DNA of 39,538 nucleotides from a virus. Shown here one piece after another: positions 1-39,538 of this stretch (its first letter is position 1; every line of letters starts with the position of its first letter). The DNA is taken from positions 1-39,538 of IMG/VR virus record IMGVR_UViG_3300049846_001031, one strand, 5' to 3'. The notes beneath the pieces were generated by a model. The model was not told the DNA's origin and made no database searches. It worked only from the letters and a program-made list of their open reading frames with translations. Position numbers and translations under genes: made by a program.

Positions 1-195
1 TGACCACAGATGCCAATACCGCCAACACAGCATCGCCTGTATTGCAATCGGCAACATTCAATTTCACAAGTACAGATCTTGGGAACTGGGTTTATATCTC
101 GTCAGGGACCAGCTTTTATCCCCGATGCTTTTATCAGATCACATCGGTTGCATCAAACAAGGCAACCGTCAACGCGACTGCTGGACAGGCTATGT
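1..195. repeat. Left copy of the contig terminal overlap
   Basis: Bases 1-195 match 39344-39538. Positions 69-195 are identical over 127 bases; positions 26, 29, 41 and 68 differ. All four differences fall in third codon positions and leave the encoded residues unchanged. An exact 127-base match is what an assembler using that k-mer size leaves when it closes a circle, so the divergent 68 bases probably come from a co-existing strain variant. The alternative, a real terminal redundancy, cannot be excluded. Confidence 0.9.
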
Positions 196-1823
196 GTTTT
201 CAAGGGGCCGAAATCGTGGCCTCGACCACAACAGGGGTTGCATCCGTTGGCACTCCAACAGGTGGCAGTTTCGCTATTGATTACAGCCAAAGCACGGGTC
301 CAATCTTAGCGGCTACAGATTTGGCCTCAACTAATGCGACGACAAATCCCTGCGTAGTTTCTTCTGCTGGACAACCGTTTACCCGAAAACATCTTGGGAA
401 CATTTTGCACATTCGAGCAGGGACAAGCTGGACCTTTGGCTGGTACGAAATCAGATCAGTCGATGGTTCTGGCAACGCGACCTTAGACCGTGCGTGCGGA
501 AGTGTGGCTTCTATCACCGCAGGAACTGGAAATACAGGGGGCGCTCACAGTTTGGGGTCGGCGACAGCGGGTATATCAGACGACGGATTCTTTGAAAACG
601 GAACTCCGGGCAGTCGGTTCTTCGTTCGATATTCAACGTTCTCCAATACCATGACGGCGGTTGCATTGTCGGCGGCTGGCAATATCAATCAACGAATCAA
701 GATCATCGGTTACAAAACCCTCCGTAGTGACAGGCCCACCGGATTAGATATGCCTTTTATCAACCTTGGATCAAACGCCAATACGCTTGGAACGTATTGG
801 GACATGGAAAACGTGTTTATGTATGGCACAAACGCAACCATGCTGACGACGGGTTCCAACACAAAGATCTTTAACTGCAAACTTCAAAACAGGGCAACTG
901 CGACTGGATCAAATGCAATAAGTGTTTCGGGTCAATCTTCTTCTATTTACGATTCGGATTTATCCTCTTATCGAGGGACTCCGTTACTTTTAGGAAACGC
1001 TGTCACATACGCATTCGGAAACTACATTCATTCAGCGTCAACGTGCGTATCGCAGGGAAACAGCCAGCCGATCCATCTGATCGGAAATATATTTACGGGC
1101 TGCAAAACATCGGTCTTAAATATGAACGTGGCGAATACAAGCAATGTTCACATTATGGGCAATACCATGTACGGATCGCCCAACGGTCCTTTCTACAACG
1201 ATTACATGGGAATCCGCATTACAACGGGAACCTCGACCGAGATGATTATGAACAACAATTTCGTTTATCTATCGACGGCAATAGCCGAGGTAAGGCCAAC
1301 ACTTCAAACGGTATGGCCCAGCACATCGAGCCCTGTTACGGTCATGTACAACAATTTTTACGGAAACGGTGTGAATTTCACCACGGGCGTTTATGTTGGC
1401 CCTACCAACATTTATGTTGACCCTGGAATGACAGGCGTGCGCTTTTCAAGTGGCACAACCGCAACCACAAGCGGACCGACACTGACCGACACGACCGCAA
1501 ATTTCTCAACGGTTATCGACTCCATGACAACGGTTTATATCCGATCTGGAACAGGGATAACCCCCGGATGGTATGGCGTGGTGGGACATACAACTACATC
1601 CCTCACATTGGACATTGCTCCCGGCACAAGCGGGGTTGCCGACAAAGTATGGGAAATGACCATAGGAAATAATTATTCCGTTGGAACGAACCTTAGAGCG
1701 ACCGGGAATCCCGGTGTTTTTGCCAGCACACAGACCGTAAGCTATTTAGATATTGGTGCCGTTCAGAGACAAGAAACCACAAGTACCAGTGGAGGCACGA
1801 AAGGATTTACGTTTTTCCAATGA
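1..1823 (+). CDS. Beta-helix tail spike (3' part; 5' end at 39184)
   Basis: This is the continuation of the gene that starts at 39184; joined across the circle it gives about 660 residues. The middle is rich in short turns with Asn, Gly and Ser ladders (for example LIGNIFTGC, VHIMGNTMYG and MIMNNNFVYLS), as in right-handed parallel beta-helix spikes and pectate-lyase-like folds. A beta module with a WVYISSG/LHIRAG/TVYIRSG strand followed by a WY-containing strand occurs three times, twice before the helix and once after it (roughly 1450-1650). Such proteins bind or cleave host surface polysaccharide. No catalytic residues can be assigned by eye. The stop overlaps the next gene (ATGA at 1820), consistent with translation coupling in the late operon. 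Function as a receptor-binding spike is inferred from fold and position. Confidence 0.75.
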   Translation, partial: TTDANTANTASPVLQSATFNFTSTDLGNWVYISSGTSFYPRCFYQITSVASNKATVNATAGQAMCFQGAEIVASTTTGVASVGTPTGGSFAIDYSQSTGPILAATDLASTNATTNPCVVSSAGQPFTRKHLGNILHIRAGTSWTFGWYEIRSVDGSGNATLDRACGSVASITAGTGNTGGAHSLGSATAGISDDGFFENGTPGSRFFVRYSTFSNTMTAVALSAAGNINQRIKIIGYKTLRSDRPTGLDMPFINLGSNANTLGTYWDMENVFMYGTNATMLTTGSNTKIFNCKLQNRATATGSNAISVSGQSSSIYDSDLSSYRGTPLLLGNAVTYAFGNYIHSASTCVSQGNSQPIHLIGNIFTGCKTSVLNMNVANTSNVHIMGNTMYGSPNGPFYNDYMGIRITTGTSTEMIMNNNFVYLSTAIAEVRPTLQTVWPSTSSPVTVMYNNFYGNGVNFTTGVYVGPTNIYVDPGMTGVRFSSGTTATTSGPTLTDTTANFSTVIDSMTTVYIRSGTGITPGWYGVVGHTTTSLTLDIAPGTSGVADKVWEMTIGNNYSVGTNLRATGNPGVFASTQTVSYLDIGAVQRQETTSTSGGTKGFTFFQ

Positions 1824-2086
1824 CCGAGGACGAATTTCGGCGCGTTTCTGATGTGGTCGCATCGCGGACGGAGCAAAAGCTGGACGATTTTTTGAAGCAG
1901 TATGAAAAAGATCAAGAGCTATCAAAAGAATGGCGTAAGACGTTTTCAGATCGACTGGCTCCACTAGAAGAACTGAACGACAAACTGAAAACGCCAATTC
2001 AAGTGTTTATCTGGATCTGTACAGCAGCAATGGGTGCTTTAGGGATTTCGCTTTGGAAATGGGTAGAGAGGCATTGGGGGAACTGA
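1820..2086 (+). CDS. Coiled-coil protein with C-terminal membrane segment
   Basis: This 88-residue protein has a charged helical N-terminal part (about residues 1-58, many Glu, Lys and Arg) followed by one hydrophobic segment around residues 60-80 (VFIWICTAAMGALGISLW) and a short basic tail. Small proteins of this shape are common next to phage lysis genes, where they act as holin partners or anchor factors. Its ATG overlaps the spike stop codon (ATGA), so it belongs to the late operon. A lysis role is inferred from topology and from the DUF5675 and holin-like genes just downstream; no family signature was recognised. Confidence 0.7.
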   Translation: MTEDEFRRVSDVVASRTEQKLDDFLKQYEKDQELSKEWRKTFSDRLAPLEELNDKLKTPIQVFIWICTAAMGALGISLWKWVERHWGN

Positions 2087-2087
2087 A

Positions 2088-2228
2088 TTGGAACTATGCC
2101 CAAAATGCGGAGCCGGGACGGACGTATCGTGGGACGTAAATGATGGTGTTTGGATCGCTTGCAAGATTTGTGACTGGCGCACTAAAAGCGTGTATTCGCA
2201 AGGGCCTAAGTATCACATTTCAATTTAA
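2088..2228 (+). CDS. Small zinc-ribbon protein, TTG start
   Basis: This is a 46-residue frame with two Cys pairs, CPKCG near residues 4-8 and CKIC near residues 27-30, the spacing of a minimal zinc ribbon. It starts at TTG two bases after the preceding stop, with a GGGGG ribosome-binding site about ten bases upstream. Similar tiny zinc ribbons recur in this genome's early region, but this one lies among lysis genes. No function can be assigned; it could bind nucleic acid or simply be a small structural fold. Confidence 0.55.
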   Translation: MELCPKCGAGTDVSWDVNDGVWIACKICDWRTKSVYSQGPKYHISI

Positions 2229-2248
2229 GTGGACGGGATGGAAGAAAG

Positions 2249-2686
2249 ATGAATCTGACTCTCGCAAGATTTGAATATGGTGAAAACCAAACGATAGGTG
2301 CATTGTTCAATGAAAATCACTTTCTCTGCTATACGCTGGAAGATGCGTGCCGACCTAAAAAGATTCTTGGGAAGACTGCTATCCCATACGGTCGTTATCG
2401 CGTCGATTTCACTTGGTCTGGCCGTTTTAATCGGATGCTTCCTATTCTTTGTGATGTTCCATTGTTTTTTGGGATTCGCATCCATGCTGGGAATACAGAA
2501 ACTTCTACCGAAGGATGTCTTCTCGTTGGAATGGATAAACAAAAATCAGAAACAGGCTGGATGATTACTCGAAGTGTTGAAGCAATGGAGAAGGTGATTA
2601 TTCCCTTGTTCCATGACCCGAAAGAAGTAACCCTCATCAACATCTTGGGGGGATATTCTGCAATGGAGATGCAAGCCAATGCCTAA
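2249..2686 (+). CDS. DUF5675 family protein, likely lysis-associated
   Basis: This 145-residue protein shows the pattern of phage DUF5675: a YTLED strand (residues 28-32), TAIPYGRYRV (about 44-53), then a conserved IHAGN...EGCLLVG block (about 77-93). The His followed by a distal Gly-Cys resembles the active-site arrangement of L,D-transpeptidase-like folds, so a peptidoglycan-directed activity is plausible, but the family is formally uncharacterised. It sits between a membrane-anchored protein and a holin-like protein, which is where an endolysin is expected; no other endolysin was recognised here. Family assignment is fairly firm; enzymatic function is inference. Confidence 0.75.
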   Translation: MNLTLARFEYGENQTIGALFNENHFLCYTLEDACRPKKILGKTAIPYGRYRVDFTWSGRFNRMLPILCDVPLFFGIRIHAGNTETSTEGCLLVGMDKQKSETGWMITRSVEAMEKVIIPLFHDPKEVTLINILGGYSAMEMQANA

Positions 2687-2933
2687 ATGGATCGCTAGTT
2701 TAGTTGGACGATTTTTGAAGTCAAAAGTAAAACTGGAGGATGGACCTATGGACGGAACAAAGAAATGGTATCAGAGTCGGACCATTTGGACGGGAATTGT
2801 GGCGGTTGTTCTGGCGGCTTACAGTACCGCGGCAACTCAGTTTGGATTGCCAACGGTTCCTGAATGGGTGTATGCCATTTTGGGAAGTTTCGGCGTATAC
2901 ACTCGCGTTACAGCGACAGACAAAATCTCTTAA
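2679..2933 (+). CDS. Holin-like membrane protein with two possible starts
   Basis: The long form has 84 residues. The hydrophobic part, IWTGIVAVVLAAYSTAAT, is followed by a second apolar stretch (VPEWVYAILGSFGVY), giving two membrane segments as in small phage holins, preceded by the typical KKWYQSRTIW entry. An upstream ATG (2679) overlaps the DUF5675 stop, while an internal ATG at 2748 has a much better site (GGAGGA nine bases away) and gives 61 residues. The extra N-terminus is basic. Two starts of this kind are known from holin/antiholin pairs; whether both are used here is unknown. It is the last plus-strand gene before the converging early operon. Confidence 0.7.
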   Translation: MPKWIASLVGRFLKSKVKLEDGPMDGTKKWYQSRTIWTGIVAVVLAAYSTAATQFGLPTVPEWVYAILGSFGVYTRVTATDKIS

Positions 2934-2967
2934 CAGTCAGGGATATTTCTTGCGGTGGTGGGGAATT

Positions 2968-3028
2968 GCCTAGTGTCGAGCTAGGCTCACCCGCTATCCT
3001 CATTCAAAGCCCGAAGTAGGCTCTTCGG
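2968..3028. terminator. Hairpins between converging operons, probable terminator
   Basis: Two perfect hairpins lie in the gap between the last late gene and the end of the early operon: GCCTAG/CTAGGC (2968-2973 with 2981-2986) and CCGAAG/CTTCGG (3011-3016 with 3023-3028). The second is followed on the plus strand by TCAATTTTCT. Their position suits bidirectional termination, but the T-tracts are weak. Confidence 0.5.
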
Positions 3029-3036
3029 TCAATTTT

Positions 3037-3258
3037 CTACGCCTTTACGCTCACCGCAAAATCGTTACTTAGGCTTGTTTTTTCAGGGACAAAGTATGTC
3101 GCGCTTCTTTCTTCCGTTCCAATGAACCATTCGTTTTTACAATTTGAACAGTAGATAGTTGCGTAGTTTCCAACTCGACGATTGGAACAAGATTCAATCG
3201 GGTGTTTGCAAACCCGCTCGACAAAGGAAACTAATTCATCGATTTTTGGATTTCTCAT
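3037..3258 (-). CDS. Small Cys-rich early protein
   Basis: This 73-residue protein has a CKHP...C segment (about residues 17-24) and a YCSNCKNEW segment (about 36-44), consistent with a zinc ribbon. The start has AAGGAT seven bases upstream and lies inside the preceding gene (22-base overlap), as is common in this operon. It is the last gene of the leftward early unit. No family with a known function was recognised; the pattern resembles small phage zinc-binding accessory proteins. Confidence 0.65.
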   Translation of the reverse strand: MRNPKIDELVSFVERVCKHPIESCSNRRVGNYATIYCSNCKNEWFIGTEERSATYFVPEKTSLSNDFAVSVKA

Positions 3259-3478
3259 TTCGATCCTTTTTCTCTAACGCTTCAATCCGCTTTTCCAGCG
3301 CCTCGATCCGATCATCTTCTCTCAATAGCTTCTTTGTATCGCAATCGATTGGCTTTAAATCTTTATTCCAGCAATATGTTTTTATGTCCGCATTCTTGAA
3401 GCGAACACCGTTTTTCACTTCAAGCGGCTCTGTGGCCCATAACGTACTCGTCAACAAAAGAAGCAACGCAGTTTTCAT
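3236..3478 (-). CDS. Exported small coiled-coil protein
   Basis: This 80-residue protein begins with a short signal peptide (MKTALLLLLTSTLWA, likely cleaved after residue 15) and ends in a heptad-like charged helix (RIEALEKRIEALEKK). It should be exported to the periplasm. Two Cys residues (about 36 and 46) could form a disulfide. Exported coiled-coil proteins at phage lysis ends can be spanin subunits, but this gene is on the early strand and no partner spanin was found, so that is only a possibility. It overlaps both neighbours. Confidence 0.65.
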   Translation of the reverse strand: MKTALLLLLTSTLWATEPLEVKNGVRFKNADIKTYCWNKDLKPIDCDTKKLLREDDRIEALEKRIEALEKKDRNEKSKNR

Positions 3479-3726
3479 TTTGATCCCTTCTTCTCGTTAT
3501 TCTCAAACTCAATCATGGCATCGGCTATGGCGAAGGCCGACTTAACCCCCGTGGTCGCATTTACATCAGATAAATGTGTAGCGGGATTTGCTAGTAATCC
3601 AGAGTAATATGCCTGCATCGCCGCCATAGCGTAACGCTGACGGATAGTGAGGCCATTGGTATGCCCAGAATGCAAGTCTCCAATCCACACTCAGGACGGA
3701 TACGCCGGCGAATTTGGATCAGTCAT
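3475..3726 (-). pseudogene. Conserved phage early protein interrupted by in-frame TGA
   Basis: Reading from the ATG at 3726, the frame runs 11 codons (MTDPNSPAYPS), meets TGA at 3691-3693, and continues open in the same frame for 71 residues to 3475. The part after the stop contains GLTIRQRYAMAAMQ and a C-terminal IADAMIEFEN, which match a widespread small phage family whose members also carry the N-terminal proline/tyrosine segment before this motif. The ATG at 3726 overlaps the upstream stop (ATGA) and has a GAGGG site, so it looks like the native start. The segment after the TGA could be made from the GTG at 3690 (TGAGTG restart). A nonsense variant, readthrough or restart are all possible. 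Confidence 0.65.
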
Positions 3727-3953
3727 TTAATATCCCTCTCCTTGACGGCTTGAATGATTGTTGGGGAAGCGTCGTGGTCAAAATGGTCACAAGCTGAACA
3801 ACCGTATTGCTCCATAATCTTCGCACCTTCTTCCAGTCCCGCCTTGCGGCCCTCTTCCCTCGCTCCCTTCAATGCGGCGGTAATATCCTTTATGAACTCA
3901 TTGTGGTCGATGCCCCATCCATACAGGTTGTATAGCTCTGTCGCCTTCTCCAT
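3723..3953 (-). CDS. Small early protein, function unknown
   Basis: This 76-residue protein has a helical charged region (REEGRKAGLEEGAK) and a C-terminal CSACDHFDHD segment that could coordinate a metal. The start at 3953 was chosen because it has GGGAC just upstream and lies right after the preceding stop; an upstream in-frame start would give an unusual Arg-rich extension. Its stop overlaps the next ATG at 3726. No known function. Confidence 0.65.
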   Translation of the reverse strand: MEKATELYNLYGWGIDHNEFIKDITAALKGAREEGRKAGLEEGAKIMEQYGCSACDHFDHDASPTIIQAVKERDIK

Positions 3954-3957
3954 GTCC

Positions 3958-4140
3958 CTATCCACGGATAACCGCCCTAAACAATTGCCCCCAAGACGGC
4001 ATCGCCGCCGGGAACGGAGTTTCGTTCCATACCCAATACTCAAATGTTTTCTCGTCCATGCGTAAAGCCACCAGTTTCAAAAATAGGCGACGCACGTTAT
4101 GGGAGATTCCGCAACACTTACACCAGCTGAATTTATCCAT
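3958..4140 (-). CDS. Small CxCC early protein
   Basis: This 60-residue protein carries a CKCC pair near the N-terminus (residues 7-10) and a Trp-rich C-terminal half (YWVWNETPF). The start at 4140 has a strong GGAGG site nine bases upstream, placed inside the preceding gene. An alternative ATG at 4149 is too close to that site. No family was recognised; it is one of several tiny Cys-containing early proteins in this operon. Confidence 0.6.
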   Translation of the reverse strand: MDKFSWCKCCGISHNVRRLFLKLVALRMDEKTFEYWVWNETPFPAAMPSWGQLFRAVIRG

Positions 4141-4507
4141 TCCCCGCATCCTCCTCTGCTGTGTGGAGCGGACTATCCTTCTCGTCTATGTCATAGTAAG
4201 TCTTCCCACCATCGGAGCTAAAGCACGTTGACTGGCGTATGTTCTGCCACATCGGTTCTCCGCTTATATCTGAAACGTCGTGCCACTCGGCAGGATCGTT
4301 TGTGAGTGGGGTTAAGGCTTTAAACTGAGCCAATCGGGAGAATATTTGCAACGAAATTGCCGCAGACATCCCGCTGTGTCCTTCGGAGGCGAATACCCGT
4401 ATAAGGTTCATGATCGCTGGCGCGAGCATACCGTCGTAGTCTGATCCCTTATCGAAAAGCCCGGCCCTTCTCAGCTCACGCTCGGCGTGCATCTCAAGAT
4501 TTCCCAT
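4133..4507 (-). CDS. Conserved phage early protein (GHSGMSA family)
   Basis: This 124-residue protein contains the hallmark order of a common phage family of unknown function: an N-terminal ERELRRAGL helix, a GHSGMSA motif (about residues 44-50), FSRLAQFKALTPLT, then W-N-x-R-x-S (WQNIRQST) and YDIDEK. Members are found in early operons of many phages. The start at 4507 was preferred over 4513 because the GGGGA site is then nine bases away. It overlaps both neighbours. Function is unknown. Confidence 0.8.
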   Translation of the reverse strand: MGNLEMHAERELRRAGLFDKGSDYDGMLAPAIMNLIRVFASEGHSGMSAAISLQIFSRLAQFKALTPLTNDPAEWHDVSDISGEPMWQNIRQSTCFSSDGGKTYYDIDEKDSPLHTAEEDAGNG

Positions 4508-4751
4508 TGTCATTCCCCTTTAAAGTGAGCCATTCACTATGGGCATCCCAGTAGTCATTCCTATTTCTCGCATCCACCAGCGCAATCACCCTTTCAGCCG
4601 CTTCTAATCGGGATACAATGGCCCGCATTTCATGCTCGTCAACAATCAGGGTACACTCGGGGTCCACCAAACCCTCTTTTAGCCTTTCCAAATCCTCGTC
4701 AGTAAAAACGCGCTTTTTGGGGGCTGTCGCCTTCGGCTCCTTGGGTGTCAT
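4494..4751 (-). CDS. Small helical early protein
   Basis: This 85-residue protein is mostly charged helix (FTDEDLERLKEGL, then MRAIVSRLEAAERVIALVDA). The start at 4751 has GAGGAG nine bases upstream and overlaps the preceding stop as ATGA. The internal pattern of Leu spacing suggests a short coiled coil. It resembles the many small helical proteins in phage early operons; no activity can be assigned. Confidence 0.7.
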   Translation of the reverse strand: MTPKEPKATAPKKRVFTDEDLERLKEGLVDPECTLIVDEHEMRAIVSRLEAAERVIALVDARNRNDYWDAHSEWLTLKGNDNGKS

Positions 4752-4873
4752 ATACGACGCTCCTCTTCCCGGCAACACTTCTGGCATTTCCGACGCTGAT
4801 AAAACCCAACGAAATCGGGGTGGCGAAATGGCTCAGTCCACAAACTCCACTTATGAAAGAAAAGGCATCTCAT
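4748..4873 (-). CDS. Tiny zinc-ribbon protein (FFHKW family)
   Basis: This 41-residue frame starts with MRCLFFHKWSLW, a motif found at the start of a family of small phage proteins that usually continue with a YQ-R-x-C-x-x-C pair; here RRKCQKCC is present near residues 28-34. The gene is linked by ATGA overlaps to both neighbours, which strongly supports it despite its size. It is probably zinc-binding; its role is unknown. Confidence 0.65.
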   Translation of the reverse strand: MRCLFFHKWSLWTEPFRHPDFVGFYQRRKCQKCCREEERRI

Positions 4874-5193
4874 TTCTTCCCCTCTCCTTCCGAAAGTTTT
4901 AGTAGTTTTCGTAGGTCTTCGAGGTGATAGCGAGTAGCGTCAAGCGTTCCATGCACACGCGCATCGGAATCTGTCTTTACGTTGTGACGTTCAAGTTCTT
5001 CCGCGACTGCTTTCATAAATTCACCTGACAGCATTCGTGAGATCTTTAGTGTCGGCTCAATTATGTATCCCTCTTTGACCTCTTCCCAAACCAGAGGGCA
5101 CGGCTTTGCGGCAAATATCTTTCCGTCTCTTTCATCCCAGAAAACGATGTCTAAGCATCCGGCGTAGTCGCGCGTCGTTATTGAGACTTTAAT
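4870..5193 (-). CDS. Conserved early protein with a rare ATT start codon
   Basis: An open frame of 107 residues has no ATG, GTG or TTG near its beginning but has a perfect AAGGAG site (5201-5206) seven bases before ATT (5191-5193). From there it reads KVSITTRDYAGCLDIVFWDE, a natural start for a known family of small phage proteins of unknown function whose members also contain IIEPTLKISR and end with a RYHLEDLRKL helix; both are present. Internal ATGs (around residues 52 and 58) would remove the conserved half. The start overlaps the upstream gene and the stop overlaps the next start (ATGA). ATT initiation is established for infC but rare elsewhere. Confidence 0.75.
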   Translation of the reverse strand: MKVSITTRDYAGCLDIVFWDERDGKIFAAKPCPLVWEEVKEGYIIEPTLKISRMLSGEFMKAVAEELERHNVKTDSDARVHGTLDATRYHLEDLRKLLKLSEGEGKK

Positions 5194-5435
5194 GATTGTT
5201 CTCCTTCCGACAGGGCTTCTTTGGCGATGTCATTTATTGCACAGACGGCGTAAGATGCTTGCGGTGCTTCAAGTGGTATGCCATAGCTTGCGATCTTTTC
5301 CAACACCTTCCTAAGCCTCTCGTTCTCCGCTTTGAGGTCAGAATTTTCCCTTGCTAATTGATCCATGCGAGCAGATACTTTTCCAAGGCCGTAAAGCATC
5401 TCCGCTAATTTTTTATCGTCTTCGTAAGCGAACAT
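5178..5435 (-). CDS. Coiled-coil early protein
   Basis: This 85-residue protein is built around a heptad-like helix (MDQLARENSDLKAENERLRKVLEKI, residues about 24-48), indicating a dimeric or trimeric coiled coil. The start has GGGAG eight bases upstream. The C-terminal LSEGEQ motif also occurs in similar form in two other proteins of this operon (5799-6068 and 4870-5193), suggesting a shared ancestral tail. Function is unknown. Confidence 0.7.
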   Translation of the reverse strand: MFAYEDDKKLAEMLYGLGKVSARMDQLARENSDLKAENERLRKVLEKIASYGIPLEAPQASYAVCAINDIAKEALSEGEQSLKSQ

Positions 5436-5470
5436 TTCATCTCCCTTCCCAACTTTTTGGGGGTTTTCAT

Positions 5471-5590
5471 CTAATCCTCTTTGAGTTCCAAATACTTTTC
5501 AATGACATGCAAAAGCGTCAAAGCCTGTTCATACTGTTCCCGCTTAATGTGCGAGTAAAATTGGTCCCACATGTTCTGGACGTTGCTCAT
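5471..5590 (-). CDS. Tiny helical early protein
   Basis: This 39-residue frame is coupled to the upstream gene by ATGA. The predicted protein is a single amphipathic helix (REQYEQALTLLHVIEKYLEL). Coupling, codon choice and position between two good genes support it as coding, but it is too short for family assignment. Confidence 0.5.
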   Translation of the reverse strand: MSNVQNMWDQFYSHIKREQYEQALTLLHVIEKYLELKED

Positions 5591-5802
5591 TTCTTGGCCT
5601 CATTCCTGATGGTGATTACAAGATCATGTCCCATTCTTCGGATGTCGATCATGTGAGAAATATCAATCGCCATTTTTGCGACCTCTTGTTCAACGATTTC
5701 TAATGCCTGTTTTTGAAGATCGTTCCTCACGTTATCTTTGATTCTCTTAATGGCTGGCGTTAACATATCGCTTAAATCCAGATTGATCGTGAATTGACTC
5801 AT
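5587..5802 (-). CDS. Small early protein, function unknown
   Basis: This 71-residue protein is made of a beta-like start (MSQFTINLDLSDML) and a long charged helix, ending in a DLVITIRNEAKK strand. GGAG sites precede the start. Its stop overlaps the next ATG and its start overlaps the preceding stop region, in keeping with the coupled arrangement of the operon. No recognisable domain. Confidence 0.65.
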   Translation of the reverse strand: MSQFTINLDLSDMLTPAIKRIKDNVRNDLQKQALEIVEQEVAKMAIDISHMIDIRRMGHDLVITIRNEAKK

Positions 5803-6068
5803 TTCTTCTCCTCTCCTTCCGATAGGGCGTTCAGTACCTCATTTGCTTCTTGTAGGCGCAATCGGAACCATTCGGGTAGCTCTGAGTTAGTCTTAGTCCC
5901 CACCGTCCCGGCGACGGAATGGCAAACCAACTCTAGCGCGCCTTTCAACTTCTCGTTCTCCGCTTTGAGGCGGGAAATTTCAGACTCGGCTCTATTTATG
6001 CCCGAATAGGTTGAGATAATACAGCCCTTGCAATACCAGTCTTTGTCTCCGCAGATTGAACAGCTCAT
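5799..6068 (-). CDS. Zinc-finger plus coiled-coil early protein
   Basis: This 89-residue protein opens with CSICGDKDWYCKGC (four Cys, residues 3-16), a probable zinc-binding knuckle, followed by a coiled coil (ISRLKAENEKLKGALEL) and the LSEGE tail shared with neighbours. The start at 6068 was chosen because GGAGG lies nine bases upstream; the alternative TTG at 6083 would overlap that site. It could be a small DNA- or protein-binding factor; nothing more specific is visible. Confidence 0.7.
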   Translation of the reverse strand: MSCSICGDKDWYCKGCIISTYSGINRAESEISRLKAENEKLKGALELVCHSVAGTVGTKTNSELPEWFRLRLQEANEVLNALSEGEEKK

Positions 6069-6089
6069 TTCATAACCCTCCAAATTTGC

Positions 6090-6145
6090 GGGGGTAGCGT
6101 ACCGCGCGTGTACTGACGGACGAAAAACTCCGCTTAACTACCCCC
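6090..6145. other. Long inverted repeat in early operon
   Basis: GGGGGTAG at 6090-6097 and CTACCCCC at 6138-6145 form a perfect 8-bp stem with a 40-nt loop that contains a smaller GTAC-type pairing. It lies in the gap (6069-6172) before the next downstream gene, so the minus-strand transcript could fold here just upstream of the 6068 ribosome-binding site. A 25-codon frame starting at the ATG in this repeat is too short to support as a gene. Confidence 0.5.
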
Positions 6146-6172
6146 ATGTTTGCACGCCCCATCACCCGATAC

Positions 6173-6271
6173 TCAGTTGACGGGGAAATCGTCATCACTT
6201 CTTTCAGCCAAAAACGAAACCCCAAACACAAACACGATCCACAACACGATAAATACCGTTACCTCAAACAC
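6173..6271 (-). CDS. Possible tiny membrane peptide, GTG start
   Basis: This 32-residue frame is almost entirely a hydrophobic helix (VTVFIVLWIVFVFGVSFLA) with a short acidic tail, starting at a GTG that overlaps the stop of the preceding small membrane gene. The topology is convincing for a single-pass peptide, but length and lack of a clear ribosome-binding site keep the call tentative. Confidence 0.4.
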   Translation of the reverse strand: MFEVTVFIVLWIVFVFGVSFLAERSDDDFPVN

Positions 6272-6389
6272 GGTTCGGACTCAGATCGACGATAAACGCC
6301 AGAAGTTCTAACGTGCAATGAATCACCGCAAACAAACACGCGAGGGGAAAAAGTAGCGTAATTCCAAAAAACAGTTTGATAAATTTCAT
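6264..6389 (-). CDS. Tiny membrane peptide
   Basis: This 41-residue frame has a hydrophobic core (FIKLFFGITLLFPLACLFAV), consistent with a signal anchor or a small membrane peptide. Its ATG overlaps the stop of the hexamer-array gene (ATGA), so it fits the coupled series. Function is unknown; membrane-active early peptides in phages often modulate host processes or block superinfection, but nothing here shows that. Confidence 0.5.
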   Translation of the reverse strand: MKFIKLFFGITLLFPLACLFAVIHCTLELLAFIVDLSPNRV

Positions 6390-6568
6390 GCGCTCCAGCT
6401 CCAGCTCCCGCTCCCGCTCCCGCTCCTGCTCCAGCTCCCGCTCCTGCTCCAGCTCCCGCTCCCGCTCCCGCTCCTGCTCCTGCTCCAGCTCCCGCTCCTG
6501 CTCCAGCTCCTGCTCCCGCTCCAGCTCCTGCTCCAGATATTAAGATTGCCCATAACCGCCGGTGTCAT
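6386..6568 (-). CDS. Low-complexity Ser-rich ORF built from a hexamer array
   Basis: This 60-residue frame is linked by ATGA at both ends to the flanking genes. After an 11-residue start (MTPAVMGNLNI) it is 24 dipeptides of Ser with Trp, Arg or Gly, encoded by the hexanucleotide array at 6392-6535. The variable base of each hexamer changes the amino acid in this frame but would be silent in the neighbouring minus-strand frame (Gly-Ala repeats) or in a plus-strand frame (Ala-Pro repeats). This suggests the repeat may be, or may once have been, selected in another frame. It may not be a functional protein. Confidence 0.4.
   Translation of the reverse strand: MTPAVMGNLNIWSRSWSGSRSWSRSGSWSRSRSGSGSGSWSRSGSWSRSGSGSGSWSWSA
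6392..6535. repeat. 24-unit hexanucleotide tandem array GCTCCN
   Basis: There are 24 consecutive 6-bp units GCTCCN (plus strand) with N being A, C or T but never G. The other five positions are invariant. No other microsatellite of this kind was seen in the window. Replication slippage is the usual origin of such arrays; the strict confinement of change to one base in six implies selection on a reading frame or recent expansion from a few variants. Confidence 0.95.
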
Positions 6569-6894
6569 TTGCTTTCCTTTGGCACTTTGTTCTCCCAAGG
6601 AAACGCATCAACGATTGCGGTTTTGTTAATAATAATTGGACCAACATATTCGATTTCGTTAAACGTACCTTTAGAAATACATTCACTAAAACGCCCTGAA
6701 TCTGCCACCCAAGACGCATCCTTGAAAATCAAGAAATCTCCGACGATATCTTTAAGAACTCCAACTTGGTGATAGGTCACAGTCCGAATCAAATACGCTT
6801 TTCCAATTTCAAATGGACAATCGTTTATTGCTCCAGATGAACATTCTTCCTGCAATGCTTTTTCAAGCAACTTTTCAATCAATGACGTTTTCAT
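6565..6894 (-). CDS. Conserved phage early protein (TVTYHQVG...WVADSGRF family)
   Basis: This 109-residue protein contains the order YLIRTVTYHQVGVLKDI, FLIFKDASWVADSGRF and AIVDAFPWENKVP, matching a widespread family of short phage proteins of unknown function. The family pattern (RTVT, vG, DA-W-AD-GRF, E-E, P, ivDA-W-LP) is complete, so the gene is intact. AAGGAG lies upstream of the start. Its TGA stop overlaps the ATG of the hexamer-array ORF; the same frame continues after that TGA into the Gly-Ala reading of the array. Confidence 0.8.
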   Translation of the reverse strand: MKTSLIEKLLEKALQEECSSGAINDCPFEIGKAYLIRTVTYHQVGVLKDIVGDFLIFKDASWVADSGRFSECISKGTFNEIEYVGPIIINKTAIVDAFPWENKVPKESK

Positions 6895-6905
6895 ATTTCT
6901 CCTTT

Positions 6906-7172
6906 TTATGCGTTTGTTAATCTTTTCCGGTCATACACCGGAACCCGTTTGATAAATATGTCCATGTCCCGATACCGAAACGGCAACCGTTCCCATCCCC
7001 GGTTGTCGTGAATTTCGCCGGGTTTCGGCGTTCGATCCTGAATCTTGATTTCGGCGTTCGGTGCATACCGCCAGATAAACGCACGGATCTTTTTCAGTTC
7101 TTGATACGTGTCCGGGGTATGAAACGAAATGGGGGAAACAGATAAAGCGCAAGTCAGAAATAGAGTGGTCAT
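6906..7172 (-). CDS. Small early protein with hydrophobic N-terminus
   Basis: This 88-residue protein starts MTTLFLTCALSVSPIS, possibly a short signal peptide, followed by a polar domain with KPGEIHDNRGWERLPFRYRDMDIF. It is coupled to the RusA gene by ATGA. No family was recognised. If exported, it would act in the envelope; if the N-terminus is not a signal, it is an ordinary cytoplasmic protein. Confidence 0.6.
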   Translation of the reverse strand: MTTLFLTCALSVSPISFHTPDTYQELKKIRAFIWRYAPNAEIKIQDRTPKPGEIHDNRGWERLPFRYRDMDIFIKRVPVYDRKRLTNA

Positions 7173-7561
7173 TCTGTACCCCCAACCGCCTGATCGTCAT
7201 AGTCCAGCGTATAGACCGCCACGACCGTTTTCTCTTTACCCTTGTCTTCTTTTTCTTTGTGAGCATGGATTTCGTCGATTTGTCGGTCATCAATCCAGAA
7301 GATGCCCTTCAAAGCGTCTAGGATCAGTTTGGCGAGGTTATCGACATCCGAAAGGGGATGAGCCCCAAAGAACATTAACGTCACGCCAAAACGCGAATTT
7401 GAGGCCTTCCAGCGCATTTTATTGGCATGAGCCAACGCAATCATGCGAACTGCTTTTTTTGCTTTAACGCATTTCGCGGGATCAAACGCCCAACCGCCGC
7501 GCATCACTCGGGGTCTTTGTTGGGGTACGGGTTTACCGGGAACTTCAAATTTAACGATCAT
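7169..7561 (-). CDS. rusA: RusA-family Holliday junction resolvase
   Basis: This 130-residue protein has the full RusA signature: GKPVPQQRPRV near the N-terminus (residues 9-19), then SDVDNLAKLILDALKG (71-86) and WIDDRQIDEI (89-98). The acidic residues D72, D74 and D91 correspond to the metal-binding catalytic triad of the family. RusA cuts four-way DNA junctions, here presumably processing recombination intermediates or branched concatemers before packaging. The start at 7561 gives the classical N-terminus and overlaps the upstream stop (ATGA). Its presence alongside a RecT annealase and a RecB-like nuclease makes a coherent phage recombination set. Confidence 0.92.
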   Translation of the reverse strand: MIVKFEVPGKPVPQQRPRVMRGGWAFDPAKCVKAKKAVRMIALAHANKMRWKASNSRFGVTLMFFGAHPLSDVDNLAKLILDALKGIFWIDDRQIDEIHAHKEKEDKGKEKTVVAVYTLDYDDQAVGGTE

Positions 7562-7758
7562 TGAAATTCCAGCTTTCCCCAGCATTTCGGGCACAAGGCT
7601 TCGTCAAAGTGATCGCAGTTTTTGTTCCAGCAATGAAACAGGATCTTGCATTGAGGGCATGGGTGACGGTGAGCGTGTTGATACCGTCCATCCAAGACGG
7701 CCAACACTTTTTCTTGCATTCGTTTCGATAATTTTTCAAATTTCCACTCCCCTCGCAT
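7558..7758 (-). CDS. Zinc-ribbon early protein
   Basis: This 66-residue protein has CPQC (about residues 34-37), C-x5-C (HCWNKNC) and CPKC (about 56-59), enough for two zinc knuckles. A basic helix precedes them (KLSKRMQEKVLAVLDGR). It is coupled to rusA by ATGA. Nucleic-acid or protein binding is likely; no precise role. Confidence 0.65.
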   Translation of the reverse strand: MRGEWKFEKLSKRMQEKVLAVLDGRYQHAHRHPCPQCKILFHCWNKNCDHFDEALCPKCWGKLEFQ

Positions 7759-7762
7759 CGCC

Positions 7763-7930
7763 TTAGTTGTGTCGGTAGTTTTGAAACGTTTTGACTTTAT
7801 CCATCAGAATTTCGATGCAGTCATTGCATCCGATCATCTGAACCGAAATGCCTTCATCGACGACGAGCACTTCCATGAGCTGCTGGCAGTCGCGTTTACA
7901 GTGGTCGCAAACCATCGACACGGGAACCAT
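7763..7930 (-). CDS. Zinc-finger early protein
   Basis: This 55-residue frame has CDHCKRDC (residues 8-15) and CNDC (about 35-38), a four-Cys arrangement typical of small treble-clef or ribbon domains. Its ATG overlaps the preceding stop by one base (TGATG). It sits immediately downstream of the helicase-associated ORF. Function is unknown. Confidence 0.6.
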   Translation of the reverse strand: MVPVSMVCDHCKRDCQQLMEVLVVDEGISVQMIGCNDCIEILMDKVKTFQNYRHN

Positions 7931-8172
7931 CAGACCGCCACCTTTTCGACGATCTTTTTCGATGTCTTATCAGGCGACGATCCCTCCCATTCGAGCACGT
8001 CGCTAAAAACCCAATCCGTCGATAGATGATCGAACCGATCAAACAAGTCGTGGAATTCGGGAAACCGTTTGGAATCGGTGATTTTTTCGCCGACCAGTTG
8101 CGTCAAAGTGCGTGCCGTTTCTTTGGCTTTTTCCCGACGAGAATGTGGGTTCACTTTTTCCATGTTACTCAT
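7930..8172 (-). CDS. Small protein downstream of the helicase, unknown function
   Basis: From the ATG at 8172, which overlaps the helicase stop by eight bases, the protein has 80 residues: a basic helical first half (HSRREKAKETARTLTQLV) and an acidic second half (DLFDRFDHLSTDWVFSDVLEWEG). A start at 8163 is equally possible; longer in-frame starts would overlap the helicase by more than 60 bases. No family recognised; its position suggests a replication-associated role, which is inference only. Confidence 0.6.
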   Translation of the reverse strand: MSNMEKVNPHSRREKAKETARTLTQLVGEKITDSKRFPEFHDLFDRFDHLSTDWVFSDVLEWEGSSPDKTSKKIVEKVAV

Positions 8173-9043
8173 ATACGTCTCGTCGATAAGTTGGGGATTC
8201 TCCGACGCTATTTTTTTTAACAGAGTACGCATTTCGTGGACTGTCGTTTTCTTCAGGTTCGTCGGTGGATAGAACGAGTTTGTGTCCAAGTTTTTTCACC
8301 TTCACTTTCAGGCCCATCACTCCTGATCGACGAGCCTTTTCGATTTTGATTGTCGATAACCCCTGCAGCATTGTTTTGAGCGGTGCGCCTGAAAAATCTT
8401 TATCGAACCGTCGGAAAACGATCAGAACCGTATCGGCTTCTTGCCCGACAAAACTGGAATCGCGCAAATGCGAAATGCTGGGTTCTTGATCGTGGGGCAC
8501 TTTCGTCGAATGACAGACGATAAACACGGGAATTTCAAGATCGAGCGCAATATCGCGTTTTAAAAACCGCATCGTCGCGCCGATTTCGAGGCTGACGTGC
8601 ATGTTTCTTGTCATGTCGATCACGTAATGCAGATGGTCGATAAACACGGCTTTGATGTCGTATTTTTGAATCGCCTCTTGCGTGCGGTCTTTGAGCCATT
8701 GCAGGTCCATCGCTTTATGCTGGAGCGGCAGATACACCAGCGACGACGGATCACTGTGATTGGCGACCATTTTGGCCGCCGTCACCTCGAACGTAAAAAA
8801 CAAAGACCGTTTTCCCTGCTCGTTCAAGTTGTGCACAATCGTGTCGCAAAGCGTTGTTTTACCCATCGCCGTTGGCCCTGATACGACGACCAGCTCCCCC
8901 GGTTCAAACCCGTCAATTGCCGTGTCCAAATCCGATATCCCCGTCTGATGTTTTGGAATTGCTGGACGGTCTTTGAGCATTTCGCAAAACGTAAGCGACG
9001 ATACAACCCGATCCTCCCCGTCGTATTGCGCCAGATTTTTCAT
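8165..9043 (-). CDS. DnaB-type replicative helicase core (RecA-fold ATPase)
   Basis: This 292-residue protein has a Walker A motif GPTAMGKTT (residues 56-64), a FFTFEVTAA segment (H2-like, about 82-90), a Walker B AVFIDHLHYV (about 132-141) and a late VFRRFDKDFSG region, all typical of the C-terminal motor of DnaB-family helicases. It lacks the usual N-terminal collar domain (DnaB is about 450 residues), so it is a minimal form, comparable to phage helicases that depend on separate loader proteins. The start at 9043 overlaps the initiator stop (ATGA), coupling the two. It should unwind the phage replication fork using host primase and polymerase, since neither is encoded here. Confidence 0.88.
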   Translation of the reverse strand: MKNLAQYDGEDRVVSSLTFCEMLKDRPAIPKHQTGISDLDTAIDGFEPGELVVVSGPTAMGKTTLCDTIVHNLNEQGKRSLFFTFEVTAAKMVANHSDPSSLVYLPLQHKAMDLQWLKDRTQEAIQKYDIKAVFIDHLHYVIDMTRNMHVSLEIGATMRFLKRDIALDLEIPVFIVCHSTKVPHDQEPSISHLRDSSFVGQEADTVLIVFRRFDKDFSGAPLKTMLQGLSTIKIEKARRSGVMGLKVKVKKLGHKLVLSTDEPEENDSPRNAYSVKKNSVGESPTYRRDVYE

Positions 9044-9744
9044 TGCGCCATCCATGCTGGCATCGTCGATTCCTGCGCTTTTTCAATGCGGTCCGCGGCG
9101 TGGTGCTTCCACGTTCGCACCGCCGCTTTCCAGTCTTTCATCTGCCCCGCTCGCCACCGCCAACCCCGCGCCGCGTAGTAATCGCAAAAGGCATTTGCAT
9201 TTACCGCAAAGCCAATGCTATTCGCATATATCCCCACTTCTTGCGGTGTTGGGGGGGTAAACTTGGTTTGTTTTCTTTGGCGTGAAACGCTAATATTTCT
9301 CTTCTCTTCTCTTCTTATTCTCTTCTCCTCTTGGACCGTTACATTTGCCGTTTCATTTACCGTTTCACGTAAGCGATGTCTTTTAACCCTACTAGTGCTT
9401 AAATCGCCTTGATATTTAGACCAATTTCGACATTTGATTTTGTATGAAACGATTGCAACCGTTTCATTTACCGTTTCATTTGCCGTTTCACTTTTTATCT
9501 CCTCAATTTCATATCCTGGTAATGATGAAACGACATGTAACACTTCGCTGAAACATTGAACTCTTAGCAAGTGTTGAAGGGCTCTTGCGGGGTCTTTTAT
9601 TTCGATTTGGCCTTCATCCCCATGACCCTTAATGAACACTCCAAGACGCGCCCAGCGAGCCCAATTTTCAAGCGTTAAATCCTCCAAATCGGGGTCTGTT
9701 ACGCTTGTCAGCCACAACTTAAACCACTTTCCTTGATCGGCCAT
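9040..9744 (-). CDS. Replication initiator / helicase-loader-like protein
   Basis: This 234-residue protein has three parts: an N-terminal domain (about 1-85, WFKLWLTSVTDPDLEDLTLENWARWARLG) like phage replisome-organiser winged helices; a polar linker (about 85-165) with repeated ETVN tetrapeptides and a basic KRIRREEKR stretch; and a C-terminal domain with FCDYYAARGWRWRAGQMKDW, the conserved core of phage helicase-loader and DnaD-like proteins. It directly precedes and overlaps the helicase gene, the usual initiator/helicase order. The tetrapeptide repeats are encoded by 12-bp iterons, suggesting that the gene contains its own replication origin. GAGGGG precedes the start. Confidence 0.8.
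   Translation of the reverse strand: MADQGKWFKLWLTSVTDPDLEDLTLENWARWARLGVFIKGHGDEGQIEIKDPARALQHLLRVQCFSEVLHVVSSLPGYEIEEIKSETANETVNETVAIVSYKIKCRNWSKYQGDLSTSRVKRHRLRETVNETANVTVQEEKRIRREEKRNISVSRQRKQTKFTPPTPQEVGIYANSIGFAVNANAFCDYYAARGWRWRAGQMKDWKAAVRTWKHHAADRIEKAQESTMPAWMAQ
9336..9494. repeat. Six 12-bp iterons inside the initiator gene, candidate origin
   Basis: Two clusters of three tandem copies of CCGTTTCATTTR lie at 9336-9371 and 9459-9494, 123 bp apart, with one or two changes in the outer units. A 40-base pyrimidine-rich tract (about 9293-9332) flanks them. Iterons inside an initiator gene are the arrangement of phage lambda ori in gene O. Binding by this protein is inferred, not shown. 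Confidence 0.7.
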
Positions 9745-9757
9745 TTATCCCCTCGTT

Positions 9758-10405
9758 CTAGGCGATTGCTTCTTCGTTTTTCTTTACATCTGTGACACTG
9801 TGAGTCGAAATTTTTTTTACACGTTTGTGGCTCATCTTCCATCGCCACACTTTCAGGGCATCCAAAAAGAGGTACACATTGACGTCGGTGCAATCTTTGA
9901 GTTTGGCGACGGTCCCATCGCTCATCAGCTTGAGCGCAAACCGCTTTGCAATCGGTTTTAAGCGGTTGTTTTCTTCCCAAGCAATCTGTTGCCCTGCCGT
10001 TTGTAATTCGACCGCTGGATCAAGGCTTGAGGAAGTCTTCAAATCAATCAAAATGCGTTCCCCGTTTAATGTCCCAATCAGGTCTAAGGTGGTGACAAAA
10101 TCGTGCAGTTCGCTATAGAGGGGAACTTCCCAAACTTCTGGCGTAAAACCGCTTACGGTCAACCATTTTTGGTAACTTTCGATGAACGGTTTTATCTCTT
10201 CATCGAGTGATTCGGTCTTTAACCGTTTTTCGTTTAAAAAGCGCACGGCGAGATGGACCGCTTTACCTCGTTCCGCATACCACGGATCGATGCCCTCAAA
10301 GTTCTTAGATAGTTCCAAGTCTTTAAGCACGTCCGTGATATGCGGTTTCGGTAAACCGTTTACCGTTTTGATGCGGTTATGCTCGTCTACTTCGATAACG
10401 TGCAT
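9758..10405 (-). CDS. PD-(D/E)XK nuclease, RecB/Cas4-like
   Basis: This 215-residue protein has the ordered motifs of RecB-family exonucleases: GKAVH (residues 47-51), a TLDLIG strand with the first catalytic Asp (D108), ILIDLKT with the D121-K123 pair, and a downstream QTAGQQIAW helix (135-143), the QxxxY-like motif. It probably resects double-stranded DNA to make single strands for the RecT annealase, which lies two genes upstream. The start at 10405 overlaps the preceding stop (TAATG). No sign of the iron-sulfur cysteines of Cas4 is present. Confidence 0.85.
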   Translation of the reverse strand: MHVIEVDEHNRIKTVNGLPKPHITDVLKDLELSKNFEGIDPWYAERGKAVHLAVRFLNEKRLKTESLDEEIKPFIESYQKWLTVSGFTPEVWEVPLYSELHDFVTTLDLIGTLNGERILIDLKTSSSLDPAVELQTAGQQIAWEENNRLKPIAKRFALKLMSDGTVAKLKDCTDVNVYLFLDALKVWRWKMSHKRVKKISTHSVTDVKKNEEAIA

Positions 10406-10770
10406 TAGAACGGGATTTCAGAGTCCGGCTGGAAATCGCCCATATGACAGCGCGTCTTTGTCGGGTCTTTTTTGTCTTGCTCGTATTTGACCGTGGCATA
10501 CACCGCTTTGCCTTCGCATTCGAGCGTTTCCCAGTCAAACTTTTTCGGTTCAATTTCTTTGAACCCAAGAGCTTTTAAAAGACCGCCCATCATGCTGGGA
10601 AGCAGGATTTGGTCGCCAATTCCTTTGTCCCACTGAAATCGCCAGATCCAAAACTCGTTACCTCCGGCATTAATCTTTTTTTTCGGTTCACTAGCGACAA
10701 TGAACCGATGAGTACCTTCGGGTAATGGATCTGATGCATATTTGTCTCTTGTGTCCGTTATTTCTCGCAT
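10405..10770 (-). CDS. SSB-like or DUF669-like recombination accessory protein
   Basis: This 121-residue protein shows LPEGTHRFIVASEPKKK (about 16-32), a strand-turn pattern at the beginning of phage OB-fold-like accessory proteins, followed by FWIWRFQWD and a C-terminal acidic tail (GDFQPDSEIPF) reminiscent of SSB tails that recruit partners. It lies between the RecT and RecB-like genes, where phages often encode a single-strand binding protein. Starts overlap the RecT stop. Family placement by eye is uncertain; the context argues for ssDNA binding. Confidence 0.6.
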   Translation of the reverse strand: MREITDTRDKYASDPLPEGTHRFIVASEPKKKINAGGNEFWIWRFQWDKGIGDQILLPSMMGGLLKALGFKEIEPKKFDWETLECEGKAVYATVKYEQDKKDPTKTRCHMGDFQPDSEIPF

Positions 10771-11357
10771 TCGACTACCTCCGCAGTTTCAATCGCTTGT
10801 GGCATTTTGATTTCGGGCCGCCGCACTAGGTTTCCTTCGTCGTCCATCTGTGCGCCCATTTCGTCGTAGGTGTAAAGACCTGAAATGGCATCGGGGAACG
10901 TGACACGGAGATTGGCCGCTAACGCTCGCCACTGGAACATGACGGCGGGTTGTTTTTTGTAGTTATCTTTGCCAATCAGTCCCAGCGCGGTCGCTTCTTC
11001 GACTCCGAAGGATGTCGTGAACGCGGTTTGCCCTTTCCGTTTGATCGTCACAGTCGCGCGTTTGGGGCTTGTGTCCATTTTGATATCTTCGACTTGGCCT
11101 GTTTTTTGGGCTAACGCCAGCATCAGTTGGGGGGATACAGACGGTTTACCCTGAATGATGTTGATTGAAGCAATGGCCTCCATCGGGGGGATCCCCAATT
11201 CTTTGCCCTTTTGCATAATGGCAATCGCTTTTTCAGGCGTGTTGATAGCGGGGGGCAAAAAGCCGGATTTAACCAACGTTTCGGCTTGTTGGCGCATTAA
11301 ATCCCAGCTATTTAAAGCGACCTCGCCCGTCTTTGTATTGACTAATTCACTGCTCAT
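10758..11357 (-). CDS. recT: RecT-family single-strand annealing protein
   Basis: This 199-residue protein shows the RecT pattern: GFLPPAINTPEKAIAIMQKGKELGIPPMEAI (about 32-62), then IIQGKPSVSPQLMLAL, a basic central region (KRATVTIKRKG) and the conserved MFQWRALAANLRVTFPDAISGLYTYDE block near 144-170. RecT proteins anneal complementary single strands and support double-strand break repair and recombination of phage DNA. It is shorter than RecT of Rac (269 residues) but complete through the core. It is the first gene of a RecT, SSB-like, nuclease trio. Confidence 0.88.
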   Translation of the reverse strand: MSSELVNTKTGEVALNSWDLMRQQAETLVKSGFLPPAINTPEKAIAIMQKGKELGIPPMEAIASINIIQGKPSVSPQLMLALAQKTGQVEDIKMDTSPKRATVTIKRKGQTAFTTSFGVEEATALGLIGKDNYKKQPAVMFQWRALAANLRVTFPDAISGLYTYDEMGAQMDDEGNLVRRPEIKMPQAIETAEVVECEK

Positions 11358-11650
11358 TAAACGGCCTCCCTGTATTCGTTTTCTTCGTTCAAAATGTCAT
11401 TGATTCGTTCGCACACTTGGTTGTAGTGCTCGTTTTTGTCGGCGGGACTAAACGGTTTGATCCGTCGCCCGTCTTTGTCTAGCCACCATGCGCGGTTCAA
11501 ATAGATTTCAAGCGGTTCGCCGGGGTAATACTGACCATAAGACCGTGACCAATACGGTTTAGTCCCGCCCAGCACCTCGACATCGGCCTCAACGGGACAA
11601 ACGTATTCGCCATCGTCGTTTTCTAAAACCAAGTTAAAAGTTGCGTTCAT
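11357..11650 (-). CDS. Small early protein upstream of recT
   Basis: This 97-residue protein has a beta-rich N-terminal half (FNLVLENDDGEYVCPVEADVEV) and aromatic clusters (YWSRSYGQYYPG, RAWWLDKDG), then a helical tail (YNQVCERINDILNEENEY). It overlaps the starts and stops of both neighbours. Genes of this size and position are common just upstream of phage recombinases, but this family is not recognised. Confidence 0.65.
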   Translation of the reverse strand: MNATFNLVLENDDGEYVCPVEADVEVLGGTKPYWSRSYGQYYPGEPLEIYLNRAWWLDKDGRRIKPFSPADKNEHYNQVCERINDILNEENEYREAV

Positions 11651-11805
11651 ATGGATTTACCCAAGAAAGGCATTTGAACTACGTTTAGGATCGAATCCAA
11701 GGCTCCCAGCTTTCGTATTAAAGGGCTATTCCACCGAAAACGGGCCATGATCCCCTTTAAGATCAGATCGCCGTCATTTCGCCAAACCCAGCGAAAACGG
11801 TTCAT
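11647..11805 (-). CDS. Small basic early protein
   Basis: This 52-residue frame is joined by ATGA to both neighbours and has an AAGGGG site eight bases before its start. The product is basic with two short RFRW repeats near the N-terminus (residues 3-6 and 22-25) and an apolar C-terminus. Nothing else is known of it. Confidence 0.5.
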   Translation of the reverse strand: MNRFRWVWRNDGDLILKGIMARFRWNSPLIRKLGALDSILNVVQMPFLGKSI

Positions 11806-11960
11806 AGGAACCCCTTGGGGATAATCCCTGATCGGTTAGCTTTGATTTCTTTGTCGGCTACGTTGCCCTCGTCATATTTACAGAATCGGCCTAAGAGCCT
11901 TGCAAAGAGGAACAAAAGACCTACGGAAACGAAAAGACACATGAGAAACAATTCAGTCAT
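11802..11960 (-). CDS. Small single-pass membrane protein
   Basis: This 52-residue frame begins with a strong hydrophobic helix (LFLMCLFVSVGLLFLFARLLG, about residues 4-24) followed by a charged cytoplasmic tail. GGAGG lies eight bases before the start, and ATGA overlaps link it to both neighbours. It could be an early membrane effector; function unknown. Confidence 0.6.
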   Translation of the reverse strand: MTELFLMCLFVSVGLLFLFARLLGRFCKYDEGNVADKEIKANRSGIIPKGFL

Positions 11961-12433
11961 GCTGAAACCTCCGGAAAGTTCAATTTGGCTTTAGCTCCGT
12001 GGAATGACTTGGCGTAACTGTCGTATGCATTGGCGGCTAGTTTGGCGGTCTTAAATGACCCGATATGTCTTTGTTTGCCTTCGTAGCTGATCTTGGCGGC
12101 CCAGCGGTGGCTAGGGGTTTTCCAGACTCCGATATAGTTGGAGTAGGGCCTTCGTTCGCTATTGGGGGTTTGTCGGTCTTCTTCTTTTGTGGTACAAATG
12201 CGAAGGTTTTTGTGGCGGTTATCAAGCCCGTTACCGTTAATATGTTCGATCTTTTGGGTCATTTCGCCCAAAATGAGCCGATGCATATATAGCGAGCTGG
12301 GTTTGTATGTAACGGCGTAGCGTAACTGCTTGTGTTTTAGATTCTTAACGTACCAATGAAACGCTTTTACAAGTGTTTCATCAGAATCATCTATCAGCGC
12401 GACATTCCTACCGTTTAAGAGAATCTCTATCAT
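11957..12433 (-). CDS. HNH endonuclease with AP2 DNA-binding domain
   Basis: From the ATG at 12433 the protein has 158 residues. The HNH part shows LYMHRLILG (about 48-56) and IEHINGNGLDNRHKNLR (about 62-78), with His and Asn in the expected places. The C-terminal part (about 98-152: SNYIGVWKTPSHRWAAKI, then RHIGSFKTAKLAANAYD) is an AP2 domain. Phage HNH-AP2 proteins are usually free-standing homing endonucleases. The gene lies among early genes and overlaps the downstream start, so any intrusion did not break an obvious neighbour. A TTG start six codons upstream is possible. Confidence 0.85.
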   Translation of the reverse strand: MIEILLNGRNVALIDDSDETLVKAFHWYVKNLKHKQLRYAVTYKPSSLYMHRLILGEMTQKIEHINGNGLDNRHKNLRICTTKEEDRQTPNSERRPYSNYIGVWKTPSHRWAAKISYEGKQRHIGSFKTAKLAANAYDSYAKSFHGAKAKLNFPEVSA

Positions 12434-12657
12434 GAGACAGAGACCACCCAAAACAATACGCTGTCCGATAACATATATATTTTTACATTGAGGATTTTTT
12501 GAGGATTCTCGACGGAAAAAGTATCCCCGCTATGCAAATGATAGGCTTGCGAGCGTCCCATAGCAGTAGCGGGGAAAATTGGGTCTTTGGATTTAATAGA
12601 CGCTCGCATGGATACATTTGTAACAAAACCGTAAATGCGTGTCAATTTATTTTTCAT
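12430..12657 (-). CDS. Doubtful small ORF overlapping a structured element
   Basis: This 75-residue frame is joined by ATGA to both neighbours, which argues for coding, but its sequence is unlike the rest of the operon and its middle is occupied by two interleaved inverted repeats (12525-12608). The product has no recognisable domain. A promoter with its predicted start at about 12610 lies inside it. It may be a genuine small gene, a leader region for the HNH gene, or both. Confidence 0.35.
   Translation of the reverse strand: MKNKLTRIYGFVTNVSMRASIKSKDPIFPATAMGRSQAYHLHSGDTFSVENPQKILNVKIYMLSDSVLFWVVSVS
12525..12608 (-). ncRNA. Candidate pseudoknotted RNA element
   Basis: Two perfect stems interleave: CCCCGCTA (12525-12532) with TAGCGGGG (12567-12574), and TGCGAGCGTC (12548-12557) with GACGCTCGCA (12599-12608). 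Each loop contains one arm of the other, so both together make a pseudoknot; alternatively the stems are mutually exclusive switches. The minus-strand promoter at 12617-12645 would start transcription almost exactly at the outer arm. No known RNA family was recognised. Confidence 0.5.
12617..12645 (-). promoter_or_regulatory. Predicted sigma70-type promoter, minus strand
   Basis: TTGACA (12640-12645, read on minus) is separated by 17 bases from TACAAA (12617-12622). Predicted start is near 12610, directly at the structured element and upstream of the HNH, RecT and replication genes. The -35 is perfect and the -10 is 4 of 6. Confidence 0.5.
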
Positions 12658-12980
12658 GCCGCCTCTTTTGGATCGATCCCATGCGCTGAATTGAAAATGC
12701 GCTCCTCCGTCTTTGTCATACGATGCGATTTAAGCAAATCGACGTTTAATAGCAACCCCTGCACATACCGATTCCAGAATTGAACCCCCAAGGCGAGAGA
12801 TGCGGCCATAACCATGTGGTCATGGTTGGGGGAAAAGCACCGGAATATGAAGCGAGGCGCGTTCGTGTATCCCGTCTTCCCGTCTTCCCGAATTGTTTCA
12901 ATCGTATGTTCTGGGTCAAACGATATAACGGGGAATCGCTTACACTGGGGGCACGGCATACATTCATTGAGCGTTATCAT
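12654..12980 (-). CDS. Lar-like zinc-ribbon protein
   Basis: From the start with a perfect AGGAGG site (ATG at 12980) the protein has 108 residues. It has MPCPQCKRFPVISFD at the N-terminus and a FRCFSPNHDHMV segment followed by AASLALGVQFWNRY. This order (C-x2-C, distal metal ligands, then an Ala-rich helix ending in W-N-x-Y/R) is characteristic of the Lar/restriction-alleviation type of small phage proteins. A C-terminal extension of about 40 residues is not seen in typical Lar. A role against host restriction is possible but unproven. Confidence 0.65.
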   Translation of the reverse strand: MITLNECMPCPQCKRFPVISFDPEHTIETIREDGKTGYTNAPRFIFRCFSPNHDHMVMAASLALGVQFWNRYVQGLLLNVDLLKSHRMTKTEERIFNSAHGIDPKEAA

Positions 12981-13002
12981 AACTGATCCTCCTATATGAT
13001 CG

Positions 13003-13015
13003 TATTTCGGATACA
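13003..13015. promoter_or_regulatory. Degenerate copy of the TATATC-N-GATATA palindrome
   Basis: TATTTCGGATACA differs from the palindrome at two symmetric positions. It lies just upstream of the Lar-like gene, between it and the gene before it. Confidence 0.35.
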
Positions 13016-13037
13016 TATAATTAACCGGGATTCCCGA

Positions 13038-13334
13038 CTATTCCCTCCCTTCCGCTTTGGCGATAAGAGCCTTAGTTTCTGCCATAACCGCTTTCATCGC
13101 TTTTGGTGAACCGTCAGCGTAAAAGGCGTAATTCATACGCTTGATAAGGTCCAACAATTCCGGCGCGCAGGAAATGAGGCGGGCGTTTGCGTCAGTTTCT
13201 AGTAACTTGATTTGTGATTTGTCGGTGACTTTTTCCATAAAACAAATGTGACTATCTTTGTGCCATGCGGTAATCGCGTTTCCATTTACAGACCACGGTC
13301 CGCGCGTGTGCTTAGTTGTGTTTTGAGTTTTCAT
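13038..13334 (-). CDS. Conserved phage protein (HTRGPW...NARLISCAPELL)
   Basis: This 98-residue protein has the two marks of a ubiquitous phage family of unknown function: a KHTRGPWSVNG start (family HTPGPW) and DANARLISCAPELLDLIKRM in the second half (family ANARLIAAAPELLEAL). The start at 13334 has GGAGGT about nine bases upstream. The family is found in early operons of phages of many hosts. Confidence 0.85.
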   Translation of the reverse strand: MKTQNTTKHTRGPWSVNGNAITAWHKDSHICFMEKVTDKSQIKLLETDANARLISCAPELLDLIKRMNYAFYADGSPKAMKAVMAETKALIAKAEGRE

Positions 13335-13335
13335 G

Positions 13336-13503
13336 TTAGATGACCTCCGTTTTAACGCTATAGCCAAGTGCCCGTAATGTCGGCACGTCGATACCAAATG
13401 ACAAACCGCCGGATAAACTTTTTGCGAGGTAACGATATAGCTGCGCATAGGATTTTGTCGTGAGAATCACTTTACCGTCTAGCGTGAGCGTGTAAGTTTT
13501 CAT
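13336..13503 (-). CDS. Small early protein
   Basis: This 55-residue frame begins MKTYTLTLDGKVILTTKSYAQ, a beta-hairpin-like start, and continues with a small helical part (YRYLAKSLSGG). GGGGG lies upstream of the start, and it ends just before the next ATG with a GGAGGT site inside its 3' end. Spacing and codon pattern support it; the function is unknown. Confidence 0.6.
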   Translation of the reverse strand: MKTYTLTLDGKVILTTKSYAQLYRYLAKSLSGGLSFGIDVPTLRALGYSVKTEVI

Positions 13504-13504
13504 G

Positions 13505-13834
13505 TTAGGCCCCCATTTCCGTGAGATAATCCATGCAACATTGATTCGCGTTTTTATATTTGAAGTCTGTTTTCAGGTCTTCCGCGAATCCTTCGCATCC
13601 ACATTCGGGACACGAATAGAACATTTCCAATTTTCCGCCATTCATCATGGCGACCTGACAATCTGAATTTGTCAAAAACACATTCCCACTGTTTTTGTTA
13701 AACATCGGGGTTACACCATCGGCGCTAAACTCTGACGGTAAACCCTGTAACCTTAGCGCTTTTAGCAGGATTTCCAATTCATTTAGCTCTCGAAAACCAT
13801 ATTCCGACAAGTCTGTAGTAGTCATTGTTTCCAT
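13505..13834 (-). CDS. Early protein with C-terminal zinc ribbon
   Basis: This 109-residue protein has a helical N-terminal half (YGFRELNELEILLKALRLQG) and a C-terminal half with CPECGCEGF (about residues 79-87) and a later CC pair (NQCCMDY), consistent with a zinc ribbon. The start at 13834 has AGGAGG nine bases upstream; longer in-frame starts would include a Pro/Arg-rich extension without a ribosome-binding site. No functional family recognised. Confidence 0.7.
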   Translation of the reverse strand: METMTTTDLSEYGFRELNELEILLKALRLQGLPSEFSADGVTPMFNKNSGNVFLTNSDCQVAMMNGGKLEMFYSCPECGCEGFAEDLKTDFKYKNANQCCMDYLTEMGA

Positions 13835-13835
13835 G

Positions 13836-13976
13836 TTATTTGTCCTCCTGAATGCAAAATACGCCCGTGCAAGTAGGCGCTTGAGTCTGTCCGGCGGTGG
13901 TGATATCGGTTGAGGCATAGGTCAGCGTGACGGCAAAGACGCTTAACTTGACGAGGTGAATATATCGGATATACAT
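13836..13976 (-). CDS. Small exported peptide
   Basis: This 46-residue frame has a basic start (MYIRYIHLVK) followed by a hydrophobic stretch (LSVFAVTLTYAS) typical of a signal peptide, then a short polar tail with two Cys (about 36 and 41) that could form a disulfide. The start has GGGAG ten bases upstream. Its first codons coincide with one copy of the operator palindrome (13961-13973). Secretion is inferred. Confidence 0.5.
   Translation of the reverse strand: MYIRYIHLVKLSVFAVTLTYASTDITTAGQTQAPTCTGVFCIQEDK
13961..13973. promoter_or_regulatory. Operator palindrome TATATC-G-GATATA
   Basis: This perfect 13-bp palindrome is embedded in an 18-bp sequence (13959-13976) that is repeated with one central change at 14211-14228. 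Here it covers the start codon of a small gene rather than a promoter. Confidence 0.6.
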
Positions 13977-13981
13977 AGTTC

Positions 13982-14152
13982 TTAGTTCTCCCTTGTAATT
14001 TGCCAATTTTCAAACGTTCCGTTGAAATACTTTAAAGGGACTGGCGAGTATTTAAAGCAATCCCAGCAGACTAGGGCATTATTTGATTTATGGTTGCCGC
14101 AGCCGATGCAATTTTCTTCTTGTCGTGCTTCGTCTTCGGAATAGATTTTCAT
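13982..14152 (-). CDS. First gene of early operon, zinc-knuckle protein
   Basis: This 56-residue protein has CIGCG (about 15-19) and CWDC (about 29-32), a four-Cys knuckle, followed by an aromatic tail (FNGTFENWQITREN). The start at 14152 has GGGAG nine bases upstream and lies about 50 bases downstream of the strong early promoter, which makes it the first gene of the long leftward operon. A longer form from the ATG at 14251 would read through the promoter and is less likely. Confidence 0.65.
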   Translation of the reverse strand: MKIYSEDEARQEENCIGCGNHKSNNALVCWDCFKYSPVPLKYFNGTFENWQITREN

Positions 14153-14210
14153 TGTGTCATCTCCCTTGTGGTTTAGTGTGTCGATCTCGTTTGTGTGTCT
14201 CATATAGTCT

Positions 14211-14239
14211 AATATATCAGATATACATATTGATGTCAA
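14211..14239 (-). promoter_or_regulatory. Strong early promoter, minus strand
   Basis: TTGACA (14234-14239 read on minus), a 17-base spacer and TATATT (14211-14216) form a near-consensus sigma70 promoter with a start near 14204. The palindromic operator 14213-14225 overlaps the -10 and spacer, so a bound regulator would block it. It probably drives the leftward replication/recombination operon. Confidence 0.75.
14213..14225. promoter_or_regulatory. Operator palindrome TATATC-A-GATATA over the early promoter
   Basis: A perfect 13-bp palindrome within the early promoter; an 18-bp extended version (14211-14228) recurs at 13959-13976. Confidence 0.7.
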
Positions 14240-14250
14240 GGGAAATTTCA

Positions 14251-14427
14251 TTATTTTTTCACCGTCGAGGAATGGATTTTTAGGGCTTGGAGAAGGAATT
14301 CTCTAGCTGGCATTCCGGTATTTTTGAGGGCTTCGACGACTTGTTTACGGAGGATTTCTCCGGCTTCGCCATAGCCCATATAGATGCTGATCTTTTTGAT
14401 GCGGCGTGAAAAGGTTTTGGAGTCCAT
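14251..14427 (-). CDS. Small regulatory candidate, probably leaderless
   Basis: This 58-residue protein is basic and helical (SRRIKKISIYMGYGEAG, then EILRKQVVEALKNTGMPAREFLLQALKI). Its ATG lies seven bases after the -10 box of its own promoter (14434-14462), with no ribosome-binding site, so its mRNA would be leaderless, as the lambda cI transcript from PRM is. The operator palindrome overlaps that -10. Its place between two operator-controlled promoters suggests it may be the regulator that binds the palindrome, but no helix-turn-helix or ribbon-helix-helix could be confidently drawn. Confidence 0.6.
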   Translation of the reverse strand: MDSKTFSRRIKKISIYMGYGEAGEILRKQVVEALKNTGMPAREFLLQALKIHSSTVKK

Positions 14428-14433
14428 GCGCAG

Positions 14434-14462
14434 GTTATATCAGATATATAGGTATAGTGCAA
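14434..14462 (-). promoter_or_regulatory. Promoter of the 58-residue gene, minus strand
   Basis: TTGCAC (14457-14462 read on minus), 17 bases, TATAAC (14434-14439). The start falls at about the ATG of the 58-residue gene. The palindrome at 14436-14448 overlaps the -10. Confidence 0.55.
14436..14448. promoter_or_regulatory. Operator palindrome TATATC-A-GATATA at the regulator promoter
   Basis: A perfect third copy, overlapping the -10 of the promoter for the 58-residue gene, so it could allow autoregulation. Confidence 0.65.
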
Positions 14463-14491
14463 TAAGAAAAAAAAGAAAGTTGGGGTTAAAT

Positions 14492-14519
14492 TTGACAAAG
14501 TGGGGGAGATGATTAGACT
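14492..14519 (+). promoter_or_regulatory. Predicted rightward promoter
   Basis: TTGACA (14492-14497), 16 bases, TAGACT (14514-14519). Transcription would start near 14526, at the left edge of the structured RNA candidate. It is divergent from the 14434-14462 promoter. Confidence 0.5.
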
Positions 14520-14525
14520 AGAGGG

Positions 14526-14757
14526 GCAAGCAGGTACACTCGTACCGTGTGCAAGTGGGCAGAGTATCCGGCATATGCAGCAGGGGGTATGACGGGGGAA
14601 ACTCTCTAAGACAGAGGCGCGCAACACGTACTGACCCCTTAGAACAAAAGTGTGGCAACACACAAAAGCGAATCAATTCGAATCAGGGAATCCCCGGAAC
14701 CGCAGGGGAGGGAAGTGATCTGTTTTTGACTTGCCGTTGATCTGATATAGGTGAATC
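14526..14757 (+). ncRNA. Candidate structured RNA or long leader
   Basis: This stretch of about 230 bases has no convincing gene but many stems: GGTAC/GTACC (14533-14546), CCGGCATA with TATGACGG (14568-14595, one mismatch), CTCT/AGAG (14602-14616) enclosed by GGGG/CCCC (14594-14638), GTGTG-GCAA-CACAC with a GNRA tetraloop (14650-14663) and TCCCC/GGGGA (14691-14709). It begins at the predicted start of the rightward promoter and ends at the ribosome-binding site of the zinc-ribbon gene. No known riboswitch, intron, tmRNA or RNase P pattern was recognised. Confidence 0.5.
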
Positions 14758-14758
14758 A

Positions 14759-14983
14759 TTGAGAATCTATCAGGACCATTGTTCGAAATGTAACTCTTGT
14801 TTCCATCGGTATAGAGCATTCAAACTGAATCACAATACGTTTGTAAGGCTCTGTAAACGATGCCAAGAGGTAAACTGCTACCAAATCGAATTCAACGGCC
14901 AAGACAAAACAGCGCAGGTCTATAAACTCGACTATGTACCCGCTGAATTGTCCCTCGAGAAAGCAATGAAATCGAAAGCGTGA
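14759..14983 (+). CDS. Zinc-ribbon protein, TTG start
   Basis: This 74-residue protein has CSKCNSC (about 8-14) and LCKRC (about 31-35), a probable zinc-binding domain, and an aromatic C-terminal half (VYKLDYVP). It starts at TTG with AGGTG six bases upstream; no ATG is available in frame. It follows the structured RNA candidate and is the first gene rightward of the control region. It could be an early regulator; this is inference from position. Confidence 0.65.
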   Translation: MRIYQDHCSKCNSCFHRYRAFKLNHNTFVRLCKRCQEVNCYQIEFNGQDKTAQVYKLDYVPAELSLEKAMKSKA

Positions 14984-15423
14984 GAATGCTCACGGATCAG
15001 ATTAGTTGAAATGTCGGGAATCAAAATCAATGGTCATTGAAATGTGGGAAGCATAATAACGATAGGTTAAAGTGTGGGGAGAGATTCTCGCAAAGAGAGT
15101 AAAAGCGAAAAAAACACTTTCTCTCGTCGATAGATGATGAAATGGAGTTTCAATAGTCGAGTGCTAGTAATGATCGAACAAGATCGAACATCGTCGAGAA
15201 AACGAAAGAATAATCGAGTGCTAACTTGTTTGCCGTCGAGAAGAAGGTAATACAATCATCATTATCGGACAGCGAAATCGAAAAGTGTGTCATTTCAACA
15301 CTTTTGACCACCCACCCCTCTCCACACAGACCATGCTCCTACTGACGCTTGATTTCAGTAAGGGTATCGACGAGGGGGGCCGATTCAAAAAGCATGCTTA
15401 GGGCGGCTGGAGAAAAATTCACC
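14984..15423. other. Repeat-rich gene-free region
   Basis: No convincing gene is present. Direct repeats include TTGAAATGTSGGGAA-like units at 15006, 15037 and 15067 (30-31 bp apart), GATCGAACA at 15172 and 15182, TCGAGTGCTA at 15157 and 15214, and CGTCGAGAA at 15192 and 15234. A perfect hairpin AAAAGTGT/ACACTTTT spans 15281-15305, and CGTGAG/CTCACG (14979-14994) overlaps the end of the preceding gene. The regularity suggests protein-binding sites, for example for replication or packaging. Confidence 0.6.
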
Positions 15424-15567
15424 ATGCCACCCCACCATGATCGTGATCAACCCCCTCTCCCGTCTGCAAATCAAATTGCTGATTCAGTCTCATTTCTCGA
15501 CGATGAATTCATTCATGTTAAGGATTCTTGGGATTCTCTGGAATCATTTCTATGTACACCGAAATGA
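15424..15567 (+). CDS. Small acidic protein, tentative
   Basis: This 47-residue frame starts MPPHHDRDQPPLPS with GGAG about 11 bases upstream and ends with an acidic helix (SFLDDEFIHVKDSWDSLESF). Longer in-frame starts (TTG at 15349) lack support. It ends six bases before the next gene. Coding is plausible from its spacing and composition; nothing is known of its function. Confidence 0.45.
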   Translation: MPPHHDRDQPPLPSANQIADSVSFLDDEFIHVKDSWDSLESFLCTPK

Positions 15568-15573
15568 TGGGGA

Positions 15574-16023
15574 ATGTTGATTTTGGCGCGCGCTGAAAAA
15601 TTTATGAATCGGCCAGTATGGTTTTTGAACGTGTGTCTTGTGCTTGGGACGCGGTCACTTCGAGAGGATCCGTTGGGGTATTTCTATGCATTGACGGGTT
15701 CGGCGTCGATGATCCATGAGTATTTGGATAAGACGATGGTTAAAGGGAATGCCGAGGCTGAGGCGGTGGTTCGGGTTCTCTGTCGGATGGTGTTTCGACA
15801 TTCGGATTTCACGCTGATCCCGATTGATTCAGGGTCTAATGCGGTGCATCGGTCACTGTATGGGCTTGCTAAACGCTTAAAAGGACTCGCTTCCCAGCAA
15901 GGGTTTGTTGTCGCTAAAGGCGGGAATCTGGCGTTCACTATCCCCGACCTTGTTCGTCGGACAGACCTCTTTCGCTGGGTGATCGGCCATAACGTCGAAC
16001 CACGTATCCGGGAGACACTATGA
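15574..16023 (+). CDS. Uncharacterised protein before the terminase genes
   Basis: This 149-residue protein has a helical mixed composition (ALTGSASMIHEYLDKTMVKG, then AEAVVRVLCRMVFRHSDFTLIPI) and a C-terminal VVAKGGNLAFTIPDLVRR. No signal peptide, membrane segment or metal-binding pattern is evident. It is coupled by ATGA to the next small gene. Its position upstream of TerS would suit a packaging- or replication-related protein, but no family was recognised. Confidence 0.75.
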   Translation: MLILARAEKFMNRPVWFLNVCLVLGTRSLREDPLGYFYALTGSASMIHEYLDKTMVKGNAEAEAVVRVLCRMVFRHSDFTLIPIDSGSNAVHRSLYGLAKRLKGLASQQGFVVAKGGNLAFTIPDLVRRTDLFRWVIGHNVEPRIRETL

Positions 16024-16190
16024 AATGGACTGAAAACATGCTGGAGGAGTTGCTGCGCCTTCCTGCGTTACAGCATTTTCGTCATGTCCGTCATGTGCTG
16101 CCGAATGGCCGCGTTCAACATTGGTTTATGGGACATGGCGAAGAATTGGTGATTGAACTTTACTCGGAGAGAGAACTCCTTGAAAAATAA
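16020..16190 (+). CDS. Small protein before the terminase operon
   Basis: This 56-residue frame starts by ATGA overlap with the preceding gene. It has a His-rich centre (LQHFRHVRHVLPNG) and an acidic C-terminus. Coupling and length support coding. A promoter and terminator follow immediately, so it is probably the last gene of this short rightward unit. Confidence 0.6.
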   Translation: MKWTENMLEELLRLPALQHFRHVRHVLPNGRVQHWFMGHGEELVIELYSERELLEK

Positions 16191-16202
16191 TTGCCCTCAA
16201 AT

Positions 16203-16230
16203 TTGACATTGTTTTTGATTCAGCTAAACT
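16203..16230 (+). promoter_or_regulatory. Predicted late promoter
   Basis: TTGACA (16203-16208), 16 bases, TAAACT (16225-16230). A transcript would begin near 16237 and meet the terminator at 16260-16308 before TerS, an arrangement that would need antitermination or partial readthrough. Confidence 0.45.
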
Positions 16231-16259
16231 TTTAGCGTAGTTCATAGGTCGTAAACAAG

Positions 16260-16308
16260 ACGAAGCCTGTGCGGAGGCCGCACCCTCCATTCGGGCTTCG
16301 TTTTTTTT
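16260..16308 (+). terminator. Rho-independent terminator directly before TerS
   Basis: ACGAAGCC (16260-16267) pairs with GGCTTCGT (16294-16301), with an inner TGCGG/CCGCA hairpin (16270-16282), followed by eight T residues (16301-16308). The TerS ATG begins at the next base. It ends the upstream unit and may attenuate the late operon. Confidence 0.8.
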
Positions 16309-16869
16309 ATGCCCTTACTGACTGACACGGAAGTGCGAAAGATGGTCAATACTCCGGCCCGTCATGGTCTGATCCAAAAGGACACGGTGTGGGCTCCGTT
16401 TCTCTATTTGGATGGGGAACGAGGGGATCGCAAGATCATCCGCTTAAACCGACGGAATTTGACCCTTCTGGCCGCCTTAAATGACGATTCCGTCACGTCC
16501 TTCGAAGAAGCGTGTCAACGCGCCAAAATGACCCGCGAACAAGCTCTCCACTTCCTGCGCCGTAAAGATGTCCGCGAATGGCTCGACAATAAAGCCCGCG
16601 AAGCCAGTATCCAGCTCGAATGGAACCGACCCGAGAAATGGTATGCGCTCGCCGATAAATGGATCCGCGCGCCCATCGAAGAAAAACCAACCAAAGCGGA
16701 TGTCGAAATCTGGAAAGAAATCGGCGACCGGGTTGTTCCAAAACCGTCCCGGAACTCTGAACCCGAAGGCCCTAAAGTCACCATCAATATCGACATGAAC
16801 GCCGCGAAAGAAGCCCTCCTGCGTCAAAACGCAATCGAAGCGCAAATTGTCAAGGAACAAGCCGCGTGA
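16309..16869 (+). CDS. terS: Terminase small subunit
   Basis: This 186-residue protein has a central helical DNA-binding region (LLAALNDDSVTSFEEACQRAKMTREQALHFLRRKDVREWL, about 50-92), a linker, and a C-terminal beta-strand/helix (KVTINIDMNAAKEALLRQ) typical of small terminases, where it contacts the large subunit. It recognises phage DNA for packaging. It directly precedes and overlaps terL. The ATG at 16309 follows the terminator T-tract with no ribosome-binding site; an internal ATG at 16342 has GGAAG upstream and could be the real start. Confidence 0.8.
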   Translation: MPLLTDTEVRKMVNTPARHGLIQKDTVWAPFLYLDGERGDRKIIRLNRRNLTLLAALNDDSVTSFEEACQRAKMTREQALHFLRRKDVREWLDNKAREASIQLEWNRPEKWYALADKWIRAPIEEKPTKADVEIWKEIGDRVVPKPSRNSEPEGPKVTINIDMNAAKEALLRQNAIEAQIVKEQAA

Positions 16870-18326
16870 GCGAATCACTCCTGATCGCTCAAGAAGCCTG
16901 TAAAAAGTCTCTCAAGTTTCTATGTACCGAAATGCTGGGCTATAAAGATTGGGACACCATTCACGATGAACTCGAAGTGTTCTTAAACCGCCCGTCGAAA
17001 CGAAAAGCTCTTCTCGTCCCACGCGGTCACTTGAAAACATCCATTGTGACCATCGGTAAAACAACTCAGATTCTTTTGAACGAACCCAACGCAAGGATCT
17101 TGATTGCCAACCAAGTCTGGGACATTTCACGCAAGATGCTCTTTGAAATCAAAGAACATCTCGAACGATCCAATTTAAAACATCTCTTTGGCGATTTCGT
17201 GTCCGATAAATGGAACGCCGATACGATTGTGATCCGTCAGCGCGACCGCGCCATTAAAGAAGCCTCGATCACCACAACCGGAACCGAAGCGGAATCCACC
17301 GGCGGTCACTTCGATTACATCATCCTGGATGACTTGATTGGACACCAAAACTCGGCCACGTTCGAACTGCGCGAAAAGGCCAAACGATTCAGACGCTCGA
17401 TGTTTAACTTGATTGAACCCGATGGTCTTGTTTTGGATGTCGGTACACGCTGGCATCTGGACGATTGTTTCTCTGAAATCATCGAAAAAGAGTCGAAATA
17501 TTACGACATCATGATTCGTCAAGTCGTCGAAAACGGACGCATCATCTTTCCAAAGAAGTTCTCCAAACGATTTAACGCGACCCGTAAAACGTGGGAATAC
17601 TCCGAAACCCCGTGCATGGACTACATCAACTATTTGCGCGAAACGTTGACCACTTCCGAGTTTTCCAGTCAGTACATGAACAATCCCGTCGATGAAGAAA
17701 ACCAAGTGTTTAAACCCGCGTACTTTAAAAAGTACGAACGACGACCGGAGAACCTCTATCTCGCCATGACCGTCGATCCCGCTATCTCCGACAAACAGGG
17801 ATCCGACTATTCCGTGATCGTCGTCGCCGGGATGGACGACCAGCACAACATTTATGTCATGGACTATGTTCGCGGACATTGGACCCCGCATGAACTGATC
17901 GAGCGGATGTTTACGACCTATTTGAAATGGAAACCATCGGCGATTGGCCTTGAAACCGTCGCGTTTCAGAAGTCGCTGAAATACTTTTTGGAAGAAAAGA
18001 TGATGATGCTCGGAGTCCATTTCCCGATTGAAGAGATCCGACGCGGGTCAAACGCTTCCAAAGAGTTTCGCATCAAAGCCCTTGAACCCTATTACCGCGG
18101 CGGTCGCGTCTACCACGCTTCGTGGATGAAAGACCTGGAAGACGAACTGGTCACTTTCCCCAAGGGCAAACACGACGACATCATTGACGCGCTTTCAGAT
18201 CAGTTGGAACTTTTATTGCCCGGCAGCGTGGATCATTCGTTTCAAATCCCGCCCGGATCTTGGGAAGACATTCGGCAAACGGCACGGCGCATGAATATGC
18301 AGTACAGATCCTTTTTTCAGGAGTAA
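16866..18326 (+). CDS. terL: Terminase large subunit (packaging ATPase-nuclease)
   Basis: This 486-residue protein starts at GTG overlapping terS. The ATPase domain has a variant Walker A VPRGHLKTS (51-59) and Walker B YIILDD (151-156), followed by a VGTRWH coupling-like motif (192-197). The RNase H-fold nuclease domain has TVDPAISD (D304), an IGLETV strand (E363) and HDDIIDAL (D437, D438, D441), the acidic cluster that holds metal ions. It pumps and cuts concatemeric DNA into the procapsid through the portal encoded next. All key residues are present, so the enzyme should be active. Confidence 0.95.
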   Translation: MSESLLIAQEACKKSLKFLCTEMLGYKDWDTIHDELEVFLNRPSKRKALLVPRGHLKTSIVTIGKTTQILLNEPNARILIANQVWDISRKMLFEIKEHLERSNLKHLFGDFVSDKWNADTIVIRQRDRAIKEASITTTGTEAESTGGHFDYIILDDLIGHQNSATFELREKAKRFRRSMFNLIEPDGLVLDVGTRWHLDDCFSEIIEKESKYYDIMIRQVVENGRIIFPKKFSKRFNATRKTWEYSETPCMDYINYLRETLTTSEFSSQYMNNPVDEENQVFKPAYFKKYERRPENLYLAMTVDPAISDKQGSDYSVIVVAGMDDQHNIYVMDYVRGHWTPHELIERMFTTYLKWKPSAIGLETVAFQKSLKYFLEEKMMMLGVHFPIEEIRRGSNASKEFRIKALEPYYRGGRVYHASWMKDLEDELVTFPKGKHDDIIDALSDQLELLLPGSVDHSFQIPPGSWEDIRQTARRMNMQYRSFFQE

Positions 18327-18328
18327 GA

Positions 18329-20122
18329 ATGGCTGACGCGGAAGTCGTAACCAAAGAAGAACAAGATCGACGGTCAGAAGTGGCTTTATGGCACGACCGG
18401 ATCAACACGTCCCGTAAATGGCGCGATGACATCAAAGAGCGTAACGGTTGGGAACGGTTTATCAGTGAATACAAAGGCGAATATAAAGTTGTTTTGGGCA
18501 ATCTCCAAGTTCCACCGATCAATGAAGTGTTTGCCTATACGCAGTCGCTTATCACATTCCTTTTCGCCCGAAACCCCTACATATCGGTAAATCCAAAAAA
18601 GACCGGGACGATTCTGGGCGCGAAGATTTTAGAAGCCGCCGTCAATTATTTCTGGCGTGAACTCAAAATCAAAGAAGAAGTGCAGCGCGAAATCATTGAT
18701 GCCATCTTGGTCGGGCATGGCTGGCACAAAACCGGGATGGACGTGCAGTTCGACGGGAAAGTGATCCATAGCGACAAGATGTTCTCCAACCGCATCTCAT
18801 GGAAAGATGTGTTCTTTAACATCGGAGCCATGAACCCGCCGTATGACTGTCGATGGGTCGCGCATCGTATTTACATGCCGGTCGATGACATGAAAAAGAA
18901 GTTCGGCACGGTTGCGGCGAACGTGAACGGTGTATCGCTCCCCGCGACCAGTCAAGACACCTACAACTCGGCCAAGTTCAAAGACGATTTGCGTTACGGG
19001 TGCATTTACGAAATCTTTGATGCCAAAAGCCGGATGATCTATTTGATTTCCGATGAAGTGCCGTTCCAGTATTTGCAAGACCCGAAACCGTGGCCGGAAT
19101 ACTTGGAAACGGTTCCCTTTTCGATGATTCAGTTCAATCCGATCAACGACGAGGCGTATGGTTTGTCGGATATCGCGCCTTGGGAAGCGCAGATCCTCGA
19201 AAAGATCAAAGTGTTCACGATGAGTTTAAACCACGTGAAACGCTTTAACCGACAGCTCCCGATCAAAAAGGGAACGATGTCGCCCGAGTCGATGGACAAG
19301 TTTGAAAAGGGGATTGACGGTTCGATCCTTGAGGTGACTGGTAACTACGAACAGTTAAGACCGCTCGATTTCGGGGCGTTGCCGCCGGATATTTACATCA
19401 TTTTGGACCGCCTAGACGCTATCAAGCGTAACGTAAATGGTCTCCCAGAGACCTTCCAAGGCGGTCAATTTAAGACCCAAACCCGCACTTTAGGCGAACT
19501 GGAAGCCGTGCAAGGCGGGGCGATGGGTCGTATTCAGCGCAAAATCGATGTCGTTGAAACGCATTCCGAGAACATTGCGCGTCAGATACTGGCGAACCTC
19601 ATGAACCAGTTCCCGCTCGAAACAGCGGTCAAAATCACGGGCCAAGAACCTCAAGAAGTGATTGCTGCGTTTCAAGATGCGGGGATCTTTGATCCTGTAT
19701 CGCAAACCATTTCTTTCAAATCAGATGACATCAAAGGCGAATACGACGTGGCGGTCAAAGCCGGGTCAACGCTTCCGCTCGACAAAGGAACCCGCGACCA
19801 GATCTTAGACCGTTTGATCGAATTGGCGATTCCGCTTGCACAGGCCAACAGTATCCCGCCTTTCTTGGAAGAACTGATCAAAGAACGCTTGAAGGCTTAC
19901 GACATCTTGAGCCTCGAAGAAGCGTTCAAGATGCAGCAGGAAGCCTTAGCCAAGAGCGAAGACGAGCAATTGCAGCTTGAAAGTATCCAAGCGCAAAAGA
20001 CGCTGGCCGAAACCGCCAAACGTCACGCGCAAGCGGAACTCATTCAAACCGACACCGATTTAAAACGCGCAACGGGAATGGCTAAAGCGACGGGGATGAT
20101 CCCGATGGATGTCAAAGTATGA
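18329..20122 (+). CDS. Portal protein
   Basis: This 597-residue protein starts at the ATG at 18329 two bases after terL, with a CAGGAG site. It shows the portal pattern: an N-terminal helical segment with LQVPPINEVFAYTQSLITFLFARNPYISV, a wing region (WHKTGMDVQFDG, WKDVFFNIGAMNPPYDCRWV), a stem/crown with LNHVKRFNRQLPIKKG and NGLPETFQGG, and a long C-terminal helix. Portals form the dodecameric ring through which DNA enters and leaves. Length and position after TerL agree; the TerL-portal order is standard. The C-terminus is a Gln/Ala/Glu-rich coiled helix (EEAFKMQQEALAKSEDEQLQ). Confidence 0.9.
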   Translation: MADAEVVTKEEQDRRSEVALWHDRINTSRKWRDDIKERNGWERFISEYKGEYKVVLGNLQVPPINEVFAYTQSLITFLFARNPYISVNPKKTGTILGAKILEAAVNYFWRELKIKEEVQREIIDAILVGHGWHKTGMDVQFDGKVIHSDKMFSNRISWKDVFFNIGAMNPPYDCRWVAHRIYMPVDDMKKKFGTVAANVNGVSLPATSQDTYNSAKFKDDLRYGCIYEIFDAKSRMIYLISDEVPFQYLQDPKPWPEYLETVPFSMIQFNPINDEAYGLSDIAPWEAQILEKIKVFTMSLNHVKRFNRQLPIKKGTMSPESMDKFEKGIDGSILEVTGNYEQLRPLDFGALPPDIYIILDRLDAIKRNVNGLPETFQGGQFKTQTRTLGELEAVQGGAMGRIQRKIDVVETHSENIARQILANLMNQFPLETAVKITGQEPQEVIAAFQDAGIFDPVSQTISFKSDDIKGEYDVAVKAGSTLPLDKGTRDQILDRLIELAIPLAQANSIPPFLEELIKERLKAYDILSLEEAFKMQQEALAKSEDEQLQLESIQAQKTLAETAKRHAQAELIQTDTDLKRATGMAKATGMIPMDVKV

Positions 20123-20445
20123 GATGCGATGGATGCCATCGTGAAGATGCGTGGGCGATCCGGTCGTGGCGCGACAACGGGGAATGGACGGGATCTTGCA
20201 ATTTTTGCTCCGCGTTTACGGGGCCGGACATTCAAGATGTCTATTTCCCGGGCCCTCACACTTGCCAAAACATCACAGACAAAGACGGGAAACCGATGTT
20301 CTTTTCGACGCGCAGCGAAAAAGCGAGGGCCCTTAAAGAGCGCGGCATGAGCGAAGCGGGGGATCGGATTCGGGGTGCGTACTCGATGCCAAGACCTTCG
20401 GGGAAATCGTGGTACGAACAAAGACGTTTACAGGGGAAAGTATGA
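20119..20445 (+). CDS. Zinc-binding protein after portal
   Basis: This 108-residue protein has CDGC (residues 3-6) and CNFC (about 27-30), forming a zinc ribbon, followed by FTGPDIQDVYFPGPHTCQN and a basic tail (STRSEKARALKERGMSEAGDRIRGAY). Proteins of this type often sit between portal and scaffold in phages with similar capsid modules; the basic tail resembles that of FmdB-like regulators, but assignment is not firm. It is coupled to both neighbours by ATGA. Confidence 0.65.
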   Translation: MRCDGCHREDAWAIRSWRDNGEWTGSCNFCSAFTGPDIQDVYFPGPHTCQNITDKDGKPMFFSTRSEKARALKERGMSEAGDRIRGAYSMPRPSGKSWYEQRRLQGKV

Positions 20446-20741
20446 AAAAAAGCAATCCATTATCACAGGCGATTGAAGCGCGATATTCCGCTCCTGAACT
20501 GGCGCGGATGGTCCCGCTCAAAATTTCAGAAGTTCCACAAGGAACAAAAGTCGGGGATGAAGTGACCGTTTCGATTACGGGAAAAGTGGATTCGATCAAT
20601 TCCCGTGGCGATGTGTCGCTCAAGATTTCGGCAGTTCAATCTGATGACGCGGAGGAAAAAGACGATGGCGAAGAAGAAAGCTCCAAAACGCCCAAAGTGC
20701 TGAACGTTCGGACGCAAGAATCGCATATTGGCGGCGCATAA
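20442..20741 (+). CDS. Small beta-domain protein near the capsid genes
   Basis: This 99-residue protein has a central beta pattern (VPLKISEVPQGTKVGDEVTVSITGKVDSI), resembling an OB-like or SH3-like strand series, then a highly acidic stretch (DDAEEKDDGEEESS) and a short C-terminus. The start at 20442 overlaps the upstream stop (ATGA) and has GGGGA before it. It lies between portal and scaffold, where small assembly factors occur. Function is unknown. Confidence 0.65.
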   Translation: MKKSNPLSQAIEARYSAPELARMVPLKISEVPQGTKVGDEVTVSITGKVDSINSRGDVSLKISAVQSDDAEEKDDGEEESSKTPKVLNVRTQESHIGGA

Positions 20742-20768
20742 ACTTCAAGGATTGAAAGGAACTCATTT

Positions 20769-21590
20769 ATGGCAGTAGAAACGCAAGTAAGCCCGACTCC
20801 CGAAACGACCAGCGCGGCGACTCCAGCAATGGAACCCGTAGCCTCGGACACGGGAACGGCTGAACCTTCTAGCGGCAATGGCGTAACGGGTGAGGCGCAA
20901 CCCGCAGAAGAACAAAATTTAGGTGGCGTTGATATTAAGTCTCTCCCAAAAGAAATTCAGTCGCTTCTCAAAGAGAAGCATGACGCGATGCTTCGTGACT
21001 ACAAAGAAAAGACGACCAAACTTGCGGAAGAACGCAAGAAATTGGATCCGCTTTCAAAGAAAGCCGAAGCGTTAGACCAGTTATTGCAAGACGAGCGGTT
21101 TGTCCAGTGGTACAAGTCGCAATATGAGCCCCAAGAAGAACAGCAGCCTCAAGAACTGACCAAAGAGCAGATTTTGGAACAGAAGATTCAAAGCATCGAA
21201 TCGGAACTTGTTAACAAAGAAGCTCATGCGACAGTGACGGAGTTTGCCGAAGAAGTAGACGACAAGGGGCAGAAATTGCGGCCTGATTTCGACGAGTTGT
21301 CCAAAGAAGGATTGATTAACGGGTATCTCCAACTCAATCCACCGTCTTCTAAGAAAGAGTTTCGCGCGAAATTGGAAGAGGCGTACAACTTCTCCAAAAC
21401 GTTAGCGACCAAGTTCAAAGAAGCGGGTCGAAAACAGGCGTTTGAGGAAATGCAGCGGAAAGCGGCGGGGTCTACGTTCCCGCCACAGACCGGGGCAAAG
21501 GGCATGTATGACGGCCCGAATCCGAAAGATGTCACCGTGGAACAAGCCGTGGCTTTTGCAAAACAAGGTAAGCGCGTCCCGAAATATTAA
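20769..21590 (+). CDS. Scaffolding protein
   Basis: This 273-residue protein lies directly before the major capsid gene. It has an N-terminal Thr/Glu/Ala-rich disordered part, a strongly charged helical core (KEKHDAMLRDYKEKTTKLAEERKKL, then EEQQPQELTKEQILEQKIQSIESEL) and a C-terminal part that is basic (KQGKRVPKY), matching the acidic-then-basic design of phage scaffolds that bind capsid subunits by their C-terminus. It should guide procapsid assembly and leave before maturation. No protease domain is visible. Confidence 0.85.
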   Translation: MAVETQVSPTPETTSAATPAMEPVASDTGTAEPSSGNGVTGEAQPAEEQNLGGVDIKSLPKEIQSLLKEKHDAMLRDYKEKTTKLAEERKKLDPLSKKAEALDQLLQDERFVQWYKSQYEPQEEQQPQELTKEQILEQKIQSIESELVNKEAHATVTEFAEEVDDKGQKLRPDFDELSKEGLINGYLQLNPPSSKKEFRAKLEEAYNFSKTLATKFKEAGRKQAFEEMQRKAAGSTFPPQTGAKGMYDGPNPKDVTVEQAVAFAKQGKRVPKY

Positions 21591-21602
21591 CGGAGGCTAG
21601 TT

Positions 21603-22568
21603 ATGGCTGCACCACTTCTGCAAAGTTACGGGCCGGGCAATGTTGATGAAGTTTTAACACTCAGCCTTGCCAATATGGTTCCGGGTATTCGAGACAACGT
21701 TTATAAATCGAACCCGGTTCTGGCGTACATTTACGAAAAGGGCAACGGCAAGATGACGGTGAACGGCGGGGCATCCCTGTCGCACGGCATCATGTATGAA
21801 GCCAATTCCACCGCGATGAGCTATTCCCGCTATCAGCGATTGGATGTTACTCCCCAGGATGGACTTACGCGGGATCAATGGGCTTGGGCTCAGTATGCCG
21901 TGTCGATCAGCGTGGACGGTTACAGCGAACGCGCGAACGGCGGCAAACAGAAAATCGAAGACATTATGGCGGCTAAAAAGAAACAAGCGGAAGAAGCTCT
22001 TTCGCTTCGTTTGGAACAGGATATGTTCAAAGCCTCTCCTAGCTCGACGGATATGCAGTCGTTGGCGACCATTATTGCCTCGTCCGGTACGGTCGGCGGC
22101 ATTAACGGAACCACTTCGACGTGGTGGGCTTCGACGGTTGTTTCGTCGGGTTCCTTCGCGGCGCAAGGTCGTCAGGATTTGACCACGGCTTACAACACCG
22201 TGTCGATCAATAACCCTAACGGCGCGCCTGAATTGATCGCTTCGGATCAAAACTCCTTCGAGTATTACGAATCGACGTTGGTTCCTCATGAGCGGTTTAC
22301 CGACAACAAGCTGGGCGATCTTGGATTCCAGAACTTGAAATTCAAGAACGTTCCTTGGGTTTGGTCGCCGCAAGGGACTTCGGGAACGATCTACGTGATC
22401 AGCTTCAAAGGTCTGGAATTCTTCGTTCACAGCGAAGCGGACTTTGAAACGACACCGTTTGTGAAGCCCGTAGACCAAGACGCGAAAACTGCACAGATTC
22501 TCTTGCAGTGTGCGCTGACAACTGGCAACCGCCGGAAATTGGCGAAGTTGACGGGAGTTACGGCCTAA
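21603..22568 (+). CDS. Major capsid protein
   Basis: This 321-residue protein follows the scaffold with a strong site (GGAGG upstream). It starts NVDEVLTLSLANMVPGIRDNVYKSNPVLAYIYEKG, as in a common family of podovirus and siphovirus HK97-fold capsid proteins, with a spine-helix-like segment (KKQAEEALSLRLEQDMFKA), a sequence rich in Ser/Thr/Gly for the A domain, and a final beta segment (GRRKLAKLTG). Its size fits a capsid for a 39-kb genome. Position between scaffold and decoration genes and composition together make this assignment secure. Confidence 0.92.
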   Translation: MAAPLLQSYGPGNVDEVLTLSLANMVPGIRDNVYKSNPVLAYIYEKGNGKMTVNGGASLSHGIMYEANSTAMSYSRYQRLDVTPQDGLTRDQWAWAQYAVSISVDGYSERANGGKQKIEDIMAAKKKQAEEALSLRLEQDMFKASPSSTDMQSLATIIASSGTVGGINGTTSTWWASTVVSSGSFAAQGRQDLTTAYNTVSINNPNGAPELIASDQNSFEYYESTLVPHERFTDNKLGDLGFQNLKFKNVPWVWSPQGTSGTIYVISFKGLEFFVHSEADFETTPFVKPVDQDAKTAQILLQCALTTGNRRKLAKLTGVTA

Positions 22569-22580
22569 AAGGAGGCTCAC

Positions 22581-22835
22581 ATGGCGGCAATCACAGTTAC
22601 TTCGGTTCGATATGGCGTGGATATGGCAGTGACCTATGTTTTTACTACCGCCGCAGATGGCGATACGTTGAACATTGGTAAAGGCAAAACGCGAGTGACG
22701 TATCAGATTATCGGAGATCCTGCGACTCAAACGAGCGCGGGCTCTGCAATCGAATACGTTTCGAGCACAGGTGTTGCCACTGTCCGACCGGGTGAAAACT
22801 CACTCGGCGGCCAGATCACGGTCTATCCCAAATAG
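22581..22835 (+). CDS. Small capsid-associated protein
   Basis: This 84-residue beta-rich protein (TVTSVRYGVDMAVTYVFTTAADGDTLNIG) follows the capsid gene and has a GGAGG site. Its Gly/Thr/Val-rich composition is that of small capsid-stabilising or head-associated proteins. No specific family was recognised. Confidence 0.65.
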   Translation: MAAITVTSVRYGVDMAVTYVFTTAADGDTLNIGKGKTRVTYQIIGDPATQTSAGSAIEYVSSTGVATVRPGENSLGGQITVYPK

Positions 22836-22847
22836 GAGGAAATTTAA

Positions 22848-23294
22848 ATGCTAATTCAGGCTCTTGATAGAAACGACGGAAATCCGGTGGAAATCACCGT
22901 TCAAAACGTTGACGGGTCCGGCTCGATCACAACGGGTATGGGCGTGGCAATGGTTTTGGCGGGTGCATCCATCAATGGATACGCCGTTGTCAAAAATACA
23001 GCAGCACTTCAACCGGGGTTCGTTGGGGTCGCGTCGAAAGACATTCCCATCAACGGATTCGGTGAAGCTCAGGTGTGGGGCCTTGCGGCTTCCGTCTATG
23101 TTTCAAACGTTGGGACATCCATCACGGTGAACGCGGGGAACGCGTTTCGTCCGGGGGCTCAGGCTGGGGGCTTTTTCTCCGGTCAGGCGACTGGCGAAAC
23201 TCTGTCTACTCTGGCGTATCGCTGGGTGACGAGTGCTGACACGATCACGATCTCAGGTCTTACTTGGGTTCGTGGGTTTGTGAGAGGCTTCTAA
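22848..23294 (+). CDS. Head decoration protein (DUF2190-like)
   Basis: This 148-residue protein is beta-rich with alternating hydrophobic/Gly residues (VAMVLAGASINGYAVVKN, GFVGVASKDIPINGFGEAQVWG). The IPINGFGEAQVWG part is like the RecA/RadA recombinase-like capsid decoration family DUF2190 (ADI-A-GE-G-V..G). It has a strong AGGAGG site. It is likely a capsid decoration trimer; the family match is by eye. Confidence 0.7.
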   Translation: MLIQALDRNDGNPVEITVQNVDGSGSITTGMGVAMVLAGASINGYAVVKNTAALQPGFVGVASKDIPINGFGEAQVWGLAASVYVSNVGTSITVNAGNAFRPGAQAGGFFSGQATGETLSTLAYRWVTSADTITISGLTWVRGFVRGF

Positions 23295-23512
23295 TGATTC
23301 AGGGGGCGGTTCGTGGAATCAGGCGATGGCTTGAAAACCTGAATCGCCCCCTGTTGATTTGGTGGCGGTGTATTGAGTGCGGAACGTTGGTATTTGAAAA
23401 CGATAGAAGTCGAAGTGGGCATTTGGGGCACAAGAAACGACGCTGGGCGAGACTAACGCTAACAGAAAGGTTCCTCATTCGTTGGGGATTGATGAAAGAA
23501 CTGTATGAGTGA
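23294..23512 (+). CDS. Small zinc-ribbon/basic protein
   Basis: This 72-residue protein starts at the TAATG overlap with the preceding gene. It has CIECG (about 26-30) and a downstream H-x2-H (HLGH, about 46-49), a plausible zinc site, and an Arg-rich second half (KKRRWARLTLTERFLIRW). It may bind nucleic acid or a glycosyltransferase partner, being immediately before that cluster. Function unknown. Confidence 0.6.
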   Translation: MIQGAVRGIRRWLENLNRPLLIWWRCIECGTLVFENDRSRSGHLGHKKRRWARLTLTERFLIRWGLMKELYE

Positions 23513-24320
23513 TGCGGCTCCAGAGTACGCAAAAGCGGAAGAAATAGCGGCTGAAAAGAAAGAAGAAGGCGTGGTTCGCGTCTGCGTGGCAATCCCCAAT
23601 ATGGGATATACGCAGCCTGAAAGTTACGCCAATCGACTTTTTAATTTCATGAAAATGGGCGAACTCCAAGCCAAGGGTGAACTCTTAAAACAAAACCCTC
23701 GTTTTGATTTCCGGTTTGTGGTGATGGGCCGACTGTTTACGCCTTTGGCGCGAGAAGAAGCGGGGCGAATGGCTTTAGAGGCGGATTGCGACTATTTGTA
23801 CATGATCGACGACGACATGATTTGTCCAGACGATATGTTCCAGCGTCTTTACGCGCATAACGTGGATATCGTCGCTCCATTGGCGTTTAGCCGCAATCCT
23901 CCGCATAAACCCGTGATTTACGAATCTATTGAGATTGACGATCCTGTGCGGAAAATGAAAAAGCCGGTCAACCGATGGGCGAACTATTACCGCGACTGTT
24001 TAAACGAATGTGACGCGGTGGGGTTTGGCGCGGTTTTGATCAAGACCGATGTTTTGCGTGCGATTCCTGAACCACGGTTTATGTCAAGCGAAGGCACTGG
24101 CGAAGATTTGCTCTTTTGTTACAAGGCCAAAAAAGCGGGGTTCCGTGTGTTTATGGATACCGCTTGCAAGATTGGACACCTCAGTAACCCCAGCATTATC
24201 ACGGAATCTTATGTCGATCAGTTCCGTGCGATTCACAAAGAACCAAGTGCTGACGGCGGCAAAAACTCTTACAAGAAGTACAGACTCCCCAAAGGGGAAG
24301 CGGTATTGGTGAACGGATGA
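23505..24320 (+). CDS. GT-A-type glycosyltransferase
   Basis: This 271-residue protein has a nucleotide-sugar binding architecture: an N-terminal VRVCVAIPNMG strand, ALEADCDYLYMIDDDM with a DDD metal motif (residues 102-104), and a later CDAVGFGAVLIK (acceptor side) followed by GEDLLFCYKAKKAG (GED of family 2-like enzymes). Short phage glycosyltransferases of this type transfer sugars to capsid/tail proteins or DNA. Its start overlaps the upstream gene (ATGAGTGA) and its end overlaps the next transferase. The acceptor is unknown. Confidence 0.85.
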   Translation: MSDAAPEYAKAEEIAAEKKEEGVVRVCVAIPNMGYTQPESYANRLFNFMKMGELQAKGELLKQNPRFDFRFVVMGRLFTPLAREEAGRMALEADCDYLYMIDDDMICPDDMFQRLYAHNVDIVAPLAFSRNPPHKPVIYESIEIDDPVRKMKKPVNRWANYYRDCLNECDAVGFGAVLIKTDVLRAIPEPRFMSSEGTGEDLLFCYKAKKAGFRVFMDTACKIGHLSNPSIITESYVDQFRAIHKEPSADGGKNSYKKYRLPKGEAVLVNG

Positions 24321-25606
24321 ATCCTTTAGTGTCGATCATTATCCCGTCATGGAACAACATGGACTATCTCGCTCCGTGCGTGAATTCGATTGTGAGGACC
24401 GGTGCTTTAAATGGGTTGGCTGAACTCATTATCGTCAATAACGGTGATTATCCTCTGACTCCTATCTTTGCAGGGTATCCCAGCACGAAAGTGATTGAAA
24501 CAGGGGAAAACCTTGGATGGGAAAAGGGGCTGGCTCGAGGACTTAAAGAGTCTAACGCGCCTTACGTTTGTTTTCAAAATGATGACACGAACATTCCACC
24601 CGCTTGCGCTGATTTTTACTCCAAGATGCTGTATCCATTCCGCGATCCGAAAGTGGCGGCAGTAGGTCCATCTACAACGACAGCGGCGGGCTGGCATTCG
24701 ATGTTCATGGACTCGCCCACCATTCAAATTAAGCCTGTCAGTTACTTGATTTTCTTTACCGTGATGCTTGAACGAAAAGCACTCGAAGAAGCGGGAGGGG
24801 TCGATATTACGGCTCCCGGTGGCGACGATCTGGACCTATCCATTCGGCTACGAAAGATGGGACGGACGCTTGTGGTTAACCCGGCTGCATTTTTGATTCA
24901 TCACGGGTTTAAAAGCGGAACTCGTCTGCGCGGCGACCATACGAAACATGATGGCTGGAACTCTCTTGAAATGAGAGACAAGACGAATCAATGGCTGATT
25001 CAAAAACACGGATTTAAAACCGTTTTGTTTACGCAACAAGGGTACGTGGAACAAACGGTTAATGGTCAGACTTCTGATTCGGAGGGGAATAAGATCCGGT
25101 CTTTGATCACAGAAGGCAAAACGGTTCTTGAACTCGGTTGCGGCGGTCAAAAGACCGTCCCAAGTGCCATCGGCGTTGATCGTGTTCCGCACGGTGCGAT
25201 TATTCCGCATGTGGGTGTTCCAAGTGTTGCCGATATTGTGGCCGATGTGGATAAACCCCTCAATGAAACTCTAAAAGAAAAGTTTGACGTTGTGATTGCT
25301 CGCCACATTCTTGAACATTGTGTGGATACGGTTGGAACGCTTAAAGAGTGGTCGTCGCTTTTAAAAGACGGCGGTCAACTCATTATCGCGGTTCCAAATG
25401 AAGAGATCTGCAAAAGCATTCCGATGAACCCTGAACACGTTCACGCTTTTACTCCCACATCCTTGTCGTCTATCGCCGAAGCGTGCGGTCTTGTCGTCGA
25501 TCAGGTAGTGGATTCTGAAAACAATGTGTCGTTTATCGGATCGTTTCGCAAACCAAGTCGAAATGGAAAAACCGTATCGGAATCAATGGAGGCGTGTCTT
25601 GCTTAA
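24317..25606 (+). CDS. Fusion of family-2 glycosyltransferase and SAM methyltransferase
   Basis: This 429-residue protein has two domains. Residues 1-230 are a family-2 glycosyltransferase (VSIIIPSWNN, AELIIVNNGD, a DD metal pair at 89-90 and GGDDLDLSIRLR around 175). Residues about 260-415 are a class-I methyltransferase: TVLELGCGGQKT (SAM loop), IARHILEHCVD, LKDGGQLIIAVPN and HVHAFTPTSLSSIAEACG. Such fused enzymes likely add a sugar and then methylate it, capping or diversifying a glycan. It overlaps its neighbours by a few bases, indicating coordinated expression in the structural operon. Confidence 0.88.
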   Translation: MNPLVSIIIPSWNNMDYLAPCVNSIVRTGALNGLAELIIVNNGDYPLTPIFAGYPSTKVIETGENLGWEKGLARGLKESNAPYVCFQNDDTNIPPACADFYSKMLYPFRDPKVAAVGPSTTTAAGWHSMFMDSPTIQIKPVSYLIFFTVMLERKALEEAGGVDITAPGGDDLDLSIRLRKMGRTLVVNPAAFLIHHGFKSGTRLRGDHTKHDGWNSLEMRDKTNQWLIQKHGFKTVLFTQQGYVEQTVNGQTSDSEGNKIRSLITEGKTVLELGCGGQKTVPSAIGVDRVPHGAIIPHVGVPSVADIVADVDKPLNETLKEKFDVVIARHILEHCVDTVGTLKEWSSLLKDGGQLIIAVPNEEICKSIPMNPEHVHAFTPTSLSSIAEACGLVVDQVVDSENNVSFIGSFRKPSRNGKTVSESMEACLA

Positions 25607-26495
25607 AGTAGCGAACTACTACGAGGTTTTGCACAGAAACGATGGGAATCCTCTTTACGTTACGGCCTGCTTGAAACGTTTCCAAGATCAAGGTCTTCTT
25701 AAATTTGAACGATTGGCTCCGCGTGGCGACTACTCGCCATATGGTCCATTTGATCTGAACTTCTGGATTGATTGGGGCGAAGACGCTCTTAAAGGGGTAC
25801 TTCCGTATGAGCCGAAATACCCGGATCATCCTTGGGCTTATTGGGCCAGCGACACGCATTTGGGATACGACTATCGACTGTCAGTTGCCAAAAAAGCGGA
25901 CTTTGTTTTCTGCGCTCAGAAACGAGCGGTGGAAGAGTTTAAGCGCGATGGGGTAGAAGCAACGTGGTTGCCTCATGCGGTGGAACCATTGGCTTATCCT
26001 CGTCAGCGGATTGTCAGCAAAAAGTACGACATCGGATTTGTCGGCCATGTTAACAACGAAAAACGAATTGATGCTTTAGATCGGATGTTTCGTGAATTCC
26101 CTAACTTCTATTACGGGCAACGGCTCTTTGAAGAAGCGGCTCGCAAATATGGGGAATCGAAGATCGTTTTCAACATCAGCCATGTTGATGACATCAACAT
26201 GCGGACCTTTGAAGCGATGGCAACGGGAACCATGCTTTTAACCGAATGGGTTCCGACGATTGAAGAACTCTTTGAAGACCGTAAACATTTGGTGTTGTAC
26301 CGGAGTTTAGACGAGGCGGTTGATTTGGCGAAGTATTACCTCACGCACGACTCTGAGAGAGAAAAGATCGCCAATGAAGGATGCAATCACGTTTTGGCTC
26401 ATCACACCATTGAACATCGGGTGAGGGCCATGTTGGATAAATCCGTTCCACATTGGAACGTTAAACAGGAGACCCCAAGTGTTGCAAGTATTTAG
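25599..26495 (+). CDS. CgeB/GT4-like glycosyltransferase
   Basis: This 298-residue protein starts at TTG with a perfect GGAGG site six bases upstream; an ATG at 25563 would overlap the previous gene by 44 bases. It has ADFVFCAQKRAVEEFKRDG in the first half and KKYDIGFVGHVNNEKR, RTFEAMATGTMLLTEWV and a HHTIEHRVRAML tail in the second, the pattern of CgeB/YkvP-type (GT4-like) transferases with a GT-B fold. It completes a three-enzyme glycan cluster. Confidence 0.8.
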   Translation: MLKVANYYEVLHRNDGNPLYVTACLKRFQDQGLLKFERLAPRGDYSPYGPFDLNFWIDWGEDALKGVLPYEPKYPDHPWAYWASDTHLGYDYRLSVAKKADFVFCAQKRAVEEFKRDGVEATWLPHAVEPLAYPRQRIVSKKYDIGFVGHVNNEKRIDALDRMFREFPNFYYGQRLFEEAARKYGESKIVFNISHVDDINMRTFEAMATGTMLLTEWVPTIEELFEDRKHLVLYRSLDEAVDLAKYYLTHDSEREKIANEGCNHVLAHHTIEHRVRAMLDKSVPHWNVKQETPSVASI

Positions 26496-27051
26496 GATCG
26501 TTACCGCTGGACGAGTAGACAAGATGATTGCTTTTGATGAGCTTCCCAAACGGCTACTCGCAGGAATCCGTAAGCGTGACGAAAGCGCAACGCGAGGTCT
26601 TCGAGAGTTTTTGAAATCGAACAAGTGTCTCGATAAACGCATTACTCAATGGAAAAACCCGGAAACCGGTCAGATTGAAATGATCGAGTCTTTCTATCCG
26701 TTCACCTATCAGCTTGAGCCTAAAACGATCAATGCGGATGGCGAAAAGTGGCAGGAAATCGAAAGTTATGTTCGACGGGTGGTTGATCCCAATGTACGAC
26801 TTATGGACCGGATTGAAAACATGGCGATTGATATGGCCGTGGATTCCTACAGCGAAATGAACTTGGAGCCTGAAAACATCCCGGTCATTCCGATTCGACC
26901 TGAAATTGTGTCGCCTAAATCGGTTCCGGTTTATGAAGCACCGATTGTTGAAAAAGCAGAAAAAGAAGCGGAAAAGGTTGTCGTTGAAGAAATTAAAAAG
27001 AAACGTGGTCGGCCACGGAAGATTTTGGAGGTAGCAGGAAATGCTCAATAA
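26479..27051 (+). CDS. Structural-region protein with C-terminal AT-hook
   Basis: This 190-residue protein is helical in its first two thirds (RKRDESATRGLREFLKSN, then WQEIESYVRRVVDPNVRLMDRI) and ends with Val/Pro/Glu-rich linker and a KKKRGRPRKI motif (about 173-182), the canonical AT-hook core RGRP that binds the minor groove of AT-rich DNA. It starts at GTG or TTG inside the preceding gene. Its location between capsid and head-tail connector genes suggests a virion-associated DNA-binding role; this is inference. Confidence 0.7.
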   Translation: MLQVFRIVTAGRVDKMIAFDELPKRLLAGIRKRDESATRGLREFLKSNKCLDKRITQWKNPETGQIEMIESFYPFTYQLEPKTINADGEKWQEIESYVRRVVDPNVRLMDRIENMAIDMAVDSYSEMNLEPENIPVIPIRPEIVSPKSVPVYEAPIVEKAEKEAEKVVVEEIKKKRGRPRKILEVAGNAQ

Positions 27052-27388
27052 CTATAAAGACTTGTTTGGACGGGCTACCGTGAATAACGGAGCCGCAACT
27101 GCCACTGTCATTGCAGCCCCCGGTGCTGGAAAAGCGATCAGGGTTATTGCGGGAGTTGTGAATGTAACAGCGGCGGCGACGGGTGGCGGTGGGACCATTG
27201 AAATTCGGGATGGTTCAACCGCCATTCTGACGTTTGATGCCAATGCAGTGAACTCGTATCCGTTTGCGTTTGATTACAGCAACGGGTATCCGCTCACGGC
27301 GAATACGGCCTTAAACATTGCCACAACGGGCGCGGTAACGACTCAAGCGACGGCCAATATCGCCGTGGTTGCGTATCAGGTCGGGTAA
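27041..27388 (+). CDS. Small beta-sandwich virion protein
   Basis: This 115-residue protein is almost entirely beta-like and Gly/Ala/Thr rich (ATATVIAAPGAGKAIRVIAG, GGTIEIRDGSTAILTF), typical of small head or tail decoration proteins. The GGAGG site lies nine bases upstream inside the preceding gene. No defined family was recognised. Confidence 0.65.
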   Translation: MLNNYKDLFGRATVNNGAATATVIAAPGAGKAIRVIAGVVNVTAAATGGGGTIEIRDGSTAILTFDANAVNSYPFAFDYSNGYPLTANTALNIATTGAVTTQATANIAVVAYQVG

Positions 27389-28296
27389 TGGATTTCCTGA
27401 CCCTACAAAAAGAAGTGGGCGCGAGGATGGGGCTCGATTACACGAACTCTACCTATAGCGTCTTGATTAAACGCTGGATCAATACAGCGCAGCAGTTTGT
27501 TTTCTCGTCGTTTAACTGGCCTTTCTTACGTGGATCGACACCGCTGATTCTCCAAACCGTTCCTGATTACACTACAGGGACGGCGACGGTGGCAGCAGGT
27601 GGAACGACCGTTACATTTAGCGGAACGATTACCGATTCCAAAACAAACCAGTACATTCAGTTCGCATCGTCAAACGATTGGTATCGAATCACAGCGCATA
27701 CGGCCGGCACTTCATCGGCCACGATCAGTCCCGCAGCGATCAGTGCCAATACAGCGGCCACGTACACGATCCGAAAGTTCTATTACTCGACATCGTCGGA
27801 TGTGGATCGTGTAATCCAGATCAAGCAAAGCATTACTCCGTATCAGCTTACCGAGGTGGGGAAAGAGTATTTTGAGCAGATTGAACCGGATCAGCAGTCT
27901 ACGGGAACGCCGTATCTCTATCGCATGGCTGGGTTTGATTCAAGCGGATACCCGCAATTCCAGTTATGGCCGACACCGGATGCGGTAATCAATCTTTATG
28001 TGGATTATCTAAGAACGGCCACAGATCTTTCGTCGGATTCTGACGTATCGGTTATTCCAGCGAAATGGCATACATCGGTTCTCACTCAGGGTGCTTTAGC
28101 CCAAGGGTATGAATGGGACGCGGATGCTCGATATAAAGACGCTCAAAATACGTTTTTAGACGGTATTGAACGAATGAAAGAAGAGTATGCCCCCTCTTTG
28201 GGCCGACATCGCGTTATGAGAGCGATTGACGAGCAACCGTCTTACGTCGGCCCTATTCCATTCCCTGACAGGTATCCCGCGTTATGGCCTCGTTAA
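27388..28296 (+). CDS. Head-tail adaptor (podovirus tail-tube-A-like)
   Basis: This 302-residue protein begins MDFLTLQKEVGARMGLD and has KRWINTAQQFVFSSFNWPFL, a helical signature of podovirus adaptors (the P22 gp4/T7 gp11-type fold group), then an inserted beta domain (about 55-125) and a conserved LYVDYLRTATDLSSDSD, IPAKWHTSVLTQGALAQGYEW region. It would sit below the portal and connect to the tail hub. The beta insert is larger than in T7-like relatives. Overlap by 13 bases with the next gene suggests coupling. Confidence 0.75.
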   Translation: MDFLTLQKEVGARMGLDYTNSTYSVLIKRWINTAQQFVFSSFNWPFLRGSTPLILQTVPDYTTGTATVAAGGTTVTFSGTITDSKTNQYIQFASSNDWYRITAHTAGTSSATISPAAISANTAATYTIRKFYYSTSSDVDRVIQIKQSITPYQLTEVGKEYFEQIEPDQQSTGTPYLYRMAGFDSSGYPQFQLWPTPDAVINLYVDYLRTATDLSSDSDVSVIPAKWHTSVLTQGALAQGYEWDADARYKDAQNTFLDGIERMKEEYAPSLGRHRVMRAIDEQPSYVGPIPFPDRYPALWPR

Positions 28297-29810
28297 CGAA
28301 CGTTATTGAGCTAAACGATTTTTCGGGAGGACTGAACGTGTCCGATCCTGAATACTTGTTGCCTCTCAACAGTTCGCCCGATTGCCAGAACATTACATTG
28401 CTTCCGAAAGGGTGGCGAAAACGGTACGGAGATTCAGCGTTTAACTCGTCTGCAATGGTCAGCGGATCAACCGCGATTACAGGACTTGGGTATTTCAAGC
28501 TGAATGGAAGTAACGATTACTTAAACGCGGTGGCTGGAACCAAGTTCTTTACGTCAGTCAGTTTAAGCGGAACGATGGCTGATGCAACGGGGGCCGTATC
28601 CATTACATCGGGCACAACAAATATCTGGACTCCCGTGAACTTTGGAGCGTTACAAGTGTGGTTTGGTGGGGCTCCTGACGCTCCGTTTAAGTATTCGGGC
28701 ACAGGGAATGCGGCGGCTCTGGGTGGATCGCCACCGTCAGCGGCTACTGGGTTTCAAGCCAACAATCGTCTGTTTGGTATTTCTACGTCAGCGAATCCAA
28801 GCCGTATTTATTGGAGTGTCCTCGGGAACGCGGAAGATTGGACTGGAACCGGATCAGGAAACGCTGATGTTTCAACCAATGATGGGGAATCATTGCAGCT
28901 TGGGATCCCCGTTAACACGGACACGGCCATTTTGTTTAAAAACTCAAGCACTCATGTCATGAACTTAACACGGTCGCCGTTTCCAGTCTATCAGCTTCAA
29001 AAAGGAACTGGCGTTTGCGGTCGATATGGCGCGGTAAATGTGGATGGAACAATTTACTTTGTAACTCCAAGCCGTCGGATGAAAGCGACCAGTAACGGAG
29101 TCACATTCCAAGACTTTCCAGATTCGATTGATCCCATTTGGGATCGAATCAATACGACGAGAATTTCTTACATCTATGGCATTTACCATCAAAGAGAAGA
29201 TCAGATTCATTGGTATGTCAGCTTAGACAGTGCCCAAACCAACAACTACTGCATCATCTGGGATTTGAAGCGTAAATGTTGGCTTGTCAATTCGACCGGT
29301 TACAAATGCAATGTGGCCTGTCTAGCGGAAAATCGACGGTTATTCGCAGGGCATTATGACGGAAAGGTTTACGAAAAGGATCTTTCCACAACGTACAACG
29401 ATGCGTCTGAATCAGGAGCCGCAATCAGTGCATATTGGCGAACTCCCTACCAAGGTTTAGAAGGTCTGGATTCAACAATCCATCCGCTTTACGTGAACTT
29501 CTCAGCCGCCGCCGTAAATAATTCGACGCTTACGATTTCTTACGGTTTCGATTATCAGAGCACGTCAAATTCGGAAACGTTTGATTTACAGACGACCTCG
29601 TCTTTGTGGGATCAAGATACGTGGGACGGCACTTTGATCTGGGCTTTTGCAACGGGATCAATCCTTATCGACAGGAAGAACGTAACAGGGCGCGGCAATT
29701 TATTCAGCGTTAAGTTTGAAAACAGCACAACGTCACAAGATTTGACATTTCAAGGGGCCAGCGTTCGTTTACGACCGACTAAGGCGCGTAAACAAATGGT
29801 GGTTGGCTAG
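28284..29810 (+). CDS. Tail hub/stabilisation protein (P22 gp10-like)
   Basis: This 508-residue protein starts with FSGGLNVSDPEYLLPLNSSPDCQNITLLPKGWRKRYG, a motif found at the N-terminus of P22 gp10-like and tail tubular B-like podovirus proteins. The rest is a chain of beta repeats (AVAGTKFFTSV, LFGISTSANPSRIYWS, GTIYFVTPSRRMKAT, YCIIWDLKRKCWLVN) consistent with a beta-propeller. It should seal the head and form the tail nozzle. Length (P22 gp10 is 472) fits. Confidence 0.8.
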   Translation: MASLTNVIELNDFSGGLNVSDPEYLLPLNSSPDCQNITLLPKGWRKRYGDSAFNSSAMVSGSTAITGLGYFKLNGSNDYLNAVAGTKFFTSVSLSGTMADATGAVSITSGTTNIWTPVNFGALQVWFGGAPDAPFKYSGTGNAAALGGSPPSAATGFQANNRLFGISTSANPSRIYWSVLGNAEDWTGTGSGNADVSTNDGESLQLGIPVNTDTAILFKNSSTHVMNLTRSPFPVYQLQKGTGVCGRYGAVNVDGTIYFVTPSRRMKATSNGVTFQDFPDSIDPIWDRINTTRISYIYGIYHQREDQIHWYVSLDSAQTNNYCIIWDLKRKCWLVNSTGYKCNVACLAENRRLFAGHYDGKVYEKDLSTTYNDASESGAAISAYWRTPYQGLEGLDSTIHPLYVNFSAAAVNNSTLTISYGFDYQSTSNSETFDLQTTSSLWDQDTWDGTLIWAFATGSILIDRKNVTGRGNLFSVKFENSTTSQDLTFQGASVRLRPTKARKQMVVG

Positions 29811-29819
29811 GGAGGCATT

Positions 29820-30866
29820 ATGGCGGTTTCTTACACAGTACCAAACACTTTTTCAGCATTGACCGTTGCGGAATCGGCAAAGGTGAACGCGAATGAACAA
29901 TACACAAAAGCTGTTTTTGACGGATTGGAAGCGACAACGAAAACGCTGGCGAAACTCAAAATGGATGCCAACCCAGCGGCGGCAATGGAAGTGGCCGTTA
30001 AACAGTACGTTGATTATTACGCCACGTACCGAAGACCCAATCTTGTTTGGGTTTCAAACTCAACTGTCACGATTGAAACAGGAATCAATGCAACGTCAGG
30101 ACAAGCACGCATCTTGTTCCCCGACGGCAATTTAAGAACGGATTCGACAGCGAGCCATATCACGTTCGATATCACTCGAAATGCGGTTCTTTCTGGTACA
30201 GCGCAGTCTGGATTACGAACATCATTATCAGAAGCCTCAAATACCATCTATGCGATTTATGCGGTTAAAGTGAGCGATTCTACGACTGACTTTGTGTTGG
30301 TTGGTGATACGGTAGCCCCAAGCATTTCTAATTATTCAACTATCGTTTCTAATTTTGGGGCGAATAATTGGGTTTTCCTCGGGTACATCATGAATGGGTC
30401 TGTCGCAACGCAAACAACGGATATCTGCAAATTTACACAAGCCGGACCGCTTATGATGATTCGAAATATTCTTGCCACGGCAAACGTGCCCGGATCTTCA
30501 CGCGATAAGTTTGGCGTTCGTATGGCTAACACTGCGTCTGCAACATCTCTGACTTCATCGCCTACACAAGGGATTGTTGTTGGAACCAATTACCCTGAAA
30601 CAGCAAGCATGTTGTATTGGACTGCGGTTTTTGAATCTGCAAAGACGCAAGTCTATGCAGGGGATTCACTTGTTTCTTCCAGTGCTGGAACTGTTGTTTT
30701 AACAATGGCCTCAATTGGAGGCATTGAAATTACAGGGTCTTATTGGCTTCCGTCTAGTTCTGGGGCTGGGATTGGCACGGCTGGCGGTTCTGCGGGCGCA
30801 GCTTCATTGATCGTGGCGGGTTGGTATGACGGGGCATTGGGTGTCGGTTCAAATCCGCTTTATTAG
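29820..30866 (+). CDS. Tail fibre or tail hub-associated protein
   Basis: This 348-residue protein has an N-terminal VPNTFSALTVAESAKVNANEQY segment, which recurs at the beginning of phage tail fibre-like proteins in many metagenomes, followed by beta-rich, Ser/Thr/Gly-rich sequence and a Gly/Ala-rich C-terminus (GAGIGTAGGSAGAAS). It follows the gp10-like gene. Likely a fibre anchored to the tail hub; receptor domain not identified. Confidence 0.65.
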   Translation: MAVSYTVPNTFSALTVAESAKVNANEQYTKAVFDGLEATTKTLAKLKMDANPAAAMEVAVKQYVDYYATYRRPNLVWVSNSTVTIETGINATSGQARILFPDGNLRTDSTASHITFDITRNAVLSGTAQSGLRTSLSEASNTIYAIYAVKVSDSTTDFVLVGDTVAPSISNYSTIVSNFGANNWVFLGYIMNGSVATQTTDICKFTQAGPLMMIRNILATANVPGSSRDKFGVRMANTASATSLTSSPTQGIVVGTNYPETASMLYWTAVFESAKTQVYAGDSLVSSSAGTVVLTMASIGGIEITGSYWLPSSSGAGIGTAGGSAGAASLIVAGWYDGALGVGSNPLY

Positions 30867-30875
30867 GAGATTTCT

Positions 30876-31145
30876 ATGCGTTATTTCGTAGTTTCAAAAG
30901 ATGGGAAAGTGCTCGATAAGAGAGCGTTTTCTGGCGACGATGCAAAGATCACTGCAATGGTCGCGGAGTTTATTGACACTCATCCAGAATTGAACGTTTT
31001 GGAAGTAGATGAGGGCGCGTTTGACGCGACTGTTTTGGAAAGGGAACTGACAAAAGAACAGAAAGACTGGGCGGCTTTTAAAGCGACATCTCCTACGGCA
31101 CAACAGGCGATTGTCTATTTGGCGAAATACTTGGGACTGGAATGA
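30876..31145 (+). CDS. Small protein in tail operon
   Basis: This 89-residue protein is mixed (RYFVVSKDGKVLDKRAF at the start, then KEQKDWAAFKATSPTAQQAI). It has a GGAG site and overlaps the next gene by four bases. Nothing specific is recognised; short proteins like this accompany fibre genes as chaperones or assembly factors in some phages. Confidence 0.55.
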   Translation: MRYFVVSKDGKVLDKRAFSGDDAKITAMVAEFIDTHPELNVLEVDEGAFDATVLERELTKEQKDWAAFKATSPTAQQAIVYLAKYLGLE

Positions 31146-31345
31146 ACGATAACCTTTCAGATGTTGTTCGGCCTGTTTTGAATATGCCTCAGATCAATGG
31201 GGATATCACGCTGGCAAGCCCGACAACAGAAACAACGGTGGGCGCAGCTGGTGGTGCGTCAGCCTTACCAGCAACGCCGCTGGGGTACATCATCATTAAT
31301 TTAGGGGGAACGGGGTCTGTAAAGATTCCGTATTACACCGCTTGA
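31142..31345 (+). CDS. Small beta-rich tail-region protein
   Basis: This 67-residue protein is Gly/Thr/Ala rich (VGAAGGASALPATPLGYIIIN) with a C-terminal beta strand (GSVKIPYYTA). It overlaps the preceding gene (ATGA) and ends where the GNAT-like gene begins (TTGA). It may be a minor virion component; the family is unknown. Confidence 0.55.
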   Translation: MNDNLSDVVRPVLNMPQINGDITLASPTTETTVGAAGGASALPATPLGYIIINLGGTGSVKIPYYTA

Positions 31346-31803
31346 ATGAAGAGATCCATGTCATCAAAGAGTTACAGCCTAGCCTTACGCCGCAGGTTGA
31401 GGCGGCTGTCAGAGATTTCATGCGCGAAAGCGACCTTAACGGAGTCAATGAAGAAGGATTTTACTATCAGACCCTCGAAAGCATTGCGGCTGCTACCTAT
31501 CTTGGTGGAGGTGGTGAATTCTGGGTTGCTACCAAAGATGGCGAACTTCTTATCTACATACTCGCCAGCGTGGGTAAGGATTTTGATAACCGTCTTACCT
31601 ATCACGTTAATCAAGCGTGGGTGCGAAAAGATTATCGCGGTAGGCCCATTGTTAAGGCTTGGTGGGAAGCTATTCGGGAGAGGGCGCGCAGTCTGATGTG
31701 TGGTCATTTGGCGATTACATCGAGTCGTGGAGTTAAAGCGTATGAACGTTTTCTGGGTCATGGAATGAAGTATTACGCATCTATTTTGAAAGAGAGTTTG
31801 TAG
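31342..31803 (+). CDS. GNAT-like acetyltransferase in the tail operon
   Basis: This 153-residue protein starts at TTG overlapping the previous stop. Its second half shows the acetyl-CoA-binding pattern of GNAT proteins (VNQAWVRKDYRGRPIVKAWWEAI, then YERFLGHGMKYYASILK), with R/Q-x-x-G-R-like residues YRGRP at the start of the CoA-binding helix. The first half has beta-strand sequence (EFWVATKDGELLIYILAS). GNAT proteins are found sporadically in phage tail operons; the substrate is unknown, possibly a virion or host protein. Confidence 0.65.
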   Translation: MNEEIHVIKELQPSLTPQVEAAVRDFMRESDLNGVNEEGFYYQTLESIAAATYLGGGGEFWVATKDGELLIYILASVGKDFDNRLTYHVNQAWVRKDYRGRPIVKAWWEAIRERARSLMCGHLAITSSRGVKAYERFLGHGMKYYASILKESL

Positions 31804-31812
31804 GGAGGATTT

Positions 31813-32502
31813 ATGGGTAAGAAAGCTGGTGGTATTGCAAAAAGGGCTGGGATTGCAACTTTAACGGGGGGTCTTTCAGAATTTGCTCAAAAGAATCCGT
31901 ATGGGGTTCCAATGCCAAACAATCCAATTCGGAAAGCTCTTGGTCTTTCGGATGATCAGAAAACGACATTAGATGGTGAGTTTTCGATTTCGCCAGAAGA
32001 ACTCAATGCAAGTACGGGGGCCATTTTAAACGAAGGAAAGACTCAATCGGAAATGCGTGGGAAACGCCGTCAAGAACTGGCTGATCTTCTCTACAAATCT
32101 CAAGATCGAATATTCCGAGACAACTATCCACAAATTGCCGAAGACGCAAACTCCAAAGGTCTTTACACTGGAACAGGGTTTTCAGAGGCGTTAGCACGTG
32201 AGAAATCTCGTCTTGCGGCTGACACAACGGATGCTCTCAGTCAGCAAGCATTGGGAGATTTGGATGCAGAACTTGGATTTAGAAACAACGCATTAAGCCG
32301 ACGATTCTCACTTGAAGATTTTATCCGTTCTGCCAATGTTGCCAAGAACGCAGGATTAGCGTTACAGCCAAAATCAGATGGCAAGGCAGGGACAGGGGCT
32401 ATTCTTCAAGGTGTTGGTGCTCTTGGAAAAGGCGTTCCCGGCTTTATGAGTCTTTTTGCATCTGCTGCTGGCAAGAACAAATCGGAGAACTCCAATGGCT
32501 GA
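31813..32502 (+). CDS. Internal virion / ejection protein candidate
   Basis: This 229-residue protein is rich in Gly/Ala/Ser/Lys, with helical middle part (EMRGKRRQELADLLYKSQDRIF, then ALAREKSRLAADTTDALSQQ) and Gly-rich flanks. Podovirus ejection proteins are commonly alpha-helical and Ala-rich and lie after the tail hub genes. Its overlap with the next gene and shared style suggest a set of internal virion proteins. The assignment is from position and composition. Confidence 0.6.
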   Translation: MGKKAGGIAKRAGIATLTGGLSEFAQKNPYGVPMPNNPIRKALGLSDDQKTTLDGEFSISPEELNASTGAILNEGKTQSEMRGKRRQELADLLYKSQDRIFRDNYPQIAEDANSKGLYTGTGFSEALAREKSRLAADTTDALSQQALGDLDAELGFRNNALSRRFSLEDFIRSANVAKNAGLALQPKSDGKAGTGAILQGVGALGKGVPGFMSLFASAAGKNKSENSNG

Positions 32503-33664
32503 TTTCGATTTCAAAGAGAAGTTTCCCATATCCGATTACATCAACGGAATCATCAAAAAGCGACAGATTGAAGAAAAAGCGCGTCAGAATGGTCGTCAAG
32601 CGATCATTCAGGGGTTGTCGTCTATCAGCGATGTGGCGAATCAATATGCAGAACGTAAAGCACAAAACGAATCTGATTTGGCAAGAGCGGCTATTTTAGC
32701 CAAGACGAATCCTGAACTGATGGGATCGTTTGACAAACAGATTGGCACAAGAACTGATGAACAACCGTTGCCAACAGGCGTTCAAGGCCCGCTTCCTGAA
32801 CCTACTCAAAAACCGATTAAGTTGTCCGATACCATGTCCGGTCGCCAACAAGTGATTCAGTCGATGGCTAATGCGCTACGAGGGGTTTCTGGGGATACGT
32901 TCTTAAAAGAATTGTCTCCTGATTACATCATCAATTCAGTGACTCCCTATAACGTTGCAACGGGAGAACGAGGGGAAACGATTACTCAAAAAGTGCCCAA
33001 AGGATCGAAGACGACGATGATTCCTTTTGGATCTCGGCCCAATATGCCAACCGCAAGTTTGCGCGAATCTCAGTATGTAGATGAAGACGGAACGCCATTA
33101 ACATTTGTTCCATCTACAGGGCAGCGTATTCGACCTGATGGAACAGTAGCGAAGAAGCCAGTTCTAAGAAAAGGTGATGAGTCTTCCGTTCAAGATGCAA
33201 CTCTCATTGCAAATCAATTGCCACAAGTAGACGTTCTGTTTGACGCTTACAAGAACAAAAACAAGTTGGGTAAATCAGCGCAAGCGACCCCTCTAGGTTA
33301 CGTTCTTGATCCAGCAACAAAACAAGCTGAAAACAGTCTTAAATTGGCGGCATTTACATTCGGCGGAAAAAATCTTACCGGACAAGAAAAGGAAGTTGTT
33401 TTTGGCGCATTATTTCCAAATCCGTTTGACAACGATGCTGCCAGAGAAAAGAAACGCACTTTGCTTAAGAACTTCTTTACAGGAAAGATTGATCTACTTG
33501 AAGCAGCGAATCAGCTTGGGCCATCTGCAAAGCCATTGCGTGACTTGCTGATACGAATTCAGAAACAATCAGACAGTTCTCGTGGTATTTCCACCGGCGG
33601 TTTAACCCCTCAAGAAGCTGCTGAATTAGCGCAACTTGAAAGAAAACATGGGGGGAGAAAATGA
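32495..33664 (+). CDS. Internal virion / ejection protein candidate
   Basis: This 389-residue protein starts at the ATG with GGAG upstream; the longer in-frame start is unsupported. The N-terminal part is helical and Lys/Arg/Gln rich (FPISDYINGIIKKRQIEEKARQNG), the middle has a Pro/Gln-rich linker and the C-terminus is charged (AAELAQLERKHGGRK). It follows a smaller protein of the same class and is coupled to the next gene. Ejection role is inferred from the podovirus operon order. Confidence 0.6.
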   Translation: MADFDFKEKFPISDYINGIIKKRQIEEKARQNGRQAIIQGLSSISDVANQYAERKAQNESDLARAAILAKTNPELMGSFDKQIGTRTDEQPLPTGVQGPLPEPTQKPIKLSDTMSGRQQVIQSMANALRGVSGDTFLKELSPDYIINSVTPYNVATGERGETITQKVPKGSKTTMIPFGSRPNMPTASLRESQYVDEDGTPLTFVPSTGQRIRPDGTVAKKPVLRKGDESSVQDATLIANQLPQVDVLFDAYKNKNKLGKSAQATPLGYVLDPATKQAENSLKLAAFTFGGKNLTGQEKEVVFGALFPNPFDNDAAREKKRTLLKNFFTGKIDLLEAANQLGPSAKPLRDLLIRIQKQSDSSRGISTGGLTPQEAAELAQLERKHGGRK

Positions 33665-34968
33665 CAGAACAAGAAGAACTTGAACGTTTACGTTACCTTC
33701 AATTAAAAGCGAAGGCGGCCCAGTATCAGGCTCCAATTCAAAACGATGCGACTGAACCCTCTACTCCTTCCGAAAACGGTATTCAAAGGTTTCTTCCAAT
33801 GGCGGGTGCGATAGCTGGTGGAACGATTGCAGGTCCCGCTGGCCTAGTTCCGGGGGTTGGTACAGCCATTCGTTCGGGGTCAGCAGGGCTTGGAGCTGGG
33901 TTCGGCGAAGCCATGAATCAGTTGATTTCAAGAGCGCGTGGACAAGAAGCTCCTGATACATCGGCAGAAGCCGCGAAAAGAATTGCGACTCAGGCTGGGA
34001 CAGCAGCGGCGGCAGAAGCGGTTGTTCCAGCAGCGGTTCGTGGAGCTAAAAAAGCGTTTGAAGTTTCTAAGCCATTGGCAAGTGTTGCAGGGAAAGGATT
34101 AGCCAAAGTCGGGGAACTTATTAGTGGTGTTCCAGAAAGAGCGTTCCGACGATTGGCGAATGATCCGGGGGCATTGTTCATTCCGAAGACTTTAAAATCG
34201 GCTGGGAATGAATTTAATGAAGCATTAGCAAAAGAGGGGATTGATATTACGCCAAGCATTGCGGAAGTTAATGATCCGCAATTAGCGACTGCCAGAAGAA
34301 TTGCTAAAACTTTTATGGACAAGGTTCGCAATGGAGTCAAAAGCCCTGTACCCATACAGCGAATAAAAGCAACAGAACAAGTTGCACAGCCAAAATCTTT
34401 TATGGATATGGTTGAAGTCAATCCAAAGAATGTTGATCCACTTGTTAGCTCAAAACAGACAATTTCTTTAAAAGGTGCTGAAAAACTTCCACCAAAGATT
34501 GATGTCGTTGACGAATATCCAACGCTTCCTTTTCAGCCGAATGCTGGCGACATTCTAAAAGCGAAACGGGCAACAGATCGACTTATTGCTGGAACGTCAT
34601 GGAAAGACAAAGTAGGTCTTAGAAATCTTTTCAATCAAAGAACTCAGCAAAATGAAATGTTTGAGAACGCTTCTGGGAAAGGTGCGGAAGCCTCTAAGAA
34701 ATATGCTCGATCTGCTTTAGCGGCTCAATTTAGAAAATTACTGCCTGAAACGCAGACTGGAAAGCTCTCATTTGTGAAAAGTGTTGCCCTTCCTTTCATG
34801 GCACGTTCGGTCCTTGGAAACGTTGTTAGCGCACCCATTACATCAGGGCTTGTGACATCGTTAGGCTCATACGGTGTTCGTGGTGCAAAAGCAGCACTTG
34901 AAAATGAGATTGCAATGAGAGCAATCTTGAATGCTATTGGTGGAAGGATTTCAAAAGAGAATGGATAG
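33661..34968 (+). CDS. Internal virion / ejection protein with apolar helices
   Basis: This 435-residue protein has an N-terminal charged helix, then Gly/Ala-rich apolar helices (MAGAIAGGTIAGPAGLVPG, GSAGLGAGFGEAMNQ) that could insert in the host membrane when DNA is ejected. The C-terminus also has an apolar stretch (FVKSVALPFMARSVLGNVVSAPI). Membrane-active internal proteins are used by podoviruses to form a channel for DNA. It ends the main late gene block; three genes on the other strand follow. Confidence 0.65.
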   Translation: MTEQEELERLRYLQLKAKAAQYQAPIQNDATEPSTPSENGIQRFLPMAGAIAGGTIAGPAGLVPGVGTAIRSGSAGLGAGFGEAMNQLISRARGQEAPDTSAEAAKRIATQAGTAAAAEAVVPAAVRGAKKAFEVSKPLASVAGKGLAKVGELISGVPERAFRRLANDPGALFIPKTLKSAGNEFNEALAKEGIDITPSIAEVNDPQLATARRIAKTFMDKVRNGVKSPVPIQRIKATEQVAQPKSFMDMVEVNPKNVDPLVSSKQTISLKGAEKLPPKIDVVDEYPTLPFQPNAGDILKAKRATDRLIAGTSWKDKVGLRNLFNQRTQQNEMFENASGKGAEASKKYARSALAAQFRKLLPETQTGKLSFVKSVALPFMARSVLGNVVSAPITSGLVTSLGSYGVRGAKAALENEIAMRAILNAIGGRISKENG

Positions 34969-35091
34969 CCAGAAATATAACCCCAAAGCGAAGATAGCTG
35001 ACATGACAATGATTGCCAATACATTCTCATTGTCATCTTCTGTCATCAGGGCGATTATGCTGACTATCCCAAAAATAGTCATGTATGCCAT
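34951..35091 (-). CDS. Small two-helix membrane protein
   Basis: This 46-residue frame has two apolar segments separated by an acidic linker (TEDDNEN): FGIVSIIALM and AIIVMSAIFALGLYFWLSIL. It lies last in the minus-strand cassette and overlaps the end of the preceding plus-strand gene by 18 bases. It could be a holin-like or envelope-modifying protein; coding is supported by topology and position rather than a known family. Confidence 0.5.
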   Translation of the reverse strand: MAYMTIFGIVSIIALMTEDDNENVLAIIVMSAIFALGLYFWLSILF

Positions 35092-35097
35092 AGGTTT

Positions 35098-35250
35098 TTA
35101 TAGATCCTTTCCTTTCATGAGCGCAGTCAGACTGTTTTGCATGTATATGAAAAAGACCCATAAAGCGACTGCGAGTAGAGGGTCTTTTTTCACAAATATG
35201 ACCCATGAAAACAAGGCTACGTTGAAGACTACGTGGATGAATGCTTTCAT
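35098..35250 (-). CDS. Small two-helix membrane protein
   Basis: This 50-residue frame has FIHVVFNVALFSWVIFV, a short KKDP turn and LLAVALWVFFIYM, so two membrane helices. GAGG lies about seven bases before its ATG. It is second in the minus-strand cassette, with the exported protein gene just upstream, and precedes another two-helix gene. Tandem small membrane proteins are typical of holin/antiholin or superinfection-exclusion cassettes, but direction and location here are unusual for lysis. Confidence 0.6.
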   Translation of the reverse strand: MKAFIHVVFNVALFSWVIFVKKDPLLAVALWVFFIYMQNSLTALMKGKDL

Positions 35251-35258
35251 TTTATTCC

Positions 35259-35564
35259 TCAATACTTGTAATCGTTATTCGGATTTGAATCGAGAGTTCT
35301 TCCCGAGTTTGGCGTATACCAGTCTGATCCATACGTCTTTCCGCTTCGTTGGTAGCCTGTGTTCATTTTTGGCTGACTTGGTTCGTAATCGTAGTTATCC
35401 CATCGGTTCGCATTTGGTTTGGATCGGTAATATGGTTCAACAACCGTTCCATCTCTTTTCGTGTATCCATCCACGCGAACATCGCCATAGCTTCTTCGAT
35501 TACGTTCCGCAAATGATGGAACTGAAACAAGGGCCAGAAGTACGAGAGTCAGTAGTTTTTTCAC
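35259..35564 (-). CDS. Exported protein of the VxGYxxxDGTxVxPYxRS family
   Basis: This 101-residue protein starts at GTG with GGGGGAG upstream. It has a clear signal peptide (MKKLLTLVLLALVSVPSFA, cleaved before ERN) and then VRVDGYTKRDGTVVEPYYRS, the hallmark of a widespread small secreted family in Gram-negative bacteria, with YNN-like and NTG-like elements behind. Its presence in a phage, on the opposite strand to the late operon, fits an acquired envelope-acting accessory gene (moron). Function in bacteria is not well established. Confidence 0.75.
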   Translation of the reverse strand: MKKLLTLVLLALVSVPSFAERNRRSYGDVRVDGYTKRDGTVVEPYYRSKPNANRWDNYDYEPSQPKMNTGYQRSGKTYGSDWYTPNSGRTLDSNPNNDYKY

Positions 35565-35574
35565 ATGCTCCCCC

Positions 35575-35587
35575 TATATCGGATTAT
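35575..35587. promoter_or_regulatory. Half-conserved palindrome upstream of the minus-strand cassette
   Basis: TATATC-G-GATTAT has a perfect left half-site but three mismatches on the right. It lies 11-23 bases upstream of the exported-protein start, where a promoter for the cassette would be expected. It is weaker than the 14-kb copies. Confidence 0.25.
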
Positions 35588-35649
35588 TTTCTTTCTTGTA
35601 CCCCTTTTTTGCGTAATCCACAAGACCCAATTTACGGGGGGGCCTATTT

Positions 35650-35784
35650 GTGAAAACTGTGACAGATGCTCAAACGCTTCTTTTGTTGCGTCAAATCAAT
35701 ATGAATTTGCTCAAGCTCATCAATTTGCTGGAGAAGATGGATCGGCAGGGGATGAAGGTTAGAACGCAGGAGTCGCACGCATGA
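35650..35784 (+). CDS. Small leucine-zipper-like protein, GTG start
   Basis: This 44-residue frame starts at GTG with GGGGGG upstream and ends in ATGA overlap with the next gene. The sequence is one amphipathic helix with regular Leu spacing (LLLLRQINMNLLKLINLLEKM), suggesting a short coiled coil. Similar small helical proteins precede tail genes in many phages. Coupling supports coding. Confidence 0.55.
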   Translation: MKTVTDAQTLLLLRQINMNLLKLINLLEKMDRQGMKVRTQESHA

Positions 35785-36029
35785 ACAATTACAACAGTTG
35801 GTTTAACTACGCGCAGGGCAATTTCATTCAACGGGTTGCTTATGACGCAAACTCGAATGCTGAATACATTGGCTGGGCGGCTCCCGGTACTGCGACTTCT
35901 GACAGTAAATGGCGCATCATCAAAAACACGTATGACGTTTCTAATCGGTTTACGGGGAGTGGATTTCCTTCTGGATCTCCAGCTTTTACTTACGTTTGGG
36001 ATAGTCGGGCCGGGTACACATTCCTATGA
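35781..36029 (+). CDS. Small tail-operon protein
   Basis: This 82-residue protein has YAQGNFIQRVAYDANSNAEYIGWAAPGTATSDSKWRI, a pattern (YIG-A-PGT-TSD-KWRI-K-TYD) that recurs in small proteins next to tail-fibre genes in metagenomic phages. It overlaps both neighbours by ATGA. The protein looks like a beta structure with aromatic core residues. The role may be assembly or attachment; it is inferred from position. Confidence 0.65.
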   Translation: MNNYNSWFNYAQGNFIQRVAYDANSNAEYIGWAAPGTATSDSKWRIIKNTYDVSNRFTGSGFPSGSPAFTYVWDSRAGYTFL

Positions 36030-39000
36030 ACAACACTTTTTCGACAGCAGTTGCGGCAGTCTTTACGCTTGTATCGGTTTCGGGTTGGGTAGCGGCAGAA
36101 CAAACCAAGACCGTTTACAACCCTTTTAGCGGGAAACCGGACTACATCACAAAGATTGACGCTAACACGATTGTGGCTGGATCTGGCGTTTCGGTTAACT
36201 GTACGAACGGGGCCTGTACGATTGACGCAACGGGTGGTGGAGGTGGATCATCGTCTTTAGAAGTGGTGGACGGTGTTCGTATTTCCAGCCCAACGGGAAC
36301 TATCTCATTTGACAGCAGTCAGTTTTCAGGCACTTTTATTGCGCCTTCTACGGCTTCTATTGCTCTAAACTCATCCAGCGTTACGTTGCAGGGAAACGCA
36401 TTTAATGGGAACAATCAGCTTGTTCAATTAAACACATCTGGCGTTCCTCCGTCTGGCTGGACGAATTATCTCAACTACCCCGCAACCGGAACATGGGTTG
36501 CAGGGCAAGGAATTACTGCCTCAACAATTACCGCCGATACTGTCTCAGCATCTACATTTACCGCAAGCACCAATATAACCGTCGATGGCGGCAACAATAT
36601 TGTCATGAATTACGGCAGTTTCCCTGTTGGAACGCGAAGCCAAATCTTATGGAAAAACTTCGGATCAACGAATGGTGGTATTGGTTTTAGCGATTCGCTT
36701 CCAGCCGGTTTTCGGATCTATGACAGCAACAACAACTATATCGTCAATATCTTTTCAAACGATTCAACAGGGATCTCGCCAAGAAAGGGGTTATCGCTTC
36801 CGGGCCAGAATCAAATACGTTTCTATGACAATGACAGTTCAAACTACATCAGTCTTAGATCGACCGGTTCTCTTGCATCGGATTACAACTATTTCTTACC
36901 AGAAACATACGGAACTGGCGGGATGTTTTTGCAGACTGATGGAACTGGGAATTTAGTTTGGGCAACGCCGTCGGGCGGCAGCGGTGGCGGGTCTTTGGCC
37001 GTTACAACGGGATCTTTGACCGGATATGTCGGACCCCCTGTTTCTTCACCGACCGCCGTTATCAACTTTGACAGTACCCGGTTTTCCAATACGTTGACTG
37101 ACAGCGCAACCAACTTCGTTACGCTTCTTTCTTCGCAAGTCTTTACCAATCTACAAGCCTCGACAATGACCGTCTTAAATAATGCGTTTGTGACGGGCAA
37201 TACTTATGTTGGCGCAAAACAAGTGCCAGTAGAATATCCGTCCGACACTTATTTCAGCAGAGTCGAAGAAACGGTCCTCTACAACACGAATAACAGTGGA
37301 TTCTCGAAAGGGGCCGCTGGAACGCTACAAACGATCACCGATGATGTCATTCGATCTACAGCGGCAATCCTTCTCACCAGTGATGGTATCGGATCCGCCG
37401 TCGTTGCCCGAAAGCTATCTATCAGCCCTACCATCGACTTCACGGGTCGGCAAGTGGTCCTGTATGTAAAGACCACGAATTACGCCAACATGACAGAAGG
37501 GCTTTTGTACCTTTCGAGCGATAACTTGTCGGCCAATTTCTTTGTGTTTGATTGGGCGGCGGCAACCAGTGGGCAGACCTACAAATACGTGACGGAAGGC
37601 GATTGGGTCAGGATTACGCTCAATTTCGGGATGGCAACAAGAACAGGGAGTCCCGACCGTTCGGCAATCAACTCGATTCAGCTACGCATCAAAGACAACG
37701 CATCTGGAACCACAAGCGTTAAGTGGAACGGTATCGCAACGATCCCCGAACCTCAGCGCGGGGTCGTAAGTCTTACCTTCGACGATTCCTATTCATCGCA
37801 GAACTCGACGGCAGCCGCCATTATGGATCAGTTCGGGTTTAGAGGGACTGCCTACACGATCCCAAACAACATCGGGCTATCCAGTACTTATCTATCAACC
37901 ACGACTCTCAGGAACTTGAGAGATGCTCATGGCTGGGAAATTGCATTGCACGATGAAACCGATTACACCACGTACTCGACAACCACTCTAAAAGATGTGA
38001 TCGCGGCGGCCAAAACCTATATGGTGTCGGAAGGGTTTACGACGGGATTAGATGGAATTGCCTATCCCAACGGTGCATTTAACGGGAACATGATCCGCAT
38101 TGCTCGGCAGTATTTCAACTATGGTCGAACGATCATCACGGGTCCGTCGGCAACGACACCGTATTTTGAAACGATCCCTCCTGCCGAACCAATGAAACTC
38201 CGGGCGATTGTGGTATCGAGCACAACCAGCAATCAGACGCTCTACAACTATGCGAGCCGAGCGGCCACAAATAAAGAGTGGCTGATTTTAGATTTCCACA
38301 ACTTAACCCATGCCCCATCAACTTCGATTGACGTTGATACAGGGACATTCACCACGTTCATATCGACCTTGGCCGCATTAAATGTCGATGTGCTTCCAGT
38401 AGGCGAAGTGATGCGTCAGATCCCTGCGGTAACTCGCATTTCGTCGGCGACGTTCAATGTTGCCAACCTTGCGGGGCCTCAGCCGTCCTTTGCCGCATAC
38501 GGTTTAAGTGTTGGCAGTATCACGATCCGAAACGTAGCTTCGGGGACTCAGTGCTTACAAGCCGATGCATCAGGCAACGTGACCGGAACGGGTTCGGCCT
38601 GTAGCGTAGGCGGGGGCGGCGGTTCAAGTACGCTTGAAGTCACGGTCGGTCCCCGCATTTCAAGCCCTACTGCGACTATCGCGTTCAATTTCAATCAGTT
38701 CACAGGCACACTGGCTGGCAGCGCGACTTCACAGATTGATCTCAATTCATCGAGCGTAACACTTCAAGGGAATTCAATACGGTTTACGGATTTATCGACA
38801 CGGCTTGATAACGTGGCGGTAGCGACCAATACGCTCGCAGTATCGGTTCTTGGCGTATCGTGGGATGGCGGCGGATCGGCTTTAACCACAGGAACGACTT
38901 ACTGGATGCAAATACCGTCCTCTGGAACGATCACCGAATTTACGATATCCGGTCTTCCGTCTGGATCAGTAACGGTAAATGTGTCCAGTTCGGCGGCTTT

Positions 39001-39187
39001 TAATACAGGACCGGGGTCTATATGCGCCGCAGCTTGTCCGTCCTTATCAGCCAGTACCTTTAGGCGAGACATTACGCTGACAGGCTGGACCACAAGTCTT
39101 GCCAAAGACGGATGGTTGTATTTCGTTGTGAACTCCGCATCAACCATACAGCAACTCTTGGTAAAGCTGGGGTACACAAAACAATGA
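36026..39187 (+). CDS. Large tail spike with polysaccharide deacetylase domain
   Basis: This 1053-residue protein begins with a probable signal peptide (hydrophobic residues 7-24, cleavage near VAAEQ) and KTVYNPFSGKPDYI. A beta module with SSPTxTIxFxxxQF and LNSSSVTLQGN appears near residues 76-130 and again near 870-930, with a diverged version near 325-385; each follows a Gly-rich linker. Residues about 575-800 form a NodB-type deacetylase: TFDDS (584-588), LHDET (641-645), YPNG (680-683) and DFHNLTH (756-762). The second metal His of the usual HxxxH motif is replaced (D646). It probably binds and deacetylates host surface glycan. The stop overlaps the second spike. Confidence 0.8.
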   Translation: MNNTFSTAVAAVFTLVSVSGWVAAEQTKTVYNPFSGKPDYITKIDANTIVAGSGVSVNCTNGACTIDATGGGGGSSSLEVVDGVRISSPTGTISFDSSQFSGTFIAPSTASIALNSSSVTLQGNAFNGNNQLVQLNTSGVPPSGWTNYLNYPATGTWVAGQGITASTITADTVSASTFTASTNITVDGGNNIVMNYGSFPVGTRSQILWKNFGSTNGGIGFSDSLPAGFRIYDSNNNYIVNIFSNDSTGISPRKGLSLPGQNQIRFYDNDSSNYISLRSTGSLASDYNYFLPETYGTGGMFLQTDGTGNLVWATPSGGSGGGSLAVTTGSLTGYVGPPVSSPTAVINFDSTRFSNTLTDSATNFVTLLSSQVFTNLQASTMTVLNNAFVTGNTYVGAKQVPVEYPSDTYFSRVEETVLYNTNNSGFSKGAAGTLQTITDDVIRSTAAILLTSDGIGSAVVARKLSISPTIDFTGRQVVLYVKTTNYANMTEGLLYLSSDNLSANFFVFDWAAATSGQTYKYVTEGDWVRITLNFGMATRTGSPDRSAINSIQLRIKDNASGTTSVKWNGIATIPEPQRGVVSLTFDDSYSSQNSTAAAIMDQFGFRGTAYTIPNNIGLSSTYLSTTTLRNLRDAHGWEIALHDETDYTTYSTTTLKDVIAAAKTYMVSEGFTTGLDGIAYPNGAFNGNMIRIARQYFNYGRTIITGPSATTPYFETIPPAEPMKLRAIVVSSTTSNQTLYNYASRAATNKEWLILDFHNLTHAPSTSIDVDTGTFTTFISTLAALNVDVLPVGEVMRQIPAVTRISSATFNVANLAGPQPSFAAYGLSVGSITIRNVASGTQCLQADASGNVTGTGSACSVGGGGGSSTLEVTVGPRISSPTATIAFNFNQFTGTLAGSATSQIDLNSSSVTLQGNSIRFTDLSTRLDNVAVATNTLAVSVLGVSWDGGGSALTTGTTYWMQIPSSGTITEFTISGLPSGSVTVNVSSSAAFNTGPGSICAAACPSLSASTFRRDITLTGWTTSLAKDGWLYFVVNSASTIQQLLVKLGYTKQ

Positions 39188-39538
39188 AAAAGATCATTGG
39201 TCTTTTACTGCTTTGCAGCACAGCGGCTTTCGCGGCTATTTCTTACAACGCGCTTTGGGAAGTAAGAGCGGATGCGACGGCCATCAACGTAAACGGTGGC
39301 GGGTTTTCGCCTGACTTTGTAGGCGGTGGGTTTGTGTCGGATCTGACCACAGATGCCAATACCGCCAATACCGCATCGCCTGTGTTGCAATCGGCAACAT
39401 TCAATTTCACCAGTACAGATCTTGGGAACTGGGTTTATATCTCGTCAGGGACCAGCTTTTATCCCCGATGCTTTTATCAGATCACATCGGTTGCATCAAA
39501 CAAGGCAACCGTCAACGCGACTGCTGGACAGGCTATGT
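39184..39538 (+). CDS. Beta-helix tail spike (5' part; continues at 1-1823)
   Basis: The gene starts by ATGA overlap with the deacetylase spike. It opens with a signal peptide (MKKIIGLLLLCSTAAFA) followed by ISYNALWEVRADATAINVNGGGF, a beginning also seen in other metagenomic phage spike proteins. The part after 39344 repeats positions 1-195, so the protein continues from there. Joined, it is about 660 residues with three copies of a WVYISSG-type beta module and a beta-helix. Together with the preceding spike it forms a two-spike receptor-binding system. Confidence 0.8.
   Translation, partial: MKKIIGLLLLCSTAAFAAISYNALWEVRADATAINVNGGGFSPDFVGGGFVSDLTTDANTANTASPVLQSATFNFTSTDLGNWVYISSGTSFYPRCFYQITSVASNKATVNATAGQAM
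39344..39538. repeat. Right copy of the contig terminal overlap
   Basis: Matches 1-195 with four silent differences followed by 127 identical bases; it shows that the contig closes into a circle or a permuted molecule. Confidence 0.9.

Follow-up and report, generated by a model that had tools for sequence, protein, structure and literature searches.

The window, that is, the whole stretch of DNA analysed, comprised all 39,538 bases of an IMG/VR virus record. A P22-type portal was present (PF16510, 3e-8, at 18305-20119), and a gp4-type adaptor (PF24175, 1e-13, at 27388) and a gp10-type stabilisation protein (phrog_3287, 1e-20, at 28284) lay in tandem. The coat protein at 21603 belonged to the Mx8 clade (phrog_9953, 1e-46), with matches to Mx8 and BUCT555. 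The gene order ran from portal, coat, gp4-type adaptor and gp10-type protein through ejection-type genes and spikes to a lysis-type cluster; judged by this gene content, the genome is a P22-like podovirus. The features discussed below were as follows.

16866, large terminase
31813-34968, ejection-type genes, assigned by position
35781-36029, plus strand, small upstream gene (82 aa) that overlaps the spike 1 start (ATGA) and has no signal peptide
36026-39187, plus strand, spike 1 (1053 aa), open reading frame confirmed, phrog_35197 at the C-terminus
36026-36097, plus strand, predicted Sec signal peptide of spike 1, MNNTFSTAVAAVFTLVSVSGWVAA, score 3.76
36098-36253, plus strand, mature N-terminal module of spike 1, beginning EQTKTVYNPFSGKPDYITK and ending in a Gly/Ser linker; its motif NPF[ST]GKxDY occurs in 55 other phage open reading frames
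37307-38418, plus strand, carbohydrate-binding-like region and NodB-type polysaccharide deacetylase domain of spike 1 (PF01522, 2e-7)
39184-39538, plus strand, 5′ part of spike 2 (118 codons), cut by the contig end
39184-39234, plus strand, predicted Sec signal peptide of spike 2, MKKIIGLLLLCSTAAFA, score 4.23
3-1823, plus strand, remainder of spike 2 (606 codons), a beta-repeat body reached via the overlapping contig ends
1820-2933, plus strand, lysis-type cluster after spike 2: transmembrane protein (1820-2086), DUF5675 protein (2249-2686) and transmembrane protein (2679-2933)

The DUF5675 protein matched PF18925 at 5e-30 and may have a lysis function. Elsewhere in the window, three glycosyltransferase-type genes, one of them fused to a methyltransferase, were embedded in the structural operon (23505-26495) and were kept in nearly all relatives. 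A GNAT-like protein (31342-31803) lay between the tail and ejection-type genes, a position conserved in the relatives covering the region, although it was not seen in L020. The minus strand at 35259-35564, in the interval that separates the ejection-type genes from the spike cassette, encoded a 101-aa exported-looking protein (MKKLLTLVLLALVSVPSFA followed by ERNRR) with a weak phrog_29674 match. An 18-bp tandem repeat of about eight copies occupied 6391-6534, its minus strand coding for SRSGSW-like repeats.

Both spike genes open with ATGA (at 36026 and at 39184), the ATG overlapping the stop codon of the preceding gene. Because such an overlap implies translational coupling, the N-terminal starts of both spikes are fixed; moreover, spike 1 had no further in-frame start between its ATG and the mature part. 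The initial annotation had placed two consecutive spike genes within 36026-39538. The open reading frames at these two starts held up, but spike 2 was not complete there. Positions 1-195 of the window repeated positions 39344-39538 with 97.9% identity, and the four differences were all silent, third-position changes. The contig therefore closes on itself, the genome being either terminally redundant or circular, and the second spike continues in the reading frame at 3-1823 to a total of about 660 aa. IMG/VR had found no end repeats on the record, yet its ends overlap by 195 bp. The silent differences, apparently between two population variants, suggest that the spike 2 protein is under selection.

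The label "spike" rests, for gene 1, on its position, on a NodB-type deacetylase region common to minor tail proteins of Gordonia phages and on a tail-type N-terminal module, and, for gene 2, on just its position and beta-repeat look. The spike 2 body had no match among GenBank phages, and its AlphaFold model, built without an alignment, had a pLDDT of 33. Single-sequence searches of IMG/VR with spike 1 and spike 2 returned no relatives.

The claim that both spikes begin with Sec signal peptides withstood comparison with shuffled sequences and control reading frames. The N-terminus of spike 1 consists of MNNTFSTAVAAVFTLVSVSGWVAA followed by EQTKTVYNPFSGKPDY, with the predicted cut before EQTK, and that of spike 2 consists of MKKIIGLLLLCSTAAFA followed by AISYNALWEVR, with the predicted cut before AISY. 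Our home-made score considered a hydrophobic stretch, the lack of internal charge, small residues at -3/-1 and the usual distance; by this rule, both N-termini had n-, h- and c-regions with an AxA-like site. When the first 35 residues were shuffled, 7 of 2000 (spike 1) and 37 of 2000 (spike 2) shuffles reached the observed scores of 3.76 and 4.23. Only two of 177 control reading frames from the same phages, each taken at the best of all its starts, reached 3.5 (L013 1513 and L020 8664), and both themselves looked like signal-peptide proteins. The score missed the obvious signal of the L014 spike, which has Pro after the likely cut. A lipoprotein signal in spike 2 (LLLLC) was rejected, the residue before the Cys being Leu. 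The n-region of spike 1, uncharged apart from the N-terminus, has no Lys or Arg before the hydrophobic stretch, as might be expected of a chance hydrophobic N-terminus or a wrongly chosen start codon. Such an origin is nevertheless most improbable, given the ATGA-coupled starts, the shuffle and control rates, and the recurrence of exported-type spike N-termini in more than 20 phages. Taken from these sequence features, it is very likely that the export signals are real and working.

Past the signal, the first 50 residues of spike 1, an otherwise variable phage protein, carried the motif NPFSGKPDY, so that the NPF[ST]GKxDY module stands at the mature N-terminus. Neither export N-terminus had a match among GenBank phages. 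A degenerate DNA pattern for NPF[ST]GKxDY recovered 61 IMG/VR stretches, of which six were unrelated and 55 were kept. In 37 of these the protein started directly with the module (plain forms, Met-x-x-x-x-NPF), and the other 18 (17 non-redundant) were export forms; the modules of L064 and L090 were nearest to that of spike 1. Ten of the 16 export-form records had a terminase match and are therefore tailed viruses, and the adaptor and gp10-type genes of L064 mark it as P22-like. Some AT-rich phages with export forms could have archaeal hosts.

The hydrophobic segment might alternatively stay uncleaved, as a signal anchor or attachment helix by which the spike is fixed to the membrane or the tail, and phage endolysins with uncleaved SAR signals do exist (PMC6116005). 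The initial annotation had named such a helix as the competing reading, and the comparison of the two forms disfavours it. In plain forms the module stood at the Met, without any such helix, and the motif Asn was residue 6 from the Met in 19 of 22 non-redundant cases. In export forms the signal ended 4-12 residues before the module, and the motif Asn was usually residue 5-9 after the predicted cut, with extremes of 10 and 13. Fifteen of the 18 had Ala at -1 with A, V, I, L or G at -3. The 18 signal sequences were mutually dissimilar, and the signal property was retained throughout. The near-constant position of the module past the cut of such dissimilar signals thus fits a signal peptidase restoring the same mature N-terminus, and not an attachment helix. 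On this comparison, the signal recurs as an addition to a tail module that is complete in itself; cleavage is likely, and a permanent anchor improbable.

Relatives gathered via the GNAT-like and gp10-type proteins carried signal-peptide spikes in the spike slot in four P22-like cases. The signals were MGKLKRLLSIGCCLATLTTPLWA in L014 (spike of 1119 aa), MGMAELKTTAFVCAFSFTLTGLVFA in L018, MDKVGGPVKKLLFLLCLSLPSIVLG in L010 (spike of 273 aa) and MKRLFWTFVALLIPVFACA in L013. In three of these four spikes, a second N-terminal module was shared, running from SRLNI to FTNGTVTDNGDGTVS. Of the nine loci found by scanning for this module, seven were new phages, and the other two repeated known ones (L021 is L014, and L022 is L010). 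At eight of the nine, the exception being L028, a signal peptide preceded the module, here SRLNI to TDNGDGTVS; the new cases were L023, L024, L025, L026, L027 and L029, with L023 and L029 counted only with an internal start. Tandem pairs of exported tail-type proteins also recurred (L064, L094, L076 and L026). Three consecutive tail-type genes, all beginning with signal peptides, were seen in L027 (4428-6017) and L094 (2038-5251).

Exported tailspike-like bacterial enzymes exist, and the signals could accordingly be genuine but functionless relics of capture from secreted host proteins. We regard this as very improbable: the phages retain the property with entirely different signal sequences, signals are found on two N-terminal modules that are unrelated, and no SRLNI-type module was found in host-genome proteins in a scan of 84,980 genomes. 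That scan, run with two queries, yielded no relative with either. Export is not obligatory in this lineage, because L015 has a plain protein in the spike slot and G001/L011 have no spikes there. In G001/L011, the last ejection-type gene was followed directly by the lysis-type cluster, and in G001 the DUF5675 gene and its two membrane-protein neighbours stood in the same order as in the window; the G001 coat protein was 66% identical to that of the window.

Cysteine content and the gene upstream also set the two forms of the NPF module apart. Export-form bodies contained 1.19 cysteines per 100 residues vs 0.50 in plain forms (Mann-Whitney p=0.0005, between lineages and uncorrected for ancestry). 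For all signal-peptide spikes vs all other phage reading frames the difference was slight (0.90 vs 0.76%), so that the enrichment is clear only within the NPF family. Spike 1 has six Cys arranged as three close pairs. Homologues of the 82-aa product of 35781-36029, which itself had no Pfam or PHROG match, were encoded directly upstream of 13 of the 18 export forms and none of the 37 plain forms (Fisher 6e-9, again between lineages and uncorrected for ancestry; about 2e-6 after near-duplicate removal). The 81-residue partner in L090 had no match among GenBank phages. The phages with the SRLNI module had a different gene family, of 89-92 aa, in the same upstream place, and the next gene had a signal peptide in six of seven. 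Signals, recurrence, common module and partner gene are all legible in the sequences themselves, and together the recurrence in relatives, the add-on signal before a common module, the cysteine enrichment and the dedicated upstream gene give good support to Sec export of the spikes, as initially proposed. Beside the adaptor gene of L020, a 139-aa protein (8664-9083) had a signal peptide, and the window protein in the same place (27041-27388) had none; the split into export and plain forms may extend to small virion-type proteins.

In Gordonia and Arthrobacter phages, minor tail proteins matched residues 438-797 of spike 1, as did a TM7 phage protein (tblastn, best 1e-28). In the alignment, the deacetylase retained its catalytic Asp pair (TFDD), along with the first metal His and also the distal one. 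The second His of motif 2 was absent (HDETDYTTY vs HATSYDTHV), as it was in the TM7 phage copy, and deacetylase activity is uncertain because of this missing residue. The region had no match in a PDB sequence search, and the AlphaFold models of this region and of the spike 2 body had a pLDDT of 33-34.

An enzymatic domain raises the question of whether these proteins ever belong to the virion. They could be exported, cleaved and act only as free enzymes and adhesins, in the periplasm or at the surface, which would modify the polysaccharide of the infected cell by deacetylation, for example to prevent progeny from re-adsorbing, to block superinfection or to weaken the envelope at lysis. The NodB-type domain of spike 1, which keeps the conserved Asp pair and two of the customary His residues, would suit such a role, as would the adjoining lysis-type genes and the ability of G001 and L011 to manage without the cassette. 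However, plain phage tail fibres begin with the same module that forms the mature N-terminus here, Gordonia phage homologues of the deacetylase region carry the annotation minor tail protein, and the slot after the ejection-type genes is the P22 tailspike position; in P22, the tailspike gene follows the ejection genes. A purely free enzyme is on balance less likely than docking on the virion, though a serious competitor.

We favour docking on the virion after export, for which we see an even chance or slightly better. We infer cleavage, oxidation, docking and a role for the upstream partner in the following scheme. Both spikes would be made with a cleavable Sec signal peptide and exported across the cytoplasmic membrane, and the signal peptidase cut would leave the same N-terminal module with which plain tail fibres start. 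The spikes would then fold in the periplasm or outside, perhaps with disulfides, and would dock on finished, spike-less P22-type particles once lysis mixes the compartments. The signal-less product of the small upstream gene would probably be the virion-side receptor or a dedicated helper. P22 spikes can be added to heads in vitro. Joining at so late a stage is feasible, because the tailspikes of P22 are attached once the head has been sealed, the portal being closed by gp4, gp10 and gp26 (PMC11728703). The complete model, from Sec export and cleavage through outside folding to docking at lysis, appears to us evenly balanced between right and wrong. The benefits of export can be guessed at: disulfides, an enzyme kept from cytoplasmic sugar precursors, or action on the host envelope before release.

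As it is taught, the assembly of tailed phages takes place purely in the cytoplasm, and a common export form of tail spikes, if true, would change that picture. More tentatively, and with somewhat less than even confidence, we propose that virion assembly is split between two compartments in a widespread class of uncultured tailed phages: heads would be filled in the cytoplasm, spikes would be Sec-exported, cleaved, oxidised and matured outside, and the two would be joined at lysis via a small virion-side partner. Such spikes would be predicted to be unable to fold, or to attach, when made without export. In metagenomes, they could be recognised by a signal peptide combined with an NPFTGKxDY or TDNGDGT module and a small upstream gene. 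Searches of the open literature (subscription papers and preprints were outside the scope) turned up exported endolysins but no account of signal peptides as a regular feature of tail spikes, which is weak evidence of novelty, and gene transfer agents, considered as a possible parallel for exported tail parts, yielded nothing.

Several known systems share parts of this arrangement. Among minor tail proteins, those annotated as "glucosaminyl deacetylase" in Gordonia and Arthrobacter phages have a homologous 360-residue carbohydrate-binding and NodB region, but four aligned examples lack the spike 1 module ahead of it. Exported phage endolysins (Lys44, SAR lysozymes) are, like the window spikes, late phage proteins that use the host Sec pathway (PMC6116005), although they are lysis enzymes and not receptor-binding tail proteins. 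WceF of Pantoea stewartii, a trimer of tailspike fold that acts on polysaccharide, carries a Tat export signal (PMC7949094), and an exported tailspike-fold trimer is thus possible; unlike the window spikes, WceF is encoded by a bacterial gene, uses Tat and not Sec, and acts outside any phage particle. P22 resembles the window in its portal, gp4-type adaptor, gp10-type protein, gene order and placement of the spike after the ejection-type genes. Its gp9 tailspike is made and used in the cytoplasm and is not known to have a signal peptide. Moreover, gp9 has a head-binding domain that is unmatched in the window: it was not found in spike 1, whose sole Pfam match at E<=0.1 was PF01522. In P22, as in the scheme proposed here, the gp9 spikes join the particle late (PMC11728703).
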